Source: a virus. Taken from it: 64,000 bases of DNA. Under the pieces are notes generated by a model. That model was given only the letters and a program-made list of their open reading frames with translations. It did no database searches and had not been told where the DNA came from. Position 1 is the first letter of the stretch. Every line of letters starts with the position of its first letter. A program made the position numbers and the translations under genes. Below, piece by piece: positions 1 through 64,000 of this stretch. The DNA is taken from the IMG/VR virus record IMGVR_UViG_3300042923_001106, positions 119,209-183,208 of that record; one strand, 5' to 3'.

Positions 1-1
1 A

Positions 2-295
2 AATATTTCATATAAATTAATGATTGATGCATATAAAGTTGCAGAAGATAAAATTAAGTGGTTTATTCGCGAAGTACTTCAGGACGGGAACAATGCAGAA
101 GATATAAATAAGGTAATAACGGTTATGATGAATTCAGGGTTGAATCAAGCGGCAAGAGAAGAACAAATGAGAAAAAGGCAGCAACAAGAAAAAGAAAAAC
201 TGATGGCACAGGAGACAAGTAACGATATGTCTCATGATAATTTAATAAATAAAAAAAATACAAAAGATATACTGGATATATCGGAGTTTCTTTAA
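2..295 (+). CDS. Hypothetical protein, 5' end outside the window
   Basis: The frame is open from base 2, and the residues before the first ATG (base 20) read like protein, so the gene probably starts upstream of the window. No Shine-Dalgarno sequence precedes that ATG. The visible part is charged and helical, with a Lys/Gln/Glu-rich stretch around residues 50-65 (coiled-coil-like), and ends in an acidic tail. It lies directly before the helicase gene, whose Shine-Dalgarno sequence begins 6 bases after its stop. A helicase-loader or accessory role would fit the position but nothing in the sequence shows it. I do not recognise the family. Confidence 0.6.
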   Translation, partial: NISYKLMIDAYKVAEDKIKWFIREVLQDGNNAEDINKVITVMMNSGLNQAAREEQMRKRQQQEKEKLMAQETSNDMSHDNLINKKNTKDILDISEFL

Positions 296-314
296 TGCTC
301 AGGAGGGGTAAGTT

Positions 315-1811
315 ATCGCAGAATATATCAAAGAGTTTGTTGACCCGTCTGGAGTTCATGAATCCTTATTCGTAGGGTATTTATGGAAAACTCCAAGTCT
401 ATACTCTAAATATAAAGTCCATAAAACAGAGAAGGACACATTTACAAAACCAGTATGGTATTTTTACTATTATATAGGAAAAGAAATGTATGAGAATGGT
501 ATGCGTACTTTTGACGACGCTTCTGTTTATTCATATCTTACTTCGAAGCCGAAAGAAAATGGAAAAAAATCATACTTTGAATATTACAACGAACACGGTG
601 GATGGTCCACTATTGAAGAGATCTTAAATGAATGTGATCCAGATAAAGGGAATGTAGACTATCATTTTAGTGAAGTTCAAAAATATGAAAGTTTGCGTAT
701 GTTTCAAAAGGAAGGCTTTATCAATGTACTGAGTTCGGATTTGATCAGCAAATTAACAAACATGAATCTGATCCAACTACAGCAATTCATGCAACTCAAG
801 GTTAAGTCTGGATTCTCACAAGTGAATTCTGGGGAAATAGTTATCTCGTATTTGGGCGATGATCTAAGTGAGACCATTAAAGAATTAAAAAATGGAGAAC
901 AGGCAGGAATTCCTTTATTTGAATCACCAAGACTCAATAGAAAAATAAACGGACAAAAACTAGGGAATTTAAATTACTTGATATTGCCTTCAGGTGTAGG
1001 TAAATCAAGTATATTGACAGAGAAAGCGGTAATGAGTCTATATGAAAATGACGAAAAAGGAATCATTTTTGCTAACGAGGAGGGGATAAAACGTTGGAGA
1101 TCCAGACTGCTTGTTACTGTGGCAGCAAGGGTATTAAAAAAGCCGGTCGCAAGAGACGTTGTTAATCGAGGATTTGGTGACGAGGTTGAGGCGATTCTGC
1201 ATGAAGCAAGAGAATGGATTGAATCGCATCGAAAAGAGAACATACTCTTTATCAATCTAAAGAAATATAGAATCCAAGACGTAATAAGTAATATTGAATT
1301 GTATAGGCCAAAGGGATACAAACACATATATTTTGATACTTTTAAACCTGATTTAACGCAGCAGATTGAAAGATGGTTGGCATTTTCTAATTCAGCGCAA
1401 TATTTGTATGACACTATAAAAGACGATGCCTACAATTGTCATTGTCTAGCTACTGTACAATTAAAAATTGGTAAAGAATTTAGATACATTGATCTTGATT
1501 GTATCGGAAAATCGGTCGAAATCTCAGAGGTCGGTGCTGTAATAATGGCCGGACGCTTAATGTTTGATGATGAATATAAAGTAGAAGGACACAAAAACAG
1601 GCTTAATCCGTACAATTGGGAGAAGGATGAACTCAACGGAAAGTGGTTTAAGAAAGAGTATAGACTTGATCCAGAGAAAAAATATCTAATTCTCTTCCTG
1701 CCAAAAAATCGTGAAGGGAGTGAAGATGAGCAGATCATCTTTGAAGTGAATTATGATTTTAACATATGGAGAGAAGTATCTCTAGTCCAAGTACCAAACA
1801 ATGGAAGGTAA
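315..1811 (+). CDS. DnaB-like replicative helicase (RecA-fold), probable AUC start
   Basis: Replicative helicase expected to unwind DNA at the phage fork with the primase encoded next. A Walker A motif GVGKSS lies at about residues 227-232, preceded by a linker and followed by a RecA-like core with a Walker-B-like strand (IYFDTF). It resembles the SPbeta YorI type. The first in-frame ATG is at 486, but the frame upstream reads as convincing protein (AEYIKEFVDPSG...) back to about 312, directly behind a strong AGGAGGGG at 301-308. No ATG, GTG or TTG exists there; AUC at 315 has ideal spacing (6 bases). I therefore infer a non-canonical start giving about 498 residues. If only the 486 ATG is used, the protein loses its N-terminal 57 residues. 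Confidence 0.8.
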   Translation: MAEYIKEFVDPSGVHESLFVGYLWKTPSLYSKYKVHKTEKDTFTKPVWYFYYYIGKEMYENGMRTFDDASVYSYLTSKPKENGKKSYFEYYNEHGGWSTIEEILNECDPDKGNVDYHFSEVQKYESLRMFQKEGFINVLSSDLISKLTNMNLIQLQQFMQLKVKSGFSQVNSGEIVISYLGDDLSETIKELKNGEQAGIPLFESPRLNRKINGQKLGNLNYLILPSGVGKSSILTEKAVMSLYENDEKGIIFANEEGIKRWRSRLLVTVAARVLKKPVARDVVNRGFGDEVEAILHEAREWIESHRKENILFINLKKYRIQDVISNIELYRPKGYKHIYFDTFKPDLTQQIERWLAFSNSAQYLYDTIKDDAYNCHCLATVQLKIGKEFRYIDLDCIGKSVEISEVGAVIMAGRLMFDDEYKVEGHKNRLNPYNWEKDELNGKWFKKEYRLDPEKKYLILFLPKNREGSEDEQIIFEVNYDFNIWREVSLVQVPNNGR

Positions 1812-1828
1812 TCCTCTAAGGGAGGAGC

Positions 1829-2908
1829 ATGATGAGTGATGTTCTAACAGAAATAAGAAAAAAATTGTTACAAGATGACAATATACATACATTGCTTGAA
1901 AAGGCAGAGTGTGAAAATATAAAACGTCGAAGCAACAGGTATGAAGCAACGTTGCCAAGCAGGTTTAATTCAGATAACGATAGAGCCGTGCAAGTGTATT
2001 TAAATGAATCAATAACCTGTAAAATAAGAAGTCGAACCTTTTTAGGAAAAGGTATTTATGACTTAATTTCATATATTGTATTTGGATGTATAGAAATAAA
2101 AGAAATAAATAAATGCCTTCCGAAATCAAAAAGATGGATTTGTGAGCAATTGGGTTTTTTTGAGTATCTAAATAACTCATGGTATCATGAAAAGCCAAAG
2201 GAAGACCCGTTAAAATGGTTAAAAGATTTAAAGAGGAAACGAAACAAGGAAATTAAGATAATTGAAAATACCGTGCTAGATGATACTGTATTTAATCAGT
2301 ACATTATGTATCCTTACATTAATTATTTGAAAGAAGGCATCGACTATAACACGCAGCTCGAGTTTCAAATCGGTCTTGACCTAGTTAGTGAACGCGTAAT
2401 CTTTCCTATACATAATAAATACGGAGACTTGATTGGAATAAAGGGTAGAACTCTAGATCCAGATTACAAAACTAAAAAAATCCCGAAGTTTATGCATTTA
2501 TATAATGTAAATATGATTTCCGAGCTGTACAACTGGCATCGCGCGCTTTACTACATAATGGAGCAGAAAGAAATCATATTTTACGAAGCTGAAAAAACTT
2601 GCTGGCTAAGTACTCAATGGGGATATAGAAATTGCGTTGCTTTGGGGAGCAGTGAGATAACCGAGTGGCATGTCCAGATGGTCAAGGAACTTGGCTTAGA
2701 TATCCGAATCGTGTTGGGTTACGACAAAGATAAGGAAGCAAAGGAAATAAAGGAAGCAGCTAAGATGTTTGGATTCACTCACTCAATCAACGTTATGTGG
2801 GATGGGAGGAATGCATTTTCTGCAGAGAAGAAGCACTCTCCAACGGATTTAGGCAAAGATGCATTTGACCAACTATACAATGACAGGTATAAATACAAAA
2901 TAACATGA
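1829..2908 (+). CDS. DnaG-like DNA primase (Toprim)
   Basis: Primase that would make RNA primers for phage replication. The N-terminal third (to about residue 110) resembles the CHC2-type DNA-binding region but lacks an obvious zinc-binding Cys set. Next comes a primase catalytic-core segment (RVIFPIHNKYGDLIGIKGRT, about residues 190-210), then a Toprim domain with the acidic strand IIFYEAEK and the metal-binding GYDKDKEA. The helicase-binding C-terminal domain of bacterial DnaG is absent (359 residues in total), as in short phage primases. It starts 18 bases after the helicase stop behind AGGGAGGA, so the two are co-transcribed. The ATG at 1832 is an equally good start. A terminator follows. 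Confidence 0.82.
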   Translation: MMSDVLTEIRKKLLQDDNIHTLLEKAECENIKRRSNRYEATLPSRFNSDNDRAVQVYLNESITCKIRSRTFLGKGIYDLISYIVFGCIEIKEINKCLPKSKRWICEQLGFFEYLNNSWYHEKPKEDPLKWLKDLKRKRNKEIKIIENTVLDDTVFNQYIMYPYINYLKEGIDYNTQLEFQIGLDLVSERVIFPIHNKYGDLIGIKGRTLDPDYKTKKIPKFMHLYNVNMISELYNWHRALYYIMEQKEIIFYEAEKTCWLSTQWGYRNCVALGSSEITEWHVQMVKELGLDIRIVLGYDKDKEAKEIKEAAKMFGFTHSINVMWDGRNAFSAEKKHSPTDLGKDAFDQLYNDRYKYKIT

Positions 2909-2909
2909 C

Positions 2910-2936
2910 AAATAAAATCGATATTTCATTCAATGG
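2910..2936 (+). repeat. Intergenic motif AATAAAA-N-TTTCATT, copy after primase
   Basis: AAATAAAATCG followed by ATTTCATTCAATGG directly after the primase stop. It matches the motif found between many genes here (see the finding on the intergenic motif). This copy lies between the stop codon and the terminator hairpin rather than next to a ribosome-binding site. Confidence 0.5.
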
Positions 2937-2978
2937 TAGCAAGCACAACTTGGAAAATAGTGCTTGCTATTCTTTGTA
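2937..2978 (+). terminator. Rho-independent terminator after helicase-primase
   Basis: A perfect 10-base inverted repeat, TAGCAAGCAC (2937-2946) and GTGCTTGCTA (2960-2969), with a 13-base loop and followed by TTCTTTGTATC. It closes the helicase-primase unit just before a promoter-like sequence. Confidence 0.8.
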
Positions 2979-2980
2979 TC

Positions 2981-3010
2981 TTGATATAAAATAAAAGTAT
3001 GAAATAAACT
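2981..3010 (+). promoter_or_regulatory. Putative promoter after the terminator
   Basis: TTGATA (2981-2986), an 18-base spacer and TAAACT (3005-3010) directly downstream of the terminator. The spacer contains AAATAAAAGTATG, shared with the putative promoter at 29381. It would drive the small-gene block that follows. Confidence 0.5.
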
Positions 3011-3039
3011 AATTGATGAGGAGGCGGACTAAATATTCG

Positions 3040-3174
3040 ATGTTTGTCTGGTGGATCATTGGAATATGTATTTACTTCTGTTTAGTAGTACTTATCGCAA
3101 AATGCTGTGGAGGAAATACAACTTTCGATTATAAAATAAAACATAATAATACATATGGGGAGAATGAGCGATGA
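3040..3174 (+). CDS. Small membrane protein (44 aa)
   Basis: ATG at 3040 opens a 44-residue protein whose first 25 residues are a hydrophobic Trp/Ile/Leu/Val-rich helix, followed by CCGG and a polar, charged tail: a single-pass small membrane protein. GAGGAGG lies about 14 bases upstream, longer than usual. The stop overlaps the ATG of the next gene (ATGA), which supports coupled translation. No family recognised. Confidence 0.6.
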   Translation: MFVWWIIGICIYFCLVVLIAKCCGGNTTFDYKIKHNNTYGENER

Positions 3175-3503
3175 AGTTGTATCAATTGGGCAAAGGGGTA
3201 TATAAAACTTACCGGGAAACAGTTAAAGGGAATCAAAATATCACTCCACAACAAGCACAAAAGAAATTGACTCGAAACATTATACTGGCTTTTAAAGTTT
3301 CAAAAAGCAATAATGAAAATTTAAAGCAACGGTACTTCTATGGTAACTTGCACATACTCGTAGTTGGAAATAAAATCGTCTGGATCAAAAATATTAAGCA
3401 GAATGGCAACTGGTTTTATAAGGATCAGAAAAAGTATGATGAATTGAATGTGCTGCTTGGTATTGAAAATGATTCTGAAACTATTAATCAAAGAGTCAGT
3501 TAA
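3171..3503 (+). CDS. Hypothetical protein (110 aa)
   Basis: ATG overlaps the stop of the preceding membrane-protein gene, behind GGGGAGAATGAG. The protein is basic; its N-terminal 45 residues look helical and the middle (NLHILVVGNKIVWIKNI) predicts beta strands. A layout of helical N-terminus, beta-rich core and charged tail is typical of small phage proteins. I do not recognise the family. Confidence 0.65.
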   Translation: MKLYQLGKGVYKTYRETVKGNQNITPQQAQKKLTRNIILAFKVSKSNNENLKQRYFYGNLHILVVGNKIVWIKNIKQNGNWFYKDQKKYDELNVLLGIENDSETINQRVS

Positions 3504-3518
3504 TAAGAGGGAGAAAAC

Positions 3519-3749
3519 ATGAGTGAGGCACTAAAAAATGCCCTATACGATGTAGTAGAAAAAGCAAAGAAATACGATGCGATTATACATCTTAGAAAAA
3601 ATGGAGAAATCCATTGTGATTTTTGCGGTAAGTGTCAATGCGATGTTAAGAAGTTAGTAGCTGGACCAAGAGTTTTTATTTGCGACGAATGCATAGAACT
3701 ATGTGTTGAAGTTATTAAAGAAGAGAAAGTGAATGAGGAAGACAAATAA
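3519..3749 (+). CDS. Free-standing ClpX-type C4 zinc-binding domain protein
   Basis: A 76-residue protein consisting of a helical N-terminal 30 residues and the zinc-binding domain of ClpX: CDFCGKCQ...[17 protein letters not shown], with four Cys in two CxxC pairs. In ClpX this domain dimerises and docks adaptors and some substrates; here it has no AAA+ ATPase behind it (ClpX is about 420 residues). Expected location is the cytoplasm. The obvious inference is a phage protein that competes with or redirects the host ClpXP protease, but function is not shown by sequence alone. Start ATG at 3519 follows AAGAGGGAG. Confidence 0.8.
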
Positions 3750-3774
3750 AATTATGCTTTCATTGAAGAAAGGG
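3744..3774 (+). repeat. Intergenic motif AATAAAA-N-TTTCATT, copy before the YopX-like gene
   Basis: AAATAAAATTATGCTTTCATTG overlapping the stop codon of the ClpX-zinc-domain gene, followed by AAGAAAGGGG. It sits in the usual position of the repeated intergenic motif, between a stop and the next ribosome-binding site. Confidence 0.5.
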
Positions 3775-3791
3775 GCGCCTATTGGAAAAAT

Positions 3792-4226
3792 ATGAGGGAT
3801 ACAAGGGAAATTAAATTCCGGGGACGCCGAATTTGCAATGGTGAGTGGGTATACGGTTGGTTGTATTCAATCGTTCCATATGGAAATCCTCATGAGCGTG
3901 GTTTTATGATCAAAGAGGATATAGGAGACGATTATGAGGTCGATCCCGAATCAGTAGGTCAATATAGCGGCGTTAACGATGACGACAAGGATGAAGAGTT
4001 ATTTTCTGGAGACATCATACAGGTGGGATACGACGGCGAAACGATTGTCTGTGAAGTGATGAGAGAAGGTCCGGGATTCTTGCTGGCATCAGGCGAATTT
4101 GATGACGGATATATCTGGATCAGTGAAATAGTAGAATCGCTTGATGGCAAGTTTTATATACCTGATTCGGAATTGTTGGGAAATCGCTGGGAGCATCCTC
4201 ATCTATTAGGAGGGAACCAAGCATGA
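3792..4226 (+). CDS. YopX-family protein
   Basis: Matches the YopX family named after SPbeta: the opening IKFRGRRICNGEWVYGWL, the central VDPESVGQYSGVNDDD and the strand LFSGDIIQVGYDGE are all characteristic. Function of the family is unknown; members are small cytoplasmic proteins common in Gram-positive phages. A TTG at 3782 opens only a short out-of-frame peptide, so ATG 3792 is used (AAAGGGG upstream). It begins the GC-richer cassette region and overlaps the next gene by 4 bases. Confidence 0.82.
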   Translation: MRDTREIKFRGRRICNGEWVYGWLYSIVPYGNPHERGFMIKEDIGDDYEVDPESVGQYSGVNDDDKDEELFSGDIIQVGYDGETIVCEVMREGPGFLLASGEFDDGYIWISEIVESLDGKFYIPDSELLGNRWEHPHLLGGNQA

Positions 4227-4609
4227 GGATAGACGATATGAAGCCGGGACCGGAATTGAATGCGGAATTTGCGAAAGCACTCGGAAAGCCGAATTTGCGC
4301 AAATATAACCACTGCTATGTTTGGGACAATGTGGGGTACGTCAACGGAAAACCAGTTGGATCAGTAATGGGAACGATCGATGTTCCAGAATACTCCACAA
4401 CATGGGACGGAATGAGCGAAGTTGTTGGGGAGATGCAACGACGGGGATACAGATATTTGCTCCATGACACTCATAACGGCATATCGCTTGCGCAGTTTCA
4501 AAAATATAATGCAGAATACGAACTGACTGGGTTCGGCAGGAGTGAAGGAAAAACGGCCCCTCACGCTGTAACGTTGGCAGCTATTAGGGCTCTACAAGGG
4601 GAGCAATAA
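4223..4609 (+). CDS. Phage ABA-sandwich domain protein
   Basis: Has the pattern of the phage ABA-sandwich family: MKPGPELNAEFAKALG at the start, YSTTWDGMSEVVGEMQRRG in the middle and KTAPHAVTLAAIRAL at the end. Members are small cytoplasmic phage proteins of unknown function, often next to YopX- and DUF551-like genes, as here. ATG overlaps the upstream stop (ATGA). The C-terminal ALQGEQ is encoded by AAGGGGAGCAATAA, a diverged copy of the ribosome-binding module used by the next genes. Confidence 0.75.
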   Translation: MRIDDMKPGPELNAEFAKALGKPNLRKYNHCYVWDNVGYVNGKPVGSVMGTIDVPEYSTTWDGMSEVVGEMQRRGYRYLLHDTHNGISLAQFQKYNAEYELTGFGRSEGKTAPHAVTLAAIRALQGEQ

Positions 4610-4613
4610 ACGT

Positions 4614-4790
4614 ATGAAGACGCTATGTACACGTTGTAAAAAGCCGGTTTATAAAAATCGAAACCACTGGACAGATGTACACGGAAATCGCAAGCATATT
4701 CGCTGCCAAAAAGAAGAAGAACAGGAGCGCCGTGAACGAGATAAAAGAACATCTCGCATGGAGGCTCTACAAGGGGAGGATACCCAATGA
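4614..4790 (+). CDS. Small zinc-finger-like protein (58 aa)
   Basis: ATG 4614, eight bases after the preceding stop's AAGGGGAG. The protein has CTRCKK near the N-terminus and a later single Cys (HIRCQK) with His residues between, i.e. a possible CxxC...H...C zinc site, then a highly charged Glu/Arg helix. It ends in QGEDTQ, encoded by the GGGGAGGATACCCAATGA module that is also the next gene's ribosome-binding site. Function unknown. Confidence 0.65.
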   Translation: MKTLCTRCKKPVYKNRNHWTDVHGNRKHIRCQKEEEQERRERDKRTSRMEALQGEDTQ

Positions 4791-5014
4791 GTAAAAAAGG
4801 CGGAGATATACTTTGTGATCTCTGGAGCCGAGTCGATCAAGCGGATTTTGACACCATGATTACGGAAGCATTCAAGAAGATTCCTACGAAAATCCAAAAG
4901 AAATTCATTGCAGAAATTCTTGAAAATAATATTTGGGATTTGAACGGAAAGCCTGATGATAGAACTTTATCCGAGTGCTGGGAATTTGTTGATGCAGGGG
5001 AGGATACCCGATGA
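4787..5014 (+). CDS. Hypothetical protein (75 aa) with GEDTR tail
   Basis: Starts in the shared module (ATG 4787 overlapping the previous stop). Mostly helical and amphipathic, with FKKIPTKIQKKFIAEILE in the middle and an acidic C-terminus ending AGEDTR from the next module copy. No recognisable domain. Position in a translationally coupled cassette array is the main support for it being real. Confidence 0.65.
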   Translation: MSKKGGDILCDLWSRVDQADFDTMITEAFKKIPTKIQKKFIAEILENNIWDLNGKPDDRTLSECWEFVDAGEDTR

Positions 5015-5208
5015 ATAACTGTGGAGTATGCAATCATCACTTAGACATCAACCATGCCCAATTAAGACGATTCGAATTGGATGGGACTCTTACGCCGTAC
5101 CATATGGGTTGTGAGGGTGAGGCGCGGAAACTTAAGCCTTGTGTAGACTGCGGCCAACATCGACTATTATGCAGCGATTGTGCAGAGGTAGGGGAGGATA
5201 CCCAATGA
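5011..5208 (+). CDS. Cys-rich zinc-ribbon-like protein (65 aa)
   Basis: Contains several Cys pairs: CGVC near residue 4, CVDC around residue 44 and CSDC around residue 54, plus His residues, a pattern expected for one or two zinc-binding knuckles. Ends in VGEDTQ from the shared stop-RBS-start module. Likely a small cytoplasmic nucleic-acid- or protein-binding protein (inference). Starts at ATG 5011, overlapping the upstream stop. Confidence 0.68.
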   Translation: MNNCGVCNHHLDINHAQLRRFELDGTLTPYHMGCEGEARKLKPCVDCGQHRLLCSDCAEVGEDTQ

Positions 5209-5402
5209 ATATTATACCAATCATCAGAAATGAAAGAGGTAGCCTGACGCTTAATAGGGCTGATTTGGATATCATCATTGGTCAGATTATTGATATATGC
5301 AGAACAGAAAAGGAACTGGAATGGGTTCAAGATCAATTAATAGGCTGCATTGAATCCATGGTGGAAGGAAAATTGGAAGAGTTGGAGGATACCCAACCAT
5401 GA
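5205..5402 (+). CDS. Hypothetical helical protein (65 aa)
   Basis: ATG 5205 is placed by the shared ribosome-binding module; a longer in-frame reading from 5139 would overlap the upstream gene and is not needed. The protein starts with a beta-like MNIIPIIRNERG, then a helical stretch RADLDIIIGQIIDICRTEKE, ending in EDTQP from a module variant. Unknown function. Confidence 0.65.
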   Translation: MNIIPIIRNERGSLTLNRADLDIIIGQIIDICRTEKELEWVQDQLIGCIESMVEGKLEELEDTQP

Positions 5403-5602
5403 AATACGCGATAAAGTTCCAAGGCGAATATATGCGCCAAAGATACGGATCAGATTGCTTTACCGACGATCTTGGTTTCGCTGTCCTATTCGATTCTCGG
5501 GAAGAAGCTGTATCCGAACTTTTCGGTGATGAGCATGTCGTTGAAATACAAGAAGACGAAGAAGGCGGAATCTGGGAGGATACAGCAAATGGAATGGATT
5601 AA
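5399..5602 (+). CDS. Hypothetical acidic protein (67 aa)
   Basis: ATG 5399 overlaps the previous stop. The sequence KYAIKFQGEYMRQRYGSD...GFAVLFDSREEAVS suggests a small alpha-beta fold in which a FDSREEA-type turn precedes a helix, common in short phage proteins. It is acidic at its C-terminus and overlaps the following DUF551 gene by 14 bases, because the module variant GGGAGGATACAGCAA lies inside it. Unknown function. Confidence 0.62.
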   Translation: MKYAIKFQGEYMRQRYGSDCFTDDLGFAVLFDSREEAVSELFGDEHVVEIQEDEEGGIWEDTANGMD

Positions 5603-5906
5603 TTGCAGCGACAGAATGCCGGAACCGGCTCAACGTGTACTTGCAGTATTCCCAACAGGGTATAAGGGTGTCAGGCATATTTCCTTAGTCATTTACGTTC
5701 CGGCCAAATCAGTAAAGGCGGAAGATTTGTGGGACGACGACAGTGATTGTGTTGAATACGACGAAGAGAAGGATTGCTTCTACGTCGAAGAAGGTTGGTA
5801 TGAATCGTCTTACGAGTCGGAAAAGGATTGGCGTTTGAATTACGAGGTAACTCACTGGATGCCATTACCTCATGTTCCAGTGGCACAAGGGGAGGATAAA
5901 GGGTGA
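5589..5906 (+). CDS. DUF551-family protein
   Basis: Recognised by the family ends: WINCSDRMPEPAQRVLAVFPTG at the N-terminus and the closing VTHWMPLPHVP. DUF551 proteins are short phage proteins of unknown function. A reading frame from 5472 exists but overlaps the previous gene; ATG 5589 lies directly behind a copy of the shared module and gives the usual family length (105 residues). Ends in QGEDKG from the next module. Confidence 0.8.
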   Translation: MEWINCSDRMPEPAQRVLAVFPTGYKGVRHISLVIYVPAKSVKAEDLWDDDSDCVEYDEEKDCFYVEEGWYESSYESEKDWRLNYEVTHWMPLPHVPVAQGEDKG

Positions 5907-6163
5907 AACAGCCAAACATAAAAATATTCGGAAAAACTCATAAAGTCGTTCAAATCGAATTTAACGACGATGGCTTAATCCAAAAGATCATATATAAGGC
6001 AAATCAACACAATAACAGAATAGTATTCCGACGAGACGATATGGTGGATGAATCGCTCGTACGGAAATACAAAATCCACGAGCCAACAAATCATCCATAC
6101 CACAACTATGCTCATGCGCCTGATCTGGAGTCTTTATTGGTACAAGGGGAGGATACCCAATGA
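5903..6163 (+). CDS. Hypothetical protein (86 aa), GTG start
   Basis: GTG 5903 overlaps the DUF551 stop behind GGGGAGGATAAAGG. N-terminal strands IKIFGKTHKVVQIEFNDDGL and a middle IVFRRDDMVDESLVRKYKI suggest a small beta-rich fold. A His/Asn-rich turn follows and the tail is QGEDTQ from the shared module. No family recognised. Confidence 0.62.
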   Translation: MKQPNIKIFGKTHKVVQIEFNDDGLIQKIIYKANQHNNRIVFRRDDMVDESLVRKYKIHEPTNHPYHNYAHAPDLESLLVQGEDTQ

Positions 6164-6318
6164 AGCGTGAACTGATTATATCCGGTTCGGTAGAAAAATG
6201 TTGGGCTTGCAAGGGTCGAGGATATTCGGGATCTGAAAACCATCCCGAATGCGTAGTTTGTAGTGGATATGGTTGGTTGCCGAAGGGAGAAGAAGATGCC
6301 GAGACGCCATCCAGATGA
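6160..6318 (+). CDS. DnaJ-type zinc-finger mini-protein (52 aa)
   Basis: Two CxxCxGxG-type repeats, CWACKGRGY and CVVCSGYGW, as in the zinc-binding region of DnaJ, in a protein of only 52 residues with no J domain. Such mini-proteins are seen in phages; a client- or RNA-binding role is inference. ATG 6160 overlaps the upstream stop inside a perfect module copy, and the end overlaps the next gene by 23 bases. Confidence 0.68.
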   Translation: MKRELIISGSVEKCWACKGRGYSGSENHPECVVCSGYGWLPKGEEDAETPSR

Positions 6319-6451
6319 AGTTAAGCAAAAATGCGGACGATGCAGCCGAGAGAGATACGAACTCGTTAAATGTGGCGGAATATATGTATGTTGGAACTGC
6401 TGCAACTACCTAAAAAAGTCGGGGGATGATACCCATGGAACCAGTAAGTAA
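6296..6451 (+). CDS. Zinc-ribbon protein (51 aa)
   Basis: Two Cys pairs, CGRC and CWNC, separated by 19 residues containing a further Cys (VKCGG): a zinc-ribbon pattern. ATG 6296 is chosen because AAGGGAGAAG precedes it; a longer reading from 6263 lies inside the previous gene. The C-terminus reads SGDDTHGTSK, a drifted form of the GEDTQ tail, because the module here is GGGGGATGATACCCATGG. Confidence 0.65.
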   Translation: MPRRHPDEVKQKCGRCSRERYELVKCGGIYVCWNCCNYLKKSGDDTHGTSK

Positions 6452-6782
6452 TGCTGATAAGTTGAGAGATAAAGCACCGGAAGATATAGACGATGTCCTA
6501 TCCGAACTCGAAGACTTGAGCAAATTTTGGAAAGAGGCAATGAGGGAGCAAGCCGAGGAATATATTGAATCTCTCCAATCCATACAGCAGGAAAGGGATA
6601 AACTGCTTCGCAAACTGAACTATAAAGACTTGATTATCTCAAATGCGGTGGAATTAGTTGAGGATCGAGAAAAAGTGCTTTCGGAATTGCGACCATTCGT
6701 TTCACCAGAGCATCAAAAATTAATAGATTCAGTGGTGGACAACGGGAGTTTCAATGTCGGAGTAGGGGAGGAAAGGACATGA
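6435..6782 (+). CDS. Coiled-coil protein (115 aa)
   Basis: ATG 6435 occupies the same position relative to the module as the other cassette starts; the ATG at 6426 lies inside the Shine-Dalgarno region. The protein is largely helical, with a heptad-like charged stretch over residues about 15-90 (LSELEDLSKFWKEAMREQ, QSIQQERDKLLRK), so an oligomeric coiled coil is likely. Ends VGEERT from a degraded module. Unknown function. Confidence 0.65.
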   Translation: MEPVSNADKLRDKAPEDIDDVLSELEDLSKFWKEAMREQAEEYIESLQSIQQERDKLLRKLNYKDLIISNAVELVEDREKVLSELRPFVSPEHQKLIDSVVDNGSFNVGVGEERT

Positions 6783-7045
6783 CCGAATTGACGGAACAGC
6801 GAAAACGGGAGATCGCTGAGATGGCCCGGAGGGATTTAAACGCTCATGCATGGTTATGCGAACAAGAGCAGGAAGAATATGCCACTGAGGTTCTTTCCCT
6901 CCAACAACAGGTAAACACGCTGACGAAACAGATTGAGGCAGCGTTAACCGATTTGGAAGCATATAAACCTTTAACGGCTATAGTCGTCCTTAAAAGTGCC
7001 ATACAGTCTATAAAGGAATCCCCGAGGGAGGAGCAAGGGAAATGA
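6779..7045 (+). CDS. Coiled-coil protein (88 aa)
   Basis: ATG 6779 overlaps the previous stop. Helical throughout: LTEQRKREIAEMARRDL, then EVLSLQQQVNTLTKQIEAAL with heptad spacing, typical of short phage coiled-coil proteins. Ends PREEQGK over AGGGAGGAGCAAGGG, which serves the next start. Function unknown; it may pair with the preceding coiled-coil protein (inference from adjacency). Confidence 0.65.
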   Translation: MTELTEQRKREIAEMARRDLNAHAWLCEQEQEEYATEVLSLQQQVNTLTKQIEAALTDLEAYKPLTAIVVLKSAIQSIKESPREEQGK

Positions 7046-7308
7046 TTAAATTGACATATTTTGAAGGTGACGCGCTGTATATTGCGCCAGATCGAATTAT
7101 CGCCGTTTATGATGATATTTCCGCGACAACGATAAGTTGCGGTGGAGAACTTTTCAGCGTGGAAGAAAAGCCAGAAGAAGTAGTACGCAAGATCATGGAT
7201 TACAAACTGGCTATGATTGAATACCGTTCGAAATTCCAAAACAATAAATCTGTTGCTGACATATTGTGGGGAATGAATAAACTGGCCGGATTGGAGCAGA
7301 CCCCATGA
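7042..7308 (+). CDS. FlbD-like small protein
   Basis: The opening MIKLTYFEGDALYIAPDRIIAV, then DISATTISCGGELFSVEEKPEEVVRKI, follows the pattern of the short FlbD (flagellar) family, in which a strand, a substituted NPD-type turn and an EEV-helix recur. Phages carry relatives of unknown role. It is longer than FlbD by an extra C-terminal helix. ATG 7042 overlaps the upstream stop. Confidence 0.5.
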   Translation: MIKLTYFEGDALYIAPDRIIAVYDDISATTISCGGELFSVEEKPEEVVRKIMDYKLAMIEYRSKFQNNKSVADILWGMNKLAGLEQTP

Positions 7309-7709
7309 TAGTACGAATCACATTTGGCGACCGAGTAATGATGTTTGGAGATAGCTATAAGCCGTGGCACATGCAGATGGACGAATATATGCGGCGATGT
7401 GCAGAAGGATTGCCAAGACCGGAAAGGGTTGAAGTATCAAAATCAAAGTGGATCGGGTGGGGTGGCTTAAAGTGGTGTTCATCGGATAACTTTCAGCATG
7501 AGTTGAACCGTGAAGGGTGCCAAGAAAGCGATCCAGACAATTCTCGGCCACGTAAATACGCTGATATGGAGTTTGCTCCGGCAAAAGGAAAGGTGTTGGG
7601 GAAAGTATACGATGCATGGGAGTCTGGTCAGCGATTGATGAAAATCGGGAAATTAAATGATGAAGAATATAGGTTGTATCAGCGCGGAGAATTGAAAATA
7701 ACTGTCTAG
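7305..7709 (+). CDS. Hypothetical protein (134 aa)
   Basis: Starts at ATG 7305, overlapping the previous stop. The N-terminus is beta-like (MIVRITFGDRVMMFGDS) and the core is rich in Trp, Arg and charged residues, with WIGWGGLKWCSS around residues 49-60. The C-terminal helix ends NDEEYRLYQRGELKI. No recognised motif. Last gene of the overlapping cassette run. Confidence 0.6.
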   Translation: MIVRITFGDRVMMFGDSYKPWHMQMDEYMRRCAEGLPRPERVEVSKSKWIGWGGLKWCSSDNFQHELNREGCQESDPDNSRPRKYADMEFAPAKGKVLGKVYDAWESGQRLMKIGKLNDEEYRLYQRGELKITV

Positions 7710-7740
7710 GCCCAATAGGGGATAAAGGGAGAGAAAATGA

Positions 7741-7929
7741 ATGGCTAAATATGTGTTTTTTGCATCGACTGGGTATGTTGGATCAAGCCGTGAAGAAACT
7801 GTAGAAATTCCGGACGAGGAACTTGAGGGCATGTCTGAGAACGAACAAACTGCGTACGTTGATAAAAATTATTATCAGGATTGGTTGGCGGGAAACACTG
7901 AATTATCATTTTGGAAAGTCGACGAGTAA
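7741..7929 (+). CDS. Hypothetical acidic protein (62 aa)
   Basis: KYVFFASTGYVGSSREETVEIPDEELEGMSENE is a pattern seen in short Gram-positive phage proteins: a beta start, a Gly-Ser turn and an acidic helix. It ends LSFWKVDE. Preceded by AAAGGGAGAG with good spacing to ATG 7741. Function unknown. Confidence 0.65.
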   Translation: MAKYVFFASTGYVGSSREETVEIPDEELEGMSENEQTAYVDKNYYQDWLAGNTELSFWKVDE

Positions 7930-7941
7930 AGGAGAATCCCC

Positions 7942-8130
7942 ATGGAACAGATAGAGGGGTAGAAGGGTAACGTACCTATAACCCCCTTTATCGGCCCCCA
8001 CTTCGTTAAGCGGATTCGGTCGAGTCGTAGGATTAGTCAAAGGACGAAAGATGAACACCAATACAATGCGAGAAACTGCCGCAAGGGCTACGATGTGTGT
8101 ACTGCAAAACAATGGAAAAGAATAAGTTAG
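7942..8130 (+). pseudogene. Small gene with in-frame TAG at codon 7
   Basis: Behind AAAGGAGAATCCCC an ATG at 7942 reads MEQIEG, then TAG (7960-7962), and then stays open in the same frame for 55 codons to 8130 with protein-like, basic sequence (KRIRSSRRISQRTKDEHQ, then CRKGYDVC). No alternative ATG, GTG or TTG lies between the TAG and residue 50. It could be a decayed gene, a recoded stop or a sequence error. The 3' end overlaps the next gene, as intact neighbours do. Confidence 0.45.
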
Positions 8131-8249
8131 CGAAAGCAAAAAGTTGGTTTGGACAAGGGGAATACAATGTTAATTTGATGATTTCCGCTGGGGTAATAAC
8201 GGAATATCGAATTCTACAAATGTACGAAAAAGAAGTAGAAGGCAAGTAG
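8112..8249 (+). CDS. Small basic-acidic protein (45 aa)
   Basis: ATG 8112 opens a 45-residue protein (MEKNKLAKAKSWFGQGEYN...) with a central LMISAGVITEYRILQMYEKE helix. It overlaps the 3' end of the interrupted gene upstream. No strong Shine-Dalgarno, so translation probably depends on the upstream frame. Function unknown. Confidence 0.5.
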   Translation: MEKNKLAKAKSWFGQGEYNVNLMISAGVITEYRILQMYEKEVEGK

Positions 8250-8286
8250 CATTTTGAATAATTTGTCCGTAAGGGGTGAAACAGGG

Positions 8287-8436
8287 ATGGATGAAAAGAA
8301 GTGTCCTAACGAGTGTGGAGATTTAGAAAATGTTAGAGGTCATATCGAAACGAATGACGGAAGAACGTATTTCAAAGTGGATATTTTATATTGTCCTGAT
8401 TGTCATTACATTCAAAACGTAGATGCCAACTTGTAA
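8287..8436 (+). CDS. Zinc-ribbon-like protein (49 aa)
   Basis: ATG 8287 is placed by AAGGGGTGAAACAGGG; an upstream TTG/ATG reading from 8254 would only add 11 residues. Cys pairs at the start (CPNEC) and end (CPDC) flank a beta-rich middle, the layout of a short zinc ribbon. Function unknown. Confidence 0.58.
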   Translation: MDEKKCPNECGDLENVRGHIETNDGRTYFKVDILYCPDCHYIQNVDANL

Positions 8437-8459
8437 CATTTTGAAAAGGCGGTGTAGAT

Positions 8460-8642
8460 GTGGAATTTAAGTATTTACCTCTTGATTTTTACTCGGTGGA
8501 TTATTGGAAGGGGCGGATTGAAAAATCGTCCTCTACAAAATATGAATTTGTAGTAGATCATACTGAGTTAGTGTTAGAGCAAAATGTTAGTCCAACTGAG
8601 AAATTAAAGGCGATTCAAGCGCTTATTAATGCAACAAAATGA
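8460..8642 (+). CDS. Hypothetical protein (60 aa), GTG start
   Basis: GTG 8460 follows AAAAGGCGGTGTAGAT. The protein starts with an aromatic strand (FKYLPLDFYSVDYW) and ends in a helix (SPTEKLKAIQALINATK). No recognised family. It is the last gene of the GC-richer block. Confidence 0.55.
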   Translation: MEFKYLPLDFYSVDYWKGRIEKSSSTKYEFVVDHTELVLEQNVSPTEKLKAIQALINATK

Positions 8643-8668
8643 ATAAAAAGTTACATCATAAGGCCGAA

Positions 8669-8712
8669 CGGCCACCGAGTTGACCGAAATACTCAGGCGT
8701 AGCCGGTGGCCG
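8669..8712 (+). other. GC-rich hairpin, possible structured RNA
   Basis: CGGCCACCG (8669-8677) pairs perfectly with CGGTGGCCG (8704-8712), and GAGT/ACTC (8677-8680 with 8691-8694) can add an inner helix, leaving an asymmetric internal loop. No U-tract follows, so it is not a simple terminator. It stands out from the AT-rich surroundings and lies in a 200-base stretch with no confident gene. Confidence 0.45.
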
Positions 8713-8825
8713 GATCAATCCATTTTGGAGGTAACCCAAGACGATTTGAATTGCGTGAGATTGTAAAGTGGCTGTTCATTGAACCATTCTTGAATTATAA
8801 GAAAAACAAGCACGTAAAATACTGA
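8706..8825 (+). CDS. Possible 39-residue ORF downstream of the hairpin
   Basis: GTG 8706 opens 39 codons; the second half (FELREIVKWLFIEPFLNYKK) looks protein-like. The Shine-Dalgarno-like TTTTGGAGGT lies inside the frame at about residue 9-10 without an ATG, GTG or TTG at the right distance, so the true start is unclear. It could be a fragment of a longer lost gene. Confidence 0.3.
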   Translation: MAGSIHFGGNPRRFELREIVKWLFIEPFLNYKKNKHVKY

Positions 8826-8845
8826 TTGTATTAAGGGGGACGAAA

Positions 8846-9289
8846 ATGAAAAAGGAAATTGTAAGTGTACCTAAAATTGAATATCAGCCAGTACAAACAG
8901 GTATTTCAAATGTTGAAATATGGATCACGAGCGATGGAGGAAGATTTGAAAACGAACAAGATGCCGAACATCACGAATTCTTGTGGCGCGTTGCTTGGAA
9001 AAATAAAAACCTTAACTTACATTATGATCCTGAAACTTTTGAATTTGAAAGTCTCGAGGATGCCATACGATATTTTAAAATTTATTCTGTTTATGAGAGG
9101 AAAGATTACTCCCTAGAGGAACTAAGTTATCCTTGCAAGGTTGTAAAGTACAGTGAGTATTCTTCCTGTGATTGCGCACTTCAGTATCAAAACGAGCATT
9201 ATTGTACGGAAGAAGATATGAGAATAACGAAAATCATTCCATTAGAAGACTACAAAAAGATGATGATCGAATATATAAGCGATCTATGA
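8846..9289 (+). CDS. Hypothetical protein (147 aa)
   Basis: ATG 8846 follows AAGGGGGACG. The middle (VEIWITSDGGRFENEQDAEHHE) is a strand-turn-helix pattern typical of small phage proteins in which the turn is followed by a DAxxHE-type helix. A second similar unit follows (LNLHYDPETFEFESLEDAIRYF). Cys residues near 127-129 (CDC) are unpaired with any clear zinc site. Unknown function. Confidence 0.65.
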   Translation: MKKEIVSVPKIEYQPVQTGISNVEIWITSDGGRFENEQDAEHHEFLWRVAWKNKNLNLHYDPETFEFESLEDAIRYFKIYSVYERKDYSLEELSYPCKVVKYSEYSSCDCALQYQNEHYCTEEDMRITKIIPLEDYKKMMIEYISDL

Positions 9290-9319
9290 AATCTAAATTT
9301 CATGGGAAGGAGTATTTTC

Positions 9320-9475
9320 ATGAGTTATGATCCAGAATTTTATTATCAAGAGTTGGGAATGGAAAAAGATGTTCTGGAACTCGAAATCAAGGATTGTGAA
9401 AAACTAATCGATAAACATAAAAAGAGAATTAAAAAAATAAATAAAAAGATGAAAGAGCTAGAGAATGAAATATAA
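9320..9475 (+). CDS. Short coiled-coil protein (51 aa)
   Basis: ATG 9320 with GGGAAGGAG upstream opens a 51-residue, almost entirely helical protein: YDPEFYYQELGMEKDVLELE, then a Lys-rich heptad stretch ending KKMKELENEI. Likely a small oligomer; no known family. Similar in style to the 45-residue protein at 31281. Confidence 0.6.
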   Translation: MSYDPEFYYQELGMEKDVLELEIKDCEKLIDKHKKRIKKINKKMKELENEI

Positions 9476-9524
9476 CTTTTATTCACCAAGGATCAAAAAT
9501 GAAGATTGAATGATGAGGTGAAAA

Positions 9525-10148
9525 ATGGATAATTACTTAGTCGAAGTTCAATTTGACTATGGAAGCAATAAAAATATACTCACCAGAGGACAACTTGATT
9601 TGCTTCAATCAATAAGTTCAAGAGAAGTCAGAGCCGATCAATTAAGCAAAAGACACTTAGATATTAATCAAACATCATTTTGGAGGGATGAAGACAAAAA
9701 CCATGAAGATGCTAGAGTTATGGTAGATGCATTCCATATTGGCGGAAAAACCAATATCGTATCTTTAAAAAATCTGTTAGATCTAGACATTCCTATTGAG
9801 TTTAAAATTCTAAATAAAATAAAAGAAATACCAGAATATAATGTGCAAGAAACGATATTTCATAAATTGATTAAACTTGAATCTAAATTAAATCAGTTTG
9901 ATCAACAAATGCAATTTAATTATAAAGTTGGTGTACATATCAGCGACCTTGGATTGCTGAACGTTAAACAGGTTACGTGGCTTGAAGATGCTTGCACAGA
10001 ACAACTTCAAAAAATGCTAGATAGAGGGTGGCGAATTCTTGCTGTCTGTCCACAACCCAATAGTCGTAGACCTGATTATGTATTAGGCAAAAATGATAAA
10101 TGTGAAGATGAGAAAGAGGGAATCCTTGCAGGTCGAAGTTGTAGTTAA
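9525..10148 (+). CDS. Hypothetical protein (207 aa) with GWRILAVCPQPNSRRPDYVLG motif
   Basis: ATG 9525 behind GATGAGGTG. The N-terminal 85 residues form one mixed region; residues about 145-195 carry the motif LEDACTEQLQKMLDRGWRIL followed by AVCPQPNSRRPDYVLG. That motif occurs in small proteins of Gram-positive bacteria and phages, usually at the C-terminus, but I know no function for it. The last 15 residues are charged and probably disordered. Confidence 0.65.
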   Translation: MDNYLVEVQFDYGSNKNILTRGQLDLLQSISSREVRADQLSKRHLDINQTSFWRDEDKNHEDARVMVDAFHIGGKTNIVSLKNLLDLDIPIEFKILNKIKEIPEYNVQETIFHKLIKLESKLNQFDQQMQFNYKVGVHISDLGLLNVKQVTWLEDACTEQLQKMLDRGWRILAVCPQPNSRRPDYVLGKNDKCEDEKEGILAGRSCS

Positions 10149-10181
10149 GTAAATAAAATATTTTTTATCAGGGGGTTGTAA

Positions 10182-10640
10182 ATGAACGGATTAACGGATG
10201 TTAGGTTTATTTTAGACCAAAAGCATGATTATGATATCGGTTCAGAAATTTCAATTTATCTCGGAAATAATGTTGTTGGTCAAGCAAAAGTTCTTTCAAA
10301 GAATTCAACATGCTGTATTAACCACCGAACTAATGATCGTGAACAACTTTATGATTATACCTTTGAAATCAGCGAAAATCTAAAGGCGTCTGGACACAAT
10401 AAATATACGCCTTATTTTAATGGGGCATACGGACGCCTGTGTGTTTCGGATAATGAATTGCTGAGAAAACAAGAGAAGGAAATGCACCAGCGGAACGTAG
10501 ATCGGGTTCGTAAGCAAGATATTAGTTTTAAATATGTATGCTTGTCTTGTGAAACTGTAATCGCTTCGAGCAAAGAGTTCAAATCTACCTCCTGTAAACA
10601 TTGCCGAAAGGGTAAATTAGAGCGAGTAAGTAATTGGTGA
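10182..10640 (+). CDS. Hypothetical protein (152 aa) with C-terminal zinc ribbon
   Basis: Preceded by CAGGGGG. The N-terminal 90 residues are beta-rich; the C-terminus holds CLSCETV...CKHCRKGKLE, a four-Cys zinc ribbon (about residues 126-146) of the type used for nucleic-acid or protein contacts. No catalytic motif. Role unknown. Confidence 0.65.
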   Translation: MNGLTDVRFILDQKHDYDIGSEISIYLGNNVVGQAKVLSKNSTCCINHRTNDREQLYDYTFEISENLKASGHNKYTPYFNGAYGRLCVSDNELLRKQEKEMHQRNVDRVRKQDISFKYVCLSCETVIASSKEFKSTSCKHCRKGKLERVSNW

Positions 10641-10668
10641 TAAAAGACAAATTTGATTAGGTGAGAAA

Positions 10669-10872
10669 ATGGATAACGAAATATATGAGAGGCATTTACA
10701 TGTCCTTGATCCTTACGAGTATGAAGTTGTAGTCCGACGATACGGATTAAGAGGCTTTGAAAAAAGAACGCAAAAAGAAGTAGGCAATGAACTGGGTGTC
10801 AGCTGGTCGTTTGTATCCAGAGTTGAAAAACGGGGGATTTTTAAAATTAAACATGAGTTGATAAAAGAATAA
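10669..10872 (+). CDS. Sigma-70 region-4-like HTH protein (67 aa)
   Basis: A 67-residue protein resembling only region 4 of a sigma factor: LDPYEYEVVVRRYGLRG matches the start of region 4, and the helix-turn-helix KRTQKEVGNELGVSWSFVSRVEKRG matches region 4.2, followed by a KIKHEL helix. No region 2 is present, so it cannot melt a -10 by itself. It could bind the -35 element or the RNA polymerase beta flap as an anti-sigma or appropriator (inference). Starts at ATG 10669 behind TAGGTGAG. Confidence 0.65.
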   Translation: MDNEIYERHLHVLDPYEYEVVVRRYGLRGFEKRTQKEVGNELGVSWSFVSRVEKRGIFKIKHELIKE

Positions 10873-10898
10873 TAACCATTAAATTGGAGTGTGCAGAT

Positions 10899-11123
10899 AT
10901 GCGAAAAACACTGTACGACTATATTAGCGAAAAGTACCCACACAGTATTAATGATTCGGATATGGAATGTATAGAAGATGACATTGCAGTCTATCTCATC
11001 CAAGGATTCACACTAGAAGAATGTGTTGATGCAGCAATACAGTATTACCATAATCATCGAATTTTCCAAGACGATCCTGCATCATGCTTTGGATTTGGAA
11101 TGCGAGAATATTTAGACGAATAA
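10899..11123 (+). CDS. Hypothetical acidic protein (74 aa)
   Basis: ATG 10899 has TTGGAGTG at good spacing; a TTG at 10884 is the Shine-Dalgarno itself. Helical and acidic, with MECIEDDIAVYLIQGFTLEE in the middle and an FGFGMREYLDE end. It directly follows the sigma-like gene (26 bases). No family recognised. Confidence 0.6.
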   Translation: MRKTLYDYISEKYPHSINDSDMECIEDDIAVYLIQGFTLEECVDAAIQYYHNHRIFQDDPASCFGFGMREYLDE

Positions 11124-11141
11124 AAGAGAATTTTCATTGGG
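11119..11141 (+). repeat. Intergenic motif copy AATAAAA-GAGAA-TTTTCATTGGG
   Basis: One of the cleanest copies of the repeated intergenic motif, overlapping the stop codon of the preceding gene and running into GGGAGATG before the next start. Confidence 0.55.
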
Positions 11142-11159
11142 AGATGAATTCAAAAGAAA

Positions 11160-11738
11160 ATGAATATTATTAATGATATTTTGCCATTTATTAAACCTTC
11201 CGGTAGAGACGAAAACGGAAAGTTCAATAAGAAATTATATAACTTGTTTAAAATGATTTCTAAGAATGAGTATAGCAATAGGCAACTTAGGGTTTTCTTT
11301 AAGCCCCAAAGTTGGTGGGACGGGAGTTACATCGATTTTCATAAAAACATTCACAAAGAAATTCATAGCCTTACAAGACAAATCATTCTTAGTCCATATG
11401 GAGAGCCGCATTCAGGATATTCACTTATGGAAGCACTAAATAAAAATAAACCAGAAGTGTATTCATGGATAATGCATAAGACGGAAGATTTTATCGATGT
11501 TACTGAGTGGTTCTTCAATACATATAGGTCGATTGGGCGATGCATGTTCGATAATTTACATCATGATTTCGATAACCAATACAACAATCGTTATTACATT
11601 ATTAATAAGAATCATCGTAAATGCCGTTGGTGCGGGAAACATTTTCATCGAGAACACCATAAAGAAGTTGAGGTCAGAAAATACACGATTTGGAAAGAGA
11701 CAAATAAAGAGGAGACAATTATTAATGCAAAAATTTAA
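11160..11738 (+). CDS. Hypothetical protein (192 aa) with C-terminal CxxC/His cluster
   Basis: ATG 11160; GGGAGATG lies about 18 bases upstream, so initiation may be inefficient or use another signal. Rich in aromatic and basic residues. A C-terminal cluster CRWCGKHFHREHH (about residues 157-169) is a probable metal site of zinc-finger or HNH-like appearance, but no complete HNH motif is visible. It overlaps the next gene by 14 bases. Confidence 0.6.
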   Translation: MNIINDILPFIKPSGRDENGKFNKKLYNLFKMISKNEYSNRQLRVFFKPQSWWDGSYIDFHKNIHKEIHSLTRQIILSPYGEPHSGYSLMEALNKNKPEVYSWIMHKTEDFIDVTEWFFNTYRSIGRCMFDNLHHDFDNQYNNRYYIINKNHRKCRWCGKHFHREHHKEVEVRKYTIWKETNKEETIINAKI

Positions 11739-11907
11739 AGCATATCCAAAGGAAAATTTAGAATTGTTACCCCACACTTGGATAAAGGGATTGGATTATG
11801 AAGTGGTTCAAAAGAGTGATTATTTTGTACTTGCTTCAAATGAAGGACAAACCAATATAACCGGTATAGCAGTAGAAAGACTGGTAGACGTATTCGAATT
11901 TGAGTAA
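11725..11907 (+). CDS. Hypothetical protein (60 aa)
   Basis: AGAGGAGAC precedes ATG 11725; a longer reading from 11497 lies within the upstream gene and is rejected. The short protein has a beta-rich core (DYEVVQKSDYFVLASNEGQT, then GIAVERLVDVFEFE), reminiscent of a small SH3-like barrel. Function unknown. Confidence 0.6.
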   Translation: MQKFKAYPKENLELLPHTWIKGLDYEVVQKSDYFVLASNEGQTNITGIAVERLVDVFEFE

Positions 11908-11949
11908 CCTAACAAAACGAAGATTCTATAAGGAGGCAAAATTAGATTT

Positions 11950-12348
11950 ATGGTAAACATTGATGGGTACGCACGAGTCATTACTGATGAAAATGGTAAG
12001 ATTATTGACGTCACTGATTATCACTGGGACCATGACCAGTTATATGCATGTATAGGTAGAACAGAAATTATGGATTATGTATGCGATATTGAATCAAGCG
12101 ACGCCGAGGTACTGATTCCACTAACATATTTTTATCAAGAAGGAAAATGGATTGGTGCAGATTGGTGCGATCCCGAACAATGTCTAAATGTGGTTGCGGA
12201 ATATGTTTTGAGATGGGATTTTAAGAAAAAATATCTTGAAGATATCAAAAAAGCAAACAAAGATCAGCATGAATTGCAATATGTTGATGATATGATTAAA
12301 AATTTTGAAGAAATATATAAAGAAAAAGTTGATATCAAAAGCCAATAA
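11950..12348 (+). CDS. Hypothetical protein (132 aa)
   Basis: The sequence VNIDGYARVITDENGKIIDVTDYHWDHDQL suggests a beta hairpin with acidic turns, followed by a helical, charged second half. AAGGAGG ends at 11936, only 4 bases before an in-frame ATT (11941) and 13 bases before ATG 11950. Given other AUU starts here, the protein may begin at 11941 with three extra residues. Unknown function. Confidence 0.62.
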   Translation: MVNIDGYARVITDENGKIIDVTDYHWDHDQLYACIGRTEIMDYVCDIESSDAEVLIPLTYFYQEGKWIGADWCDPEQCLNVVAEYVLRWDFKKKYLEDIKKANKDQHELQYVDDMIKNFEEIYKEKVDIKSQ

Positions 12349-12381
12349 AACGACGATTTTATCTGGAGGTGATTGGATTCG

Positions 12382-12540
12382 TTGTACAGAGTTATCGAAT
12401 GGAAAGCTAATGATATTAAAGTTTATGATGTCGGCACAGATTTATCAGAGAATGAAGCAAGAGAATTATGTAATTAGGTGAAACGTGGTTTCTATCGAGA
12501 TATGGAACCAATGAAAATGTTTGAAGAGGATGAGGAATGA
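12382..12540 (+). pseudogene. Small gene with in-frame TAG at codon 32
   Basis: TTG 12382 behind CTGGAGGTGATTGG reads YRVIEWKANDIKVYDVGTD...ARELCN, then TAG (12475-12477), then continues in frame for 20 more codons (VKRGFYRDMEPMKMFEEDEE) to TGA 12540. A GTG follows the TAG directly, so a coupled second mini-ORF is possible, but together they read as one domain with a helix broken by the stop. Decay, recoding or a sequence error are alternatives. Confidence 0.5.
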
Positions 12541-12594
12541 ACACGGAATACCAGTATTTAAAGACAATAAAACAAAATATTAATTGGAGGAAAT

Positions 12595-13176
12595 ATGAAG
12601 AGAAACGTTGAGGAAGATATAAAAAAGCACTGGTTCCCCGAACATAAAGCAACTTTAACTCAGTATGGAGATTTGCAAGTTCTACAATGGGCAAAGCCGG
12701 GAACTAATACATATATGTGTCGATACGTGTTCGATGGAAATAAAATGTATATTAGTGGAGATATTGGTACTGCTGTATTCTGGCTGACTTGGAAAGCAGA
12801 TATCCATTCGTTCGATGATATCCATGTCGGCTACTTTGAAGAAAAGTTAACTGCTTATGAAGGTAAGCGAAGAAATTATGATGGCGATCAAGCTGAAAAA
12901 GAATTGAAAGACTGGAGAAAACGTCTCAATGAAAACGGAAAGAAATATGACCGAGAAATGATGCGGGAACTTATTAACGCTGCAAAATCGTGTTCAAGTA
13001 CAGATGAGTGGACCTACGAATATGTAAATGGGACTTATCACGAATTTATTTCTGATTTGGATTATGATTACTGGGATTGGATTTATACGATTGGTGATGT
13101 AATGCCAGTTCGTATACATGGCTACTTAGTAGGATTGAAAATGGCTTCAGAACAATTAAAGCAGCAAATGAAATAA
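12595..13176 (+). CDS. Hypothetical protein (193 aa)
   Basis: ATG 12595 behind TTGGAGGAA. Aromatic-rich: a beta region with YMCRYVFDGNKMYISGDIGT, a helical middle (EKELKDWRKRLNENGKKYDRE) and a Trp/Tyr/Asp-rich end (DLDYDYWDWIYTIGDV). The SGDIGTAVFWLTW pattern occurs in other small phage proteins of unknown role. I see no catalytic motif. Confidence 0.65.
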   Translation: MKRNVEEDIKKHWFPEHKATLTQYGDLQVLQWAKPGTNTYMCRYVFDGNKMYISGDIGTAVFWLTWKADIHSFDDIHVGYFEEKLTAYEGKRRNYDGDQAEKELKDWRKRLNENGKKYDREMMRELINAAKSCSSTDEWTYEYVNGTYHEFISDLDYDYWDWIYTIGDVMPVRIHGYLVGLKMASEQLKQQMK

Positions 13177-13206
13177 CTCTTTAATCATGTATATTGGAGG
13201 AGTTCG

Positions 13207-13428
13207 ATGCAACTTTATTTTGGTTACCAATTATTAGAGATCCTGCATCCGAATCAAAAGGCATCTTGTGTCGAGGGGTTATACATAGGGTACGTGGTTC
13301 AAAAATTCATGTACGGTAACCAGTTGATATGGGCTAATGATGAAGTAGTTGAATTAAACGGAGGTAATGATCCGTTTTTCCGATATAGCAAATGGAAAAA
13401 AATTATTGACCAAGATTCGCAAACATGA
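13207..13428 (+). CDS. Hypothetical protein (73 aa)
   Basis: ATG 13207 behind TTGGAGGAG. Beta-rich with aromatic residues (LYFGYQLLEILHPNQKA, IGYVVQKFMYGNQLIW) and a basic tail. No recognised domain. Confidence 0.6.
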   Translation: MQLYFGYQLLEILHPNQKASCVEGLYIGYVVQKFMYGNQLIWANDEVVELNGGNDPFFRYSKWKKIIDQDSQT

Positions 13429-13470
13429 TAAATTAAATAAAAGAATATAATAAAAGGTGAGTGATAATAA

Positions 13471-13716
13471 GTGATTCTGAAATTAGTTGAAGTGGGGGAT
13501 ATCTCCGAAGCAAGATTTGTATCATTCGCTGTTAATCTAAATAATATCACAAAGGATAGACTTTATGAAGTAATGATTGGTAGACCAATTGCAATTGATG
13601 AAGTCGTTGGAAGACAACTCGAGCATATTTATCCTAATGAACACTATATCGTGAATGATTCCGGTAGAAAGCAACATGGAATCTGGGCTTTCATTAAGAC
13701 AAAGTATTATAAGTAA
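13471..13716 (+). CDS. Hypothetical protein (81 aa), GTG start
   Basis: GTG 13471 follows AAAAGGTGAGTGATAATAA. The 18 bases GGTGAGTGATAATAAGTG recur exactly at 48904, also around a gene start. Protein: beta start LVEVGDISEARFVSFAV, then a helix and IYPNEHYIVNDSG. Unknown function. Confidence 0.6.
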   Translation: MILKLVEVGDISEARFVSFAVNLNNITKDRLYEVMIGRPIAIDEVVGRQLEHIYPNEHYIVNDSGRKQHGIWAFIKTKYYK

Positions 13717-13747
13717 AAAAATAATACATAATCATTTGGAGGAAATC

Positions 13748-13963
13748 ATGAAGCAAATCGAGAAAGATGTGATTATGCTTGGGATGATCTCAGACTTTGT
13801 AAAAGGATATGGGAAGAAGATTAATGATTACATTCCTGAATATCAAGGAGATAAGGTTTGCAAATTTGGTGAGAAAGTAATTTTGAATGATGAGCATCTT
13901 GAAGGAATGCTTAAAAAATTGGCCAGTGATTGTTATAGAAGAGTTAAGAAGAAGTTAGATTAA
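13748..13963 (+). CDS. Hypothetical protein (71 aa)
   Basis: TTTGGAGGAAATC places the start at ATG 13748; the longer frame from 13655 overlaps the previous gene and is rejected. Helical, basic at the end (LKKLASDCYRRVKKKLD). Unknown function. Confidence 0.6.
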   Translation: MKQIEKDVIMLGMISDFVKGYGKKINDYIPEYQGDKVCKFGEKVILNDEHLEGMLKKLASDCYRRVKKKLD

Positions 13964-13990
13964 TGAGTGATTTCATTGGAGGAAAATAAA

Positions 13991-14122
13991 ATGGAAAAAG
14001 AAAATAAACAGGCAAACAACAATAATGTAAAGATTGAGTATAATTCATCGAAAAAGCACAATATAATCGTTGAAAAAATGATTAAAAAAAGTAGCGACAC
14101 AAGGAAAGATGACAATAAATGA
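13991..14122 (+). CDS. Small polar protein (43 aa)
   Basis: ATG 13991 behind CATTGGAGGAAAATAAA. Very polar, Lys/Asn-rich (EKENKQANNNNVKIEYN), likely disordered. Its stop overlaps the ATG of the next, membrane-protein gene (ATGA), so it may be a coupled partner or leader for it. Confidence 0.55.
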   Translation: MEKENKQANNNNVKIEYNSSKKHNIIVEKMIKKSSDTRKDDNK

Positions 14123-14577
14123 TTTACGTAACAAATATCATTGCTGTATTATCACTAATTGTCTCGATTGGTCTAGCATTGTTCACGATTAGATTCAATA
14201 ATTATCAAATCAGTAACGTATACCTTGCTAACTCAAATCTGATATTTGAATCAAGAAGAAGGTCAAGCGAATTATTTGAGGCGTGTATTCCACTACTTGC
14301 CAAAGAAGAGATGGATATATTGAACGAATATGAGAAAACAATGCTTTCGTATTATCGAGAAATTTATGAAGAGTCTTTAGAAGTAACACTTACCGTATAC
14401 AATAACATTTGTTCGATATATCTTGATAAAAAAATGAACAAAAAAGCCTTCCTGAACTTTTACCAAAAAGAAATTGATGATTTTTTCAGTAGCAAACAAA
14501 TATCTAAAATTCTAGAAGAAAATAGAGATGAGTATTTGAAGCTGTGGATAGTATATTTACAATGGCGTAACAAATAA
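14119..14577 (+). CDS. Membrane-anchored protein (152 aa)
   Basis: Residues about 3-25 (VTNIIAVLSLIVSIGLALFTI) form a single transmembrane helix; the rest is a helical, charged cytoplasmic or extracytoplasmic domain (SRRRSSELFEACIPLLAKEE...). The layout of an N-terminal anchor plus helical domain resembles DUF4760-like host and phage proteins, but I cannot assign a family. Start overlaps the preceding stop. Confidence 0.65.
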   Translation: MIYVTNIIAVLSLIVSIGLALFTIRFNNYQISNVYLANSNLIFESRRRSSELFEACIPLLAKEEMDILNEYEKTMLSYYREIYEESLEVTLTVYNNICSIYLDKKMNKKAFLNFYQKEIDDFFSSKQISKILEENRDEYLKLWIVYLQWRNK

Positions 14578-14617
14578 ATTAAAATAAAATCCTTATTTTA
14601 TTGGAGGTAATATAGGA

Positions 14618-14818
14618 ATGTTTTCAAATCAAGTAAACGTAAATGGAAAGTTTATCAGCGGCACAATTCAACGAAAGGAAGCTCACCATGCATATCTTTT
14701 TCTAAGTCAATTGAATTTGGGTGGTCGTGGAGCAAATACGTGGAACTCGAATACTCTACGAGAGATTGCAAATGAACTCAATGACGTTGCGAACGAGCTA
14801 GATAAGCAGAACATATGA
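14618..14818 (+). CDS. Hypothetical protein (66 aa)
   Basis: ATG 14618 behind ATTGGAGGTAATA. Short beta N-terminus (NVNGKFISGTIQRKEAHHAY) and a helical end (LREIANELNDVANELDKQNI). No family recognised. Confidence 0.6.
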   Translation: MFSNQVNVNGKFISGTIQRKEAHHAYLFLSQLNLGGRGANTWNSNTLREIANELNDVANELDKQNI

Positions 14819-14854
14819 AACGAATGTTTTATCCAAGTTTTTGAGGAGGGACAC

Positions 14855-15100
14855 ATGAAACTTTGGGATATACTTAAAGATTTAAATTCAACGGATAAAT
14901 ACCCAATTGGCACTAAATTCAAGTCTTTAGCTCCTTATTGGTGCGATCTGACGGCAGAAGTAAAACCGATTAATAATTATCCTGACGGCTCAAACGGAAA
15001 GACGCTAAAGTGGGAAGAGGATGTAAATGGGTGTAAGGGGAAAATCATCGGATTATACGGTGGAGCAATTAAGTATGATTGGGAATTAATTAGCGAATAA
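14855..15100 (+). CDS. Hypothetical protein (81 aa)
   Basis: ATG 14855 behind TGAGGAGGGAC. Small and beta-rich, with Trp/Gly turns (KWEEDVNGCKGKIIGLYGG). Ends WELISE. Function unknown. Confidence 0.6.
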   Translation: MKLWDILKDLNSTDKYPIGTKFKSLAPYWCDLTAEVKPINNYPDGSNGKTLKWEEDVNGCKGKIIGLYGGAIKYDWELISE

Positions 15101-15137
15101 AACTAAGTTTTTATCAACTAATAGGAGGAATAAAAAA

Positions 15138-15380
15138 ATGAAAATGTACATTATCGTTGATAAGTACAATGAAGGGTTTTACTACAACTTTGAAAAAGAA
15201 GATTTCTATATGGACATTACTGAGCAAAGTCTTCTACCTTCGAAAGAAATGGCTAAAACATATATTGAAGACCAACTATGTAGTGATTGTGTACCAGCGG
15301 AAATCGATATTGAAAGTGTTAGTAAAATGGGTACTTGGGTATATTCTATTGAGAATGTTTGGGATGATGATAAAGAATAA
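15138..15380 (+). CDS. Hypothetical protein (80 aa)
   Basis: ATG 15138 (or 15144) behind TAGGAGGAAT. KMYIIVDKYNEGFYYNFEKED is a beta hairpin; LLPSKEMAKTYIEDQL a helix; then two Cys (LCSDCVPAE). A compact alpha-beta fold is likely. A longer frame from 15157 on the same strand is out of phase and rejected. Confidence 0.6.
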   Translation: MKMYIIVDKYNEGFYYNFEKEDFYMDITEQSLLPSKEMAKTYIEDQLCSDCVPAEIDIESVSKMGTWVYSIENVWDDDKE

Positions 15381-15423
15381 ACAAATGAAATTAATTTTTT
15401 ATTCACCGAAGGAGGATAGAGAC

Positions 15424-15525
15424 ATGAAGTGTGCGTGGTTTGAGACTCTATCTAAAGAGATAAGTTTGATTAGCTTGTGGAGACAAAAGTTCTTTCCTAA
15501 TGCTAAATTTACGAAAGGAGTATGA
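15424..15525 (+). CDS. Small protein (33 aa)
   Basis: GAAGGAGGATAGAGAC precedes ATG 15424; 33 residues, MKCAWFETLSKEISLISLWR..., ending FTKGV over ACGAAAGGAGTATGA, which carries the Shine-Dalgarno of the radical SAM gene. It may serve mainly as a coupled leader for that gene. An ATG at 15385 would lengthen it by 13 residues. Confidence 0.45.
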   Translation: MKCAWFETLSKEISLISLWRQKFFPNAKFTKGV

Positions 15526-15528
15526 TGG

Positions 15529-17274
15529 TTGACAGAAATAGAAGAGAAGTATGAGAAATACTTTCAAAAACCAATGATTAAACCTACAAATGGCACAGAG
15601 TTTAAAGAAGTCGGGTTCAATCCTCATACGATCCAACATAAGCCCGATGATAGAGTGGTAATCATCGATGGTGATGGAAGCCCGAATTTCCCAAACCTAG
15701 CATTACAAAAGATAAGCGCATGGGAGAAGCGGAATGGTGTGAAAGAAGTTAAAATCATTAAACTTAAAGATAGACGTGTCAAAGGTATACTTTCAATCGA
15801 TCCAGAGTCAATTGAGGAACTTTATAAAATAAAAGATTACGATAGGGCTTATGTTAGTTTTATTTTCACAAGAAACAAGACTTTGGCACAGCAATTAATG
15901 GGGGAACTGATTAAAGAAGAAAAACTTTTTATTGACGGCAAGAAGATGAAAGTAAAAACGCCATTTTATATATCTAATATGTTCATTGGTGGTACAGGTG
16001 TTGACGAATACTTTGAGCTGCAAGAAGGTGACTTTAGATCAAGACCAAAGAGGATTACACAGTTACATTATGAGATTGAAAATATGTATCCTGATCATAC
16101 GCTTTATGAATCCGAATATGCGGATCTTAACGTGAAGTTTTGGTCTAATCCCGAACAATTCAAGATTCCAAAAAAATATACAAGTAAAATAAAACGGTAT
16201 GGATTAAGTCCAATTGATGGAACATGGGGGAAAACAAGCAAGGCAGTATCAATTAGCGACGATATAGTTGAGCGTTTTAATCATGCAAAGAATACATATG
16301 GTATTGAAGATGGAACAACATACAGAGGTTCAACAAGAGGAAATGGGTATTCATCAAAGGGATGTTCTCGAAAGTGTACGTTTTGCGTAGTTCCAGTTAT
16401 CCAAGGAGATATAGAACCGATGCATTACGGTCTGCTTGGTGTAATAAATTGGATTCTCCCCAGAAATTTATATCCTACAATGGATGAAATTGTACAGTTA
16501 TATAATGCCGGTTTGCTTAAGATGCGTCCACATGTATTTTGGAAGTTAAAAAAAGATAAGAAGACAAAAGAAATAAGTTATTATGTTGACCGAATTAGTG
16601 CATTCCTCACTATTTCAGATAACAACTTTCCAGCAGATCCAACTTGCTTAGAAAAAATGGATTACATGATTCTTAATGATATTGCTGTAAATTTGAATCA
16701 AGGTATGGATGCGAGACTGTTAACGGCTAAAGAACGTATTGACAAAAATGGTGTTCGTTATCCAAGTGGAACCGAAATATGTGAAAGGTTAAGTAAATTA
16801 TATTTCATCAACTTCACCGGTACATACAAACAGATGCACTTTAGTTGGGATTACATAGGTGTTGGCAGGATCGTGATTGAGGGAATCAGTCGATTAGTTA
16901 AGGAGTATGGGTTATCTTATTCAAACTTTGCTGTCTATTGTCTGTCAGGGTTCAATACAACTTTTGAGGAAGACTATAAACGCATTATGACTCTCAAGAA
17001 ATTAAAGATTGATCCTTACATGATGTTATTTAGAAATGTAGATGGCAGCGAAGGCACTAAATTTGATGGAACTCCACAAGACTGGCGAATGAAGCATTTA
17101 GCGCGATGGACCAATAATAAGATTCTGTTTAAAGCTGCACCGTTTGAAGAATATGATTATTATCTAAAAGAACTTGAAGAACGTTCAAAAGGATGTTTTG
17201 ATGAAGAAGTTGATAAGATGATAAGACTCGATGTGTTTGATTGGTTGACTACAGAATACATTAACCATGCTTAG
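15529..17274 (+). CDS. Radical SAM protein with N-terminal B12-binding-like domain
   Basis: The 4Fe-4S motif CSRKCTFC (C279, C283, C286) follows GYSSKG, as in radical SAM enzymes that often carry an N-terminal cobalamin-binding domain; residues about 35-130 (VVIIDGDGSPNFPNLALQKI...) resemble such a domain. The TIM-barrel follows, with MDARLL and a C-terminal extension. These enzymes use SAM to make a 5'-deoxyadenosyl radical; substrate here is unknown. TTG 15529 follows AAAGGAGTATGATGG. It lies two genes before a Dam-type DNA methylase. A nucleic-acid modification role is possible (inference); tRNA, peptide or DNA substrates cannot be told apart by sequence. Confidence 0.8.
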   Translation: MTEIEEKYEKYFQKPMIKPTNGTEFKEVGFNPHTIQHKPDDRVVIIDGDGSPNFPNLALQKISAWEKRNGVKEVKIIKLKDRRVKGILSIDPESIEELYKIKDYDRAYVSFIFTRNKTLAQQLMGELIKEEKLFIDGKKMKVKTPFYISNMFIGGTGVDEYFELQEGDFRSRPKRITQLHYEIENMYPDHTLYESEYADLNVKFWSNPEQFKIPKKYTSKIKRYGLSPIDGTWGKTSKAVSISDDIVERFNHAKNTYGIEDGTTYRGSTRGNGYSSKGCSRKCTFCVVPVIQGDIEPMHYGLLGVINWILPRNLYPTMDEIVQLYNAGLLKMRPHVFWKLKKDKKTKEISYYVDRISAFLTISDNNFPADPTCLEKMDYMILNDIAVNLNQGMDARLLTAKERIDKNGVRYPSGTEICERLSKLYFINFTGTYKQMHFSWDYIGVGRIVIEGISRLVKEYGLSYSNFAVYCLSGFNTTFEEDYKRIMTLKKLKIDPYMMLFRNVDGSEGTKFDGTPQDWRMKHLARWTNNKILFKAAPFEEYDYYLKELEERSKGCFDEEVDKMIRLDVFDWLTTEYINHA

Positions 17275-17289
17275 GTGAGATGACTGTTA

Positions 17290-17517
17290 TTGGGCAGAAA
17301 ATTAAGTAGTACTAACAAGATGATTTTAGAATATCGGGGTATGTGCAATGAAATAAGTAGAAACATGCTTGATTACTGTGGATTTCTGTTCATTGATAGA
17401 CCAGATTTGACTGAAAAATATATTGAAGATGTCGAAAGGTTGCTCAGGAGTTTAGACGATAAGTTGTTCGATGCAAAGGTAAAGTTTTATCAAATAAAAA
17501 ATAAAGTAATCCGATGA
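17290..17517 (+). CDS. Hypothetical helical protein (75 aa), TTG start
   Basis: TTG 17290 follows TAGGTGAGATGA. Entirely helical and charged (NKMILEYRGMCNEISRNMLD, YIEDVERLLRSLDDKL). It lies between the radical SAM and Dam-like genes and could be a partner of either, but no motif shows it. Confidence 0.55.
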   Translation: MGRKLSSTNKMILEYRGMCNEISRNMLDYCGFLFIDRPDLTEKYIEDVERLLRSLDDKLFDAKVKFYQIKNKVIR

Positions 17518-17543
17518 AAAATGCGTTGTAGAGATAAGAGGTC

Positions 17544-18056
17544 ATGATTAGATTGAATAAGCGAACAACAGGAATGGGCGGACATCAATCGGCACGAATG
17601 ATGAAGGATGAATGGTTGACTCCACCAAATATTATAAAAGCGCTGGGCGAGTTTGATTTAGATCCGTGCTCTCCTATAAGTAGGCCATGGGGTACTGCGA
17701 AAAACCATTACACCATTTTAGACGATGGCTTATCAAAAGAATGGTTTGGTCGTGTGTGGCTAAACCCTCCGTATGGACGTGAAGCTTCGGATTGGTTGAA
17801 CAAGTTATCAATACATGGAAATGGCGTTGCATTAATCTTCGCTAGAACTGAAACAGAGATGTTCTTTGAACATGTATGGAATAAGGCAGATGCTTTGCTT
17901 TTCTTTAAAGGTCGTTTGTACTTTCATCATGTTAACGGGGAACGTGCAAGTGCGAATGCAGGAGCACCATCAGTACTTATTGCATATGGAACTGAGAATG
18001 TTAAGTCACTTGAGTTAGTTAGTAAGTGGGGACAATTGATTAAACTAAACCAATAA
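17544..18056 (+). CDS. Phage DNA N6-adenine methyltransferase (Dam-like)
   Basis: Transfers methyl from SAM to adenine N6 in DNA. Family signs: DEWLTPPNIIKALG with FDLDPC (the family start), a catalytic NPPY (residues 74-77) within WLNPPYGRE, and GRLYFHHVNG with GAPSVLIAYG at the end. About 170 residues is normal for the phage Dam family. No restriction enzyme lies beside it, so it is best seen as a lone methylase for protection or regulation. ATG 17544 after AGAGGTC. Confidence 0.85.
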   Translation: MIRLNKRTTGMGGHQSARMMKDEWLTPPNIIKALGEFDLDPCSPISRPWGTAKNHYTILDDGLSKEWFGRVWLNPPYGREASDWLNKLSIHGNGVALIFARTETEMFFEHVWNKADALLFFKGRLYFHHVNGERASANAGAPSVLIAYGTENVKSLELVSKWGQLIKLNQ

Positions 18057-18089
18057 AGAATTCATTTTATTACACCAAAGGAGGAAAAA

Positions 18090-18695
18090 TTGAAAATACA
18101 ACATTACAACTTTAAAGACTTCTTGCAACGTTATAATAACGATACAGATTTTGAACTATTTAAAGTACTTGAAGAGTTACCGATATTGACAGAGGGTGTT
18201 TGGATTGCAGGTGGGGCAATAAGACGTACAATAATTGGTGATCCGCTCACCTCAGATTTTGACTTCTTTTTCAGGGATAAAGAGTCCTTGGATACATATC
18301 GAAAACTGCTTCTGGAAAAGGGAGCAAAAGAAACTAAGAAAACGGACCATCAAGAAACATATACGATCACAGTTGCTGAGAAAGTACGGTTTATTCAATT
18401 AATAAAGATAAACTTTTATGTGGATGTTAAATCTGTTTTGGATTCATTTGATTTTACGATTAGCCAGTTTGCGTATGTTGGAACGAATTTGATATGCGGT
18501 GAGTATTCATTGTGGGATTTGTCCAGACGTAGACTAGCTTTACATAAACTTACGTATGGAGTAGCGACCATGAGAAGACTGATAAAATATTCTAATCAAG
18601 GATTTACCGCTTGTGCTGGTGTGATGCAAAGTATTCTGGAAGCAGTAGTGAATAAGCCAGAGACAATTAACTCGGAGATTCAATATATAGATTAG
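18090..18695 (+). CDS. Nucleotidyltransferase-like protein (polymerase-beta fold)
   Basis: WIAGGAIRRTIIGDPLTSDFDFFF has the GG...DxD pattern of nucleotidyltransferase active sites (GG at about residues 44-45, DFD at 57-59). Acceptor and nucleotide are unknown. C-terminal helices (RRRLALHKLTYGVATMRRLIKY) resemble the neck of CCA-adding/poly(A) polymerases. A second, longer protein with the same head lies at 37489. TTG 18090 behind AAAGGAGGAAAAA. Confidence 0.68.
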   Translation: MKIQHYNFKDFLQRYNNDTDFELFKVLEELPILTEGVWIAGGAIRRTIIGDPLTSDFDFFFRDKESLDTYRKLLLEKGAKETKKTDHQETYTITVAEKVRFIQLIKINFYVDVKSVLDSFDFTISQFAYVGTNLICGEYSLWDLSRRRLALHKLTYGVATMRRLIKYSNQGFTACAGVMQSILEAVVNKPETINSEIQYID

Positions 18696-18707
18696 AGGGA
18701 AGTATGA

Positions 18708-18887
18708 ATGAAGAAAATCGAGCAGAATCTAAGGATTGTCCATAACGGTAGGAAATACAAGGTTCAATTTAATTTCTGTACAGAATGTAAATCGTTTAAA
18801 AACTGTTATGAGGATAATCCATTTCATCCAAGCTATTTGAGTCCAGAATGCTTAGAAATCGGTCAAAGTCTTGGGTATGATGCTTAA
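18708..18887 (+). CDS. Cys-rich small protein (59 aa)
   Basis: GAGGGAAG precedes ATG 18708; an out-of-frame ATG at 18704 gives only 13 codons. Four Cys, in FCTECKSFKNC and PEC, form a plausible small zinc site. Function unknown. Confidence 0.58.
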   Translation: MKKIEQNLRIVHNGRKYKVQFNFCTECKSFKNCYEDNPFHPSYLSPECLEIGQSLGYDA

Positions 18888-18965
18888 CCGTAAAACTGTT
18901 TATCTTAATACTTTAGGATTAAATAAAAGTATCACTATCAAAAGAAAATAGTGAAGGTGGTCAAT

Positions 18966-19220
18966 ATGAATCCATGGATTAAACAAGTTCCAGCATTCAA
19001 CTTGGATTATTTCATCTTAGGAAAAGCAGTACGTATCACAGATAAAACTAAAAATAAGAAGTTTGACGGACTAATTCTAAGAAGAGAAGAAGATAGGATC
19101 GGTGTCTCAGTAGTCGAATGGTATTCACCTATGACCGGCACATCTGAGTATATAGCTCAAACATGCTATTTTGATATTAAGGATATTGTTAACGAGAAGT
19201 ATGAAATCGAATTGCTTTAA
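18966..19220 (+). CDS. Hypothetical protein (84 aa)
   Basis: ATG 18966 behind GTGAAGGTGG. Beta-rich: GKAVRITDKTKNKKFDGLIL, then RIGVSVVEWYSP, a likely small barrel. No family recognised. Confidence 0.6.
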   Translation: MNPWIKQVPAFNLDYFILGKAVRITDKTKNKKFDGLILRREEDRIGVSVVEWYSPMTGTSEYIAQTCYFDIKDIVNEKYEIELL

Positions 19221-19246
19221 GATAACTTATACTGGGGCGATAAACT

Positions 19247-19570
19247 ATGAGTGTAAAACGCGAGGAGTACCTAATTATTGGTGTCGATGTGAGTGATCAC
19301 TATGATGGGGATGATGACTATGATAAATACGAAAGATATTATCATAATACTGAAGTAGGTGAATTCACTCTGCTTGTTGATGGATATAGCAGAAACTACA
19401 CTATCTTTGGAGAGATCATGGAGTATGGAAATGAATACGAAGGCTTACCGCTGACGGAAATAAATTTAGACGAGTTCAATGAAGCCATATATAGAGTGAG
19501 GGATAAGGTTAGAAGTTTATTTGGAGTAACTGAGCAGCCAAGAATTTACGCATTGACCCACTGGAGTTAA
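19247..19570 (+). CDS. Hypothetical acidic protein (107 aa)
   Basis: ATG 19247 behind TGGGGCGAT. Acidic, beta-rich start (EEYLIIGVDVSDHYDGDDDY), then EFTLLVDGYSRNYTIFGE. Its stop lies 2 bases before the next gene's ATG. Unknown function. Confidence 0.6.
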   Translation: MSVKREEYLIIGVDVSDHYDGDDDYDKYERYYHNTEVGEFTLLVDGYSRNYTIFGEIMEYGNEYEGLPLTEINLDEFNEAIYRVRDKVRSLFGVTEQPRIYALTHWS

Positions 19571-19572
19571 AT

Positions 19573-19833
19573 ATGAGAGTAGCATCTATTGAAGTTGAAA
19601 GAGCGAAAGTTGAGTATAAAATGATTTTTAACGAAGATGCAGATGAGCATAATTTGTTTGACCTGTACCACATTGGATTAGTAACCTCATATGGAAAATT
19701 ATTTGGCGAATTAGAAAAGAGCCGTGAAATGGCATCTCTTCATATGAAATTAAGCAATAGTTTCTCGCAGGTTGGAATCAATTTAGACGATTATCAAATC
19801 ATTAATATGATCATGTGCATAATTAGGGAATAA
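19573..19833 (+). CDS. Hypothetical protein (86 aa)
   Basis: ATG 19573 two bases after the previous stop (coupled). Helical, acidic: VERAKVEYKMIFNEDADE, then a FGELEKSREMASLHMKL helix. No recognised domain. Confidence 0.58.
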   Translation: MRVASIEVERAKVEYKMIFNEDADEHNLFDLYHIGLVTSYGKLFGELEKSREMASLHMKLSNSFSQVGINLDDYQIINMIMCIIRE

Positions 19834-19864
19834 AATGAGTGTTTTATTCGAAAGGAGACGTTAA

Positions 19865-20551
19865 ATGAACGACGAATTACAGTCTACAATAATCTTCGAT
19901 ATTTATGAGCGGGTACATATTCCAGACGACTTGCCGTTACTCGCAAAGATTAAACGACACGCTTTGATTCCAGAGATTCAGTACTATCAAGTAGGAGACG
20001 AATATCATCTAAAAGGCAGTCTAAACTTATCACTTTACTACACGGGTATTGATAGTATTATGAATGAAAGAACACAAACCTTTTATCATCAGATCCCACT
20101 GGAAATAACAATACCTATCTCAAGAGGCGTTCCTGAATTCTGGCAAATTGGCACTGTAAATGTAGAACATCTTGGAAACAATATAATAAATGTTACAGGG
20201 ACATTTGAAGTTGATCTTTATACTGAAGAAGAAAGTGTAAAAATAGATAATATAAATAAATTCAAATGTACAAATGAAGAATGTATTGAACTACAACTTA
20301 AACAAAGTGAAGATATGCGCTTGATTTTAAATATTGAAGATGGTATTCGTCATCAATACTATCTTAATGAAGATGGTTCGCTTGAACATTATGATAGTGA
20401 TGGCATGGGACAAGAGATTTATTTACGTTGCAATGTTTGTGGTCAAAAGTATGAATTTGATTCTGATATTGGTCATGTATTTGAGCAACATATCCTGCCA
20501 TTAAATAAATGCGAAATACGGGATATAGGGATTATTAAAATTAGCAGATAG
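19865..20551 (+). CDS. SpoVID/DUF3794-like beta-rich protein with zinc-finger tail
   Basis: The N-terminal 110 residues (DDLPLLAKIKRHALIPEIQY, then DEYHLKGSLNLSLYYTG) resemble the beta-rich N-terminal region of SpoVID and DUF3794 domains, which recruit spore-coat proteins in the host. The C-terminal part holds CTNEEC and CNVCG, a four-Cys zinc site, and a His pair (GHVFEQH). The resemblance is by eye only. If right, it is one of several sporulation-linked genes here. ATG 19865 behind AAAGGAGACG. Confidence 0.5.
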   Translation: MNDELQSTIIFDIYERVHIPDDLPLLAKIKRHALIPEIQYYQVGDEYHLKGSLNLSLYYTGIDSIMNERTQTFYHQIPLEITIPISRGVPEFWQIGTVNVEHLGNNIINVTGTFEVDLYTEEESVKIDNINKFKCTNEECIELQLKQSEDMRLILNIEDGIRHQYYLNEDGSLEHYDSDGMGQEIYLRCNVCGQKYEFDSDIGHVFEQHILPLNKCEIRDIGIIKISR

Positions 20552-20583
20552 ATAGTCTTTTTATTTTATTCTAACAAGGAGCG

Positions 20584-20964
20584 ATGAATATGAACGTTAT
20601 TGAGTTTGAAACTGATGAATTATGGGAGATTGCTTACGGTGATCATGAGTTTGCGCAAGTTATAAAAAAGGATACATACAGAGAAGGTTGGTATGAATAC
20701 CACGAAATCACATTCGTCTATGATGGTGTTCAATATTCGTTTGTTTATAAGGAACATACTTCTCCGAAAGTTTGCGATAGGGAAATTGTTCAAGATGCAA
20801 AGCCAACCGAAGCGCAGCCCATCTCTGTTAATCCAGATGAAGAAGCGGAGTTCATATGGGAGAATTTGATGAAAATGGATAAGGGATATATCAGCAAAGA
20901 AGATATTAAAACAATTACAGAATTACAAACAGAATATCTTATTAGTATTGGTGTTATTAAATAA
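20584..20964 (+). CDS. Hypothetical acidic protein (126 aa)
   Basis: Starts at ATG 20584 or 20590 behind AAGGAGCG. A beta-rich first half (VIEFETDELWEIAYGDHEFA, then FVYDGVQYSFVYKEH) and a helical acidic second half (PDEEAEFIWENLMKMDKGYI). Unknown function. Confidence 0.6.
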   Translation: MNMNVIEFETDELWEIAYGDHEFAQVIKKDTYREGWYEYHEITFVYDGVQYSFVYKEHTSPKVCDREIVQDAKPTEAQPISVNPDEEAEFIWENLMKMDKGYISKEDIKTITELQTEYLISIGVIK

Positions 20965-20980
20965 AATATGATTTTCATTG
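20959..20980 (+). repeat. Intergenic motif copy AAATAAAA-TATG-ATTTTCATTG
   Basis: Clean copy of the repeated intergenic motif between the genes at 20584 and 20999, overlapping the stop codon; CGGAGG follows 10 bases later. Confidence 0.55.
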
Positions 20981-20998
20981 CCTAATCGGAGGTCAAGT

Positions 20999-21193
20999 AT
21001 GGAGGATCTGATAGAGTATAGGGTTTACTATAAATTGATTATTGACCATATGGAAGCATGCACAACACCGTTAAGCGAAGATAAGGCGAACAGCACATAT
21101 TTAGGTTTACTTAACAACAATGAGTGCTACGATGTCAGGATTGTTAAGGAAACTGTTAAACGCGAGATAGTAAAAGCACATCTATTACATTAA
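20999..21193 (+). CDS. Hypothetical protein (64 aa)
   Basis: CGGAGGTCAAGT places the start at ATG 20999, not the upstream TTG at 20978. Helical, with LLNNNECYDVRIVKETVKRE at the C-terminal half. No family recognised. Confidence 0.58.
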   Translation: MEDLIEYRVYYKLIIDHMEACTTPLSEDKANSTYLGLLNNNECYDVRIVKETVKREIVKAHLLH

Positions 21194-21210
21194 AATTAAC
21201 AAAATAAAAC

Positions 21211-21239
21211 TTTACAATAATATTTAAGTGTAGTATATT
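21211..21239 (+). promoter_or_regulatory. Putative sigma-A promoter for the RecJ-like gene
   Basis: TTTACA (21211-21216), 17-base spacer, TATATT (21234-21239): a good vegetative promoter. The -35 continues as TTTACAATAA, close to TATACAATAA at 29381 and 40401, so these three may form one promoter class. Confidence 0.65.
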
Positions 21240-21259
21240 TATTGAGTGGAGGTGATGTG

Positions 21260-22900
21260 GTGAAGTGGAAACAAAAGCTTCCCAAAATAGAGTATTCACC
21301 ATTTGATGATTTAAAGGATCAACTTGCAGCAATCAACGGCATTGAAAATCTAAATGAGTTCCTAAATCCATCATGGGAACATATCAGTAATCCATGCTTG
21401 TTGAAAAATATTAAAGAAGGAACCAGACGAATAATCAAAGCGATACATAGTGGAGAAAAGATTGTTGTGATGGCAGATATCGATAGCGATGGAATTAATT
21501 CAGCCGCAATAATGGTAAATTACCTTGAAAAGCATAGCGCAAATGTTTCATATATTTATGCGCAGCGAAAAGACGGCCATGGTCTACACACCACAGTTGA
21601 TAAAATTCCAGAAGACACAAGACTATTGATTATTGTCGATTCATCATCATCAGAATGGAAAGAATGTAGACAACTAAAAGAAAAGGGCATCGATGTTTTA
21701 ATTATTGATCATCATCCACTGGACAACCCAAACTACTATTGTATCCTAATAAATCCTCAACAAGAGGGATGTGATTACCCTAACAAAAATATCTCTGGTT
21801 CAGGATTGACTTGGCAGGTGTGTCGAGTATTAGATAATAAACTTGATTCAACTTATGCTCTCGAACTTGTTGATATGGCTGCAATTGGTCTCATTTCAGA
21901 CATGATGTGTATGAATACGATGGAAAATAGAGCAATCGTAAATATCGGTTTGAGTAATGTTAAAAATATCGGACTGAATGCCATTTTGTCTGCTCAAGGT
22001 CTCCTTAAAAAGAAGCTTAGTACAACAGACATTGGATATAAAGTTTCAACCCTAATCAATGCTTCTGCTCGGTTGAATAAGATTGAATTGGCCTTAGAGT
22101 TGTTGACTACGGATACGACTGTTAGAGCAGACGAATTAGTCAAGGAAATAAATAAATTAAACAAGCAAAGAAAAACAAAACAAACTGTTCATGTTGATGA
22201 TTTGCTCGCAAAAGTGGATAGTACACAGAAAATAATAATCCACTTGGATCACAACAAAGAGATAAGTAAGGCATTCAGTGGACTCATAGCTAATGAAATT
22301 GCCAATACATATCAAAGACCTTGCTTAATTTTATCTCCTGATGAAAGTCAGGGAAATACATATAGTGGGAGTTATCGCTCTTATAGTGGATTCAACTTAA
22401 AAACTTTCTTCTCGAATTTATCGTTAGTCGAAACTACTGGAGGACATGAGGGAGCCGGTGGAATTTCGGTCAAGAATGAAAATCTTTTTGACTTTATTGA
22501 TATGGTGAAGGAGAACAGTGAAAGCCTTTCGTTTGAATCAGAAGTCGAATATGATCTGGAATTATCGTGTGATGAAATTGATGAGAAATTAATATATGTT
22601 ATCACCGATTTCTACAGAATATCAGGTGCAAACTTTCCAATGGGGAAATTTTTAGTATCGGATATCCTTGTAGATGAAGTAAAAGTTAAAGGAAAAAACG
22701 AAGATACTGTAGAGGCGATAAATCAAAATTTAAGTTTGATGAAGTTTAAAACTAGTAGAAAATTTGCTGAAAGTATACCACTTTTGACTAATATTTCTGC
22801 TGTTGGAACACTGAGTGTGAATGGATTTTATAATTTTGGTATAAAAAAATATGTGAAGACTAACCAAATCATTTTAGATGACTTTAAAGTGGTTAGTTAA
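21260..22900 (+). CDS. RecJ-like DHH-family single-strand exonuclease
   Basis: DHH-superfamily nuclease resembling RecJ and SPbeta YorK. Metal-binding motifs: ADIDSDGINS (DxDxDG-type, around residue 75) and IIDHHPLD (DHH); the DHHA1 motif ETTGGHEGAGGISV is around residue 395. A C-terminal OB-like region follows. It would degrade 5'-ended single strands in recombination or repair during phage replication. Near 546 residues it matches short RecJ. GTG 21260 (or 21257) is placed by GTGGAGGTGATGTG; the TTG at 21242 lies upstream of that Shine-Dalgarno. It has its own promoter, and the dNTP genes lie downstream. Confidence 0.85.
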   Translation: MKWKQKLPKIEYSPFDDLKDQLAAINGIENLNEFLNPSWEHISNPCLLKNIKEGTRRIIKAIHSGEKIVVMADIDSDGINSAAIMVNYLEKHSANVSYIYAQRKDGHGLHTTVDKIPEDTRLLIIVDSSSSEWKECRQLKEKGIDVLIIDHHPLDNPNYYCILINPQQEGCDYPNKNISGSGLTWQVCRVLDNKLDSTYALELVDMAAIGLISDMMCMNTMENRAIVNIGLSNVKNIGLNAILSAQGLLKKKLSTTDIGYKVSTLINASARLNKIELALELLTTDTTVRADELVKEINKLNKQRKTKQTVHVDDLLAKVDSTQKIIIHLDHNKEISKAFSGLIANEIANTYQRPCLILSPDESQGNTYSGSYRSYSGFNLKTFFSNLSLVETTGGHEGAGGISVKNENLFDFIDMVKENSESLSFESEVEYDLELSCDEIDEKLIYVITDFYRISGANFPMGKFLVSDILVDEVKVKGKNEDTVEAINQNLSLMKFKTSRKFAESIPLLTNISAVGTLSVNGFYNFGIKKYVKTNQIILDDFKVVS

Positions 22901-22938
22901 AAATAAATAATAAATATAATAAGGGAGAGAATTGTTGA

Positions 22939-23187
22939 ATGAACTATTATGTCGTAGCAAAGAATGCTGATGGAAAAGGGTTTGTTATTTCGAGTAGTGA
23001 AAATGTACGGCTATTTGCCCAACAAGAGATTGCAGAAGAATGTAATCAGCGAGGCTTGGTAGTAAATCTCGATGAAGTCCGAAAGGTATCTGGTAGTGGA
23101 AATCAAGGATCGACAAATACTAAATTCTTTAAGCACAGGAAGAAACATAATGGAGAAAATGGCGAAGGGTATTATAGTGCGCTGTAA
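22939..23187 (+). CDS. Hypothetical protein (82 aa)
   Basis: ATG 22939 behind AAGGGAGAG. The N-terminal 45 residues (YYVVAKNADGKGFVISS, AQQEIAEECNQRGLVVNLDE) form an alpha-beta unit; the C-terminus is basic and likely disordered (FFKHRKKHNGEN). Unknown function. Confidence 0.58.
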   Translation: MNYYVVAKNADGKGFVISSSENVRLFAQQEIAEECNQRGLVVNLDEVRKVSGSGNQGSTNTKFFKHRKKHNGENGEGYYSAL

Positions 23188-23267
23188 AAGTGGATTTTTG
23201 GGGAGTACCGTGACCGGCCAGAATGCGGTGGCTTAAATAAAATCATAATCTCATAGGGAGGGAAAGC

Positions 23268-23645
23268 ATGGAAACAGAAATTCAAAATAAAGTGTTCGAA
23301 TATATTGAGGCTGTAGCGCAAAAATTGGGTGTAGCAAGTGAATATGTTTTCGATTTGCTAGTTACACAACAAATCATAGAAGGCATAACTACCCTAAGTG
23401 TACTTGTACTCTTTTCACTTATGAGTGTAGCATCGTTGGTTGCCGGTTTTAAATGGATGAACAGAGACGGAGTAACTTTTAACGATGACGATTTTCATCC
23501 ATCTTTTATATTTATAATTGCAGGGTTTGTGGTATCTATTATCTTATTAGTTGCTTTTGCTGTTGAACTTGGTGAGAGCGTAATGCAAATAATTAACCCA
23601 AGGTATTATGCTGTTAAAGAAATCCTAAACGTATTTAGCAAATAA
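23268..23645 (+). CDS. Membrane protein with two TM helices (125 aa)
   Basis: Two hydrophobic helices, about residues 45-65 (LSVLVLFSLMSVASLVAGF) and 84-105 (FIFIIAGFVVSIILLVAF). Amphipathic, charged N-terminal helix and a cytoplasmic-looking end. Small phage membrane proteins like this have varied roles; none can be assigned. ATG 23268 behind AGGGAGGGAAAGC. Confidence 0.68.
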   Translation: METEIQNKVFEYIEAVAQKLGVASEYVFDLLVTQQIIEGITTLSVLVLFSLMSVASLVAGFKWMNRDGVTFNDDDFHPSFIFIIAGFVVSIILLVAFAVELGESVMQIINPRYYAVKEILNVFSK

Positions 23646-23700
23646 ATCTCTCACTAATTGATTAGCAGTGCATAATTTTCTTGAACAATCGAGGTGAAAA

Positions 23701-24156
23701 ATGCAACGAGTTTTAGACGCCTGTTGTGGAAGCAGAATGTTTTGGTTTGATAAGCACAATGAGGATGTACTTTTCATGGATATTCGCCAATTAAGCGATA
23801 CGTTATGTGACGGGCGAAAGTTAGTGGTTAGTCCAGACATAGTAGCCGATTTCAGAAACATGCCTTTCGAAGATAATGCATTTTATTTAGTAGTATTCGA
23901 TCCACCACATTTGTTAAAAGCGGGCGAAGATTCATGGTTAGCCAAGAAATACGGAAAACTCGGTCTGGATTGGAAAAACGACATCGCAAAAGGTTTTAGC
24001 GAATGTATGAGAGTTCTTAAACCAAATGGAACACTTATTTTTAAGTGGAATGAGGATCAAATACAATTACAAGAAATTCTTAAAGCGATTGATTACAAAC
24101 CGTTATTTGGAAATCGCAGAAGTAAAACGCATTGGTTGGCATTCATGAAAGACTAA
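23701..24156 (+). CDS. SAM-dependent methyltransferase (DPPH motif)
   Basis: Class I methyltransferase: MQRVLDACCGSRMFWF is the SAM-binding motif I, FMDIR the acidic strand 2 end, and DPPH (residues 67-70) the catalytic position, where N6-adenine or related methylases carry DPPY/NPPY. GFSECMRVLKPNGTLIFKW is the classic strand 6 region. About 150 residues. This small type is common in phages; substrate is unknown (DNA or RNA base likely). ATG 23701 behind GAGGTGAAAA. Confidence 0.78.
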   Translation: MQRVLDACCGSRMFWFDKHNEDVLFMDIRQLSDTLCDGRKLVVSPDIVADFRNMPFEDNAFYLVVFDPPHLLKAGEDSWLAKKYGKLGLDWKNDIAKGFSECMRVLKPNGTLIFKWNEDQIQLQEILKAIDYKPLFGNRRSKTHWLAFMKD

Positions 24157-24204
24157 GTAAAAAAAAGTCTATCTAACCATATAAAATAAAAGGAGATAAT
24201 ACAT

Positions 24205-24444
24205 ATGAACTTTTTGAAGAATATTCTTAATATCAAAGGGGATCAAACCAAAGATACACGTACCATCACACAAAAGGAAGAACTTACAATTGCACTTCAA
24301 GCCGGTAAATTGCGCGAAGTAGCCATTGCAAGAGGTGGTACAGGGTATTTGCGACAAGAACTCTCCAATAAAGAAAAACAGCGTCGTAAGAACCGTCTGC
24401 GTCAAACTAAACAATCGCGCAAAGCTAATCGTAAGGCTGTGTAA
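24205..24444 (+). CDS. Small basic protein (79 aa)
   Basis: ATG 24205 behind AAAAGGAGAT. Strongly basic C-terminus (KEKQRRKNRLRQTKQSRK), so nucleic-acid binding is plausible. The N-terminal half has EELTIALQAGKLREVAIARG. No family recognised. Confidence 0.62.
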   Translation: MNFLKNILNIKGDQTKDTRTITQKEELTIALQAGKLREVAIARGGTGYLRQELSNKEKQRRKNRLRQTKQSRKANRKAV

Positions 24445-24495
24445 TTCAAGAACATATCGAGTTCCAGAATTATAAAAATAAAATTATAAGGAGAA

Positions 24496-24708
24496 ATGAA
24501 AATGATTATTGGACAATTCAAACTCGAGGGTAAAACTGAAAGAATCAATGGTAAAGATTTGATTATCTCGGTTGATTTAGCACAAGTAGTTGAAGGGGAG
24601 GTGCAACAAAATCCTACAGTTGTAGGAAGGATTAGTGTACATAATATCAGTAAAGAAGTTGTAGATAAATTGGAAACAGGGAAAGTCTATAGTATCGATT
24701 TCAAATAA
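24496..24708 (+). CDS. Hypothetical protein (70 aa)
   Basis: ATG 24496 (or 24502) behind AAGGAGAAATG. Beta-rich sequence KMIIGQFKLEGKTERINGKD, then VVGRISVHNISKEVVDKLE, an OB- or SH3-like size. It lies directly before the RNR genes. Unknown function. Confidence 0.6.
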   Translation: MKMIIGQFKLEGKTERINGKDLIISVDLAQVVEGEVQQNPTVVGRISVHNISKEVVDKLETGKVYSIDFK

Positions 24709-24712
24709 GGTT

Positions 24713-24729
24713 GGGGGAATTATTCCCCT
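24713..24729 (+). other. Hairpin in the leader of the RNR operon
   Basis: GGGGAA and TTCCCC around a 3-base loop, with no U-tract. It opens the 164-base gap between 24708 and 24873, which otherwise shows a GAGAGGAGG with only very short frames (15 and 13 codons) after it. It may be a leader element controlling nrdB; nothing more is visible. Confidence 0.35.
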
Positions 24730-24872
24730 ATGAAATAGTGGTTTCATTTGGCTTTGAGAGGAGGTGAAGTACTTTATAACTTTTGATTCATTGATAGATA
24801 ATCTCGAATGAATTGCTACGGAAACAAATACGGAGCACTTACAGATTAAATAAGTTTAGAAGGGAAAAGAAA

Positions 24873-26138
24873 ATGAAGTTGCCAAACGTAATTACGAAAC
24901 GTAATGGAACAACAGTTGAATTCAAAACAGATAAAATCACAAACGCTATTAAGAAAGCAGCAGCTCAGACAGGTGAGTTTGACGTTTCCGAGGCAATACG
25001 GTTGACGCAAGGCGTTTTAGAATTAATAAATCACAGTGATTATGACAAATTAACGGTTGAAACTGTGCAGGATTTAGTGGAAGTTGTTTTGTTAGAATCT
25101 AAATATAAATCAACAGCCAAAGCATATATTATCTACCGAGAAAAACGAAAACAAGCAAGGCGAATTGATATTTTCAAACGTCGTTTAAACTTGAAGCCAT
25201 TCGAATATCCAGACCTCACTAAATATAAGGAGGCCGTACAACATTCCTATTGGCTGCACACTGAGTTCAACTATACATCTGACATTCAGGATTATAAGGT
25301 TAATATATCGGATGTTGAGAGAAATATTATTAAAAATGCAATGCTTGCGATTGCTCAGGTTGAGGTCGCAGTTAAAACTTTTTGGGGAGACTTGTATCAT
25401 CGACTCCCAAAGCCGGAACTTGGATCTGTTGGGTATACATTTGCGGAAAGCGAAGTAAGGCATCATGATGCATACTCTCATTTGCTTGAAATATTGGGAC
25501 TGAATGATGAATTTGAGAAGATCGAGAACATCCCCGAATTGTTTCAGCGCATCGACTATTTGACAAAAGGTGTGGCACTAACGCGCACAGGAAACGATAG
25601 GGATTACGCCTTATCTATTCTTTTGTTTTCTCTATTTATTGAACATGTATCGCTATTTTCGCAATTCCTGATTATCATGTCGTTTAATAAGCATAGAAAT
25701 GTTTTTAAGGGAATGTCTAATGTTATTGAGGCAACATCTAAAGAAGAGCAGATTCATGGGTTATTTGGAATAGAACTCATCAATATTATTCGCACAGAGC
25801 ATCCTGAATGGTTTGATAATCGACTAGAACATTTGGTAATTGAAGCGTGTAAGGAATCTTATAAATCGGAGCAAATTGTTATTGACTGGATTTATGAATC
25901 TGGCGACTTGGATTTTTTGCCAAAAGCAACGGTTAAGGAGTTTGTTAAAAATCGTCTGAACAACTCACTTCGCAGCATAGGTTATAACCCAATTTTCGAT
26001 GTGGATGAAAATGCAATAGTAGCAACGGATTGGTTTGACACAGAGATTGTCAGTACAAAACATGTTGATTTCTTTGTGAAACGCTCGATCAATTACAGTA
26101 AACGAACAAAAAGTATTACGGGAGACGATTTATTTTAA
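24873..26138 (+). CDS. nrdB: Ribonucleotide reductase beta subunit with N-terminal ATP-cone
   Basis: Radical-generating subunit of class I RNR. Residues about 1-95 are an ATP-cone (NVITKRNGTTVEFKTDKITN, then VQDLVEVVLLESKYKSTAKAYIIYR), the allosteric activity domain normally on the alpha subunit. The ferritin-like beta fold follows: ligands in SEVRHHDAY (E, H, then Tyr at the radical position), FIEHVSLFS and KEEQIHGLFG. ATP-cones on NrdB are known in a minority of RNRs, where they control beta oligomerisation. ATG 24873 is chosen from GAAGGGAAAAG; the longer frame from 24813 has no Shine-Dalgarno. It is followed at once by nrdA, which lacks the cone. Confidence 0.88.
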   Translation: MKLPNVITKRNGTTVEFKTDKITNAIKKAAAQTGEFDVSEAIRLTQGVLELINHSDYDKLTVETVQDLVEVVLLESKYKSTAKAYIIYREKRKQARRIDIFKRRLNLKPFEYPDLTKYKEAVQHSYWLHTEFNYTSDIQDYKVNISDVERNIIKNAMLAIAQVEVAVKTFWGDLYHRLPKPELGSVGYTFAESEVRHHDAYSHLLEILGLNDEFEKIENIPELFQRIDYLTKGVALTRTGNDRDYALSILLFSLFIEHVSLFSQFLIIMSFNKHRNVFKGMSNVIEATSKEEQIHGLFGIELINIIRTEHPEWFDNRLEHLVIEACKESYKSEQIVIDWIYESGDLDFLPKATVKEFVKNRLNNSLRSIGYNPIFDVDENAIVATDWFDTEIVSTKHVDFFVKRSINYSKRTKSITGDDLF

Positions 26139-26164
26139 TAAAAGACTTGGGGGATATTCATTAC

Positions 26165-27835
26165 ATGAAGTGGTTAAACGAAAATAGTAGAAATTTTTTA
26201 TCACGCGGATATTTAACAGAAGGGGTTACTCCAGAGCAGAGAATTCGTACAATTGCCAATGCCGCAGAATCCATTCTTGGCATTAAGGGATTTGCAGATA
26301 AATTTTATGAATATATTGAAAAGGGATATTATTCGCTATCCACGCCAGTATGGTCTAATTTCGGAATAAACAAAGGACTCCCTATCAGTTGCTTTGGATC
26401 ATTTTTGTCAGACAGTATGGGGAGTATTCTATATACACAGTCTGAAGTTGGAATGATGAGTAAATTTGGCGGAGGTACTTCCGGTTATTTTGGTGATTTG
26501 CGTCATCGTGGAGCACCTATAAAGGATAACGGGCAATCATCAGGCTCTGTACATTTTATGAAATTATTCGAGTCAACCATGGATGTAGTAAGTCAGGGCA
26601 GTACGCGCAGAGGTAGATTCTCTCCATATTTACCAATTGACCATCCAGATATTGAAGAGTTTTTGAAGATTGGTACTGAAGGTGATCCAATTCAAGAATT
26701 GACGCACGGAGTTACTGTTAAGGATAAATGGATGAAAGAAATGATCGCAGGAGATGTTGAGAAACGCGCATTATGGGCTAAGGTTATTCAGCGTCGTGTT
26801 GAGATTGGATATCCATATATTCTTTTTGAAGATACGGTCAATAAAAATACAGTAGATGTTTATAAAGATAAAGAATTAAAGATTAAACAGAGCAACTTAT
26901 GCAGTGAAATAGCATTACCAAACAACGACAAAGAATCATTTGTATGCAACCTATCGTCTATGAATTTATTGTATTATGACGAATGGAAAGAAACAGACGC
27001 TGTTGAAACGATGGTATTTTTCCTAGATGCGGTCATGACCGATTTCCTAAATAAACTCGAACAAATGCGAGATTCTGATAAAAAAGAAGATAAACTTGCG
27101 TTTTATTTTATGGAGAGGGCATATAATTTTGCAAAAGCGCACCGTGCATTAGGATTAGGAGCATTAGGATGGCACTCCTATCTCCAATCTAAAATGATCC
27201 CCTTCGAAAGCTTGGATGCATCTAAACTAAATTCACGCATATTTAGTTTTATTCAAACAAGGGCACATAAGGCTTCGATGGAATTGGCGAATCTTTATGG
27301 GGAACCTGAATTATTAAAGGGTTACGGTCGCCGTAATACAACATTGACTGCGATTGCACCGACAACATCTTCTGCCTTTATTTTAGGGCAAGTTTCACAA
27401 AGTATTGAACCCATTTGGTCAAATTGCTATGTAAAAGATGTTGCAAAGATGAAAGTCACAATTCAAAATACACAATTAAAGAAAGTCTTGCAGTTCTACG
27501 ACAAAGACACTCGGGAAGTGTGGAATAGTATTCGAGATAATGACGGTTCCGTGCAGCATCTTGAATTTCTAAACGACAATGAAAAAGAAGTATTCAAAAC
27601 ATTTAGCGAAATTGACCAGTATGTTATTTTAGATCAGGCTTCTACCCGACAACTATTTTTAGATCAAAGCCAATCATTAAATCTAATGGTCAATCCCAAA
27701 ATGCCAGCCAAGCAGATTAACGAATTATATTTGTTTGCTTGGGAGAACAATGTTAAAACACTATATTACCAACATAGTACAAATGCGGCTCAACAATTCA
27801 GTAAGGATAAGTTATGCGTCAATTGTGAAGCGTAA
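26165..27835 (+). CDS. nrdA: Ribonucleotide reductase alpha subunit (class I, no ATP-cone)
   Basis: Reduces ribonucleotides to deoxyribonucleotides with the neighbouring beta subunit. Active-site landmarks: SCFGSFLSDS (Cys about 75), NLCSEIALP (thiyl Cys about 245), FVCNLSSMN (second redox Cys), KTLYYQ (radical-transfer Tyr pair) and a C-terminal CVNC. At about 556 residues it lacks the N-terminal ATP-cone; that domain sits on beta instead. It begins with the region just before the barrel. ATG 26165 is used; TTG 26147 lies in the TTGGGGGAT Shine-Dalgarno region. No intein or intron interrupts it, unlike the SPbeta gene. Confidence 0.88.
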   Translation: MKWLNENSRNFLSRGYLTEGVTPEQRIRTIANAAESILGIKGFADKFYEYIEKGYYSLSTPVWSNFGINKGLPISCFGSFLSDSMGSILYTQSEVGMMSKFGGGTSGYFGDLRHRGAPIKDNGQSSGSVHFMKLFESTMDVVSQGSTRRGRFSPYLPIDHPDIEEFLKIGTEGDPIQELTHGVTVKDKWMKEMIAGDVEKRALWAKVIQRRVEIGYPYILFEDTVNKNTVDVYKDKELKIKQSNLCSEIALPNNDKESFVCNLSSMNLLYYDEWKETDAVETMVFFLDAVMTDFLNKLEQMRDSDKKEDKLAFYFMERAYNFAKAHRALGLGALGWHSYLQSKMIPFESLDASKLNSRIFSFIQTRAHKASMELANLYGEPELLKGYGRRNTTLTAIAPTTSSAFILGQVSQSIEPIWSNCYVKDVAKMKVTIQNTQLKKVLQFYDKDTREVWNSIRDNDGSVQHLEFLNDNEKEVFKTFSEIDQYVILDQASTRQLFLDQSQSLNLMVNPKMPAKQINELYLFAWENNVKTLYYQHSTNAAQQFSKDKLCVNCEA

Positions 27836-27876
27836 TGGTTTTTCATTAGACAATATAAAAAGGGAGATATCATCGG

Positions 27877-28494
27877 ATGTTTCAATTAGAAGATAAAGTA
27901 TATATTACACAAGAAAAAACAACGGGAGTAATTAAAGAATATAATTCCGAATCAGAAGAGTATTTCATTACATATTTTCCAAAAAACACTCCAAAAAAAC
28001 GTAAAAAAGATTGGTTTAAACCTAGTCAAATTCGTAAGTTTAAAAAGCCTTTGGAGATTAAAGTAAAATATTTTTCTGATATTGAAAAGATAGAAAAGAT
28101 CTCTCAAGGTGACTGGATCGATCTTCGAGCTGCTGAAACTGTAGAACTTAAAGCAGGAGAATTTAAACTTATCCCACTTGGTATTGGTATGAAACTTCCA
28201 AAAGGATATGAAGCAAATCCCGTTCCTCGTTCTAGTACATTTAAAAACTGGGGAATTATCCAAACAAACTCCTTCGGAGTAATTGATAATTCTTATTCTG
28301 GAGATGATGACCAATGGTTTTTCCCGGCTTATGCTACTCGTGATACCGTTATTGAAAAGAATAGTCGAATTTGTCAGTTCCGTATTAATCGAGTTCAACC
28401 GAAAATTCAATTTACTGTAGTCCAAAATCTTGATGAGATATCTCGCGGTGGATTTGGATCAACTGGTAAAACTGACCTACCTCAATCTCGTTAA
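27877..28494 (+). CDS. dut: dUTPase with an N-terminal Tudor/KOW-like extension
   Basis: Hydrolyses dUTP to dUMP and pyrophosphate, feeding ThyX and keeping uracil out of DNA. Trimeric dUTPase motifs: DLRAAE (motif 1), [12 protein letters not shown] (2), [10 protein letters not shown] (3), RICQFRI (4) and GGFGSTG (5). The first 65 residues are not part of the family: [24 protein letters not shown] and [10 protein letters not shown] look like a small beta-barrel (KOW/Tudor-like), an unusual fusion. ATG 27877 after AAAGGGAGAT. Linked to thyX by a terminator-containing gap. Confidence 0.85.
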
Positions 28495-28563
28495 TACTAC
28501 GTTTTACTCGTTTTCTCTAATGCTAATATCAGATAAAATTGTTCTTTCATTGGCTAATTTTAT

Positions 28564-28592
28564 GGGCAGTAGTTTTGTCTACTGTCCTTTTT
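28564..28592 (+). terminator. Rho-independent terminator between dut and thyX
   Basis: GGGCAGTAG (28564-28572) and CTACTGTCC (28579-28587) form a 9-base stem with one G-U pair and a 6-base loop, followed by TTTTT. It ends the nrdB-nrdA-dut unit; readthrough into thyX is possible. Confidence 0.75.
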
Positions 28593-28615
28593 AATCTAAA
28601 ATAAGGGAGAATAAA

Positions 28616-29377
28616 ATGAACACAAACACGCTGAAAGTTTTGAATAAAGGTTACGTTACGTTGGTAGATTCTATGGGATCAGATTTGTCTGTTGTAAATA
28701 GCGCTCGTTGTTCGTACATGAAAAAATCTGACGAATTAACCGATAAAGATATTCGACTCATCAAATTTCTAGCTAGGGAAGGACATCTATCCCCGTTCAG
28801 ACATGCGGTTCTGCAATTTGAACTGTACACTCCTTTACTCGTAGCCAGACAGTGGTTTAAATATCGAATTGGCTCCGCCCATTCAGAGGATACTGCAAAC
28901 AATGACGAAGTGATTTTTACAAATAACGGAGATGACGATGGATTTGGCGATCCAATTCATGGCCGGAATGAAGCCAGTCGTAGATATATTACATTGACTC
29001 CAGAATTTTATATTCCATTGCCTAACGAATGGCGTAGTAAGCCAGAGAACAGTAAACAGGGTAGCGGAGATAACTTGTCTGAAACAACAGGAAAACTTCT
29101 TACCGAGGTGCTTATCAATCAAATTGATGAGGGTATAAAGAATTATGAATGGGCACTAGGACAAGGTGTTGCACCTGAACAAGCAAGATTGTTTATTCCA
29201 TCTGCTTACGGACTTTATACGGCATGGTACTGGACGACGAGTTTACAGGGTGTATGTCATTTTCTAGAACAACGACTAGAACACGATGCTCAATCTGAAA
29301 TTCGCGATTATGCAAGAGCAGTATATTATTTAGCAAAACAAAAATTCCCTGTTTCGATAGAAGAATTAATAAAATAA
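28616..29377 (+). CDS. thyX: Flavin-dependent thymidylate synthase
   Basis: Makes dTMP from dUMP with FAD and methylenetetrahydrofolate. ThyX landmarks: LSPFRHAVLQFEL, RQWFKYRIGSAHSED and, further on, NEASRRY, which together make the ThyX motif; and RLFIPSAYGLYTAWYWTTSLQ with HFLEQRLEHDAQSEIRDYA at the end. Compared with typical ThyX, about 25 residues (NNDEVIFTNNGDDDGFGDP...) are inserted between the two halves of the motif. ATG 28616 behind AAGGGAG. Confidence 0.87.
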   Translation: MNTNTLKVLNKGYVTLVDSMGSDLSVVNSARCSYMKKSDELTDKDIRLIKFLAREGHLSPFRHAVLQFELYTPLLVARQWFKYRIGSAHSEDTANNDEVIFTNNGDDDGFGDPIHGRNEASRRYITLTPEFYIPLPNEWRSKPENSKQGSGDNLSETTGKLLTEVLINQIDEGIKNYEWALGQGVAPEQARLFIPSAYGLYTAWYWTTSLQGVCHFLEQRLEHDAQSEIRDYARAVYYLAKQKFPVSIEELIK

Positions 29378-29380
29378 ATG

Positions 29381-29409
29381 TATACAATAAAATAAAAGTA
29401 TGATATATT
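29381..29409 (+). promoter_or_regulatory. Putative promoter TATACA-N17-TATATT
   Basis: TATACA (29381-29386), 17 bases including AAATAAAAGTATG, then TATATT (29404-29409). Shares its -35 with 40401 and its spacer core with 2981. An inverted repeat begins directly after the -10. Confidence 0.6.
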
Positions 29410-29450
29410 GGTTTCAGGACAAAGTTATAAAATTCCTGAAACCAATTTTT
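29410..29450 (+). promoter_or_regulatory. Palindrome at a predicted start site: operator or terminator
   Basis: GGTTTCAGGA (29410-29419) and TCCTGAAACC (29434-29443) are a perfect 10-base inverted repeat, 14 apart, followed by AATTTTT. It lies directly behind the -10 and just before GTATAGGAGG. Read as RNA from thyX it is a good terminator; read as DNA it is placed like a repressor operator. Confidence 0.65.
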
Positions 29451-29467
29451 GTATAGGAGGTCAAGAT

Positions 29468-29848
29468 ATGTGTTTAGCGAAAGATCATCTTGAGGCCATC
29501 AATAATGTAATGAGTAATCTTGAAAGGGATTATGAATTGCTAAAATCGAAGCAATCAGAACTAGATGCTAAATTAAGCACCATGTATCATGAGGTTGAAG
29601 TTTTGAAATTTAGCGGTGTTGGCGGATATAAAAAGCTTCGACAACTACAAATATTGTTAAGAGAAAGGCGAGTTGTTAAACATGAACTCGCTCAAATGCA
29701 GCAAGTAATGCATCATATTACTCCTAAAAGTATAATAGAAAAAATACATAAGACTAGCGGGAATGTAGGTAAAAGCGATGCAGGGAATCAAGCATACCGT
29801 ATAGGCTGGAACATCAAAATTGAAGATATCTTAAAAGCAGATTATTAA
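29468..29848 (+). CDS. Coiled-coil protein (126 aa)
   Basis: ATG 29468 behind TAGGAGGTCAAGAT; the longer frame from 29408 runs through the palindrome and is rejected. Long heptad-rich helix over residues about 8-85 (AINNVMSNLERDYELLKSKQ, KLRQLQILLRERRVVKHELA), then a polar Gly/Ser/Lys linker and a short end. Likely an oligomeric regulator or scaffold. It is the first gene after the palindromic site, which could control it. Function unknown. Confidence 0.62.
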   Translation: MCLAKDHLEAINNVMSNLERDYELLKSKQSELDAKLSTMYHEVEVLKFSGVGGYKKLRQLQILLRERRVVKHELAQMQQVMHHITPKSIIEKIHKTSGNVGKSDAGNQAYRIGWNIKIEDILKADY

Positions 29849-29870
29849 AATAAAAATATAATACATTGGG

Positions 29871-30461
29871 GTGTTGATAATCCGAACACTGGTTGTACTG
29901 TGTTTATACATTGCACTAATCATTACCGAATTGCTTACATTCAACAAATACACCATTGTCCTTGGACCCATTGTCATATTCACATTGCTTATCAATAGAT
30001 ATCTTGACGAAATTAAACGAACAGACATAAACAAACTTCTTAAAGATAAAAGCATTTGGAAATGGTCATGGTACATTACCGTTTATGCATTGATTTCACA
30101 ATGGGTAGCAAATGAAATAACTCAACACGGTCTCAACATTAAACCTCCAGATATCAACTTTGCGTACACTATTGTCGCGGCACCAATTGTATCTGTAATG
30201 TTTTCATCCGTTATCGAAGAAGTGATATTTCGAAAAATAATATTCACATATTTGGATAAGAAATTCAACTTTTACATTGCAGCAATCATCAGTTCAGCAT
30301 TATTCGCTTTAGGACACTATAATTACGCAGGTTGGCTAGGTTACTTTGTCCTTGGGCTGTTCTGGTGTTGGATTTATAAGAAGACTGGCAATATAACGAT
30401 ATCAATTTTGTCACATACATACTATAATTTATTCTCATTCATTATGTTAACTGTGAGGTGA
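29871..30461 (+). CDS. CPBP-family intramembrane metalloprotease
   Basis: Multi-pass membrane protein (at least five hydrophobic helices) with the three CPBP motifs: EEVIFRK (EExxxR, about residues 115-121), FALGH (FxxxH) and SHTYYN (HxxxN-like). CPBP proteases act in membranes, e.g. in CAAX processing or bacteriocin self-immunity. In a phage it could act in exclusion, lysogeny or host signalling (inference). GTG 29871 behind ATTGGG; start is moderately sure. Confidence 0.8.
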   Translation: MLIIRTLVVLCLYIALIITELLTFNKYTIVLGPIVIFTLLINRYLDEIKRTDINKLLKDKSIWKWSWYITVYALISQWVANEITQHGLNIKPPDINFAYTIVAAPIVSVMFSSVIEEVIFRKIIFTYLDKKFNFYIAAIISSALFALGHYNYAGWLGYFVLGLFWCWIYKKTGNITISILSHTYYNLFSFIMLTVR

Positions 30462-30465
30462 AAAC

Positions 30466-30678
30466 ATGGTTTCGGAAGCTGCGCAAGCATTTATTGATAG
30501 GTGTTATAAAGACGGAGTAGCAATGGCGATTCATCCGATATTCGATAGTATATATGAGATTGATGGTAAGATGCATAAGTTTACAAAGGAGGTTTTGGAA
30601 GAAATCAAGCGATCCAATAAAGTTAAAGTTCTTTATGAAGGTTCAAAATCGGCAAACTTAATGGGATTCAGGCAATAA
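30466..30678 (+). CDS. Hypothetical protein (70 aa)
   Basis: ATG 30466, 4 bases after the CPBP stop, behind GTGAGGTG. Helical: EAAQAFIDRCYKDGVAMAIH and KFTKEVLEEIKRSNKVKVLY. Unknown function; coupled to the protease gene. Confidence 0.58.
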   Translation: MVSEAAQAFIDRCYKDGVAMAIHPIFDSIYEIDGKMHKFTKEVLEEIKRSNKVKVLYEGSKSANLMGFRQ

Positions 30679-30710
30679 AATTCATATTTTAATAGGAGAG
30701 TAGAATACAT

Positions 30711-31250
30711 ATGAAAGAAATATCAAAGTGTACCTACGAAGATAATGTTCAAGAAATTCTCAAGTCTGTATTACCAGATGATATTAGTATCGAAAATATA
30801 GTTTTTGTCTGCATCGGAACAGATAGGTCTACAGGAGATTCCCTTGGCCCGTTGGTTGGCACATATCTTCAGTCAATGGGATACTCGAATGTATATGGAA
30901 CAGTTGATGAACCCGTTCATGCTCTAAACATTGAAGAAGTGATGGAAACTATTCCAAAAGATAAGACTATAATTGGGATTGACTCCTCCCTCGGAGACCA
31001 CAACATCGTTGGCAGAATTAGAGCGTTTAAGGGTTCAATCAAACCCGGAGCAGGAGTAGGAAAAGAACTGATGCCAGTTGGAGATTATTCGATTAGCGCT
31101 GTTGTTAATGTGGGAGGTTTTATGGAATATTTTGTTCTTCAAAATACAAGACTTTCGCTTGTAATGAAATTGGCTAGTTGGATTGTAAATGGTATAAGTA
31201 AAAGAATACCCGCAATGGAATCATTAGAAGTAGCTGCTTCAAAACAATAA
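30711..31250 (+). CDS. YyaC-like spore protease homologue (DUF1256)
   Basis: Matches the YyaC/DUF1256 family, related to the germination protease GPR: VFVCIGTDRSTGDSLGPLVG, then IIGIDSSLGDHNIVGRIRAF, KPGAGVGKELMPVGDYSISA. The two acidic motifs (GTDRSTGD and IDSSLG) are the family's catalytic region. Host members are sporulation-expressed. A phage copy points to action on spore or mother-cell proteins, but the target is unknown. ATG 30711 behind TAGGAGAG. It lies near a membrane protease. Confidence 0.78.
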   Translation: MKEISKCTYEDNVQEILKSVLPDDISIENIVFVCIGTDRSTGDSLGPLVGTYLQSMGYSNVYGTVDEPVHALNIEEVMETIPKDKTIIGIDSSLGDHNIVGRIRAFKGSIKPGAGVGKELMPVGDYSISAVVNVGGFMEYFVLQNTRLSLVMKLASWIVNGISKRIPAMESLEVAASKQ

Positions 31251-31280
31251 AAGATGCACTTCAAGGGAGGAGAATGATAT

Positions 31281-31418
31281 ATGAAAAAGTCTTTTACCGA
31301 CTATGTTAATGAACTCAAAATTAAAGAATTAGAAAACAAACTTATGTTAATCGAAATAGATAAAGCCCAAAATATTGAGGATATAAAGAAAATTCTTAAG
31401 AAAGCTCTATTAAAATAG
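31281..31418 (+). CDS. Short helical protein (45 aa)
   Basis: ATG 31281 behind AGGGAGGAGAATGATAT. Almost wholly helical (YVNELKIKELENKLMLIEID, IEDIKKILKKALLK), a likely coiled coil. Unknown function. Confidence 0.58.
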   Translation: MKKSFTDYVNELKIKELENKLMLIEIDKAQNIEDIKKILKKALLK

Positions 31419-31462
31419 CCGATGAAAGGCGACTTTATCGAATGGAGAGGAGAAAATGTTAA

Positions 31463-31654
31463 ATGAATTTGTGGAAGAGATTAGAAGAATGTGGACACGA
31501 AGAATACACTCTTGATAGTACTTGGCACTTGTATGCTGTTGATCTGAGTGACGGCGATGATTTTGCAGAAGTAAAATTCGCCCAGAAGAACGGAAACAAA
31601 TATCGCACCAAGAATGACATCGTAGGATTTGTTGGATTCAGGGATTTACTATAG
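31463..31654 (+). CDS. Hypothetical protein (63 aa)
   Basis: GGAGAGGAG lies upstream; ATG 31456 opens a different frame that stops after 19 codons, and ATG 31463 gives the longer, protein-like product (RLEECGHEEYTLDSTWHLYA...). A beta-rich small domain. Unknown function. Confidence 0.55.
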   Translation: MNLWKRLEECGHEEYTLDSTWHLYAVDLSDGDDFAEVKFAQKNGNKYRTKNDIVGFVGFRDLL

Positions 31655-31685
31655 AATCCTCATTTTTATAGGATGGTGAAGAATA

Positions 31686-31901
31686 ATGACATGTAAATAT
31701 TGCAAGGAGAAGGAAGAGTATTATGGTCTATGTGAAACTCATTGGATGTTGGGAGTATATTTTCAATATGAGCAATGTGGCAAAATGTGGAACTATAATG
31801 AAGGTAATGATGGTATGATGCGAAAATATGAAATGTGGATTAAAACATTGACAGAAGACTATATACAGGAAATTCGTTATAATTATTGGTTAATAAAATA
31901 A
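31686..31901 (+). CDS. Zinc-finger-like protein (71 aa)
   Basis: N-terminal CKYCKEK...YGLCETHW (two CxxC-type Cys, then C..H) is a treble-clef-like metal site in the first 20 residues. The rest is helical and aromatic. ATG 31686. Unknown function. Confidence 0.6.
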   Translation: MTCKYCKEKEEYYGLCETHWMLGVYFQYEQCGKMWNYNEGNDGMMRKYEMWIKTLTEDYIQEIRYNYWLIK

Positions 31902-31940
31902 ACCCGATAAAATCATTTTTGCAGGGATAGGAGAGTACGT

Positions 31941-32417
31941 ATGAATAATAAGTTGCAAGAGGTTGTAAAAACGCGCCAACCAAAGATTAAAAACCTTGAG
32001 GATGAAGAAAAGCGTGCATATAAGGCTGGACTTATGATGTTAGGGATTACAGTAGATGAAGACTTTTTTGATATTCCCGAACTTCCTTCAAATAAATATG
32101 AGAATGATGGATTGTTCTATGAAATACCATACTTCACTTCAGAACAACTCTGGACGCAGGATAATCAGAGAATGCTTGTAGTTGTATATAAAATAGAGAA
32201 TAGATCGTCTTATTGTCCACTAAGGATTGATTTTAAATTTGAACTCAAAGATAAGGAAACAGACTATTGGTTATATGTTTATGATCAATCGGGACAAAAA
32301 ACTGTTAAATGGGAATTGGTAGTACATGAAAATCAAGAGCAGTATACAACGATTCCTGAATACAACACTATAAAATTATCTGAATTAATTGGTTATCGAC
32401 GTAAGGATTTGTTCTAA
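31941..32417 (+). CDS. Hypothetical protein (158 aa)
   Basis: ATG 31941 behind ATAGGAGAG. Helical start, then a beta-rich body (MLVVVYKIENRSSYCPLRIDFKFE; DYWLYVYDQSGQKTVKWELV) that resembles an immunoglobulin-like sandwich. It directly precedes the GHKL ATPase gene. No family recognised. Confidence 0.6.
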   Translation: MNNKLQEVVKTRQPKIKNLEDEEKRAYKAGLMMLGITVDEDFFDIPELPSNKYENDGLFYEIPYFTSEQLWTQDNQRMLVVVYKIENRSSYCPLRIDFKFELKDKETDYWLYVYDQSGQKTVKWELVVHENQEQYTTIPEYNTIKLSELIGYRRKDLF

Positions 32418-32439
32418 AAGATTTAAACGATGAGTAATT

Positions 32440-32463
32440 AAATAAAACATGGAATTTCATTGG
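32440..32463 (+). repeat. Intergenic motif copy AAATAAAA-CATGGA-ATTTCATTGG
   Basis: One of the best copies of the repeated intergenic motif; here it is not at the stop codon (the stop lies 25 bases upstream) but still just before the ribosome-binding site TTGGAGG of the GHKL ATPase gene. Confidence 0.55.
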
Positions 32464-32479
32464 AATTGGAGGTTAGGAG

Positions 32480-33598
32480 TTGAGCAAGTTTGAATTGAGT
32501 TTATCCAAGGATTATGTTCCATCTTGGACCGTAGTCGATGCAGTTAGAGAACTATTTCAAAATGCTCTCGACCAACAGACAACTGTTGAAGATAATGTAA
32601 TGTTCTTTAACTATGATCAAAATACCCACACTCTATACATAGGTAATAAATCATCAGTACTAAGCGCAAAGACATTGCTGCTAGGTACGTCAACGAAGCG
32701 AGATGATCCTAATACGATTGGTCAATTCGGAGAAGGTTATAAAATCGCTACTCTTGTTTTAACCCGTCTAAACAAGAAAGTGACGTTCTACAACTATGGA
32801 GCAAAGGAAGTCTGGAATCCTCGGTTTGTGAAGTCTAAGCGATACGAGGGAGAGGAGATTCTAACATTCTTCGTTGACAAGAAGTTCATTTGGCAGAAGG
32901 TTCCCGACAATAATCTGACTATAACCATCGAGGATATTAATCCTCATGAATATGAGCAAGTTGTTGAGTCTAATCTTCACTGTCAGGATGTTGGGGAGAT
33001 AATTGAGACTTCTGCGGGAAGAATCCTATTAGATCCCAGACATGCTAAAAAGGTCTTCGTAAATGGTCTCTTTGTATGCGGAAATCGTGAATATACATAC
33101 GGTTATGATTTCAAACCAAAGGAATTGAAGATAGACCGTGACAGAAAACTTGCAGATAACTTTGAACTCAAATGGTTAGCATCAAAGATGTGCGCTCAGG
33201 TTCAGGATCATGATATTGTTGTTGAATTGATTCGTCAAGACGCGGCTGATATCGCATTCATCTCCTCGATGAACATGTACGCCGACAACCAAACCAAGCA
33301 GAGAAACCTTGGTGCTATCGCGGATAAGACCTATGGGCGATTTATAGAGGAACACGGCGAAAATGCTGTACCTGTGACAACTCAAGAAGAGTTTGACAAA
33401 GTGAAGAAGCAATACAAGCCTGTCATTGTTTCATCTTCATACGCTTCAATGGTTAAGAAAAGCGACATGTATAAGGCTCCAAGAGTAAAGAGGCAGACAA
33501 CAAAAGATAAGTTAGAAGAATGGTATAGGAACAATAAGAAAAACCTGTCCAGTAAAGCATCTAGAAAGTTGAAAAAAATTATTGATGAAATGCAATAA
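32480..33598 (+). CDS. GHKL-fold ATPase (histidine kinase/Hsp90/MutL-like)
   Basis: The N-terminal domain carries the N-box ELFQNALDQ (residues 24-32) and the lid motif GQFGEGYKIA (81-90) of GHKL ATPases; the G1 motif is degenerate (YIGNKSS). Residues 100-260 are a second mixed domain with VFVNGLFVCGN, seen in related phage and bacterial proteins. The C-terminus is basic and helical. No kinase or topoisomerase catalytic part is present. Possible roles include chaperone-like or anti-defence activity (inference). TTG 32480 follows TTGGAGGTTAGGAG. Confidence 0.72.
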   Translation: MSKFELSLSKDYVPSWTVVDAVRELFQNALDQQTTVEDNVMFFNYDQNTHTLYIGNKSSVLSAKTLLLGTSTKRDDPNTIGQFGEGYKIATLVLTRLNKKVTFYNYGAKEVWNPRFVKSKRYEGEEILTFFVDKKFIWQKVPDNNLTITIEDINPHEYEQVVESNLHCQDVGEIIETSAGRILLDPRHAKKVFVNGLFVCGNREYTYGYDFKPKELKIDRDRKLADNFELKWLASKMCAQVQDHDIVVELIRQDAADIAFISSMNMYADNQTKQRNLGAIADKTYGRFIEEHGENAVPVTTQEEFDKVKKQYKPVIVSSSYASMVKKSDMYKAPRVKRQTTKDKLEEWYRNNKKNLSSKASRKLKKIIDEMQ

Positions 33599-33618
33599 AA
33601 ACTAGATTTCATTAGGAG
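33593..33618 (+). repeat. Intergenic motif copy CAATAAAA-ACTAG-ATTTCATTAGGAG
   Basis: Copy of the intergenic motif overlapping the GHKL ATPase stop codon and merging into the next gene's ribosome-binding site. Confidence 0.55.
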
Positions 33619-33626
33619 TTTCGATA

Positions 33627-33848
33627 ATGGGTTTAATATATCCAAAATACATAGTAAGACTCGATTGGGACGAGCGCGAAGGTGAGGTTGGTAGTTTGAT
33701 CGATATATTTCAACATCCAGATGACCAGCGAGTAATGTATACTATTGAATTTAATGATGGTCAATTAAAAGGATACTATGATGGAGAAATTGAACCAATG
33801 CTGAAATTATTAAAAAAACCCAAGGAAAGTATCATTTCATTTGATTAA
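33627..33848 (+). CDS. Small Tudor/SH3-like protein (73 aa)
   Basis: ATG 33627 behind TTAGGAG. Beta-rich: YPKYIVRLDWDEREGEVGSL, then VMYTIEFNDGQLKGYYDGEI, the layout of a small Tudor/SH3 barrel. It resembles the extra N-terminal region of the dUTPase in general form. Function unknown. Confidence 0.58.
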   Translation: MGLIYPKYIVRLDWDEREGEVGSLIDIFQHPDDQRVMYTIEFNDGQLKGYYDGEIEPMLKLLKKPKESIISFD

Positions 33849-33862
33849 AGGGGAACAGCTAA

Positions 33863-34055
33863 ATGATTGTAAGTCTAATTCAAAATTATAGGCTTCCTAT
33901 ATGTATTAGGTGGAATCATATCACTGATTTTTTACCTTATTGATTTTCGTGATGTTGAATGGTGTAGAGACAAAATTATCGTTAGCACAGTAGCGATTTT
34001 ATTATGGACATTGTTTTGGCTATTTCGAGCAATTCTTGCATCAGGGTTTAAATAA
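33863..34055 (+). pseudogene. Two-TM membrane protein gene with a +1 frameshift
   Basis: ATG 33863 behind AAAGGGGAACAG reads MIVSLIQN and soon ends, while the +1 frame from about 33881 stays open to TAA 34055 with two clear membrane helices (FLYVLGGIISLIFYLIDF and TVAILLWTLFWLFRAILASG) but has no start codon. A one-base change in CAAAATTA near 33882-33888 would join them. Decay, recoding or a sequence error. Confidence 0.55.
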
Positions 34056-34075
34056 GGGAAAGGATTAGATTATTT

Positions 34076-34333
34076 ATGGCTCAAAACCCGAAAATTAAAA
34101 TCGAAGAAATTATCTCTGACTTGATTTTAGGAAACGAAGATTATTTTGACATCTATACGGTTAACCATAAGAAAAAGGAAAATCTAGACTTTGTAAGAGT
34201 ATATGTTACCGCATCCGGTAAAACGAAAGTGTATATTGCTAATGATGCAGGATTAGAAATTCTTGAATGGAAAGGTGCTGCTGAATTCAGGAAAGACGTA
34301 ATGTTGGAAGAAGAAGAGTTTGAAAGTAAATAA
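34076..34333 (+). CDS. Hypothetical protein (85 aa)
   Basis: ATG 34076 behind AAAGGAT. Helical start (KIKIEEIISDLILGNEDY), beta middle (RVYVTASGKTKVYIANDA), acidic end. A small alpha-beta protein; no family recognised. Confidence 0.6.
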   Translation: MAQNPKIKIEEIISDLILGNEDYFDIYTVNHKKKENLDFVRVYVTASGKTKVYIANDAGLEILEWKGAAEFRKDVMLEEEEFESK

Positions 34334-34350
34334 AATAGCATTTTCATTCG
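34328..34350 (+). repeat. Intergenic motif copy AAATAAAA-TAGCA-TTTTCATTCG
   Basis: Clean copy of the intergenic motif overlapping the stop codon of the 34076 gene, upstream of the AdoMet decarboxylase gene. Confidence 0.55.
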
Positions 34351-34377
34351 AGATAAAAATAAAAGGAAAAGGTGATA

Positions 34378-34755
34378 ATGAATTTGAAACAGTTTTCAAC
34401 TAAAGGCATACATATCATGGTAGATGCATATGGCATTAAACCTGAACTATTAGATAACATCCACTATCTTCATCAGTTAGGCAAAATCGCTATTGCAAAG
34501 TCAGGAGCCTCATTCGTAGATATGGTAGTAAAGAAATTTAGTCCATATGGCTGCACTCTTCTATTTCTACTCGAAGAAAGTCATATTAGTTTTCATACTT
34601 TTATAGAAAATTTAGATGATTTGGAAAGATCATATATAGCCATTGATGCTTTCACATGTTCGTCCGCCGATCCTGAACTTGCAATCAATTACATAGTTGA
34701 ACAATTAAAACCAAAAGAAGTATACAAACAACATATTGTAAGAGGTGTCCGATAA
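34378..34755 (+). CDS. speD: S-adenosylmethionine decarboxylase-family proenzyme (SpeD-like)
   Basis: Pyruvoyl-dependent decarboxylase that self-cleaves at a Glu-Ser bond. Landmarks: KGIHIMVDAYG near the start, VVKKFSPYGC, the self-processing EESHISFHT (Ser68 becomes the pyruvoyl, His73 follows) and the late Cys in AIDAFTC; the end IVRGVR is typical. Size (125 residues) fits the bacterial class. A 6-residue insertion lies between the processing site and the Cys strand. Product would be decarboxylated SAM for polyamines, though relatives can decarboxylate ornithine or arginine instead. ATG 34378 or GTG 34372 follows AAAGG. Confidence 0.82.
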   Translation: MNLKQFSTKGIHIMVDAYGIKPELLDNIHYLHQLGKIAIAKSGASFVDMVVKKFSPYGCTLLFLLEESHISFHTFIENLDDLERSYIAIDAFTCSSADPELAINYIVEQLKPKEVYKQHIVRGVR

Positions 34756-34979
34756 TGAAATATGGGAGTGTAGTGAAGAACAAAGTAACAGGTGAATACG
34801 GTACTTGTCACTATAGCACATTCGGTGCATCTATACATACATACGATGAAATCGAGAATTTGTTAACTAAGACTCTGGGCGATTCATTGGAAAATGTCAT
34901 GAAACATTGGGAAGTTTGCGAAATGCCAGAAGGTTACGAGTGGAGTGAAAGCAATATCTATATTAGGAGAATACATTAA
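34755..34979 (+). CDS. Hypothetical protein (74 aa)
   Basis: ATG 34755 overlaps the AdoMet decarboxylase stop (ATAATG), behind AGAGGTG, so translation is coupled. Beta start KYGSVVKNKVTGEYGTCHYS, then a helix and EGYEWSESNIYIRRIH. Unknown; its coupling to speD hints at a related role. Confidence 0.58.
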   Translation: MKYGSVVKNKVTGEYGTCHYSTFGASIHTYDEIENLLTKTLGDSLENVMKHWEVCEMPEGYEWSESNIYIRRIH

Positions 34980-35113
34980 TGTCACGTGATCAGTATGATG
35001 TTGAAGTTGAGAAGCAACGCACGATACAGGAATCGGTTAGTAAGATCTTCTGGATTGCATTTACCTTCCTCATTGTAGGGGGATGTACTGCAACAGAGAT
35101 ATGGGGTAAATAA
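34979..35113 (+). CDS. Small single-TM membrane protein (44 aa)
   Basis: ATG 34979 overlaps the upstream stop. Charged N-terminal helix (SRDQYDVEVEKQRTIQESVS), then a transmembrane helix (KIFWIAFTFLIVGG) and a short tail. Unknown function. Confidence 0.58.
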   Translation: MSRDQYDVEVEKQRTIQESVSKIFWIAFTFLIVGGCTATEIWGK

Positions 35114-35128
35114 GAAAGGAGTAATAGT

Positions 35129-35365
35129 ATGGTTGAGATGTATCTTTATGAATACGTTGGCGAAGACAATGGATGGTTTACAAAGAATAGTAATTATATT
35201 GGACGCAGAAATAAAGCAGGTGAAATAATGGCAAAAAATAATATTGGTTATTGGGTTACAGTTGATAGTTTTAAGTTGACCATAAGCAGATTGAAAAATG
35301 AAATGCAGATTATAGAGAAGTTTTATGTCCGAAATCACAAGGAAGCAATTAATTATAAAAGGTAA
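35129..35365 (+). CDS. Hypothetical protein (78 aa)
   Basis: ATG 35129 behind AGAAAGGAG. Polar, with a beta start (VEMYLYEYVGEDNGWFTK), GYWVTVDSFKLTISRL in the middle and a basic end. No family recognised. Confidence 0.58.
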   Translation: MVEMYLYEYVGEDNGWFTKNSNYIGRRNKAGEIMAKNNIGYWVTVDSFKLTISRLKNEMQIIEKFYVRNHKEAINYKR

Positions 35366-35395
35366 ATAAAATAACTATTTGAAAGGGTGAAAGTA

Positions 35396-35593
35396 ATGAA
35401 TGCTTATCAACATGCAAGTTTCTGTGGAAATGTTGCAAAAAGAATTAGTAAAGAATTTAATAGGTTAGGACTAGATGTCGATCCTGTCTTTGGTTTTTAT
35501 TATTACAATGAGGAGAAAACATATGCTTACATGCATCCAGAGGATTTGTACAAGAAATACGATGAAATTAAATATCCTCACGGAGATATTTAA
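35396..35593 (+). CDS. Hypothetical protein (65 aa)
   Basis: GAAAGGGTG precedes ATG 35396. Helical start (NAYQHASFCGNVAKRISKEF), then DVDPVFGFYYYNEEKT and PEDLYKKYDEIKYPHG. Small alpha-beta; unknown function. Confidence 0.58.
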   Translation: MNAYQHASFCGNVAKRISKEFNRLGLDVDPVFGFYYYNEEKTYAYMHPEDLYKKYDEIKYPHGDI

Positions 35594-35625
35594 TCAAACA
35601 AAATTGCGATTTTATAAGGAGGTAA

Positions 35626-35787
35626 ATGAATGCTGCAAGGTAAGTAGAATTGCTTAGAACTAATGACGGCGCGCTTAGACTGGTTGAAGACAAAATGACC
35701 AATAGTTACAGTATTGGTTTAAGAACAAATGGCGGGCTGCACTGGAAATATGTTAGTAAAGAACTTTTTGATTTAATGAAATCATAA
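35626..35787 (+). pseudogene. Small gene with in-frame TAA at codon 6
   Basis: AAGGAGGTAA precedes ATG 35626: MNAAR, TAA (35641-35643), then VELLRTNDGALRLVEDKMTN... in the same frame to 35787. A TTG at 35650 behind AAGGTAAG could restart translation, giving 45 residues. So this is either an intact TTG-start gene or a gene with an early stop. The product is beta-rich (SIGLRTNGGLHWKYV). Confidence 0.48.
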
Positions 35788-35819
35788 TTAATGGATCAAG
35801 AGGGGGATGTAATGAGCAG

Positions 35820-36014
35820 ATGAAAAAGGAACATAAGGATTGGATTGATAATGCTAGTTACCAACAATTAATGAGTAAATGGCGAACTGCACCAGTAGGC
35901 GATCCTTTCTTTATGGACGATACTGGAGAATATTATGCAAAAATTATGAGCGAGAAAAGAAATATGATCAGTAGTTCTGAACAAGTAAGCATTAGTAAAA
36001 ATGTTGGTTGGTAG
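35820..36014 (+). CDS. Hypothetical protein (64 aa)
   Basis: AGAGGGGGATG precedes a 3-codon ORF at 35812 (ATG AGC AGA TGA) whose stop overlaps ATG 35820: a possible minimal leader coupled to this gene. Product is helical and charged (KEHKDWIDNASYQQLMSKWR, PFFMDDTGEYYAK). Unknown function. Confidence 0.52.
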   Translation: MKKEHKDWIDNASYQQLMSKWRTAPVGDPFFMDDTGEYYAKIMSEKRNMISSSEQVSISKNVGW

Positions 36015-36054
36015 CCTAAAAACAAATAAAAAATAAAATATGGAGGAAAACAAA

Positions 36055-36492
36055 ATGAAAACTGTAGCTGACTGGTATGTAGTAAGAGAGGCAGAAAATA
36101 AAGGTCTTGTTGTTGCTATGACTCCAATTGTCGAACGCAAACGTACCGAATTGAATAACGAGTTGGGCAGATACTTCAGAGATCAGTATCCAGACTATAA
36201 CGGTACTTACGATGAAGATGCGTGTGAAGATATTCTGTACTCGCTAAATTCATATATCGAAGAAAACAATATCGATATGTATCCTTTAGATTTTCCGATC
36301 AGTGAAGGAACAGATATACATCTATTAAAAGTAAATGATAACATTTCACTAAAGGTCGTAATTGCTGATGAATATTATGGCAGTGGGAGCTATAGCAAAT
36401 ACATCGATATTAGCAACTTTTTAATCAATGAAAATGCGACAAAGAGTGATGTTGATCATCTGATTGATTTTGTAAAAGAATATCTTAGATAG
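36055..36492 (+). CDS. Hypothetical protein (145 aa)
   Basis: ATG 36055 behind TGGAGGAAAACAAA; the ATG at 36040 is the Shine-Dalgarno region. Long helical start (TVADWYVVREAENKGLVVAM), an acidic helix (YDEDACEDILYSLNSYIEEN) and a beta-rich second half (HLLKVNDNISLKVVIADEYY). No family recognised. Confidence 0.6.
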   Translation: MKTVADWYVVREAENKGLVVAMTPIVERKRTELNNELGRYFRDQYPDYNGTYDEDACEDILYSLNSYIEENNIDMYPLDFPISEGTDIHLLKVNDNISLKVVIADEYYGSGSYSKYIDISNFLINENATKSDVDHLIDFVKEYLR

Positions 36493-36509
36493 GAAATGGA
36501 GGATTTATT

Positions 36510-37046
36510 TTGAGCATTGAACAATGGCAAAGTGAAATTGAAGAAATTCAAAACATCTACAGTTCAATAAAAAGTCAAACGGCTAGATCGGTACTTGCTG
36601 ATGCAAATAGAACATTAAAAAAGAAAATTGAAGATGAACACAAAAGAATTGAATTTGAAAAGAATCAAGAAGACGGTATGCCAGAATCTTTTAAACGTAT
36701 GGGAGTATATAATCAGAAGTATATTCGTGACGGCAATGTTATTTATGCAATTGATGATTCTGGAGAGTTAGACAAGGATGGTAGTTATCATTGGCATCAC
36801 CATGTATGGATTCCACAAACTAAAATTAAATTTGCAAATCTCTGTGTACGAACATTAGGCAAAGATGTTTATGGTGATAGGTATTACTTAGAAGTCGATT
36901 ATTATAAACATCCTGCAGATCCGTTTCCATACATGACAAAACGAATTGATCCATTTAATCGTACATATTTGCCATATGTCCATTATGTATTAGACTCGCT
37001 CGGATTGAAGAAAGAGGAATATAAACAAAGGACAAGGATGATTTAA
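36510..37046 (+). CDS. Hypothetical protein (178 aa), TTG start
   Basis: TTG 36510 behind AATGGAGGAT. N-terminal helical coiled region (SIEQWQSEIEEIQNIYSSIK), then YIRDGNVIYAIDDSGELDKD with HWHHHVW, a His cluster that may bind metal, and a beta-rich C-terminus (GDRYYLEVDYYKHPADPFPY). It ends where the broken deaminase gene begins. Unknown function. Confidence 0.58.
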   Translation: MSIEQWQSEIEEIQNIYSSIKSQTARSVLADANRTLKKKIEDEHKRIEFEKNQEDGMPESFKRMGVYNQKYIRDGNVIYAIDDSGELDKDGSYHWHHHVWIPQTKIKFANLCVRTLGKDVYGDRYYLEVDYYKHPADPFPYMTKRIDPFNRTYLPYVHYVLDSLGLKKEEYKQRTRMI

Positions 37047-37423
37047 ATGGGGCTAATAAGCACAGTCGCTGGATTAATACTGCAATAAAATTAGCGAAAC
37101 GCAATAAAGTAAATAATAGTAAGCACGTTTCGATACTAATTCGTGGAGGGAAAATAATCAGTATTGGTCTCAATAAGGATACCAAGAAGGGGATACTGGG
37201 TGACGATAGTTATGAGCCGTGGTGTGGATGGCATTCAGAACTAGATTGTTTACATAAAATAGACCAGAGATTGATTGATGGCTCAATACTATATGTTGCA
37301 GGATGGAATAGCAACGGACACTCGCTCTATTCAAAACCATGCCGGTACTGTCAACAATATTTAAAAAAGTTTGACCTGAAGGCAATTTATTATTCTAAAC
37401 CAAATGGTTATGAAGTGATGTAG
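37047..37423 (+). pseudogene. Cytidine/deoxycytidylate deaminase-like gene with a start-region frameshift
   Basis: From about 37052 the frame reads NKHSRWINTAIKLAKRN..., with the zinc-deaminase motifs WHSELDCLHKI (HxE) and SKPCRYCQQYL (PCxxC), to TAG 37421-37423. It has no start codon in frame. ATG 37047, behind AAGGATG, is in another frame and ends after 13 codons. One extra G in GGGG (37049-37052) would give MGANKHSRW. If intact it would make dUMP or uridine, next to dut and thyX in role. Confidence 0.65.
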
Positions 37424-37436
37424 GACAAAAATTGGA

Positions 37437-37460
37437 CAATAAAACCAAGATTTCATTTGG
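37437..37460 (+). repeat. Intergenic motif copy CAATAAAA-CCAAG-ATTTCATTTGG
   Basis: Copy of the intergenic motif between the deaminase and the nucleotidyltransferase-like genes. Confidence 0.5.
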
Positions 37461-37488
37461 TAAGAATAAAAAGGAGAATATAAAATAA

Positions 37489-38673
37489 ATGAATTATGAA
37501 TTCGAGAAGAATAAGCTATACTCATTGATAGGTAAAAACCTATTATCAGAACTAAAGGGTAAAGAGTGTTACATTGCCGGTGGGACAATTACCAGCCTTT
37601 TTTGTAATCGGGAAATCAACGATATCGATATTTACTTCAAAAGCGAAAAAGCATTTATCGAGTTTGTTGAATCGATTTGGGAAGATGGTAATGGCTGGAT
37701 TGTCGCAAGTACTGATAAAGCAACTTTGGTAAAATCGAGCAAATATGAAGAGTATCAAATGATTCACTTCAAATTCTTTCCGAATGCTGAAGATATCTTT
37801 AAAGCATTTGATTTTACAGTTTGTATGGGGGCGTTTGATTTTGAAACAGAAACATTCAAATTACACCCAGACTTTTTACAGCATAATTCACAACGTATTC
37901 TGAAATACAACGCAAACACAGCGTTTCCTATCGTTTCGTTACTTCGTGTTCAAAAATACAAAGATAAAGGTTATACAATCTCTAAGCCAGAACTCATCCG
38001 AATCGTCTTATCATGTATGAATTTAGAAATAAATACATATGAAGAGTTAAAAGAGCAAATGGGTGGAATGTATGGGGTTAATTACGATAAGTTGTTCAAA
38101 GATAAAGAAGGCAAAGTTGACATAAAAGAAGCAATAGATGTTATTGCGAATTTAAGTCTTAGCGAAGATTACTTTAAGGCTCCAGAATCAATTGGCCAAG
38201 AAATGTGTAGTATGGAAGACTATTTAGATGATATCGCGAAAACCCCAATTCCGTATACAGTAATCGATGATGAAGTATTTCGATTGTCAAAAGGAAAATT
38301 GAAGCCATCAAATAAGAAGCCAAAAATTGGAGATTTATTCGATTATAAAGAGTTTTTAAGAGGGAAGAAATTTTATAAATTTGTGAAGAAGAAGGAGGGA
38401 AAATATTATAGTTTTTATGATTCTAATTTTGAATATGCCGTAGGTAAAAAGGTATTTGCAGTAGGAGATAAATATACTAGTGATCCAGTGCTTTATTTTG
38501 TTTACCTAGATACTGTAGAATCGGCTACATACAGAAACGAAAAGGAGAGAGTATTGATTGAAGTGGAATTTGATATTGATGATCTTTCAAGTATAGATGA
38601 GGATACAATAGAGTTAAAGGCATGCACTATGATAAGAGAAGTACCTGAGACTGAATATAAACAACATTTGTGA
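37489..38673 (+). CDS. Large nucleotidyltransferase-like protein (394 aa)
   Basis: A polymerase-beta-type head: CYIAGGTITSLFCNREINDIDIYFK carries the GG...DxD pattern (GG at 29-30, DID at 43-45). Residues 60-200 follow a CCA-adding/poly(A)-polymerase-like neck. The C-terminal half (about 230-394) is a separate beta-rich region with no clear family. It resembles the smaller protein at 18090. Substrate unknown. ATG 37489 after AAAAGGAG. Confidence 0.7.
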   Translation: MNYEFEKNKLYSLIGKNLLSELKGKECYIAGGTITSLFCNREINDIDIYFKSEKAFIEFVESIWEDGNGWIVASTDKATLVKSSKYEEYQMIHFKFFPNAEDIFKAFDFTVCMGAFDFETETFKLHPDFLQHNSQRILKYNANTAFPIVSLLRVQKYKDKGYTISKPELIRIVLSCMNLEINTYEELKEQMGGMYGVNYDKLFKDKEGKVDIKEAIDVIANLSLSEDYFKAPESIGQEMCSMEDYLDDIAKTPIPYTVIDDEVFRLSKGKLKPSNKKPKIGDLFDYKEFLRGKKFYKFVKKKEGKYYSFYDSNFEYAVGKKVFAVGDKYTSDPVLYFVYLDTVESATYRNEKERVLIEVEFDIDDLSSIDEDTIELKACTMIREVPETEYKQHL

Positions 38674-38698
38674 GTAATAAGTTGAGGAGATGATATTA

Positions 38699-39415
38699 AT
38701 TAGAACATTGGCGATTTCGGATATTCACGGCTGCTATGATGAGTTTAATGCTTTGCTGAAAAAGGTTGGATACAACCCACACGAAGATAAACTAATCCTT
38801 CTTGGAGACTATGTTGATCGAGGACAGAAAAGCAAAGAAACTGTAGACCAAATTCGATATTTAGTTAAAGATTACAATGTCATTGCTCTTCGTGGAAATC
38901 ATGATCAAATGTTTCTTGATGCATTGAACAACGATGAAGACTATATATTCCTTCATAATGGCGGCATACATACAATTGAAAGTTACTGCGGACTTAATTG
39001 GTTTGAAAACTGTGATGGATTTGATTATGACAGATATATTGTAGCAAAGAAGTTCATTAAGTCGAACTATAGTGAGCACATCGATTTTCTAGAAAGCCTG
39101 CCACATTATCATGAGGATGACTCGCATATCTACGTTCATGCAGGTCTGAGTCCATCATATGAAAATTGGAGAGAACAACCTGCTGAGAACTTTATTTGGA
39201 TTAGAGATGTATTCTTAAACAATAGAACGATTGTTGATAAGACAGTTATCTTTGGACACACTCCGACGGTGAATTTTCAACAAACATCAAACGTTTGGTT
39301 TGCTGGTGATAAGATTGGAGTAGACGGTGGGTGCTGCTTTGGTTATGCATTGAACTGCTTGGAAATATCTCAAGATGGATACCTCGAATATTCAGTGAAA
39401 AGAGGAAGCAAATGA
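38699..39415 (+). CDS. PP2A-like serine/threonine metallophosphatase, probable AUU start
   Basis: Calcineurin-like phosphoesterase of the bacterial PP2A type: SDIHGCYDEF (DxH), LLGDYVDRGQKS (GDxxDRG), ALRGNHDQM (GNHD), HAGLSP and FGHTP. These motifs bind two metals. Similar phage proteins dephosphorylate Ser/Thr, and related enzymes cleave Ap4A. The only ATG (38690) overlaps GAGGAG itself, so cannot be used; AUU at 38699 is at the right distance and gives IRTLAISDIHG, the usual family start. It lies just before the endonuclease and DNA polymerase genes. Confidence 0.82.
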   Translation: MRTLAISDIHGCYDEFNALLKKVGYNPHEDKLILLGDYVDRGQKSKETVDQIRYLVKDYNVIALRGNHDQMFLDALNNDEDYIFLHNGGIHTIESYCGLNWFENCDGFDYDRYIVAKKFIKSNYSEHIDFLESLPHYHEDDSHIYVHAGLSPSYENWREQPAENFIWIRDVFLNNRTIVDKTVIFGHTPTVNFQQTSNVWFAGDKIGVDGGCCFGYALNCLEISQDGYLEYSVKRGSK

Positions 39416-39458
39416 AATTATCCTTTTATGGGATATTTAATATAGGAGTGATGATATA

Positions 39459-40397
39459 ATTAAGAGAAATAATGCTAGTTTCGCAAACGAAGTTTATCAT
39501 CAATATGACTGGTGTTATCAAAAGTTTATTATAGAAGGTTTAAATCATCAAGAAATGGCTCAAGAAGCAGGAACGACTGCGAGAACAATTAAGAAATGGG
39601 TGGTCGAAAAACACAGACTTAAAGGAAATATTAGAAGGAAAGTCAAAAGACTCAATCAATTACAAGAGGATTTAATCATCGGGTCAATTCTTGGTGACGG
39701 ACATATCACCAACGAAAAATTCAAACCTATATTCATAGTATCTCATGCGGCAGACGAGAAAGATTATTTGTACTGGAAACACGATATATTGAAAGATTTT
39801 TGCAACAAGGGTCCAAGATTGATTGAGGCACAGATAAAGCCATTTGGTGATAAAGAGTATTTGTCTCAAGATGCCTATAGGATTAACACCAGAGTACAGG
39901 ATGATTTAATAAAATATCGTGATATGTCAATAAAAGAAATAGTAAAAAAATTAAATGAATTTTCATTCTCTATTTGGTTATTAGACGACGGACATAGGAG
40001 TAGTGGATGTTGGGACTTATGTGTTGCTCCATACAGTGCCGATGAGGTAAATGAAATCTTAAATGTAATACATGAAAGATTTAAACTAGAATGTAAAATA
40101 AAATCAGACAATAGGTATATATTGTTTACAGCAAAGTCGAGCAGGGATTTGGATCAAATAATTCTAAAAAATATTCCTAATGAACTAGATGTAATAAGGA
40201 AAAAGATAACAGAGAAAGATATTGATACTGAAGCAAATTACTTTTGGGTTACTTATAATAATGAAGAGATTGGATTGAATAGGTTCTGTCGTGAAAACAA
40301 GATTGTATATTCAGCAGCTAGAAAACTTTATTTTGAAGGTGTGACTGATGGAATCGCTCTGATTGAAAAATGCTGTGCGAAAACTAAATATAAATAA
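39459..40397 (+). CDS. LAGLIDADG homing endonuclease with N-terminal HTH, probable AUU start
   Basis: Two LAGLIDADG-type motifs: LIIGSILGDGHI and FSIWLLDDGHR, with the acidic residues needed for metal-dependent cleavage. The N-terminal helix-turn-helix (HQEMAQEAGTTARTIKKWV) would recognise DNA. The first ATG (39555) is inside that HTH; the frame continues upstream as convincing protein (YDWCYQKFIIEGLNHQEMAQ) to AUU 39459, 10 bases after TAGGAG. No intron or intein is visible, so it looks free-standing between the phosphatase and dnaE. It may spread by cutting phage genomes that lack it. Confidence 0.78.
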   Translation: MKRNNASFANEVYHQYDWCYQKFIIEGLNHQEMAQEAGTTARTIKKWVVEKHRLKGNIRRKVKRLNQLQEDLIIGSILGDGHITNEKFKPIFIVSHAADEKDYLYWKHDILKDFCNKGPRLIEAQIKPFGDKEYLSQDAYRINTRVQDDLIKYRDMSIKEIVKKLNEFSFSIWLLDDGHRSSGCWDLCVAPYSADEVNEILNVIHERFKLECKIKSDNRYILFTAKSSRDLDQIILKNIPNELDVIRKKITEKDIDTEANYFWVTYNNEEIGLNRFCRENKIVYSAARKLYFEGVTDGIALIEKCCAKTKYK

Positions 40398-40400
40398 ATA

Positions 40401-40429
40401 TATACAATAAAAATGGTATGTGTTAATCT
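40401..40429 (+). promoter_or_regulatory. Putative promoter for the DNA polymerase gene
   Basis: TATACA (40401-40406), 17 bases starting ATAAAAA, TAATCT (40424-40429). The -35 equals that at 29381; 35 bases downstream lies the start of the polymerase gene. Confidence 0.55.
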
Positions 40430-40464
40430 TAGTATAAGGCATTTTTTTTGAAGGAGGTAGAAAA

Positions 40465-43400
40465 TTGCGATACAATAACTATCATAAACATACCCATTAC
40501 AGTAACATCGTCACACCTGACTGTATTGTTAAACCGATAGATTACGCAAAGCGAGCAATCGAATTGGGTCACACTACGATTTGTACAACTGAGCATGGCT
40601 ATGCTGGGAATGTATTTGAATATTATGATGTAACTAAACAGCATAACCTTAAACTTATCTTTGGAGTAGAATTTTACTATGTCAACGACCGCTTTGAAAA
40701 GGACAAATCGAATACTCACTTAATGATTCTTGCTAAGAATAATGAAGGTAAACGAGAGTTAACTAGACTTATTACGGAATCGAACAAGACTGGATTTTAT
40801 TATAAGCCTCGTATAGACAAACAATTAGTGATGGGTCTAAATCCTGAAAATGTTCTAGTTACATCCACTTGTATAATCAGTTATGTGGGCAAATGTGAAG
40901 ACTACGAACAGAACTTTGTATTGCCATTTATGAATCACTTTAAGTGTAACTTCCTGCTGGAGATTCATGATAATGCCCATAGAATGCAAGTAAACTATAA
41001 TAAAAAAATCCTTGCCTTACATGAGAAATATAATATTCCCTTAATTCACGCTACTGATTCTCATTACATATATCCTGAGCAGGATAAGGATCGAACACAG
41101 TTCTTGAATGGTAAGAATATTTACTATGAAGAAGAAGAAGGATTCATACTTGATTATCCTGATTCTGAAACAATCTTTAAACGGTATGAAGAGCAGGGTG
41201 TTTTCACAAAAGAACAAGTGGAGCAATCTTTAAATAACACCCTGCTCCTCGATGATTTTGAAAATATCAAAATGGACAAAGAAATAAAGATGCCATCAAT
41301 TTACCCGAATTGGTCGCATGAACAAAAGGTTAAAAAACTAAAAGAAATAATCACAGAGGAATGGAAAAAGGACAAAAAAGAAATCAATCCAAAACGTGTC
41401 GGTGAATATCTTGATGCAATTCGATTTGAAACAAAAATTATTGAAGATACATCAATGGAAGATTACTTTTTGCTCAATTATGATATCATCAAACGGGCAA
41501 AAGAGAACGGAGGGATATTGACTCGTACAGGTCGAGGATCGGCACCGAGTTTTTACATAAATAAACTCCTTGGCTTTACAGAAATTGACCGATTAGAAGC
41601 ACCAGTAACACTTTATCCAACTCGATTTATGAGTACATCTCGTATTCTTGAATCTAAAAGTTTGCCAGATATCGATTTTAATACATCTCAACCTGAAGCA
41701 TTTATTAAAGCAGCCATAGAGATACTTGGTGAAGATAATGTTTATTACATGACAGCTTACGGTACAATGCAAGCAAGCGAGGCGTTCAGAAACTATTGTA
41801 GAGCTATTAACTTAAAAATGGACGATTACAATGATGTCGGAAAAAATCTTGACCAGTATAGGAATGATGATAAATGGAAAGACATTATCAAAGAATCAGA
41901 GAAGTTTATAGATGTTATTGATAGCGTTTCTCCACATCCTTGTGCGTTTATCCTATTGTCTCAACCTGTATCTGAAGAGATAGGAATTATTAGAGTTGGA
42001 AGTAAAGAGAAGGTTAACTTTTGTGCATTGATAGACAGTACTACATCTGACTCTTGGAAATATCTGAAGAATGACTTTCTCACAGTAAGTGTATGGGAAA
42101 TTATCGCTAACACTTATAAGATGATTGGAATTCCAATACATAATATTCGTGAATTATCTCGCTTAGTTGAAAGTGATAAGCGAGTTTGGGATTTGTATGA
42201 AAATGGATTAACTGTTACACTCAATCAAACAGGAACGGATTCAGGGACACCTCAAGTTATGCAATATAAACCTAAGAATGTACGAGAATTAACTGGTTGG
42301 GTCAGCGCAATTCGACCATCATTCGTATCTATGAAGCATTACTTTTTAAATAGACAAGAATTCTCATACGGGATTAAAGAACTCGATGACCTTTTAATCG
42401 AAAGTGACAACTTTATTTTATACCAAGAGAATATAATGCGTGTTCTTGTGTGGGTAGGGTTCCCCGAAGATGAAACATACGGGCTATTAAAAGCCATCGC
42501 CAAAAAGAAAGAAGGAATCATTGAACCGATTTATGAGCGGTTTATTGATGGTTTCGTAGAGAAGACAAATAGCGAAGAGAACGCCGAGTTAGTTTGGAAG
42601 ATAATAGAGAATTCTGTGGACTATGGTTTTAACTCTTCGCATGCTTACTCTGTAGCATTGGACAGTCTTTATGGAGCATACCTTAAGGTAAATTACCCAC
42701 TTGAATATTTTACAGTAATACTTACGAAATACGAGGATGACACAGAGACAACAAGTAAAATTTTTAAAGAATTACCATACTTCAGTATAAGTATATCACC
42801 AATCAAATTCAGACAATCAAAAGCACATTATTCACCTAATAAAGAAAAAAATACAATTTACAAAGGCATTAAAAGTGTTAAATATCTGAATGAGAAGATT
42901 GCCGAGGAGTTGTTTGAACTTGGCAAAAAACATTATGATTCATTCATTGATTTACTCATTGATATTACCGAGAGCACATCGGTAAATACAAGGCAACTTG
43001 ATATTTTGATAAAACTGAACTTTTTTTCTGAATTTGGTCAAAACAATGAATTGTTGCAAATATACAATGAATTTACGTCAATGTACAAAAAAACATACGT
43101 TGAGAAAACAAAAGTAAAACGGATAGGAGAGTTAAGGCAACGAGAAGATGAGATTCGAAATATGTTACAAGATAAAACTTTACCTATTCACGAATCCATC
43201 ATGTTCCAGAAAGAAATGCTTGGGTATGCTGATTTAAGGTTTCCAAACTCTAAAGATTGGTTTGTTATCGTTGATATCGATAAAAAGTATACTCCTAGAC
43301 TAACCGTATATGAATTATTAACCGGCGAAGAAAAATCAATCAAAGTAGAGAAGAAGAAATTCTTCATCGGAAATGGAGAAACCTTAAAAATAGGTGATAC

Positions 43401-43515
43401 AGTCAAGATTACTCAGTCAGAGATGAGACCGAAGAGCAAACTTGTAGATGGAAAATGGGTTAAATCTGAAGATCAGTTTGATGAGTGGTTGGTGTCGTGC
43501 TCAATCAAGAGATAG
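40465..43515 (+). CDS. dnaE: DnaE-type DNA polymerase III alpha subunit
   Basis: C-family replicative polymerase, SPbeta YorL-like. Domains: PHP at residues 1-200 (YHKHTHYSN, TTEHGY, FGVEFYY), then the palm with GRGSAPSFYINKLLG (about 357), the catalytic PDIDFN (about 400) and a third Asp in LKNDFLTVSV (about 534); SHAYSVALDSLYGAYLKVNYP is the fingers helix-hairpin region near 720. At 1016 residues it is shorter than bacterial DnaE and has a compact C-terminus. TTG 40465 behind GAAGGAGGTAGAAAA. A promoter and the homing endonuclease gene precede it. Confidence 0.9.
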   Translation: MRYNNYHKHTHYSNIVTPDCIVKPIDYAKRAIELGHTTICTTEHGYAGNVFEYYDVTKQHNLKLIFGVEFYYVNDRFEKDKSNTHLMILAKNNEGKRELTRLITESNKTGFYYKPRIDKQLVMGLNPENVLVTSTCIISYVGKCEDYEQNFVLPFMNHFKCNFLLEIHDNAHRMQVNYNKKILALHEKYNIPLIHATDSHYIYPEQDKDRTQFLNGKNIYYEEEEGFILDYPDSETIFKRYEEQGVFTKEQVEQSLNNTLLLDDFENIKMDKEIKMPSIYPNWSHEQKVKKLKEIITEEWKKDKKEINPKRVGEYLDAIRFETKIIEDTSMEDYFLLNYDIIKRAKENGGILTRTGRGSAPSFYINKLLGFTEIDRLEAPVTLYPTRFMSTSRILESKSLPDIDFNTSQPEAFIKAAIEILGEDNVYYMTAYGTMQASEAFRNYCRAINLKMDDYNDVGKNLDQYRNDDKWKDIIKESEKFIDVIDSVSPHPCAFILLSQPVSEEIGIIRVGSKEKVNFCALIDSTTSDSWKYLKNDFLTVSVWEIIANTYKMIGIPIHNIRELSRLVESDKRVWDLYENGLTVTLNQTGTDSGTPQVMQYKPKNVRELTGWVSAIRPSFVSMKHYFLNRQEFSYGIKELDDLLIESDNFILYQENIMRVLVWVGFPEDETYGLLKAIAKKKEGIIEPIYERFIDGFVEKTNSEENAELVWKIIENSVDYGFNSSHAYSVALDSLYGAYLKVNYPLEYFTVILTKYEDDTETTSKIFKELPYFSISISPIKFRQSKAHYSPNKEKNTIYKGIKSVKYLNEKIAEELFELGKKHYDSFIDLLIDITESTSVNTRQLDILIKLNFFSEFGQNNELLQIYNEFTSMYKKTYVEKTKVKRIGELRQREDEIRNMLQDKTLPIHESIMFQKEMLGYADLRFPNSKDWFVIVDIDKKYTPRLTVYELLTGEEKSIKVEKKKFFIGNGETLKIGDTVKITQSEMRPKSKLVDGKWVKSEDQFDEWLVSCSIKR

Positions 43516-43587
43516 TTATTTTTACCCAATGAATCATCGCTTTCATTAGTAAATAAAATAAAACAATAACGTACAAGGAGAAATAAA

Positions 43588-43731
43588 ATGATCACATACG
43601 CTATTTTCAAATCCAATATCGAAAAATTACTGAACAGGCAAATCACAAATGACGAAATGATTGAACTTTGTGGTGAGCCCCTATATAAACTGCTGCAAGA
43701 AACCTTTCAGTTAAAGGGGTTGAAACATTGA
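43588..43731 (+). CDS. Small helical protein (47 aa)
   Basis: ATG 43588 behind CAAGGAGAAATAAA. Helical: FKSNIEKLLNRQITNDEMIE, PLYKLLQETFQLKGLK. The TTG of the next gene overlaps its stop. Unknown function. Confidence 0.58.
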   Translation: MITYAIFKSNIEKLLNRQITNDEMIELCGEPLYKLLQETFQLKGLKH

Positions 43732-43916
43732 AACCGATTAGGATGAAGAGATATCGAGAGCAAGAGTTAGAGGCTGCAATTAAAGATAATGAAAGTAGAG
43801 GATTTACTGTTGTGAGGCGTTGGGAAGTACCGATTACATATGATATGGGAGCAAGAACGCGATATACATATTGCGCCGAGATGATTAAGTCGGTAGATAA
43901 AACGAATATTTCATAG
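43728..43916 (+). CDS. Hypothetical basic protein (62 aa), TTG start
   Basis: TTG 43728 overlaps the preceding stop behind AAAGGGG. Basic N-terminal helix (RMKRYREQELEAAIKDNESR), then a beta region RGFTVVRRWEVPITYD. Unknown, though the size and pattern recur in Gram-positive phages. Confidence 0.58.
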   Translation: MKPIRMKRYREQELEAAIKDNESRGFTVVRRWEVPITYDMGARTRYTYCAEMIKSVDKTNIS

Positions 43917-43928
43917 GAGAGTGATTAG

Positions 43929-44474
43929 TTGGCCAAAAAGAACCCCGGTAAAGAATTCGAAGCACAACTACAAAAAAGTTGCCAAAGTGTTGGAGTGTTC
44001 TATGATCGAATAAAGGATACTCCACCAAAAGTCAAGGTAGGTAAAAATAAGTATGACTATTACATATATCAGATACCAAATTTGTTTGCCCTAGAATTAA
44101 AATCAACAGGAGATAAATCGATAAGTTTTAGCGAGAAGATAATCAAACAACATCAAATAGACAATCTTACAGAAGCAGCAACACATAAAGGTATTATTGC
44201 GGGGTTCATCTTTAATTACAGGGAATATGATAATGCTACCTTCTTTGTACATATCACAGAGTTCAACAAGTACAAGTTAGTCGCTCAATCAACAAGTGAT
44301 GATCATACATACGTGAAAGTAAATAAAAGTTCGATTCCACTTGAAGTGTGTGAGCAGATTGGAATAAAAATAAATAATTATAAAATGAGAACTAATTATC
44401 ATTATCATATAAAGGATTTTATTGATAAAGCTGTATCTACATATAGCATAGGACAAATGAATGAAAATAATTAA
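43929..44474 (+). CDS. recU: RecU-like Holliday junction resolvase
   Basis: Matches the RecU family: GKEFEAQLQKSCQSVGVFYD, the acidic/Lys active-site strand FALELKST and the FIFNYREYDNATFFVHI strand. RecU cuts Holliday junctions and acts in recombination; phages use it to clean branched DNA. Usual length is about 180-200 residues, fitting 181. TTG 43929 behind AGGAGAGTGATTAG. It closes the replication block with the small gene at 44562. Confidence 0.8.
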   Translation: MAKKNPGKEFEAQLQKSCQSVGVFYDRIKDTPPKVKVGKNKYDYYIYQIPNLFALELKSTGDKSISFSEKIIKQHQIDNLTEAATHKGIIAGFIFNYREYDNATFFVHITEFNKYKLVAQSTSDDHTYVKVNKSSIPLEVCEQIGIKINNYKMRTNYHYHIKDFIDKAVSTYSIGQMNENN

Positions 44475-44561
44475 AATATTGATGTTTTACAGGACAAACA
44501 AATTTTCACAAAACTCAACATATTCATTTATAAGCGACTCCTCAAAGGAGGGTATGCTTTG

Positions 44562-44726
44562 ATGAATACAAATGAGGCTTCACAACAAGCGGAAGAACAA
44601 ATTATCGAAACATTACCTTCAGGAGTAACGATGGTTATTAATGGATCACCAAGTATTGAAGGCTGTAGAGAGTTTCTGAAAACTCTAATAAAAGCAAATT
44701 ACAAAAACAAAGAAGTTAGCACATAG
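44562..44726 (+). CDS. Small protein (54 aa)
   Basis: ATG 44562 behind AAAGGAGGG. Polar start (NEASQQAEEQIIETLPSG), then TMVINGSPSIEGCREFLKTL. Its stop lies inside the terminator stem. Unknown function. Confidence 0.58.
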   Translation: MNTNEASQQAEEQIIETLPSGVTMVINGSPSIEGCREFLKTLIKANYKNKEVST

Positions 44727-44746
44727 GCATATGTGCTTTTTCTTGT
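44718..44746 (+). terminator. Rho-independent terminator ending the replication block
   Basis: AGCACATA (44718-44725) and TATGTGCT (44730-44737) with a GGCA loop, followed by TTTTCTTGTT. The stop codon of the preceding small gene is inside the stem. It separates the replication genes from the recombinase gene. Confidence 0.82.
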
Positions 44747-44764
44747 TCCTGTTGATATTCTACA

Positions 44765-44794
44765 TTTACTCATAAATATTGAGTGGTGTATAAT
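44765..44794 (+). promoter_or_regulatory. Putative promoter for the serine recombinase
   Basis: TTTACT (44765-44770), an 18-base spacer and TATAAT (44789-44794), just after the terminator and about 47 bases before the recombinase start. Confidence 0.6.
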
Positions 44795-44840
44795 GGTAAT
44801 TAATATGTTTCATAAAAAACAACAAGGAGGCACTGAAGTT

Positions 44841-46346
44841 GTGTCGCAATACACTGTAAAATATGTAGCAATATATGTACGAAAATCTAGAGGCGATTTA
44901 GAGCACGATTTGGCAAAGCATCTAGCAGAACTAATCAAGCTGTGTGAAGAAAATAACTGGACTTATGCAGTTTACAGTGAAATAGGAACATCTGATTCCA
45001 TTGAATTACGCCCTGTTATGAGCGAATTGTTGTCAGATGTTGAACTTGGCATGTTCGATGCCGTCTGCGCGGTTCACATCGACCGTTTGAGTCGTGGTGA
45101 TGCAGTGGATAGAGCCAAGATACAGAAAATTTTGGGGAAGACAGAAACCTTATTAATAACTCCTCAAAGAGTATATGATTTCACAAACGAGACTGATTTG
45201 CTTATGGCTGAATTTGAAGGCTTAATGGCTCGGATGGAGTACAAACAAACATCAAGAAGGTTTAAGCAAGGAAAAGCACGAAATGCAAAATTGGGATTCT
45301 GGTCAAATGGAAAACCGCCGTATCCATATTATCGAGACAGTGAAAAAAAGAAAGCCGTTGTAAATCCAGATTATCGACCAGTATACAGAAGAATGGTCGA
45401 CTTGTGTATGCAGGGTTGGACATTTACAGATATTGCGTGGGAGCTAAACAAATTAGCCATTCTTTCACCCAAGGGTGGAATGTGGAGTCATGTAGTAGTT
45501 GGTAATTTGCTTCAGGATGAAGTTCATCTAGGACATATTGTGGTAGGAAAAACAACAAAAACGGCTACCGGAGATAAGATTCACAGAGAAAAGGAAAAAT
45601 GGATTGTATACAAAAATTGTCATGAAGCCGTAAAGACGCAAGAAGAGCACGATAAAATTATTTTTTTAACAAACAGAAATAAAAGATCGAGTAAGGCCAG
45701 TAGAGCAGGTAAGCAAGTATTTTCTGGATTACTTTATTGCGCCTGTTGTAGTAAAGCGATGCAAATTCAAAAGCAAAAGAACAGACCAAATGACTCAGTA
45801 CGATCTTGTAGAACGCATGATGCTTTTGGAGTCAGATGTATTAATTTAGGCGGAAGTGTTACAGCAATAAATGAAGTAATTTATAATGCACTAATAAAGA
45901 AGAAAGAATATTTAATTAAAGCAATCAATGAAGGAATATCAGATGATGATACTAATGAACTTCAACAGATTGCATCAACTAAGTTGAAAGAAATAAAACT
46001 CCATGAAAAAAGAATTGAGAAAATTTATCGTAATCAAGAAAGTATGCTGTACTCAGAAGAAGAAGATGAGAACGATGCAATATTCCGTGAAAGATTAAAA
46101 AAAGCAAAAGAAGAATTAAAGCTACTTGAGGACGAGTATACTTCTTTGTCCACCCAAATTGAACGAGCACTCGACACAAGGAACGAAGATTTACTTCTAA
46201 ATATTGAGGACGTTTTGAAACTACTCAACAAGCCATCAATCGAAGATAAAGAAAAAAATCGTGCATTGAAAAGTATCATTAACAGGATAGAGTGGAAAAG
46301 ATTAAGGATTGATGAACAGCCGACAATATATGTAAATTTTCTTTAG
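44841..46346 (+). CDS. Large serine recombinase (SprA-like integrase)
   Basis: Integrates and excises the phage. The resolvase domain has the catalytic Ser16 in YVRKSRGD, then DSIELRPVMSELL and HIDRLSRGD; it resembles SPbeta SprA. The recombinase domain follows (LGFWSNGKPPYPY), then a zinc ribbon (LLYCACCSKAMQ...CRTH...C) and a C-terminal coiled coil (residues about 385-470). 501 residues is normal. GTG 44841 is used (AAGGAGG at 44824-44830); ATGs from 44733 lie in the promoter. It has its own terminator-promoter arrangement, and inverted repeats follow directly. Confidence 0.85.
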   Translation: MSQYTVKYVAIYVRKSRGDLEHDLAKHLAELIKLCEENNWTYAVYSEIGTSDSIELRPVMSELLSDVELGMFDAVCAVHIDRLSRGDAVDRAKIQKILGKTETLLITPQRVYDFTNETDLLMAEFEGLMARMEYKQTSRRFKQGKARNAKLGFWSNGKPPYPYYRDSEKKKAVVNPDYRPVYRRMVDLCMQGWTFTDIAWELNKLAILSPKGGMWSHVVVGNLLQDEVHLGHIVVGKTTKTATGDKIHREKEKWIVYKNCHEAVKTQEEHDKIIFLTNRNKRSSKASRAGKQVFSGLLYCACCSKAMQIQKQKNRPNDSVRSCRTHDAFGVRCINLGGSVTAINEVIYNALIKKKEYLIKAINEGISDDDTNELQQIASTKLKEIKLHEKRIEKIYRNQESMLYSEEEDENDAIFRERLKKAKEELKLLEDEYTSLSTQIERALDTRNEDLLLNIEDVLKLLNKPSIEDKEKNRALKSIINRIEWKRLRIDEQPTIYVNFL

Positions 46347-46509
46347 GGGTATAGTGTGTATTAGACTAGCAATCATAAGCTAGGTGCTGATTTGTGAAAA
46401 TATGAAAAAAAGCCTTAATCCCGTCAACGAAATGATGTATATTACGAAGTCGACACGGATGGGCATTTCATAAAATACATCACAAATTAAGCTGCACTAT
46501 ACCCCTAAA
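46342..46509. repeat. 15-base inverted repeat flanking a 138-base insert next to the recombinase
   Basis: TTTAGGGGTATAGTG (46342-46356) and CACTATACCCCTAAA (46495-46509) are perfect inverted copies. The left one includes the recombinase stop codon. Inside, a weaker pair (TGATGTAT around 46432 and ATACATCA around 46475) suggests further structure. This is a candidate for the attP region or a mobile insert; the window lacks the attL/attR partner to decide. Confidence 0.55.
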
Positions 46510-46568
46510 TTGTTTATACTGAGTATAAATTATAAAAATACGAACGGGGTGGGAACATTAGTAGCAGT

Positions 46569-47402
46569 ATGAAATTGGAAGAACAAAAAAGAATGGTCAG
46601 CAATATCGATGTGGGTTTCGAATTGCTATCGGACAAGCCTTTAAAATATAAAGAAAAATGTATTATTCTATGCTCCAAGGGGCATCAAATCGAAACGGCA
46701 TGGAGAGACATAAAGAAGAAACTGGAAAGCGCAGGTTTTTGTAATAATTGTTTTATGGTCAAAAAGATGATGGAACGAGCTATGGAAAAAGGTTATACCC
46801 TACTCAGCGATGAATGGAACGGTTACACAGCAGATTATAAATTTTTATGTCCAAATAATCACGAGCAAACATATGTTTGGAAATATTTTAATGATCATGA
46901 TGGTAACCATTGTATCGAATGTTACAATCAACGGGTTTTAGAAGGCAATCACACAGCCACATCAGAAGAATTCAAGCAGCATCAAAAGGAAAGGTTATTG
47001 AGTAGAATGAGTGAGCTAGGATATACTCTAGATCAGCAAAGTTATTCTTATGTAAACAATAAAGATAGAATTAATATGATTTGCTCAAGTAATCATAAAT
47101 ACGAAGTTGAATATGCTCATTTTATGCAAGGTAAGAAATGTAGAAAATGTGGCTATGATAACTGGCGACTATCCGAAGAGGAAGTTAAAACAGAACTTGA
47201 AAGTATGGGCTATACCTATCTTGGTGAATATCATAGAATAGACGAGCCATTGAAATATATTTGCACATGCGGACATGTTACCAGAAAGAGATTGACCGAC
47301 CTACGAAGAGGTCAAAAATGTATTCGGTGTGCAAAGAAATATACAGTTGAGAATAGACGGAAAGAGCGAATGATATTATTAGAGCAAGAGTTTAATAAGT
47401 AA
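46569..47402 (+). CDS. Tandem treble-clef zinc-finger protein (277 aa)
   Basis: Four or five repeats of a C...GH / CxxC unit: LCSKGHQIETAWRDI...CNNC, LCPNNHEQTYVWKYF...CIEC, ICSSNHKYEVEYAHF...CRKC and CTCGHVTRKRL...CIRC. Each unit is a treble-clef zinc finger of the kind seen around homing endonucleases and in DNA-binding phage proteins. No nuclease domain is present. An in-frame ATT (46557) sits closer to GGGGTGGG than ATG 46569 and may be the real start. Function unknown. Confidence 0.72.
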   Translation: MKLEEQKRMVSNIDVGFELLSDKPLKYKEKCIILCSKGHQIETAWRDIKKKLESAGFCNNCFMVKKMMERAMEKGYTLLSDEWNGYTADYKFLCPNNHEQTYVWKYFNDHDGNHCIECYNQRVLEGNHTATSEEFKQHQKERLLSRMSELGYTLDQQSYSYVNNKDRINMICSSNHKYEVEYAHFMQGKKCRKCGYDNWRLSEEEVKTELESMGYTYLGEYHRIDEPLKYICTCGHVTRKRLTDLRRGQKCIRCAKKYTVENRRKERMILLEQEFNK

Positions 47403-47426
47403 TATTGCATCAAAAGGAGAAGAGGT

Positions 47427-47759
47427 ATGACTCATCAATTCCGTGGATTAATTAAATGTTTGAATTGTGGTAAGAACTACAAGACAAAAAGTGAACGTAA
47501 AAAGTCTGTATATGTGTGTTCAGGATTTGCAAATTATGGAAAAGATTTTTGTTCATATTTCCCTCTTCAGGAAGAAGACCTAACGTACACTGTATCGAAA
47601 CACTTATCTCTACAAAATAAAAGTGCTGTATCAAGCTTGTCCGAATACGTACTTGTAATCGAAGTTAAAGGGATTGGATATAGGATACTCTACAAAGACG
47701 GAACTGAATCGCTGATTAATTGGAACGGTAGTGAATACGGTGTAAAGGTAAAGTATTGA
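47427..47759 (+). CDS. Free-standing recombinase-type zinc ribbon protein (110 aa)
   Basis: Residues 1-45 (FRGLIKCLNCGKNYKTKSER, YVCSGFANYGKDFCS) match the zinc-ribbon domain that serine recombinases carry after their DNA-binding domain, but no catalytic domain is attached. The rest is a beta-rich domain (VLVIEVKGIGYRILYKDGTE). It could modulate the nearby integrase, e.g. direction control, or be a remnant. ATG 47427 behind AAAAGGAGAAG. Confidence 0.62.
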   Translation: MTHQFRGLIKCLNCGKNYKTKSERKKSVYVCSGFANYGKDFCSYFPLQEEDLTYTVSKHLSLQNKSAVSSLSEYVLVIEVKGIGYRILYKDGTESLINWNGSEYGVKVKY

Positions 47760-47824
47760 TTCCAAGATTTCCATATGTCATCTTAAATCTTCCTATGCTA
47801 TGTTTAAATTTAGGAGATGACATA

Positions 47825-48712
47825 ATGAGGTTAAATCAACCGTTTGATCCAATGGTACTCGTAAAGTCCGATTCGATTCCAAAAGGTGACTACCTACATC
47901 AATTCAAATGGGATGGTCATAGAGGGCTTCTACATTATGACAATGGAACCAACAGGCTTTATACAAGAGAAATGAATCTGATCGGAAACTATCCTGAAAT
48001 AAACAGCCTAAAACTTACTGCAAAGAACTGCATTCTTGATGGAGAGTGTATTGTTTTGTCTAACGAATCGAACCCCCCATTACCATGCTTCGAAAGTATC
48101 ATGACTCGGTTCCACACAACTAAGACAATGAAAGTCAAATCATTACTAAATACTCTGCCAGTTCACTTTGTCGTATGGGACATACTTTACCTCAATGATG
48201 AACCGTTGGTTAGACTGCCACTTTATAAACGTCTTGAGATACTAAAAAACTTGATTATACCGGATCAAAGAATTTCAATAACTCCTTCTTTTGAGGACGG
48301 AGAAGCCTTGTTTAAACAAGTTGTTGCAATAGGTGCTGAAGGGGTTGTCAGTAAACCGAAGGATGGTATTTATACTTTTGGGACTTCTTCGGGCAGAAAT
48401 GCGTGGTATAAAATCAAAAATTATCAATATGCTATTGTTGAGATTAATGGATTCAAGAAGAAAGACTTTGGTTGGAGCTTATCAATCGACGGAAAATATG
48501 TCGGGGTATTGGAGTTTCCCCCACCAAAAAAACAAATATTTGAATTTTACAGTGTTGCAAAACAATTGATAAAAAGAGAAAATGAAAATTGGATATATAT
48601 TGAACCGATACTCAAATGCAAAGTGAAATTTCAATGCTATAGTAGGGATGGTAAACTAAGATCTCCAAGTTTTGTCGAGTACATCAACTTAGGTGTGGGT
48701 GATAAGGAATGA
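47825..48712 (+). CDS. ATP-dependent DNA ligase
   Basis: Seals nicks using ATP. Motif I is FKWDGHR (adenylated Lys28), followed by REMNLIGNYPE (Ia), LDGECIVL (III), EGVVSKPKDG (IV) and WYKIKN (V). The OB-fold end contains KCKVKFQCYSRDGKLRSPSF. Compact 295-residue form, as in SPbeta LigB/YoqV. ATG 47825 behind TTAGGAGATGACATA; the reading from 47756 lies before that site. The next gene overlaps its stop. Confidence 0.86.
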   Translation: MRLNQPFDPMVLVKSDSIPKGDYLHQFKWDGHRGLLHYDNGTNRLYTREMNLIGNYPEINSLKLTAKNCILDGECIVLSNESNPPLPCFESIMTRFHTTKTMKVKSLLNTLPVHFVVWDILYLNDEPLVRLPLYKRLEILKNLIIPDQRISITPSFEDGEALFKQVVAIGAEGVVSKPKDGIYTFGTSSGRNAWYKIKNYQYAIVEINGFKKKDFGWSLSIDGKYVGVLEFPPPKKQIFEFYSVAKQLIKRENENWIYIEPILKCKVKFQCYSRDGKLRSPSFVEYINLGVGDKE

Positions 48713-48912
48713 TGGTCGAGAAATACAAACTTAAAAACGAAGCAGATAAGACAATGTTCGTTTTCAACCAAAGTGGAAAAGTCTATGGGCATATCATTAA
48801 GGATCGTACTGAAAAAGCACCCGCAAAACTTATCTTCGAAACGGGGAAGTACACAACTGTAGAAGAATTAAAAAATGATTACCCAGAAATCGAAGGAACT
48901 GATGGTGAGTGA
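48709..48912 (+). CDS. Hypothetical protein (67 aa)
   Basis: ATG 48709 overlaps the ligase stop. Short, charged, beta-rich: EADKTMFVFNQSGKVYGHII, then KAPAKLIFETGKYTTVEELK. Possibly a ligase-linked accessory protein by position only. Unknown family. Confidence 0.58.
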   Translation: MMVEKYKLKNEADKTMFVFNQSGKVYGHIIKDRTEKAPAKLIFETGKYTTVEELKNDYPEIEGTDGE

Positions 48913-49112
48913 TAATAAGTGGGGAAAAGGTCAGAATATTAGATTCTAATTTGCATTTGTATACAGCGGCAGTAGAGGACTCAAAAATTCTTGTGTTCCT
49001 CGGTTTTGAAATGATTGGTAGCGGAAAGATTGAGGGGATAACCGATTTATCGGTGCAAGTAAATGGAGTAAAGTATCCAAAAGAAAATTGCATATTTTAT
49101 GCGGTGGGGTAA
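48909..49112 (+). CDS. Hypothetical protein (67 aa), GTG start
   Basis: GTG 48909 overlaps the previous stop; the surrounding 18 bases (48904-48921) are identical to those at 13456. Beta-rich: GEKVRILDSNLHLYTAAVED, KILVFLGFEMIGSGKIEGIT. Small barrel-like protein, function unknown. Confidence 0.55.
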   Translation: MIISGEKVRILDSNLHLYTAAVEDSKILVFLGFEMIGSGKIEGITDLSVQVNGVKYPKENCIFYAVG

Positions 49113-49117
49113 AATAT

Positions 49118-49252
49118 ACCTCCCTCATGATAATTATGTGAAAAAAGTAACTTAGGACGACAATTTTTATAAAATTCTTTTTGTCCTATTTAACATGAGG
49201 GAGGTTTAAGGCGCATTACAATAATGTTTATAGGTTCGAGTTAGGACGACAA
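49118..49252. repeat. Inverted and direct repeats in a 290-base gene-free stretch
   Basis: ACCTCCCTCATG (49118-49129) and CATGAGGGAGGT (49194-49205) are a perfect inverted repeat. Inside it lies a smaller dyad TAGGAC/GTCCTA (49153-49158, 49183-49188). TTAGGACGACAA occurs twice (49152-49163 and 49241-49252). No gene is visible in 49113-49402. This could be an untranslated RNA, an attachment region or a bidirectional terminator. Confidence 0.5.
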
Positions 49253-49402
49253 AATAACCTCGTTTTTTCGTCGATTTACTCATTTTTGCTACGTTTTTCA
49301 CGTTCATTTATCCAATGAAATTGTTATTTTATTTGCTCTCCTAATAAACTCGTTGCCCAGAAGTATTGCCCAATTGTATAATCGTGGTAATGGGGGAGAT
49401 AT

Positions 49403-49906
49403 ATGAACGAGATCATTGATTCTGTGAAAGGTATTAATATTCTAGATTTTTTCGTCGGCAATTTATTATGGGAAGTCGTTGCTATAGTTTTATTTGGATT
49501 TGTTTTCAAGGGACTCTATAACTTCTTTAAATTTAATAAAAAAGCTAATGAAATATCCTATAAACTACTTTCGAATAATCGACCTGCAATGAATGGAAAG
49601 AGTCCACTATATTTAGCAGATCGGTTCATACAAATATGGAACTGGAACACTAAACGCAATCAACCATTGAGGTATGATAATAAGCATCCGTACACTCCTA
49701 TAGTATTTTCAAAATGTTATTTTCATGAAGTTGCAATACACAAAGAACTTAAAGAACTTGGATTAATTGTTGTCAACGATGATCCACTGAAGACAATATC
49801 TCCTGTTAAAAACAAACTCAATACATTTGTATACAAGAAATGTACTAAATATCTAATCAAGTATCAGTTTGATACCGAAGAGACGCATAAAAGTTTATCA
49901 TTGTGA
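49403..49906 (+). CDS. Membrane-anchored protein (167 aa)
   Basis: ATG 49403 behind TGGGGGAGAT. One transmembrane helix near residues 18-38 (GNLLWEVVAIVLFGFVFKGL), then a basic and aromatic soluble domain. No catalytic motif. It faces the minus-strand lysis genes; the gap to them is 14 bases. Confidence 0.6.
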   Translation: MNEIIDSVKGINILDFFVGNLLWEVVAIVLFGFVFKGLYNFFKFNKKANEISYKLLSNNRPAMNGKSPLYLADRFIQIWNWNTKRNQPLRYDNKHPYTPIVFSKCYFHEVAIHKELKELGLIVVNDDPLKTISPVKNKLNTFVYKKCTKYLIKYQFDTEETHKSLSL

Positions 49907-49920
49907 AATATTTTTATGGA

Positions 49921-50321
49921 TTATTTCTTATAGGTATCTGGCAATTTTTCAACAGCAATATCAATCGAAGTAGAGATTACATTTTTCTCAATATCGCTTA
50001 TTGTAAAGCCAAGAGTAGCCAGTGATCGAATAACACTATCTAAAGCCAATTGCTTTTTTACACAATTTTCATTTGTTTTTGCTACTTGTTCAACATATTT
50101 AACAACTTCTTTGATGAGCACATTAGTAACGGTTGCTTTGCTGGAGTGGAGAAATCATTATTCGATACTTTTTGGATAAGAAAATCAATTATACTCAATG
50201 TTTGTTTGACATTTTGTATATTCTCGTCTGACAAATATCCTTTATTCTTAAGTTTCTTTACCACAATAAATCCAACAATTACTGCGACTATCGATGCTAA
50301 GATGTAATATATCATATCCAC
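49921..50321 (-). pseudogene. LLH-type holin gene with a frameshift
   Basis: From ATG 50321 (minus) the first frame gives a transmembrane helix (YYILASIVAVIVGFIVVKKL) and a soluble start. A second frame then gives VVKYVEQVAKTNENCVKKQL...IDIAVEKLPD, the end of the LLH phage-holin family. The frames overlap by 40 bases near 50082-50121, and the family's single chain is split. A one-base shift near 50140-50150 would join them. Alternatively these are two overlapping genes; the second would start at GTG 50121 without a Shine-Dalgarno. Confidence 0.62.
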
Positions 50322-50356
50322 ACTATACGCTCCTCCATAGTTTCCAATAAATAAGA

Positions 50357-50383
50357 AGACCTCACCGGTTTAGAGTGAGGTCT
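50357..50383 (-). terminator. Terminator between lysozyme and the LLH-holin gene
   Basis: AGACCTCAC (50357-50365) and GTGAGGTCT (50375-50383), a 9-base stem with a 9-base loop. On the minus strand it is followed by TCTTATTTATT. It lies after the lysozyme gene on that strand. Confidence 0.65.
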
Positions 50384-50394
50384 CTCAAATTCAT

Positions 50395-51252
50395 TTAATT
50401 TTTAACTTCAATCCCTTTATCTTTGGCCAAGAGCACGATTGCCAACCATGCCAAGTCATCGAGTTTCATATCTCTTTTAAATGCTTGATTTGCCCATGTA
50501 TAATCAGTCAGTAACGGATGTTCAAATTCACCATTTACGCTCTTCTCATACAGTCCATGTAATGCTTGACCAAGAAGAGTCCACTGCCAATCCTTCGAAA
50601 AATTCACTTTCCCACCATCCCCTTTTAATTGCAAAAGAAATTCATTAATATTACCATCGAACTCGTTCAAATCCACATTTCCGGAAATGCCGTCTAGTCG
50701 ACCGGTTTCACTATATTGAAATATTGTCCAACGGTCCCACACCGGATTGCTCATTGGAGTATCCGTGCCATAATGAGCCACCCACAGAGGATAGTTCGAC
50801 AAATCCGATTCAAAGTATGTTCTTGCAAATGAAGCCCCAGTATAAATCATTGGCTTTTTGCCGGTTACCTCTTGCACCTTATTAAGCCATTTTCTAGACC
50901 AATCGCTTACTTGAGATTTTGTATAACTAACACCGTCCAAAGATCCATGTTCCATATCTAAGACATGCCATAATTCAACCTCTAATCCCTCAACGCTTTT
51001 TAAATAATGTTCAGCCTCTTTCACGGGATCATTGGAAACATGGGCAAAGTGGTAGAAGCCTAATGGGATACTGTTGTCCTTCGCGCCTTGATAGTTCTGA
51101 TTTAGTTTTATATCAACTGTACGTGTTCCCTCAGTTGCTTTAATTATTGCAAACTTAACACCTGAATTCTTCAACGCAATCCAATCAACTTCACCTTGCC
51201 ATTTTGATACATCAATGCCTTTACAATTTGCTTCTTTATTTCGAGTTTGCAT
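50395..51252 (-). CDS. GH25 endolysin (lysozyme)
   Basis: Muramidase of glycoside hydrolase family 25 that cuts the peptidoglycan glycan chain at lysis. KGIDVSKWQGEVDW at the start, FAIIKATEGT, GFYHFAH, VLDMEHG (catalytic DxE), IYTGASFA and the closing DLNEFDG are all GH25 marks. The last 75 residues are a separate C-terminal region, probably for cell-wall binding. The upstream holin stop overlaps its start. Minus-strand lysis module, no signal peptide, as expected with a holin. Confidence 0.88.
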   Translation of the reverse strand: MQTRNKEANCKGIDVSKWQGEVDWIALKNSGVKFAIIKATEGTRTVDIKLNQNYQGAKDNSIPLGFYHFAHVSNDPVKEAEHYLKSVEGLEVELWHVLDMEHGSLDGVSYTKSQVSDWSRKWLNKVQEVTGKKPMIYTGASFARTYFESDLSNYPLWVAHYGTDTPMSNPVWDRWTIFQYSETGRLDGISGNVDLNEFDGNINEFLLQLKGDGGKVNFSKDWQWTLLGQALHGLYEKSVNGEFEHPLLTDYTWANQAFKRDMKLDDLAWLAIVLLAKDKGIEVKN

Positions 51253-51689
51253 TATTTGTCACCACTCTTATTTTTTAATACAGCGATAAGTTGCTTAAGT
51301 TGAGGAGGCATCGGAAGTCCAATTCTTCCTAAATTCTCTGTAATCGAAATCAGTTCATTTGCTATGTAAAAATAAGTAACTCCAAGCATCAATCCTATAG
51401 CTCCTTCAATTCCGAGAAGTAAATCTGCTCTATGCAAGATTGCTATTACTACAAACATGAGAGCCTTTTTAAATATCCCCCAATAACCCTTATTAGAATT
51501 AATTCCTTTATTTTCTAATGGATCGCTCTTCTTTCCCTCAATGGCTGATGCAGCGAGACCTGTAATAAAATCAACAACAACCAATAGAGCAAGAAATGCT
51601 AGCGCTTCGTGCCAACCTCCGAAAGCATAATTTACGATTACTCCGAAAATCGCTGCAATCGAATTGAAACTAAATTGATACCCATTCAT
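51252..51689 (-). CDS. Phage holin (TcdE/phi29-like, holin 4 family)
   Basis: Membrane protein with three or four hydrophobic helices; WHEALAFLALLVVVDFITGL and NSNKGYWGIFKKALMFVVIA mark the Cph1/TcdE-type holin family. Forms the holes that release the endolysin. CGGAGGG places the start at ATG 51689; the in-frame TTG at 51707 precedes the Shine-Dalgarno. Its end overlaps the lysozyme start, so the two are coupled. Confidence 0.82.
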   Translation of the reverse strand: MNGYQFSFNSIAAIFGVIVNYAFGGWHEALAFLALLVVVDFITGLAASAIEGKKSDPLENKGINSNKGYWGIFKKALMFVVIAILHRADLLLGIEGAIGLMLGVTYFYIANELISITENLGRIGLPMPPQLKQLIAVLKNKSGDK

Positions 51690-51764
51690 AAATTCCCTCC
51701 GTGACAACTACAAGTGTTGATGATAATATTTATTTAATCTTTATTTCCCCATGTGGACAAAGGG

Positions 51765-51804
51765 AAAGAGGATGTTATGTACGCCACTACATAGCATCCT
51801 CTTT
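51765..51804 (-). terminator. Strong terminator between the tail and lysis genes
   Basis: GAGGATGTTATGT (51768-51780) and ACATAGCATCCTC (51789-51801) form a 13-base stem with one G-T pair, extended by AAA/TTT. On the minus strand it follows the small gene at 51819. Confidence 0.75.
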
Positions 51805-51818
51805 GTTTCTCCTAATTC

Positions 51819-52031
51819 CTATGCAATTACTTTTGCTAATGTCTGATTGTACTCATCTTCGCTAATCCAATCCTTATCTAATGCATTATCAATCTGTGTT
51901 TGGGTAAACGTTTCAACAGCATAAACCATAACTGGATCAACATAAGCAACGGGGATGTCGGCAAACAATTGTGTACCATAAAGATAAATATTCCTAGCGT
52001 ACGAACTTGTTCTGAAAGTGTAAATTGGCAT
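51819..52031 (-). CDS. Small tail-module protein, XkdX-like C-terminus
   Basis: The C-terminal DNALDKDWISEDEYNQTLAK resembles the XkdX type found after tail-fibre genes (a short DKxWISxDEY-like motif). The N-terminal part is beta-like with IYTFRTSSYARNIYLYGTQL. Function unknown. On the minus strand it is preceded by AAGGAG. Confidence 0.5.
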   Translation of the reverse strand: MPIYTFRTSSYARNIYLYGTQLFADIPVAYVDPVMVYAVETFTQTQIDNALDKDWISEDEYNQTLAKVIA

Positions 52032-52064
52032 TTTTTCATACTCCTTTTTATTATTTTATTTTAT

Positions 52065-52739
52065 TTATGCCTCCGTTGGATTCTGTGAAAAATAGAAATC
52101 CATGAAGGCTACGAAGTCGGTATTAATTTGAGCTAGCTGTTGAAATAATGCTGCCTTCTCGGCAGATAAAAGATCGATTTTATTCTGCTGTTCATGAATC
52201 AACTCTTTATCCGACTTCGGTCTAGGTGGTTGAGGTGGATCTGGAATAGGAATAAGTTCGAATATTTCCTCTAATCCTTCAACAAAATCTGGATGATCTT
52301 CAGTTATTTCGATTGGTTCTTGCGGTACATATTGAATTTGATCATCGTACTCAGTTTTCCAAAATAGTAAATTATCTTCCTCATCTACCACTTGTACCTG
52401 TTCGGTTGTCCAAAGTTTAATAAATTGACCTGTACCTTCTTGACCGATTATTGCCCCATTGGTATATCCGATGACATTTTCTTCGTTGTCGTAGATTGGA
52501 ATTTGCTCATAGATCGGCTTCGTTACCTCATAACTTGCCTGAACTCCATCGGACATTAAGGGAACTTGTTTTGTTACCATAACTGGCTCATCTGTTGACT
52601 CAATCGATTGTACTTGACGAGGAATATTATATATTTCTTCCAAAGGAGGTTGAGGAAGCCAAAACAGCAGCTTCCCTTCCTCATCCAGTTTAGGACGCTT
52701 TTCGAAGCGCCCATGACCGTCTATCATGATTATTTCCAT
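52065..52739 (-). CDS. Tail-associated protein (224 aa)
   Basis: Lies between the giant tail protein and the XkdX-like gene. It contains repeated beta units with acidic loops (EEGKLLFWLPQPPLEE, EEDNLLFWKTEYDDQIQYVP), Pro-rich PIPDPPQPPRPKSDKE and a C-terminal helix. A virion or assembly role is likely from context. ATG 52739 behind AAGGGGGTG. No family named with confidence. Confidence 0.6.
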   Translation of the reverse strand: MEIIMIDGHGRFEKRPKLDEEGKLLFWLPQPPLEEIYNIPRQVQSIESTDEPVMVTKQVPLMSDGVQASYEVTKPIYEQIPIYDNEENVIGYTNGAIIGQEGTGQFIKLWTTEQVQVVDEEDNLLFWKTEYDDQIQYVPQEPIEITEDHPDFVEGLEEIFELIPIPDPPQPPRPKSDKELIHEQQNKIDLLSAEKAALFQQLAQINTDFVAFMDFYFSQNPTEA

Positions 52740-52743
52740 ACGC

Positions 52744-55700
52744 TTACACCCCCTTCAACAGCGGCCTACCGGGGATTTTGAAAAAGTCCCAAGCAGAACC
52801 ATTACCAATTTCTTTGATCCCTTCGCCTATACCAGTTACAACAGCTAGATACAACTCTTCATCATGCGAAACAAGGTAATACACAATACTCTGAGAGGTT
52901 ACAGCTTTTGGAAGCAACGCCCCAACAGCGTAGAAATTGGCACGGTTTGGTAAGGCGATTTGAGGTTGTGAAGACTGAACGCTGTAGTTCCCTTGTATTA
53001 CTTTTGTCCCTGATAGAAACTTCACGGAACTGCCTACGATACCGTTTTCAAATGTGCCTATGCCGTGAGCGTAGTAGTAGTTCTCTACAGGAATGTTTTG
53101 TCTAAAAACGTTAGGAACAGGCAAGTACCCACTACCTATTGAATCATCAAAACTCTCGCTCATTAATCTCCATGTTTCCTTGTTCAAAGGAAGTCGGGAC
53201 GCCATACCAATATATGAAGCGAATGCGCTAGGCGGGACACTTCCAGTACCCATAGTGTGAGCCATTATGCCGTTGCTTTTAGCGAGAACTTTTACGGTCT
53301 TCTCTACACCTTCCGCCGCTATACCCTGATACGGTACGTGTTGATAGTTCAAAGACACAACGTCACTATTCGCACCACCACCAAGATTCCGGTATGAACG
53401 AGCCGGGAACTGAAGCTTGGTTTCCTTGGTCTCTGGGCGAACTTTTACGATGTTACTTTTGACATAATCGACGTAATCCGCAAATGCAGGTTTAAAACTT
53501 ACGTAGTCGGTATACAAATTTGAAGGGATCGTCGGGCCTGATGGATAAGTAGAATGCACTAATACATAAATCTTTTGGTTTTTTGTGATGAAATTTCTGG
53601 TCGGCCATGACGTGTCTATACCATTAATAATTAGCGAAGGTGACGAAGAAGTATTAACCCAGCCCCCATCGCCGCCAATCCAAGTTTGATCTACATCATC
53701 CCATACTTTTGCGATAGCTCCATACGACAAAACTCCGCCGTTGTCTCCACTTCCATATCCTACCCAACTAAATGTTAACCCTCTCACAGCAGCCTTCAGT
53801 TGCGACAGAGACATTCCAAGGTGCGACAAGTCAAATTCATAAATATCTTGAGGGTAATACCCTTCAATTGAAACTGGCTGAACATTTAAAATCCCATCTT
53901 GTTTGCTTATATTGTCATAAGTACCTTGCCAGTGTTCCGACGAGGAAACTGTCGGTGGTTGATTTACACTTGCCAATTGTCTCCATAGCACCCTATTAGG
54001 ATTTTCGAACATACTGCCTGCGGATTTCCCCAAGTAGTTCAGTGTTAGATTGCTTTTGCGTCCCGGCGTCCAAGTTGTAGCAATGGCACCTTCTTGAAAT
54101 TTGAGTCGACTAATTTTTGCCGTTTTAGTTATACCGTCCGTTGTACTAACGGATTCGACTATAAATTGGATAGAACTGTTGGATATGCTATTAAATGTTA
54201 TAGAAATACGTCTTCGCGGCCCAGTTGATATTGCGTCAGCGGATTTAATGATGGAATTTAAAGGTTGTCCCCAAATATAGCTGTATATGTCACCCCCCGT
54301 TACAGAATCGATATCATACGAAAGAGTGTATAGAGTGTTGCTTTTAATTGGGATGTTCATATTTAATCGCTTGCTTCTGTCTGAGGTCATAGTCACCAAG
54401 AGAGTCCCCAATGAGTCAAGGTCAACCCCAGCGTCCAGAGAGATACCGTTAGCGTCAACAGGCAAGGCTTGATTCTGCGTCAATACATTTTCACTCACGA
54501 CCGGGAACGGGTTTTCCGGTTGGAGGACGGTGTATCCGGTTTCTGCTGTGTTTAGTGTAACTTCGAGTTCTACATAGTCTGAACGTATTGATGAAGCTGT
54601 TCCTGTAGGCCCGTCGGATGCCTCAGCGAAAGCAAGGAAGTGAACGAAACCATTTATGTCTATTACATCCCAGCTGTTAATAAGGTCGTTAAACACAACT
54701 TGCTGCACCTTACTAACTGAACCTAGAGTACTAATACCCGTAGAGTTTTGCCACCAAGCGCTATTAGCTTCTGTCCAAATCGCAAGAGTCGCCTTGTTCC
54801 CTAATGGACCAGAACCATACCCCCACCAATTACACATAATAGTACTCAAATTTGCCTTCAACTTCGCTACCTTCGCTGCCGTGTCAACACAATCCGCAAA
54901 GAACCCTTCGCCATACTTGTCCTCCATAAGACGGATAAGATTGAAGGAGAATATGTGTTGAGAAATATTGCCGCTTACGCCAGTGATGTTGGTGGATACA
55001 AGACCGTCTAGGGTCGAAACGTATCGATACTCTAAAGTATCACGTTCTACCCAATTGACTGAAGAAGGTACTTGTAAAGCGCTATTAGCAACAAATTTGA
55101 ACGTGTGCGGTATAGCATCCGTACTCCCTGATACTTTCCCCACAAAGTTCGCCTTAGCGCTCACCGTCGCCCCTGAGACATTCCGCTGACCATTAACATA
55201 GGCGTCGAGTACATTCGTTGCTACATTGTTGATCCCCTTACCCGGAGGAAACACTGCCGAATAGTCAATCTTGATATTGGTCGTAGTCACGGTTGGCACT
55301 GTCGTTATGGTGTAGGTGACTTCTTTCGTTCCCAGATTTGACCATGTACCTGCGATACCCGTTGCGGTTACGGTTGGGGCGGACGAGGATGCTGTGGTAT
55401 CAATGACCCACCCATTAATATAACCAACAGGAAGGGCAAAAGCGTTCATATTTAACGATGTTGCTCCGTTGATGGACAAAATAGTATCACTGTAGCCGAC
55501 GCTGAAATCACTCTTTAAAACCCTCACAGTATCAGAAGGAAAAAACTGACCATTATTTTGAATATTGATGATCTTGCTCAGCCCATCGCCGTCTGTTAGA
55601 ATCCTAGTGATTCCAGTATCAGAATCCAAGACGCCTGTTATAACTCCATAATCATTCCGAATCTTGATGGTATCCCCAACCGCCCATACGCCTTCAGTTG

Positions 55701-58700
55701 CTTGCGTTACCTTGATGTGTCCTTGAGGAGTCTTCAAGGCTTCTACAATGTCCGAACAGGTTTCAACCGTTAATGCATCTGAGAAAACAGAACGGTTTGA
55801 ACTGAACTGAGTCCCGTTTACACCGTCGTAATGGATTAGACTGTTGTTACCAAGGTGAGAGTTGTAGCCTTGGTAGTTCGCCGGAATTAACCAGCGTCCA
55901 AATGGAACGAATGGGTTGAAATCTGCTCCTTTTGTTAGTTGCCAGTTCGAGTAGGTGATGATTCCGGGCGCGCTGTTATTTAAATCGACAAATACGCTGC
56001 TTGCATCGACGGGAGTTGTAAATGTAAACGGACAACTAAACGCTTCCGGCACATACGATAGCACGTTGCCGTTTGCATCATGAAAGATTAACCTAAAGTA
56101 TGCGTTTGTACTACCGCTAACATTGAAAGTATATTGTTGATTCGGCAAAACACTAACCGTAGGCCCGGAAGGTTGCCATGCCGTTGTCGCATTCAGTGTC
56201 AACGCATAAGGCCCCGTCACGTTAGCATTCGCGTGCAACGTATCTGGCCGGTCCGGCAGCAAGTTCTCCACAATATTCGGCAGCGAGTCTACATATGGAA
56301 ACAAGGCACCAATTTTGTCTTCGCCAGTCCAGTTCGGATCGACGTCGATAAGGTTGTATGTTGCTTGGTCGATTTCGTAAATTGATACCTCATCAATATA
56401 CGCGGACAGTCCACCAGCACCTCCAGCACCTACTAAGAGCCGGAATCCATTCGTCGTGACCGTGTTTGAGGTATCTATTGTAATTTTGAGCAATTGCCAT
56501 GACCCGATTTGCGCAACACTTGCTTGACTTAAGTAGCGTGTATTGAATGTGCCCCGGTCCCTTATTGATATTTCTACGCCGCCGTCGGTGTACGACTCGA
56601 TATACACCCACGCTAACACCAGATATCTCTTACCTGTATCCAATTTATACGAATAATCTCTGTATACATAGCTACCAAAATTAACATTCGGCAAAACTTT
56701 CACAGACGTGTTTCCTGAACGTTTAACCGTCGTGGACAATTCGGGAGATACTCCGGAAAAATTCCACCCGATAAGGTTTTCAAACCCCCCATCCATACCT
56801 AACAAGTTCTTCAAGTCCACAAATGTCCCATCCGCTCTCTTCACATGCACCGACTGCAAGTCTTGCGGTACGCCAATTGGTGCGCGTTGTAACCCGTAGG
56901 TCTCGTTCACGGTCGTTTTCGTGTCCTTTGTCGTAAGGGTTCCGCGAAGCAAGCTGTCCAAACTACCCTCAAGGAGACTCTGGTAATTCACGCCTGTAAG
57001 CGAAACCTTGTGGCGAAGATCGATGATGTCATCAGCGTTTACGATGTTGGAGTATATTCCGTCGGGACGGTCAGATTGTTTCCATACTGCATAAGAACCC
57101 CAAAATATCGCTGAGTTTTTCGATACTGTTACATTCATGAGCGTGGCGCTTTTAGTCTCGTTGATAACTGATGGAAAATCTGTGTTCAAGATATAAATTT
57201 TATCCCCTGTTTTGAATCCTGCCGTGGACGCAACGGGTAAGTCAAATGGTACACCCATCGTAAATGCGTAGTCTGCTCCCGTTATAATAGTACTAGTGTA
57301 ATCCCGCGCCCCGTTAACATTATCCGCACGATACCCACCAGAGTTCCGACGCTTTACACGGAAAAGCGGAATGGCGTATACGTAGCCGTCGATTGTTTTC
57401 AGGGCGTCTTTGGAGGTTTGGGAGCCGTCGCCTGCCACCCACAATCCTTTATCCTCCAAGGCTATACCTTTAGTACTGGAGTAACCATTAATGGCGTAGT
57501 ATGATCTTGCAGATTCGGTAAAAAACGCAGAGTGCTTAAAAAAATCAGCTGACCCAGACCATATAGGAGCATTATTTAGTGGAACGGAATTTCCACCTTG
57601 TGCCTGAACAACAGGGTTTGGTATTGAACTGTCGATACCATCTCTATAATTTTCAAAATCCACCCCGGCGACGGAACGAATACGCCACTGCATAACTCCT
57701 TTTTGTCCCACATGTGGAAACCATGCTTCAAGAAATACAAGATCGTCGCGAGTCCCATAGGTTGGAGGAGCCGGAAGCAATACGCGATTCCACTCGTGAG
57801 TACCCATTTCTGCGTTAGCCGATTTTACTAACAGTTTGTACCCGTTGATAATGGCGTTAAATGGATTTGTCATTAAGTTGTTAGGGTACAATGAAAAGAA
57901 GTTTGATGGGACAATTTGTAATGCTCCGTCCACAGGGAGACTGCCTGAGCTGAATCCTTGAAAACCTGAGTTTAGATTGGTTATACCACTATGAACTTGT
58001 TGTCTTACAAGTTCAGCACTCGCCAGTGCTACGACATCTATATCCGCACTAGTTGCTGCTCCTGATAGATTAAAAGTATTAATATGAGTCCAAGCCGACC
58101 CATCATAACGATAATACGTATTATCTGCCAAGACCTGAACGGCATCTCCCAATTGAGGAGACGGATATGTTGTTACAATATCTGCGTATGTTGCAACCGG
58201 TGTTTTATAGTTTAGTTTCGTAGTATTAATCGCTGTATTAAGATTGCTTATCGCATTCGTCGTATTCGTTTGACGTGTTAATTCTTGTGATTGTCTTGTC
58301 GTTTCGTTGGTCTGTCTAGCCGTTTCATTAGTAGATCTTGCTGTTTCTGCTGTACTACGAGTATTCTCATTGGTATCTCGTTCATTTTCCGCTATCACAC
58401 GTGCAGACTCAACAGACACTCGATTTGCTTCAACTGATGCCCTCGAATTTTCAGCATTTACTCTTGCTGACTCCACACTTACCCGATTATTTTCCGCTGT
58501 CACTCTAGCCGATTCATTATTCTGTCTCGTTGTTTCATTCCCTGCTCTTGTTGTTTCTGCTAAGGCCCGATTCGATTCTTCTGTTGCTCTTGCACTCTCA
58601 GCAGACGCTCTTCCACTCTCCATAGTTACTCTGGAGGATTCAGCGCTTGCCCTCGCAGTCTCCGCACTCACTCTCGAACTTTCTGCATTTACTCGATTAG

Positions 58701-59682
58701 TCTCAGAAGTGTCGCGAATATTTTCTGCTGCATCACGTGCAGACTCATCGGATATTCGATCTGATTCTGCTGATGCCCTCGCGTTTTCAGCATTTACACG
58801 AGAAGACTCGGCACTCACTCGATTATTTTCCTCTGTCAGCCTAACTGATTCATTGCCCTGTCTTGTCGCTTCATTTCCTATTCTTGTTGTTTCGGCAATG
58901 GATCGATTTGAGTCTGCCGATACTCTCGCATTTTCGGCTAACGACCTATCATTTTCTGCTGTCACTCTTGAGGATTCTGCACTCGATCTCGAACTTTCCG
59001 CATTTACCCGGTTAGTCTCCGTTGTAGCCCGATTACTTTCTGCAGTAACACGCGCATTTTCTACACCAACGCGACCTGTCTCCGCACTTACTCTCGATGA
59101 TTCCTGAGACTGTCTCGTAGCTTCTTGTGATTGCCTTGTTGATTCCTGCGAGTTCCTCGTATTTTCAGATGACACTCTAACTGATTCAGCGCTTTGAATA
59201 TTCGTATTTGTTGAGTTAACTGTGTTTGTTGCATTGATTGCAGCTTGAGTTGCAGTCTCTGCATCATCGATGGCTTCACTTATTAAAGCTAAATCTTCAA
59301 TTGCTTGCTCTCCTTCGGAGATAATATCCCCGAGTGTCTTTGTCACGTCTCCGTTTGAATCTGTTTCTACATATACCCTCGTTGCAGGGTAAAACTGCAA
59401 TCCCTTTGCTTTAAAACTATATGAAAGCTGTAATCCTTCTCTTGACGAATGATGTGTGACTACTCCATTTGTATAGTCTACATAATATTCATTAGCAAAA
59501 GGTGAATGATTTTTTGTCTCGATCCACGTTACACCGATGCCACTTACTTGAACCTTTGCAAAAGAATCTGGTAATTCAGAAAGTACAACTTTAGAATTAA
59601 CAATCTGCTGTGATTCAGATTTATCTATATAATTAGTTCTCATTTGTGAGATTATTGGGTTTTGATAATCAAAAATGCTCAT
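52744..59682 (-). CDS. Giant tail-fibre/baseplate protein (2312 aa)
   Basis: Begins with a baseplate-like region (residues 1-150), then a long coiled coil, about 165-485, built of seven-residue units with R at the third and E at the last position (ENARASA, ESSRVNA). The rest is a series of beta domains: one near 990-1110 (GFENLIGWNFSGVSPELSTT...YIDEVSIYEI) resembles a carbohydrate-binding CBM4/9-type jelly roll, and others look related. Overall it should project from the tail and bind host polysaccharide or wall glycan (inference). Base composition is visibly richer in GC than the early genes. ATG 59682 behind AAGGAGGGAACC. Confidence 0.8.
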   Translation of the reverse strand: MSIFDYQNPIISQMRTNYIDKSESQQIVNSKVVLSELPDSFAKVQVSGIGVTWIETKNHSPFANEYYVDYTNGVVTHHSSREGLQLSYSFKAKGLQFYPATRVYVETDSNGDVTKTLGDIISEGEQAIEDLALISEAIDDAETATQAAINATNTVNSTNTNIQSAESVRVSSENTRNSQESTRQSQEATRQSQESSRVSAETGRVGVENARVTAESNRATTETNRVNAESSRSSAESSRVTAENDRSLAENARVSADSNRSIAETTRIGNEATRQGNESVRLTEENNRVSAESSRVNAENARASAESDRISDESARDAAENIRDTSETNRVNAESSRVSAETARASAESSRVTMESGRASAESARATEESNRALAETTRAGNETTRQNNESARVTAENNRVSVESARVNAENSRASVEANRVSVESARVIAENERDTNENTRSTAETARSTNETARQTNETTRQSQELTRQTNTTNAISNLNTAINTTKLNYKTPVATYADIVTTYPSPQLGDAVQVLADNTYYRYDGSAWTHINTFNLSGAATSADIDVVALASAELVRQQVHSGITNLNSGFQGFSSGSLPVDGALQIVPSNFFSLYPNNLMTNPFNAIINGYKLLVKSANAEMGTHEWNRVLLPAPPTYGTRDDLVFLEAWFPHVGQKGVMQWRIRSVAGVDFENYRDGIDSSIPNPVVQAQGGNSVPLNNAPIWSGSADFFKHSAFFTESARSYYAINGYSSTKGIALEDKGLWVAGDGSQTSKDALKTIDGYVYAIPLFRVKRRNSGGYRADNVNGARDYTSTIITGADYAFTMGVPFDLPVASTAGFKTGDKIYILNTDFPSVINETKSATLMNVTVSKNSAIFWGSYAVWKQSDRPDGIYSNIVNADDIIDLRHKVSLTGVNYQSLLEGSLDSLLRGTLTTKDTKTTVNETYGLQRAPIGVPQDLQSVHVKRADGTFVDLKNLLGMDGGFENLIGWNFSGVSPELSTTVKRSGNTSVKVLPNVNFGSYVYRDYSYKLDTGKRYLVLAWVYIESYTDGGVEISIRDRGTFNTRYLSQASVAQIGSWQLLKITIDTSNTVTTNGFRLLVGAGGAGGLSAYIDEVSIYEIDQATYNLIDVDPNWTGEDKIGALFPYVDSLPNIVENLLPDRPDTLHANANVTGPYALTLNATTAWQPSGPTVSVLPNQQYTFNVSGSTNAYFRLIFHDANGNVLSYVPEAFSCPFTFTTPVDASSVFVDLNNSAPGIITYSNWQLTKGADFNPFVPFGRWLIPANYQGYNSHLGNNSLIHYDGVNGTQFSSNRSVFSDALTVETCSDIVEALKTPQGHIKVTQATEGVWAVGDTIKIRNDYGVITGVLDSDTGITRILTDGDGLSKIINIQNNGQFFPSDTVRVLKSDFSVGYSDTILSINGATSLNMNAFALPVGYINGWVIDTTASSSAPTVTATGIAGTWSNLGTKEVTYTITTVPTVTTTNIKIDYSAVFPPGKGINNVATNVLDAYVNGQRNVSGATVSAKANFVGKVSGSTDAIPHTFKFVANSALQVPSSVNWVERDTLEYRYVSTLDGLVSTNITGVSGNISQHIFSFNLIRLMEDKYGEGFFADCVDTAAKVAKLKANLSTIMCNWWGYGSGPLGNKATLAIWTEANSAWWQNSTGISTLGSVSKVQQVVFNDLINSWDVIDINGFVHFLAFAEASDGPTGTASSIRSDYVELEVTLNTAETGYTVLQPENPFPVVSENVLTQNQALPVDANGISLDAGVDLDSLGTLLVTMTSDRSKRLNMNIPIKSNTLYTLSYDIDSVTGGDIYSYIWGQPLNSIIKSADAISTGPRRRISITFNSISNSSIQFIVESVSTTDGITKTAKISRLKFQEGAIATTWTPGRKSNLTLNYLGKSAGSMFENPNRVLWRQLASVNQPPTVSSSEHWQGTYDNISKQDGILNVQPVSIEGYYPQDIYEFDLSHLGMSLSQLKAAVRGLTFSWVGYGSGDNGGVLSYGAIAKVWDDVDQTWIGGDGGWVNTSSSPSLIINGIDTSWPTRNFITKNQKIYVLVHSTYPSGPTIPSNLYTDYVSFKPAFADYVDYVKSNIVKVRPETKETKLQFPARSYRNLGGGANSDVVSLNYQHVPYQGIAAEGVEKTVKVLAKSNGIMAHTMGTGSVPPSAFASYIGMASRLPLNKETWRLMSESFDDSIGSGYLPVPNVFRQNIPVENYYYAHGIGTFENGIVGSSVKFLSGTKVIQGNYSVQSSQPQIALPNRANFYAVGALLPKAVTSQSIVYYLVSHDEELYLAVVTGIGEGIKEIGNGSAWDFFKIPGRPLLKGV
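58285..59185 (-). repeat. Heptad-repeat DNA in the tail gene
   Basis: About 45 seven-codon units, encoding the tail coiled coil. They are arranged in a higher-order repeat: blocks starting TTRIGNE and TTRAGNE are 16 heptads (112 residues, 336 bases) apart and are nearly the same in order. The complementary strand is open by chance, giving a spurious 266-codon frame. Confidence 0.75.
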
Positions 59683-59883
59683 TGTAATGGTTCCCTCCTT
59701 ATTACTAAATCATTTAATACCTTGAATGCAATAAAAGGTGCTTACATGCATACGATGAAATAAAAACTTTTACTTAATAAATAGCTTACGTATTGGCGTT
59801 ATTAAACGTCATTAAGGTGCTTATGGTCAATTTTTTAAATAGTTAAGCTATAAAGAAACTTATCTAAAATTCAATGTGACCTA

Positions 59884-61575
59884 CTATACGGAGTTGTTGA
59901 ATGCGTCCACTAGTTGATTCAAGTCACTAGCATAAATAATACTTCCGCTTACCTTTGATGCAGGTACGTTAGCATTCGGATTCAAATCTAAAATTGCATT
60001 TCTAATTTGATTAAAGAAATAATAATAAAAATTTCCGTTGGGGCTAGCCACCGTGAAGGAATTGTCCCCGTGGTAATAATTGAAAAATGAAAACTGAGAC
60101 AAGCCTTTATCTGATAATGCTTGGTTGATTTTTATTTGAAATTTATTCCACTCATCATTTGCTGATATATAAAATCCATGATTCGCCAACTTTTGAGGGC
60201 CAGTGATTAAAGTGCCGCTTGAATTATATCCGGCGTACTTCCATATAAACGGGTCTACAGGCGTTGTAAAATACGAATACCCAGAAGGCAATGAAAATAA
60301 ATCTGCATAGTATGACCCAATTGCAACAGACCATGCTTGGAATTTATACTGTGTGTTTGGTTTTAATTCAGTCTTATTAAAGTATAACTTCTTATCAGGT
60401 AATGAGCTGCCTGAGACAGCCATACAATTAATCATTCGCGCGATTGCAGCACTTGATCCACCGACAGGCAGATCCTCACAGTACAGCAACTTCAACACCT
60501 TTTGATCAATATCAGGGTATGTGGTGGGTCTTCCAGAAAAAATATTTTCATAAAAGCAACTATTCTTATATGCATTTCCATCATTTCCTGCTCCAAGCAC
60601 TTGCGCTACTTCTTCATGCATAATCGCTTGAAATGACATATCTATTGGATCAGTCGCCAGTTTAATCCAACCGGAGTACAATACTCCATTGCCATCCCAA
60701 TTTGCAAACCATTGTCCGTTATACCTGAAATCTGGATATACAAATCCCAATTCTGATGCTGTTCCAAAAGTCACCTCGATATCATAGTCTCCAGTAGTAA
60801 CAAGTTGGAGAGTCACGCCACTGCCGGAAATTATGCTGTTTAATTCGTTTAAATTACTTGATAATAGGTCATTGTAATATGATGAATTCCCCACTGCCGA
60901 GGACAGAAAAGTAGACTTATATCTAACTACAGGTTTCGTCCATCTTTTCAAAACAGTTGGAAATGATTCGTTGAATCTCCAATTTACTGATTCTCTAGAA
61001 TTTAAACAAATTGAATAAAAATATTGCCGTTCTTCAGGCGTATAGTTTTGAAAACGAGGGTTTGCTGTCGAATCAACTTCTCCCCACAGATACGCTACTC
61101 TTGATTCGCTCGAAGTGGTTGACATTGTGAAATCACTAGAATTAAAAGTAAGGTTTGTAGGAACTGATAGTGTGCATGTCATTGTCCAAGAAGGAAGCGA
61201 AAACCAGTCATACCCATTCGAACGGTTTAATCTAAAATAAATATCGTAACTAGTTCCTTGCGTAAGATTATATGCAAACATTTCTACGTATTGTTGACCA
61301 TTATTACTTACTGATTGTGAGAAAACTGGGGAACCTGATGGGAATATGCTGCCAGCATGCTGTATTATAAATTGAAAACTATAATATTGACTCGTGCTAT
61401 ACGCTGCATTAGTAAACATTCCTAGCGATCCATCATATTCATTCGATATAGCTAAGAATTTAAAATCTGCATGTCCAGTTCCGCTTGAAATAGTAGATGT
61501 AGTACCAGAATCACTCCCTCCACCCTTCATCATTAGATAGCCGCCTGTTCCGCCTCTGCTACTATATGTTTTCAT
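59884..61575 (-). CDS. Tail-module DUF2927-like protein (563 aa)
   Basis: The middle region has MHEEVAQVLGAGNDGNAYKN with SCFYENIFSGRPTTYPDID and KVLKLLYCEDLPVG, the pattern of DUF2927, a family resembling zinc metallopeptidases with an HEExxQ motif in place of HExxH. N-terminal beta domains (residues 1-200) and a C-terminal adhesion-like region flank it. It may be a virion-borne wall or surface hydrolase (inference). CGGAGGACAGT before ATG 61575 sets the start; the in-frame ATG at 61644 is not preceded by a Shine-Dalgarno. Confidence 0.65.
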   Translation of the reverse strand: MKTYSSRGGTGGYLMMKGGGSDSGTTSTISSGTGHADFKFLAISNEYDGSLGMFTNAAYSTSQYYSFQFIIQHAGSIFPSGSPVFSQSVSNNGQQYVEMFAYNLTQGTSYDIYFRLNRSNGYDWFSLPSWTMTCTLSVPTNLTFNSSDFTMSTTSSESRVAYLWGEVDSTANPRFQNYTPEERQYFYSICLNSRESVNWRFNESFPTVLKRWTKPVVRYKSTFLSSAVGNSSYYNDLLSSNLNELNSIISGSGVTLQLVTTGDYDIEVTFGTASELGFVYPDFRYNGQWFANWDGNGVLYSGWIKLATDPIDMSFQAIMHEEVAQVLGAGNDGNAYKNSCFYENIFSGRPTTYPDIDQKVLKLLYCEDLPVGGSSAAIARMINCMAVSGSSLPDKKLYFNKTELKPNTQYKFQAWSVAIGSYYADLFSLPSGYSYFTTPVDPFIWKYAGYNSSGTLITGPQKLANHGFYISANDEWNKFQIKINQALSDKGLSQFSFFNYYHGDNSFTVASPNGNFYYYFFNQIRNAILDLNPNANVPASKVSGSIIYASDLNQLVDAFNNSV

Positions 61576-61678
61576 ACTGTCCTCCATAAAATAATAAAAG
61601 CCAACCGGAGTTGACTTGTAATTCATCCTATTCACTTTTATCAAAGAGTAATCTTCCTACCAAATACAGCCAATAATA

Positions 61679-61687
61679 TGTTATAAT
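61679..61687 (+). promoter_or_regulatory. Extended -10 promoter for the secreted-protein gene
   Basis: TGTTATAAT: an extended -10 (TG, one base, TATAAT) without a clear -35, 27 bases before the plus-strand gene at 61714. AAAAAGGAG is the ribosome-binding site. Confidence 0.55.
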
Positions 61688-61713
61688 GCAACTTAAAAAG
61701 GAGTTGATCATTT

Positions 61714-62421
61714 ATGAAAAAATACATTATTGGTGCTGTTGCCGGTGCCATCATAGCCACAACAATATCTGCCTATGCCGATGAAGGCTTAGAAAAAATT
61801 GAAGCTTATATCCGAAAAGGACTTCCCATTACATTAAATGGTTCTCATGTAACATTGGAAAGTCCTCCGGTTATGGTAGATGGTTCGACGTACTTAAAAT
61901 TAAGAGATGTTGCTTCATTGACTGGGTTGAATGTCAACTGGAATGAAGCCGCTCAGACTGTTGAATTGAGCAATGGTACTGAAAATCAAGGTACTGCTGT
62001 TGGTAATGGTTCTATAACTGTATCCAATACGCCAGTTGAGAATGTTGGGACTAACCAGCAAGATGGTATTGCTAAGAATGAACAACCACCTCTGTTCACT
62101 ATGGTGGATGAACTAAAGAAGATTTATTCTAAGAATTACGACTATGAATATAACGAAAATAATAACACTGCGGTCGTAACGATTTCAGATCAAGAGTATA
62201 ATATTTACAAAAACATTGATAATCAGAAAGATCGCATTACTTATTGTTTTATTTTCTTCGAAAAATTTATCTTAAATGCTTCGAGTACTTTTAAAAATTT
62301 TATAAATGAAAGGGATAAAATTGAAAATCTAAGGCTTATTTTTCAATATAATGGCGCAGATGTTTTAGAATTTAGAGATTTGGGAAATGAAACTTCTTCA
62401 CAAGATCTAACTATGAAATAA
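61714..62421 (+). CDS. Secreted protein with copper-amine-oxidase-like N-terminal domain
   Basis: A signal peptide (MKKYIIGAVAGAIIATTISAYA, cut after AYA) is followed by PITLNGSHVTLESPPVMVDG, YLKLRDVASLTGLNVNWNEA, the copper-amine-oxidase N-terminal-like stalk domain common in Paenibacillus and relatives. The rest (residues 85-235) is a linker and a helical domain of unknown role. Oriented against the tail genes with its own promoter, it is a likely moron expressed in the lysogen. Export and cell-wall contact are inferred from the signal peptide. Confidence 0.75.
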   Translation: MKKYIIGAVAGAIIATTISAYADEGLEKIEAYIRKGLPITLNGSHVTLESPPVMVDGSTYLKLRDVASLTGLNVNWNEAAQTVELSNGTENQGTAVGNGSITVSNTPVENVGTNQQDGIAKNEQPPLFTMVDELKKIYSKNYDYEYNENNNTAVVTISDQEYNIYKNIDNQKDRITYCFIFFEKFILNASSTFKNFINERDKIENLRLIFQYNGADVLEFRDLGNETSSQDLTMK

Positions 62422-62430
62422 TTTTTTAAA

Positions 62431-64000
62431 TTAACCAAATGTCGCATGAACGCCCGATACATTCCCTGTGAAGTTCCAATTTCCATTCGCAGTAACTGTT
62501 CCGTTTATTCCCGGAGTGATCGCTATACCTCCATACGGGTTAGATGATGCATCAATCTGGATTGAACCCGTATCAGATGCTGTTGTGGCTAACCTAACTA
62601 TTCCACCACTCTGAGTTAGAGTACCTCGCTTTGTTCCAAGATGGTACATGTCGAGTGATCGGTTTGCGGCATCAATAACCACTCCAGATAACTGATCAGA
62701 AGAATTGTAAGAGTAGAAACCTGTGGTATCCATTTGAATCCTTTGATTGTTATCTGAAGTTCTAAAAACTCCTCCAATAAAAGTACCGGCTCGAATTTCA
62801 GGTGAATATATGAATTTACCGCTAATAAACGTCCCACCACTATAAGTACCGTTTGCGATAGCAGTAGCTGTATTCAATGCTCCATTTGCTGTCCCCTGTG
62901 CCCCATTTGCTGTGTTCTGTGCAGTGGCAATTTTAGGATCAGCGTTTACATAGTTCCAATCAATCGTTGCATTGGCTCCAAGAGATATCCCTTGAATCGC
63001 ATTAATCTGATTCGCTGTTAATATCCCTGTATATATCCCTTGTGGAGTTAGATATGTTGTCTTTCCATTCCAAATTCCCGCTGAAGCAATCGCATTATCG
63101 CCAAACTGAGATGTCACAACAATCTGCCCAGTGGTAATTGAATCAATATAATTACCACTGATTCTATTTCCATTTAACACACTAGTTCCATTTATTCTAA
63201 AATCTGTTGCATTCACAACACCGGAAATGTTGACTTGTGAAGCCACCATATTTCCGGACATATCGACTCGAAACGGAGCATTTGCGAACGTTGCATTTCC
63301 TAAACTAATCCCCGATCCATTAGCCCTGAAAACATTGTTACCCGATCCAATAGTCAAGTTAACGCTGTTCATTTCCCCTGCTTTTATCTTCGAAGCTGTT
63401 ACTCCCTCACCGTCAATTACCGTTGTACCATCTGTACTTGTAATCTGAATAGCTCCATTCTGTACATACAGTCCGCGATAATCCAAACGTACAAACTTAT
63501 TCACATCAGTTGTGCTTGCGGTAATACCATTAGAATCTAACCGAATACTCGTTGGCAACGGTGCCTGTAGGCGTAAATCGTTTCGGATAGCACTATTAAT
63601 CGTATTCGAGTAGGTGTTCGCTGTAATTAAATTAGTATCCGAGTATACCTTAGCAGCCTGTAAATTTACATCCGAATGGGCAATTGCTTCGTCTTTCCTA
63701 ACGGAACCTATTTTATTAATCAATTTGGATTTTTTGTCTTGGACGTCTGCAAATTTATTATTAATATTTGTTCGGTCTGTTAAAGAAATAGCAGCCGGAT
63801 AAATAGGTCTGGTTGTCCACATTACTATCTCAGTATTAAGAATGCTCAATGCATTTTGATAATTTGTCTTCTCTGTGGAAATTCCAAGTGCTGTAGCCAC
63901 ATTGATGATATCATTGGATTCCTGATTAACTTGAGTTAGTGCAATGGCTAATGCTTGTGCTTCAGGATACGATATCATACCATCGTCCGCATATTCGTCA
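62431..64000 (-). CDS. Tail fibre/spike protein, 5' end outside the window
   Basis: The frame stays open past ATG 63978 to the window edge (DEYADDG precedes it), so this is a C-terminal part of a longer gene. Repeated beta elements (SIRLDSNGITASTTDVNKFV, LTIGSGNNVFRANGSGISLG, GNMVASQVNISGVVN) and a helical start with AxxYSDTNLxxA repeats are typical of minor tail or spike proteins. Ends GVHATFG. It would be a virion component near the tail tip. Confidence 0.7.
   Translation of the reverse strand, partial: DEYADDGMISYPEAQALAIALTQVNQESNDIINVATALGISTEKTNYQNALSILNTEIVMWTTRPIYPAAISLTDRTNINNKFADVQDKKSKLINKIGSVRKDEAIAHSDVNLQAAKVYSDTNLITANTYSNTINSAIRNDLRLQAPLPTSIRLDSNGITASTTDVNKFVRLDYRGLYVQNGAIQITSTDGTTVIDGEGVTASKIKAGEMNSVNLTIGSGNNVFRANGSGISLGNATFANAPFRVDMSGNMVASQVNISGVVNATDFRINGTSVLNGNRISGNYIDSITTGQIVVTSQFGDNAIASAGIWNGKTTYLTPQGIYTGILTANQINAIQGISLGANATIDWNYVNADPKIATAQNTANGAQGTANGALNTATAIANGTYSGGTFISGKFIYSPEIRAGTFIGGVFRTSDNNQRIQMDTTGFYSYNSSDQLSGVVIDAANRSLDMYHLGTKRGTLTQSGGIVRLATTASDTGSIQIDASSNPYGGIAITPGINGTVTANGNWNFTGNVSGVHATFG

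Follow-up and report, generated by a model that had tools for sequence, protein, structure and literature searches.

A small gene of a large temperate phage from a Gram-positive host encodes a ClpX docking domain fused to a short conserved helix

In Escherichia coli the zinc-binding domain (ZBD) of ClpX is a docking platform for adaptors and for some substrates; its deletion abolishes the RssB-dependent degradation of sigma-S, while ssrA-tagged proteins are still degraded (PMC7226468). Cross-linking shows the free ZBD to be a dimer, and adding it in trans inhibits RssB-dependent turnover of sigma-S by ClpXP in vitro (PMC7226468). Residues F16 and I46 of E. coli ClpX contribute to a pocket in this domain, and their mutation abolishes the stimulation of lambda O degradation by trigger factor; this region of ClpX coincides in part with the site for lambda O (PMC7804408). 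If the proposal developed below holds, the phage SPO1 protein Gp53, a modulator of ClpCP, would be comparable to the protein described here as a small phage protein acting on a host Clp unfoldase, but Gp53 is a 25 kDa protein that targets ClpC and has been described as adaptor-like rather than as a duplicate of a domain of the unfoldase itself (PMC6873191). Another parallel is offered by mycobacterial ClpC2, a partial homologue of the Clp unfoldase ClpC1 to which the role of a molecular sponge for a ligand has been ascribed, but it is a cellular protein of the ClpC and not the ClpX type, and its binding partners are a drug and the promoter of its own gene (PMC10030653).

Stand-alone ZBDs are already a named kind of phage protein. 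The E. coli type, to which RefSeq gives the name "ClpX C4-type zinc finger protein", occurs in prophages and phage-plasmids such as P88 (110 aa) and D6 (107 aa), and a relative is present in 219 of 5426 complete E. coli genomes (approximately 4%). Further stand-alone ZBDs are encoded by BUCT566 (66 aa, Pseudomonas), by Cr30 (Caulobacter) and by several metagenome records; these phages are unrelated and their ZBDs bear differing extensions. One temperate-phage-like record (L035) contains two different stand-alone ClpX-ZBD genes in tandem (4953-5285 and 5367-5702), with an integrase-like gene adjoining. Our literature search found no paper on the function of a phage stand-alone ZBD.

The window, by which we mean the whole stretch of 64,000 nucleotides analysed, corresponds to positions 119209-183208 of a 183,208-bp virus record (IMGVR_UViG_3300042923_001106), and a second metagenome record (L002) is 99.99% identical to the window region over 7.8 kb. 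The open reading frame at 3519-3749 (+) consists of 76 codons with an ATG start and its own stop, and encodes a ClpX-type ZBD preceded by a helix (Table 1). A gene for a large serine recombinase (44733-46346) and the replicative helicase, which is related to those of the Goe phages, fit an SPbeta-like temperate phage, as expected, and the best match of the endolysin in a plasmid collection is from Paenibacillus (41%), which may be a weak hint at the host. The gap that separates the gene from its upstream neighbour is so short that the two are probably co-transcribed, as judged from this spacing. The ZBD gene is short and lies amid many accessory open reading frames, and its neighbours differ between most of the records in which relatives occur.

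Table 1. Features of the ZBD gene and of the genes upstream of it (window coordinates)
Feature	Position	Strand	Evidence or remark
Coding sequence of the helix-ZBD protein (stand-alone ClpX zinc-binding-domain protein), 76 aa	3519..3749	+	Open reading frame, Pfam, relatives, dN/dS
Shine-Dalgarno-like GAGGGAG, 5 nt 5' of the ATG	3507..3513	+	Read from sequence
N-terminal helix, residues 3-25, absent from ClpX	3525..3593	+	DSSP on AlphaFold2 model; residue conservation
Helix core K15-A16-K17-K18-Y19-D20	3561..3578	+	K15, A16, K18, Y19 and D20 invariant in the helix-ZBD family
ClpX-type C4 zinc-binding domain, residues 33-69	3615..3725	+	Pfam, PDB alignments, Foldseek, ClpX column comparison
DnaB-like replicative helicase	486..1811	+	54% identical, over the full length, to SPbeta-like phages Goe11/12/14 (Spbetavirus)
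DNA primase	1829..2908	+	3' end 610 bp before the ZBD gene
Upstream neighbour, 110 aa, phrog_15690	3171..3503	+	Ends 15 nt 5' of the ZBD gene

The sole Pfam match of the protein is to zf-C4_ClpX (PF06689; residues 32-68, E = 7.7e-14, 51.7 bits against a curated gathering cut-off of 27 bits). A sequence search of the PDB (E<=1e-3) returned ClpX chains only (1ovx, 2ds5-2ds7 and full-length ClpX), of which 1ovx was the best match (1.5e-14). The zinc ligands are C33, C36, C55 and C58, and the 18 residues between the two pairs match the spacing in E. coli ClpX. Folded as a single sequence the protein gave a pLDDT of 63 (low confidence), compared with a mean of 84 in an AlphaFold2 model built with an alignment of 18 relatives, which has a helix at residues 3-25 and block means of at least 90 over residues 31-70. 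When this model was compared with the PDB by Foldseek, ranks 1-8 were all ClpX or ZBD entries, the crystal ZBDs 2ds5-2ds8 superposed with an rmsd of 0.5-0.6 Å over 38-39 residues, and no other fold was significant (next match E = 1.9). Since the alignment behind the model included ClpX sequences, the 0.5 Å fit is not fully independent but supportive; the sequence evidence, which is independent of the model, itself points to a ClpX ZBD.

Taken together, the Pfam, PDB-sequence and Foldseek matches carry the similarity far beyond a generic CxxC knuckle, a possibility that is thereby ruled out. A sequence-only reading of this DNA had already proposed a ClpX zinc domain and suggested superposition on the ClpX structure as a check; the identification is upheld, with homology that extends over a real ClpX ZBD in both sequence and predicted fold. 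The resemblance to the N-terminal ZBD of ClpX (PF06689; PDB 1OVX, 2DS5-2DS8) includes the C4 ligands, the CxFCGK...ICDEC pattern and the hydrophobic pocket positions as well as the fold. In contrast to ClpX, however, the window protein has no AAA+ domain and possesses its own 30-residue N-terminal extension with the conserved helix, and the AGP loop is missing from part of its family. Two extra cysteines inside the zinc domain, C39 and C41 (codons 39-41, 3633-3641), are present in the window protein and in no other member of the family.

The same reading had the domain standing without the ATPase, and this agrees with our searches: no match to AAA_2 (PF07724) or ClpP (PF00574) was found in the 183,208-bp record, its L002 copy or the records of two relatives, all of which may be incomplete fragments, while control genomes were matched. 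A companion ClpX or ClpP encoded by the phage was thus sought and rejected for the records searched. The 183,208-bp record contains a single zf-C4_ClpX match, and the window protein scores 41 bits against the NCBIfam ClpX model, for which the cut-off is 359; with 76 residues, and no PF07724 match in the record, it does not qualify as ClpX by the AAA+ ATPase either. As neither a ClpX ATPase nor ClpP is encoded in the record, any such partner must be derived from the host. The protein had no match among the PADLOC models of known anti-phage defence at E<=0.1, and a role as a defence-system protein was accordingly ruled out.

Proteins of 76-96 aa in which a K-A-x-K-Y-D helix immediately precedes a ClpX ZBD were assigned to one family, to which the window protein belongs and which was gathered by scans of viral contigs with progressively larger alignments. 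When identical and near-identical copies are counted once, this helix-ZBD protein is found in 12 distinct virus sources (the window, L178, L180, L181, L182, L183, L184, L185, L186, L187, L188/L189 and L190). All members have in common K15, A16, K18, Y19, D20 and E30 in addition to the ClpX ZBD pattern, and in the 1.78 Mb of DNA searched the helix motif occurs solely in front of the ZBDs of this family. Pairwise identity averages 0.60 both for the helix (residues 9-23) and for the ZBD, but 0.36 for the linker and 0.17 for the tail. Three of the four scorable close pairs have dN/dS values of 0.17 (L184/L190), 0.19 (L184/L188) and 0.24 (L187/L190), the fourth (L186/L187; dS 0.12, dN 0.08) is too close to judge, and silent sites are saturated in the L181/L182 pair. 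Most close pairs of the family are, by these values, under purifying selection, and since the helix is as well conserved as the ZBD it appears to be as important to the protein.

The earlier picture of a genuine ZBD without its ATPase stands, but it overlooked this second, equally conserved part, which is not found in ClpX, as well as the occurrence of the family in several large phages and the phage ZBDs named in RefSeq. The E. coli proteins share with the window protein the small size and a C-terminal stand-alone ClpX ZBD, but they belong to phages of Enterobacteria and their N-terminus of about 60 residues is unrelated to the KAxKYD helix. Consistent with this, the match of the window protein to phrog_6797 covers only positions 62-105 of the 107 in the profile, that is the ZBD, and leaves the N-terminal 61 positions unmatched; the match to PHROG 12435 is also through the ZBD only. 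In a scan of genome contigs for chromosomal copies in Bacillota, the matches were dominated by ordinary ClpX proteins from other phyla. As a family of large phages, the helix-ZBD proteins appear to be undescribed in the libraries searched.

F35 and V65 of the window protein align with the pocket residues F16 and I46 of E. coli ClpX (F17 and position 47 if the initial Met is counted). In a column comparison with ClpX, the first pocket position was invariably F and the second always hydrophobic in 17 of 17 stand-alone ZBDs. The A-G-P loop, invariant among the cellular ClpX sequences sampled, is present in the window protein but has been lost in several relatives (TNH in L181; AAK or TAK in the L184 group), as it has in many phage ClpX proteins. 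The L178/L179 relative (5959-6249), identical in two metagenome records, has serine in place of cysteine at the fourth zinc ligand (CDES). In view of this substitution and of the loss of the AGP loop, retention of the ClpX-specific surface is uneven across the family.

On the basis of these comparisons we suggest that the phage protein probably interferes with, or re-aims, protein destruction in the host. The ZBD would act in trans on host ClpXP, where it may compete as a decoy for adaptors or substrates, or pair with the ZBD of ClpX itself; the capacity for either would be expected of the phage domain because free E. coli ZBD inhibits adaptor-dependent degradation and dimerises (PMC7226468). 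The sequence-only reading had likewise suggested binding to ClpX or its adaptors and a redirection of proteolysis, which this precedent makes plausible. The conserved helix would probably bind a phage- or host-specific partner, and the net result would be a host ClpXP that keeps its basic activity but whose adaptor-dependent degradation is blocked or redirected. We regard this form of the proposal as evenly balanced between being right and wrong. In its support, and making it plausible, are the identity and predicted fold of the ZBD, the retained pocket residues, the lack of a ClpX ATPase or ClpP in the record, the conservation of the helix, the low dN/dS values and the E. coli precedent; against it are the loss of the AGP loop, the ligand change in L178/L179, the position of a short gene among accessory reading frames and the variable neighbours. 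Somewhat less assured is the broader idea that large phages of Gram-positive bacteria possess a dedicated version of the ClpX docking domain which works in trans and, joined to a target-binding helix, serves as an adaptor or decoy that re-programmes host ClpXP, the ZBDs of unrelated phages having arisen convergently for the same use. Should the proposal hold, phages would be using a piece of the host protease to control protein turnover, a new way of steering ClpXP that would add to the few known phage modulators of Clp, and the 76-residue protein offers one obvious target complex together with a conserved helix that can serve as bait for its partner.

A gain of function, as opposed to a block, would result if the phage ZBD paired with a ZBD of the ClpX hexamer by domain swap and the helix delivered a selected target to be degraded, which might be a restriction factor of the host or a repressor of the phage. 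In favour of this, the conserved helix is joined to the ZBD by some nine residues that vary between members (0.36 identity), as would be expected of a tether; the ZBD is known to mediate dimerisation (PMC7226468), and SPO1 Gp53 provides an example of a phage protein with adaptor-like action on ClpC (PMC6873191). No common target gene, however, adjoins the ZBD gene across most of the family, and the stand-alone ZBDs elsewhere bear different extensions, so that their targets would have to differ, and we consider such an adaptor unlikely. A similarly low likelihood attaches to re-use of the fold as an ordinary zinc finger that binds protein or nucleic acid during replication or transcription of the phage and no longer has any link to ClpX. 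This would suit the members that have lost the AGP loop and the location of the gene 610 bp after the primase gene, the stand-alone ZBDs of Pseudomonas phage BUCT566 and of P88 being also near replication genes, but early phage genes commonly lie near replication genes, and very diverse members keep the pocket positions and the ClpX-specific C-[SD]-F-C-G-K-x-Q ... I-C-x-E-[CS] pattern.

The same gene proximity in the window, P88 and BUCT566, together with the binding of the phage lambda O initiator by the ClpX ZBD (PMC7804408), might suggest a decoy that keeps host ClpXP away from a phage protein, such as a repressor or an initiator of replication, and is not a general modulator of host proteolysis; proximity is weak evidence, and we judge this very improbable. 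Many large phages carry full-length ClpX, from which a drifting remnant might survive after loss of the ATPase part, but the reading frame has a start and a stop of its own and is preceded by a ribosome-binding site, the helix is absent from ClpX, the family is found in 12 distinct sources, close pairs are under purifying selection and the record holds no ATPase debris. A remnant is thus largely refuted and hardly credible, and a broken or clipped clpX was ruled out by the start and ribosome-binding site, the extra conserved helix and the purifying selection.

A search for a conserved operon partner identified none common to most of the family. Five records (L180, L184, L186, L187 and L189) contain a small protein, "KTKSVGMDRMREMM", with the conserved stretch T.KTKSVGMD.MREM, encoded one or two genes 5' of the ZBD gene; it is absent from the window. 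A gene-junction element, GGGGAGGATACCCAATGA, is repeated in the window at 4773-4790, 4997-5014, 5191-5208, 6146-6163 and 6422-6439 (five matches with <=2 mismatches, compared with 0.03 expected by chance). Several unrelated small proteins end in ...GEDTQ or ...GEDTR because the Shine-Dalgarno sequence and start of the next gene sit inside the last codons of the preceding one, and an open reading frame of a relative (L171, 6465-6920) also has the C-terminus RGEDTQ. Elsewhere in the window, a 2312-aa open reading frame at 52744-59682 (-), tail-fibre-like by position, contains a long run of degenerate heptad-like repeats (ESSRVSAETGRVGVENARVTAESNR...) and, within it, a 266-aa open antisense frame (58307-59107). 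A 280-aa homing-endonuclease-like reading frame (39555-40397, +) lies just 5' of a gene similar to that for DNA polymerase III alpha (40465-43515) and, judged by eye, is a possible homing insertion. A 581-aa phage protein encoded at 15529-17274 (+) contains a radical-SAM-like cysteine motif (SKGCSRKCTFCVV).

What the first reader, a model, noticed from the sequence alone, without database searches (positions are those of the whole stretch)
34378..34979. Phage AdoMet decarboxylase coupled to a small unknown gene
A SpeD-family enzyme is rare in phages. It may feed polyamine synthesis (DNA packaging), or drain SAM and so blunt methylation-dependent host defence; relatives can instead decarboxylate other amino acids.
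Basis: partly seen in the sequence, partly recalled or inferred. Interest (0 to 1): 0.65.

Follow-up and report, generated by a model that had tools for sequence, protein, structure and literature searches.

The report
Phage-encoded SpeD-type decarboxylase
A large virus that probably infects a spore-forming bacterium carries one small, apparently working enzyme gene of a kind already known in other phages, most likely used to push the host's own spermidine production, followed by a tiny gene that has no known relatives.

Summary
Window 34378-34755 (+) encodes a 125-aa class 1b SpeD (Pfam AdoMet_dc, E=1.8e-26). The AlphaFold2 model (pLDDT 94) matches Thermotoga maritima AdoMetDC 1TLU at TM 0.83/0.89. 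All self-processing and catalytic residues are present (Ser68, His73, Cys94). 34755-34979 is a coding 74-aa gene overlapping the speD stop by one base; it is an orphan, and the pairing is not conserved, so the "coupling" is only tight operon packing. Phage SpeD is not rare: at least 133 GenBank phage records and over 580 IMG/VR stretches, with published functional tests of several. It is unusual in phages of Bacillota, which this probably is (Geobacillus virus E3-like polymerase; spore genes). The record has no SpeE, ODC, ADC or agmatinase, so the enzyme would lean on the host. Trees and motifs place it with AdoMetDCs, outside the known arginine/ornithine decarboxylases. Caveat: the substrate loop is remodelled (F-H-T-F-I-E, near-invariant proline lost, six-residue insert), resembling both a validated AdoMetDC (phiYS40) and the Vampirovibrionia SpeD2 group, one member of which is a validated arginine decarboxylase. 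I put AdoMetDC at about 0.67 and a substrate switch at about 0.2. SAM depletion as counter-defence is unsupported.

The parts
34378..34755 (+). speD: class 1b S-adenosylmethionine decarboxylase homologue, 125 aa; predicted self-cleavage between Glu67 and Ser68
   Evidence: Pfam PF02675 1.8e-26; PHROG 3125; AlphaFold2 pLDDT 93.9, pTM 0.87; Foldseek 1TLU TM 0.83/0.89, rmsd 1.4; trees
34576..34659 (+). Catalytic core, residues 67-94: E67-S68-H69-I70-S71-F72-H73-T74-F75-I76-E77 ... C94. Pyruvoyl Ser68, His73 and Cys94 are kept; the proline at His+3 is replaced by Ile76; six-residue insert at 78-83
   Evidence: alignments A1 and A3; motif count over 188 SpeD-family proteins
34755..34979 (+). Small 74-aa gene of unknown function, one-base stop/start overlap with speD
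   Evidence: codon usage and SD sequence; no relatives in Pfam, none in IMG/VR or GenBank phages; best PHROG match only E=0.025; single-sequence model pLDDT 72 with no fold match
34979..35113 (+). Next small ORF, 44 aa, also overlapping by one base: continuation of the packed operon
   Evidence: codon usage
24813..29377 (+). Nucleotide metabolism block: two ribonucleotide reductase genes, dUTPase, ThyX
   Evidence: PHROG and Pfam
40465..43515 (+). DNA polymerase III alpha (DnaE), 66% identical to Geobacillus virus E3; a DnaE-type gene lies directly after speD in four related phage contigs
17544..18056 (+). Dam-like DNA adenine methyltransferase (a SAM user; bears on the SAM-depletion idea)
   Evidence: Pfam PF05869 5.4e-12

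Best explanation
The gene encodes a working class 1b S-adenosylmethionine decarboxylase. The 125-aa proenzyme folds like T. maritima SpeD, cleaves itself between Glu67 and Ser68, and turns Ser68 into the pyruvoyl cofactor; two processed protomers build two active sites. It converts AdoMet to decarboxylated AdoMet. Having no aminopropyltransferase of its own, the phage relies on the host's SpeE and host putrescine to make spermidine from it. The gene is expressed in an operon region with nucleotide and replication genes and raises flux through a rate-limiting step of host spermidine synthesis while phage DNA and proteins are being made. Shown here: family, fold, conserved residues, genomic setting, absence of the other pathway enzymes in the record, placement with AdoMetDCs. 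Inferred: self-processing, substrate, timing of expression, host SpeE use, benefit.
For: Family and fold. Residues equivalent to T. maritima S63, H68 and C83, named as essential in PMC10407285, are S68, H73 and C94. The AdoMetDC motif F-x-P-x-G-x-[ST] (F54-P56-G58-T60) is present, whereas it is missing in confirmed ADC HTVC201P and in SpeD2/speB-linked ADC-like groups. The acidic residue at His+4 (E77) and T-C rather than S-C-K are AdoMetDC-type. The four ornithine-decarboxylase diagnostic residues (Gln, Thr, Phe, Tyr), which I located from Spirochaetota second copies (Q-L-I-E-T-S..H-F..Y), are absent (F63, E67, T74, A88). Trees: the branch separating AdoMetDCs (with the window protein) from all ADC/ODC-like groups has support 99/92 and 100/99; adding the window protein alone to the ADC/ODC side is rejected, p-AU 0.021. 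Four other phage SpeDs restored spermidine in E. coli lacking speD (PMC9992855). No Spermine_synth, arginase/agmatinase or PLP-decarboxylase family in the 183-kb record, and no match over the Spermine_synth cut-off in 46 other phage contigs with SpeD.
Against: Substrate loop remodelled: Ile76 instead of a proline that 183 of 188 family members keep. Of the four others without it, one is a proven ADC, two are ADC-like and one (phiYS40) is a proven AdoMetDC. The window's F-H-T-F-I-E resembles F-H-S-F-[IVT]-E of Vampirovibrionia SpeD2 proteins. When the window protein and L012 are moved together to the ADC/ODC side the tree is not rejected (p-AU 0.15 and 0.24). Host SpeE is assumed, not seen. No activity data.
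Confidence: 0.67

Rival explanations
1. Substrate-switched SpeD: the window/L012 lineage has become a pyruvoyl-dependent arginine decarboxylase (SpeDA-like), or less likely another amino acid decarboxylase. It would feed agmatine and then putrescine, independently of the known switches.
For: F-H-T-F-I-E loop like Vampirovibrionia SpeD2 (whose relative in V. chlorellavorus is a proven ADC), loss of the near-invariant proline, six-residue insert directly after the residue equivalent to the ribose-binding Glu; L012 has the insert too, with Asp at His+4. Published: ADC activity arose at least three times from SpeD, once from a close paralogue, so tree position alone cannot exclude it.
Against: F-x-P-x-G motif and T-C motif are AdoMetDC-type; ornithine diagnostic residues absent; strong separating branch; phiYS40, a proven AdoMetDC, has the same kind of loop (W-H-Y-W-I-D).
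Confidence: 0.2
2. SAM-depleting counter-defence: the enzyme drains SAM so that host methylation-dependent defence fails.
For: AdoMet is the expected substrate; phages do use SAM-degrading enzymes (T3 SAM lyase type, PMC7877911, found).
Against: The phage has its own Dam-like methylase needing SAM. Nothing seen links the gene to a counter-defence cluster. Known phage SAM lyases are a different family.
Confidence: 0.04
3. Degenerate or non-catalytic SpeD: a relic, or a regulator binding host SpeD as trypanosome prozyme does.
For: Loop divergence from the family.
Against: Every processing and catalytic residue is intact, the frame is open, codon usage is phage-like, and the model is confident over the active-site strands.
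Confidence: 0.06
4. speD and the 74-aa gene form a functional two-gene module (the small protein modulates SpeD).
For: One-base stop/start overlap; both are coding.
Against: The next ORF has the same overlap. No relatives of the small gene were found, and relatives of SpeD have DnaE, ThyX, dUTPase or unrelated small genes downstream.
Confidence: 0.03

Closest known systems
Class 1b AdoMetDC/SpeD (T. maritima TM0655, PDB 1TLU/1VR7; Aquifex 2III)
   Same: Fold (TM 0.83/0.89), pyruvoyl Ser, His, Cys, F-x-P-x-G-x-[ST], Glu at His+4
   Different: 34-35% identity, Ile for Pro at His+3, aromatic residue before the catalytic His, six-residue insert after Glu77
SpeD of IMG/VR phage L012 (154,759-base contig)
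   Same: 52% identity, same insert position, same S-F-H
   Different: Keeps the Pro, has Asp at His+4; lies directly upstream of a divergent DnaE
SpeD of Bacillus phage vB_BcoS-136 (Kenyattavirus)
   Same: 38% identity, a phage of a Bacillota host, tightly packed small-gene operon
   Different: Annotated as 357 aa with an SH3/KOW-like N-terminal part and a 160-aa C-terminal extension; canonical H-T-Y-P-E loop
Paenibacillaceae SpeD (e.g. Cohnella L191)
   Same: About 36-41% identity; near the phage group in both trees
   Different: Cellular gene (the Cohnella genome also has spermidine synthase homologues); canonical loop
Thermus phage phiYS40 SpeD (validated AdoMetDC)
   Same: Phage enzyme with aromatic-His-x-aromatic-Ile-acid loop
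   Different: Very divergent (22% identity); lacks the insert
SpeDA/SpeDC (HTVC201P ADC; Vampirovibrionia SpeD2; Spirochaetota second copies)
   Same: Same fold family; the loop F-H-[ST]-F-I-E is shared with some Vampirovibrionia SpeD2
   Different: They lack F-x-P-x-G, mostly have S-C-K, and fall on the other side of a strongly supported branch

Membership tests
Class 1b AdoMetDC/SpeD family (PF02675) | Profile match over the curated cut-off, full length | tested here: met
   93 bits against 25, profile 1-107 of 107
Class 1b AdoMetDC/SpeD family (PF02675) | AdoMetDC fold | tested here: met
   Best five PDB matches are T. maritima and Aquifex AdoMetDC, E 4e-12 to 4e-11
Class 1b AdoMetDC/SpeD family (PF02675) | Self-processing Ser, His, Cys (T. 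maritima S63, H68, C83) | tested here: met
   S68, H73, C94 (roles from PMC10407285)
Class 1b AdoMetDC/SpeD family (PF02675) | Self-cleavage to a pyruvoyl enzyme | not testable with these tools
   needs protein
Bona fide AdoMetDC (substrate AdoMet) | The proline that the literature says is fully conserved in AdoMetDCs but not ADCs | tested here: inconclusive
   The paper's figure position is not readable here. The F-x-P-x-G proline is present (P56); the His+3 proline is absent (I76), as in validated AdoMetDC phiYS40 and in ADCs
Bona fide AdoMetDC (substrate AdoMet) | Groups with AdoMetDCs in a tree | tested here: met
   100/99 branch; alternative placement rejected for the window alone (p 0.021), not for window plus L012 (p 0.24)
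Bona fide AdoMetDC (substrate AdoMet) | Activity on AdoMet | not testable with these tools
   needs assay
SpeDC ornithine decarboxylase | Diagnostic Gln, Thr, Phe, Tyr | tested here: not met
   F63, E67, T74, A88 at those positions; positions inferred from Spirochaetota second copies
SpeDA arginine decarboxylase | Clusters with proven or speB-linked ADC-like proteins | tested here: not met
SpeDA arginine decarboxylase | Activity on arginine | not testable with these tools
   needs assay

The most novel reading that the evidence does not exclude
The window/L012 phage lineage is an independent, phage-born substrate switch of SpeD, achieved by rebuilding the loop after the catalytic His (aromatic before His, loss of the near-invariant proline, six-residue insert) while keeping the rest of the AdoMetDC scaffold. 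This would contradict the published view that such switches arose in bacteria and were then captured by phages.
Probability: 0.17. Interest if true: 0.5.

Novelty: new member of a known kind. Interest (0 to 1): 0.27.

Why it matters
It extends phage-encoded spermidine-pathway enzymes, characterised so far mainly from cyanophages, pelagiphages and a few other groups, to a large phage of probably spore-forming Bacillota. It offers a clean test case for which residues set SpeD substrate: a scaffold that looks like AdoMetDC with a loop that looks like some arginine decarboxylases. The repeated position of speD beside phage replication genes suggests that the enzyme serves genome replication rather than photosynthesis-specific needs.

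Tried and rejected
Relatives of the 74-aa gene: none in IMG/VR, GenBank phages or Pfam, only an insignificant PHROG match, and no fold match. A wider polyamine pathway in the phage: SpeE, arginase/agmatinase, and both PLP ornithine/arginine decarboxylase families are absent from the 183-kb record, though the record may be incomplete. The conserved 'diagnostic proline' as a simple test: ambiguous, because two prolines could be meant and the figure is not available. Relatives of the host could not be drawn for a virus record. A second, loop-lineage search found only one further copy of the L012 SpeD.

Full report
What is there. ORF 34378-34755 (+) encodes a 125-aa protein and ORF 34755-34979 (+) a 74-aa protein; stop and start overlap by one base (TAATG). 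Both are preceded by Shine-Dalgarno-like sequences and show phage-like codon usage in frame only; none of 258 ATG-started out-of-frame ORFs inside the phage's large genes reaches 74 codons. The next ORF (34979-35113) overlaps in the same way, so the whole stretch is a packed operon without terminator-like sites or an above-chance number of promoter-like sites.

The enzyme. Pfam AdoMet_dc matches over its full length, E=1.8e-26; PHROG 3125, S-adenosylmethionine decarboxylase, 2.4e-24. The closest solved structures are Aquifex 2III and T. maritima 1VR7/1TLU. An AlphaFold2 model from 41 aligned relatives has mean pLDDT 93.9, and Foldseek returns T. maritima and Aquifex AdoMetDC as the top five PDB hits, TM 0.83/0.89 to 1TLU. 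The residues named in PMC10407285 as essential for self-processing and catalysis in T. maritima (S63, H68, C83) are S68, H73 and C94. From my own knowledge of the T. maritima and human enzymes, F54, T60 and E77 correspond to the adenine-stacking Phe, the processing Ser/Thr and the ribose-binding Glu.

Phage and host setting. The window is part of a 183,208-base IMG/VR virus record whose completeness is not given. Its DnaE is 66% identical to Geobacillus virus E3 and 62% to a Psychrobacillus phage. A DUF1256 spore-protease-like gene at 30711-31250 is 52% identical to a Paenibacillus larvae phage gene, and a weak SpoVID-N-like match lies at 19865-20551, below the Pfam cut-off. A spore-forming Bacillota host is therefore likely. 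speD lies between the ribonucleotide reductase/dUTPase/ThyX block and DnaE. In four related phage contigs (L002, L012, L017, L020) a DnaE-type gene follows speD; in L013 it is thyX, in L085 dUTPase. Several cyanophage hits also touch sliding clamp or clamp loader annotations. The immediate neighbour changes but a replication setting recurs.

How common. speD has been listed as a sporadic cyanophage gene since at least 2010 (PMC3037559). PMC9992855 showed that SpeDs of S-PM2, phiYS40, phiN3 and P2559S restore spermidine in E. coli, while those of HTVC201P and five environmental phages decarboxylate arginine or ornithine.

Which substrate. Spirochaetota carry a second SpeD with Q-L-I-E-T-S..H-F..Y, which fits the four ornithine-decarboxylase diagnostic residues described in PMC10407285. 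Vampirovibrionia carry a second SpeD of the kind proven to be an arginine decarboxylase in V. chlorellavorus. Several DPANN SpeDs stand beside speB. The window protein lacks all four ornithine residues and keeps F-x-P-x-G-x-[ST] and D-x-F-T-C. In two trees it groups with phage L012 (99/95; 99/97), with other phage and Paenibacillaceae SpeDs nearby, on the AdoMetDC side of a strongly supported branch (99/92; 100/99). Forcing it alone into the ADC/ODC side is rejected (p-AU 0.021); forcing it together with L012 is not (0.15 and 0.24).

The caveat. Directly after the catalytic His the window reads F-H-T-F-I-E followed by a six-residue insert shared in position with L012. Only 5 of 188 family members with the S-H-x-x-x-H motif lack the proline at His+3: the window, the proven ADC HTVC201P, two ADC-like proteins and the proven AdoMetDC phiYS40. 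Vampirovibrionia SpeD2 mostly reads F-H-S-F-[IVT]-E and phiYS40 reads W-H-Y-W-I-D. The loop is thus compatible with either activity. I give AdoMetDC 0.67 and a substrate switch 0.2.

Role. The record holds no spermidine synthase, arginase/agmatinase or PLP decarboxylase family, and none of 46 other SpeD-bearing phage contigs has a spermidine synthase over the family cut-off (many of these contigs are fragments). Phage SpeD therefore appears to act as a single added step on a host pathway. The SAM-depletion idea is weak: the phage itself carries a Dam-like methylase.

The small gene. No relative of the 74-aa protein was found; a single-sequence model is of middling confidence (pLDDT 72) and matches nothing. 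Its link to speD is not conserved, and its function is open.

Verdict. A real, intact, ordinary-kind phage SpeD in a less usual host group, with one interesting structural deviation that makes substrate testing worthwhile.

Noticed in passing
L011 = MW495066.1 245252-251569 (Microcystis phage MaAM05 / PhiMa05): This published jumbo phage record carries speD-speD2-speE-speB, and the 6.3-kb stretch aligns end to end at 85% DNA identity with a 2.8-Mb Vampirovibrionia genome. At least this part looks like bacterial DNA, although SpeD was discussed as a phage gene in PMC8093824.
   Followed up: partly
L003 5767-6840 (Bacillus phage vB_BcoS-136): SpeD annotated as one 357-aa ORF with an SH3/KOW-like N-terminal part and a 160-aa C-terminal extension of unknown function.
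   Followed up: no
L005 1606-3273 (MT839461.1, 'Bacteriophage sp.' from human faeces): 555-aa ORF with a methyltransferase-like, possibly branched-polyamine-synthase-like (BpsA) N-terminal part (by eye) fused to a canonical SpeD; neighbouring ORFs look bacterial, so the record may not be phage.
   Followed up: no
window 30711-31250 and 19865-20551: Phage-encoded spore-related genes: DUF1256 spore-protease-like (E 6.5e-53) and a weak SpoVID-N-like domain below its Pfam cut-off.
   Followed up: partly
window 29871-30461: Rce1-like CAAX prenyl endopeptidase family membrane protein in a phage (PF02517, 1.4e-20).
   Followed up: no
window 32480-33598: 372-aa protein of PHROG 6077 (unknown function, E 7e-93) whose N-terminus looks like a GHKL ATPase (D-A-V-R-E-L-F-Q-N-A-L-D) by eye.
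   Followed up: no
window 44733-46346: Large serine recombinase (integrase), suggesting a temperate lifestyle.
   Followed up: no
L095 2146-7539 (Cohnella sp. CFH 77786): A second, non-housekeeping SpeD in a cluster with nucleotidyltransferase-, dehydrogenase-, CDP-alcohol transferase- and aminotransferase-like genes and an oppositely oriented spermidine-synthase-like gene (identified by eye): possibly a biosynthetic cluster using decarboxylated SAM.
   Followed up: no
Spirochaetota loci L137, L149, L157: Ornithine-decarboxylase-like SpeD2 domains at the C-terminus of about 290-335-aa proteins whose N-terminal part resembles a SET domain by eye.
   Followed up: no
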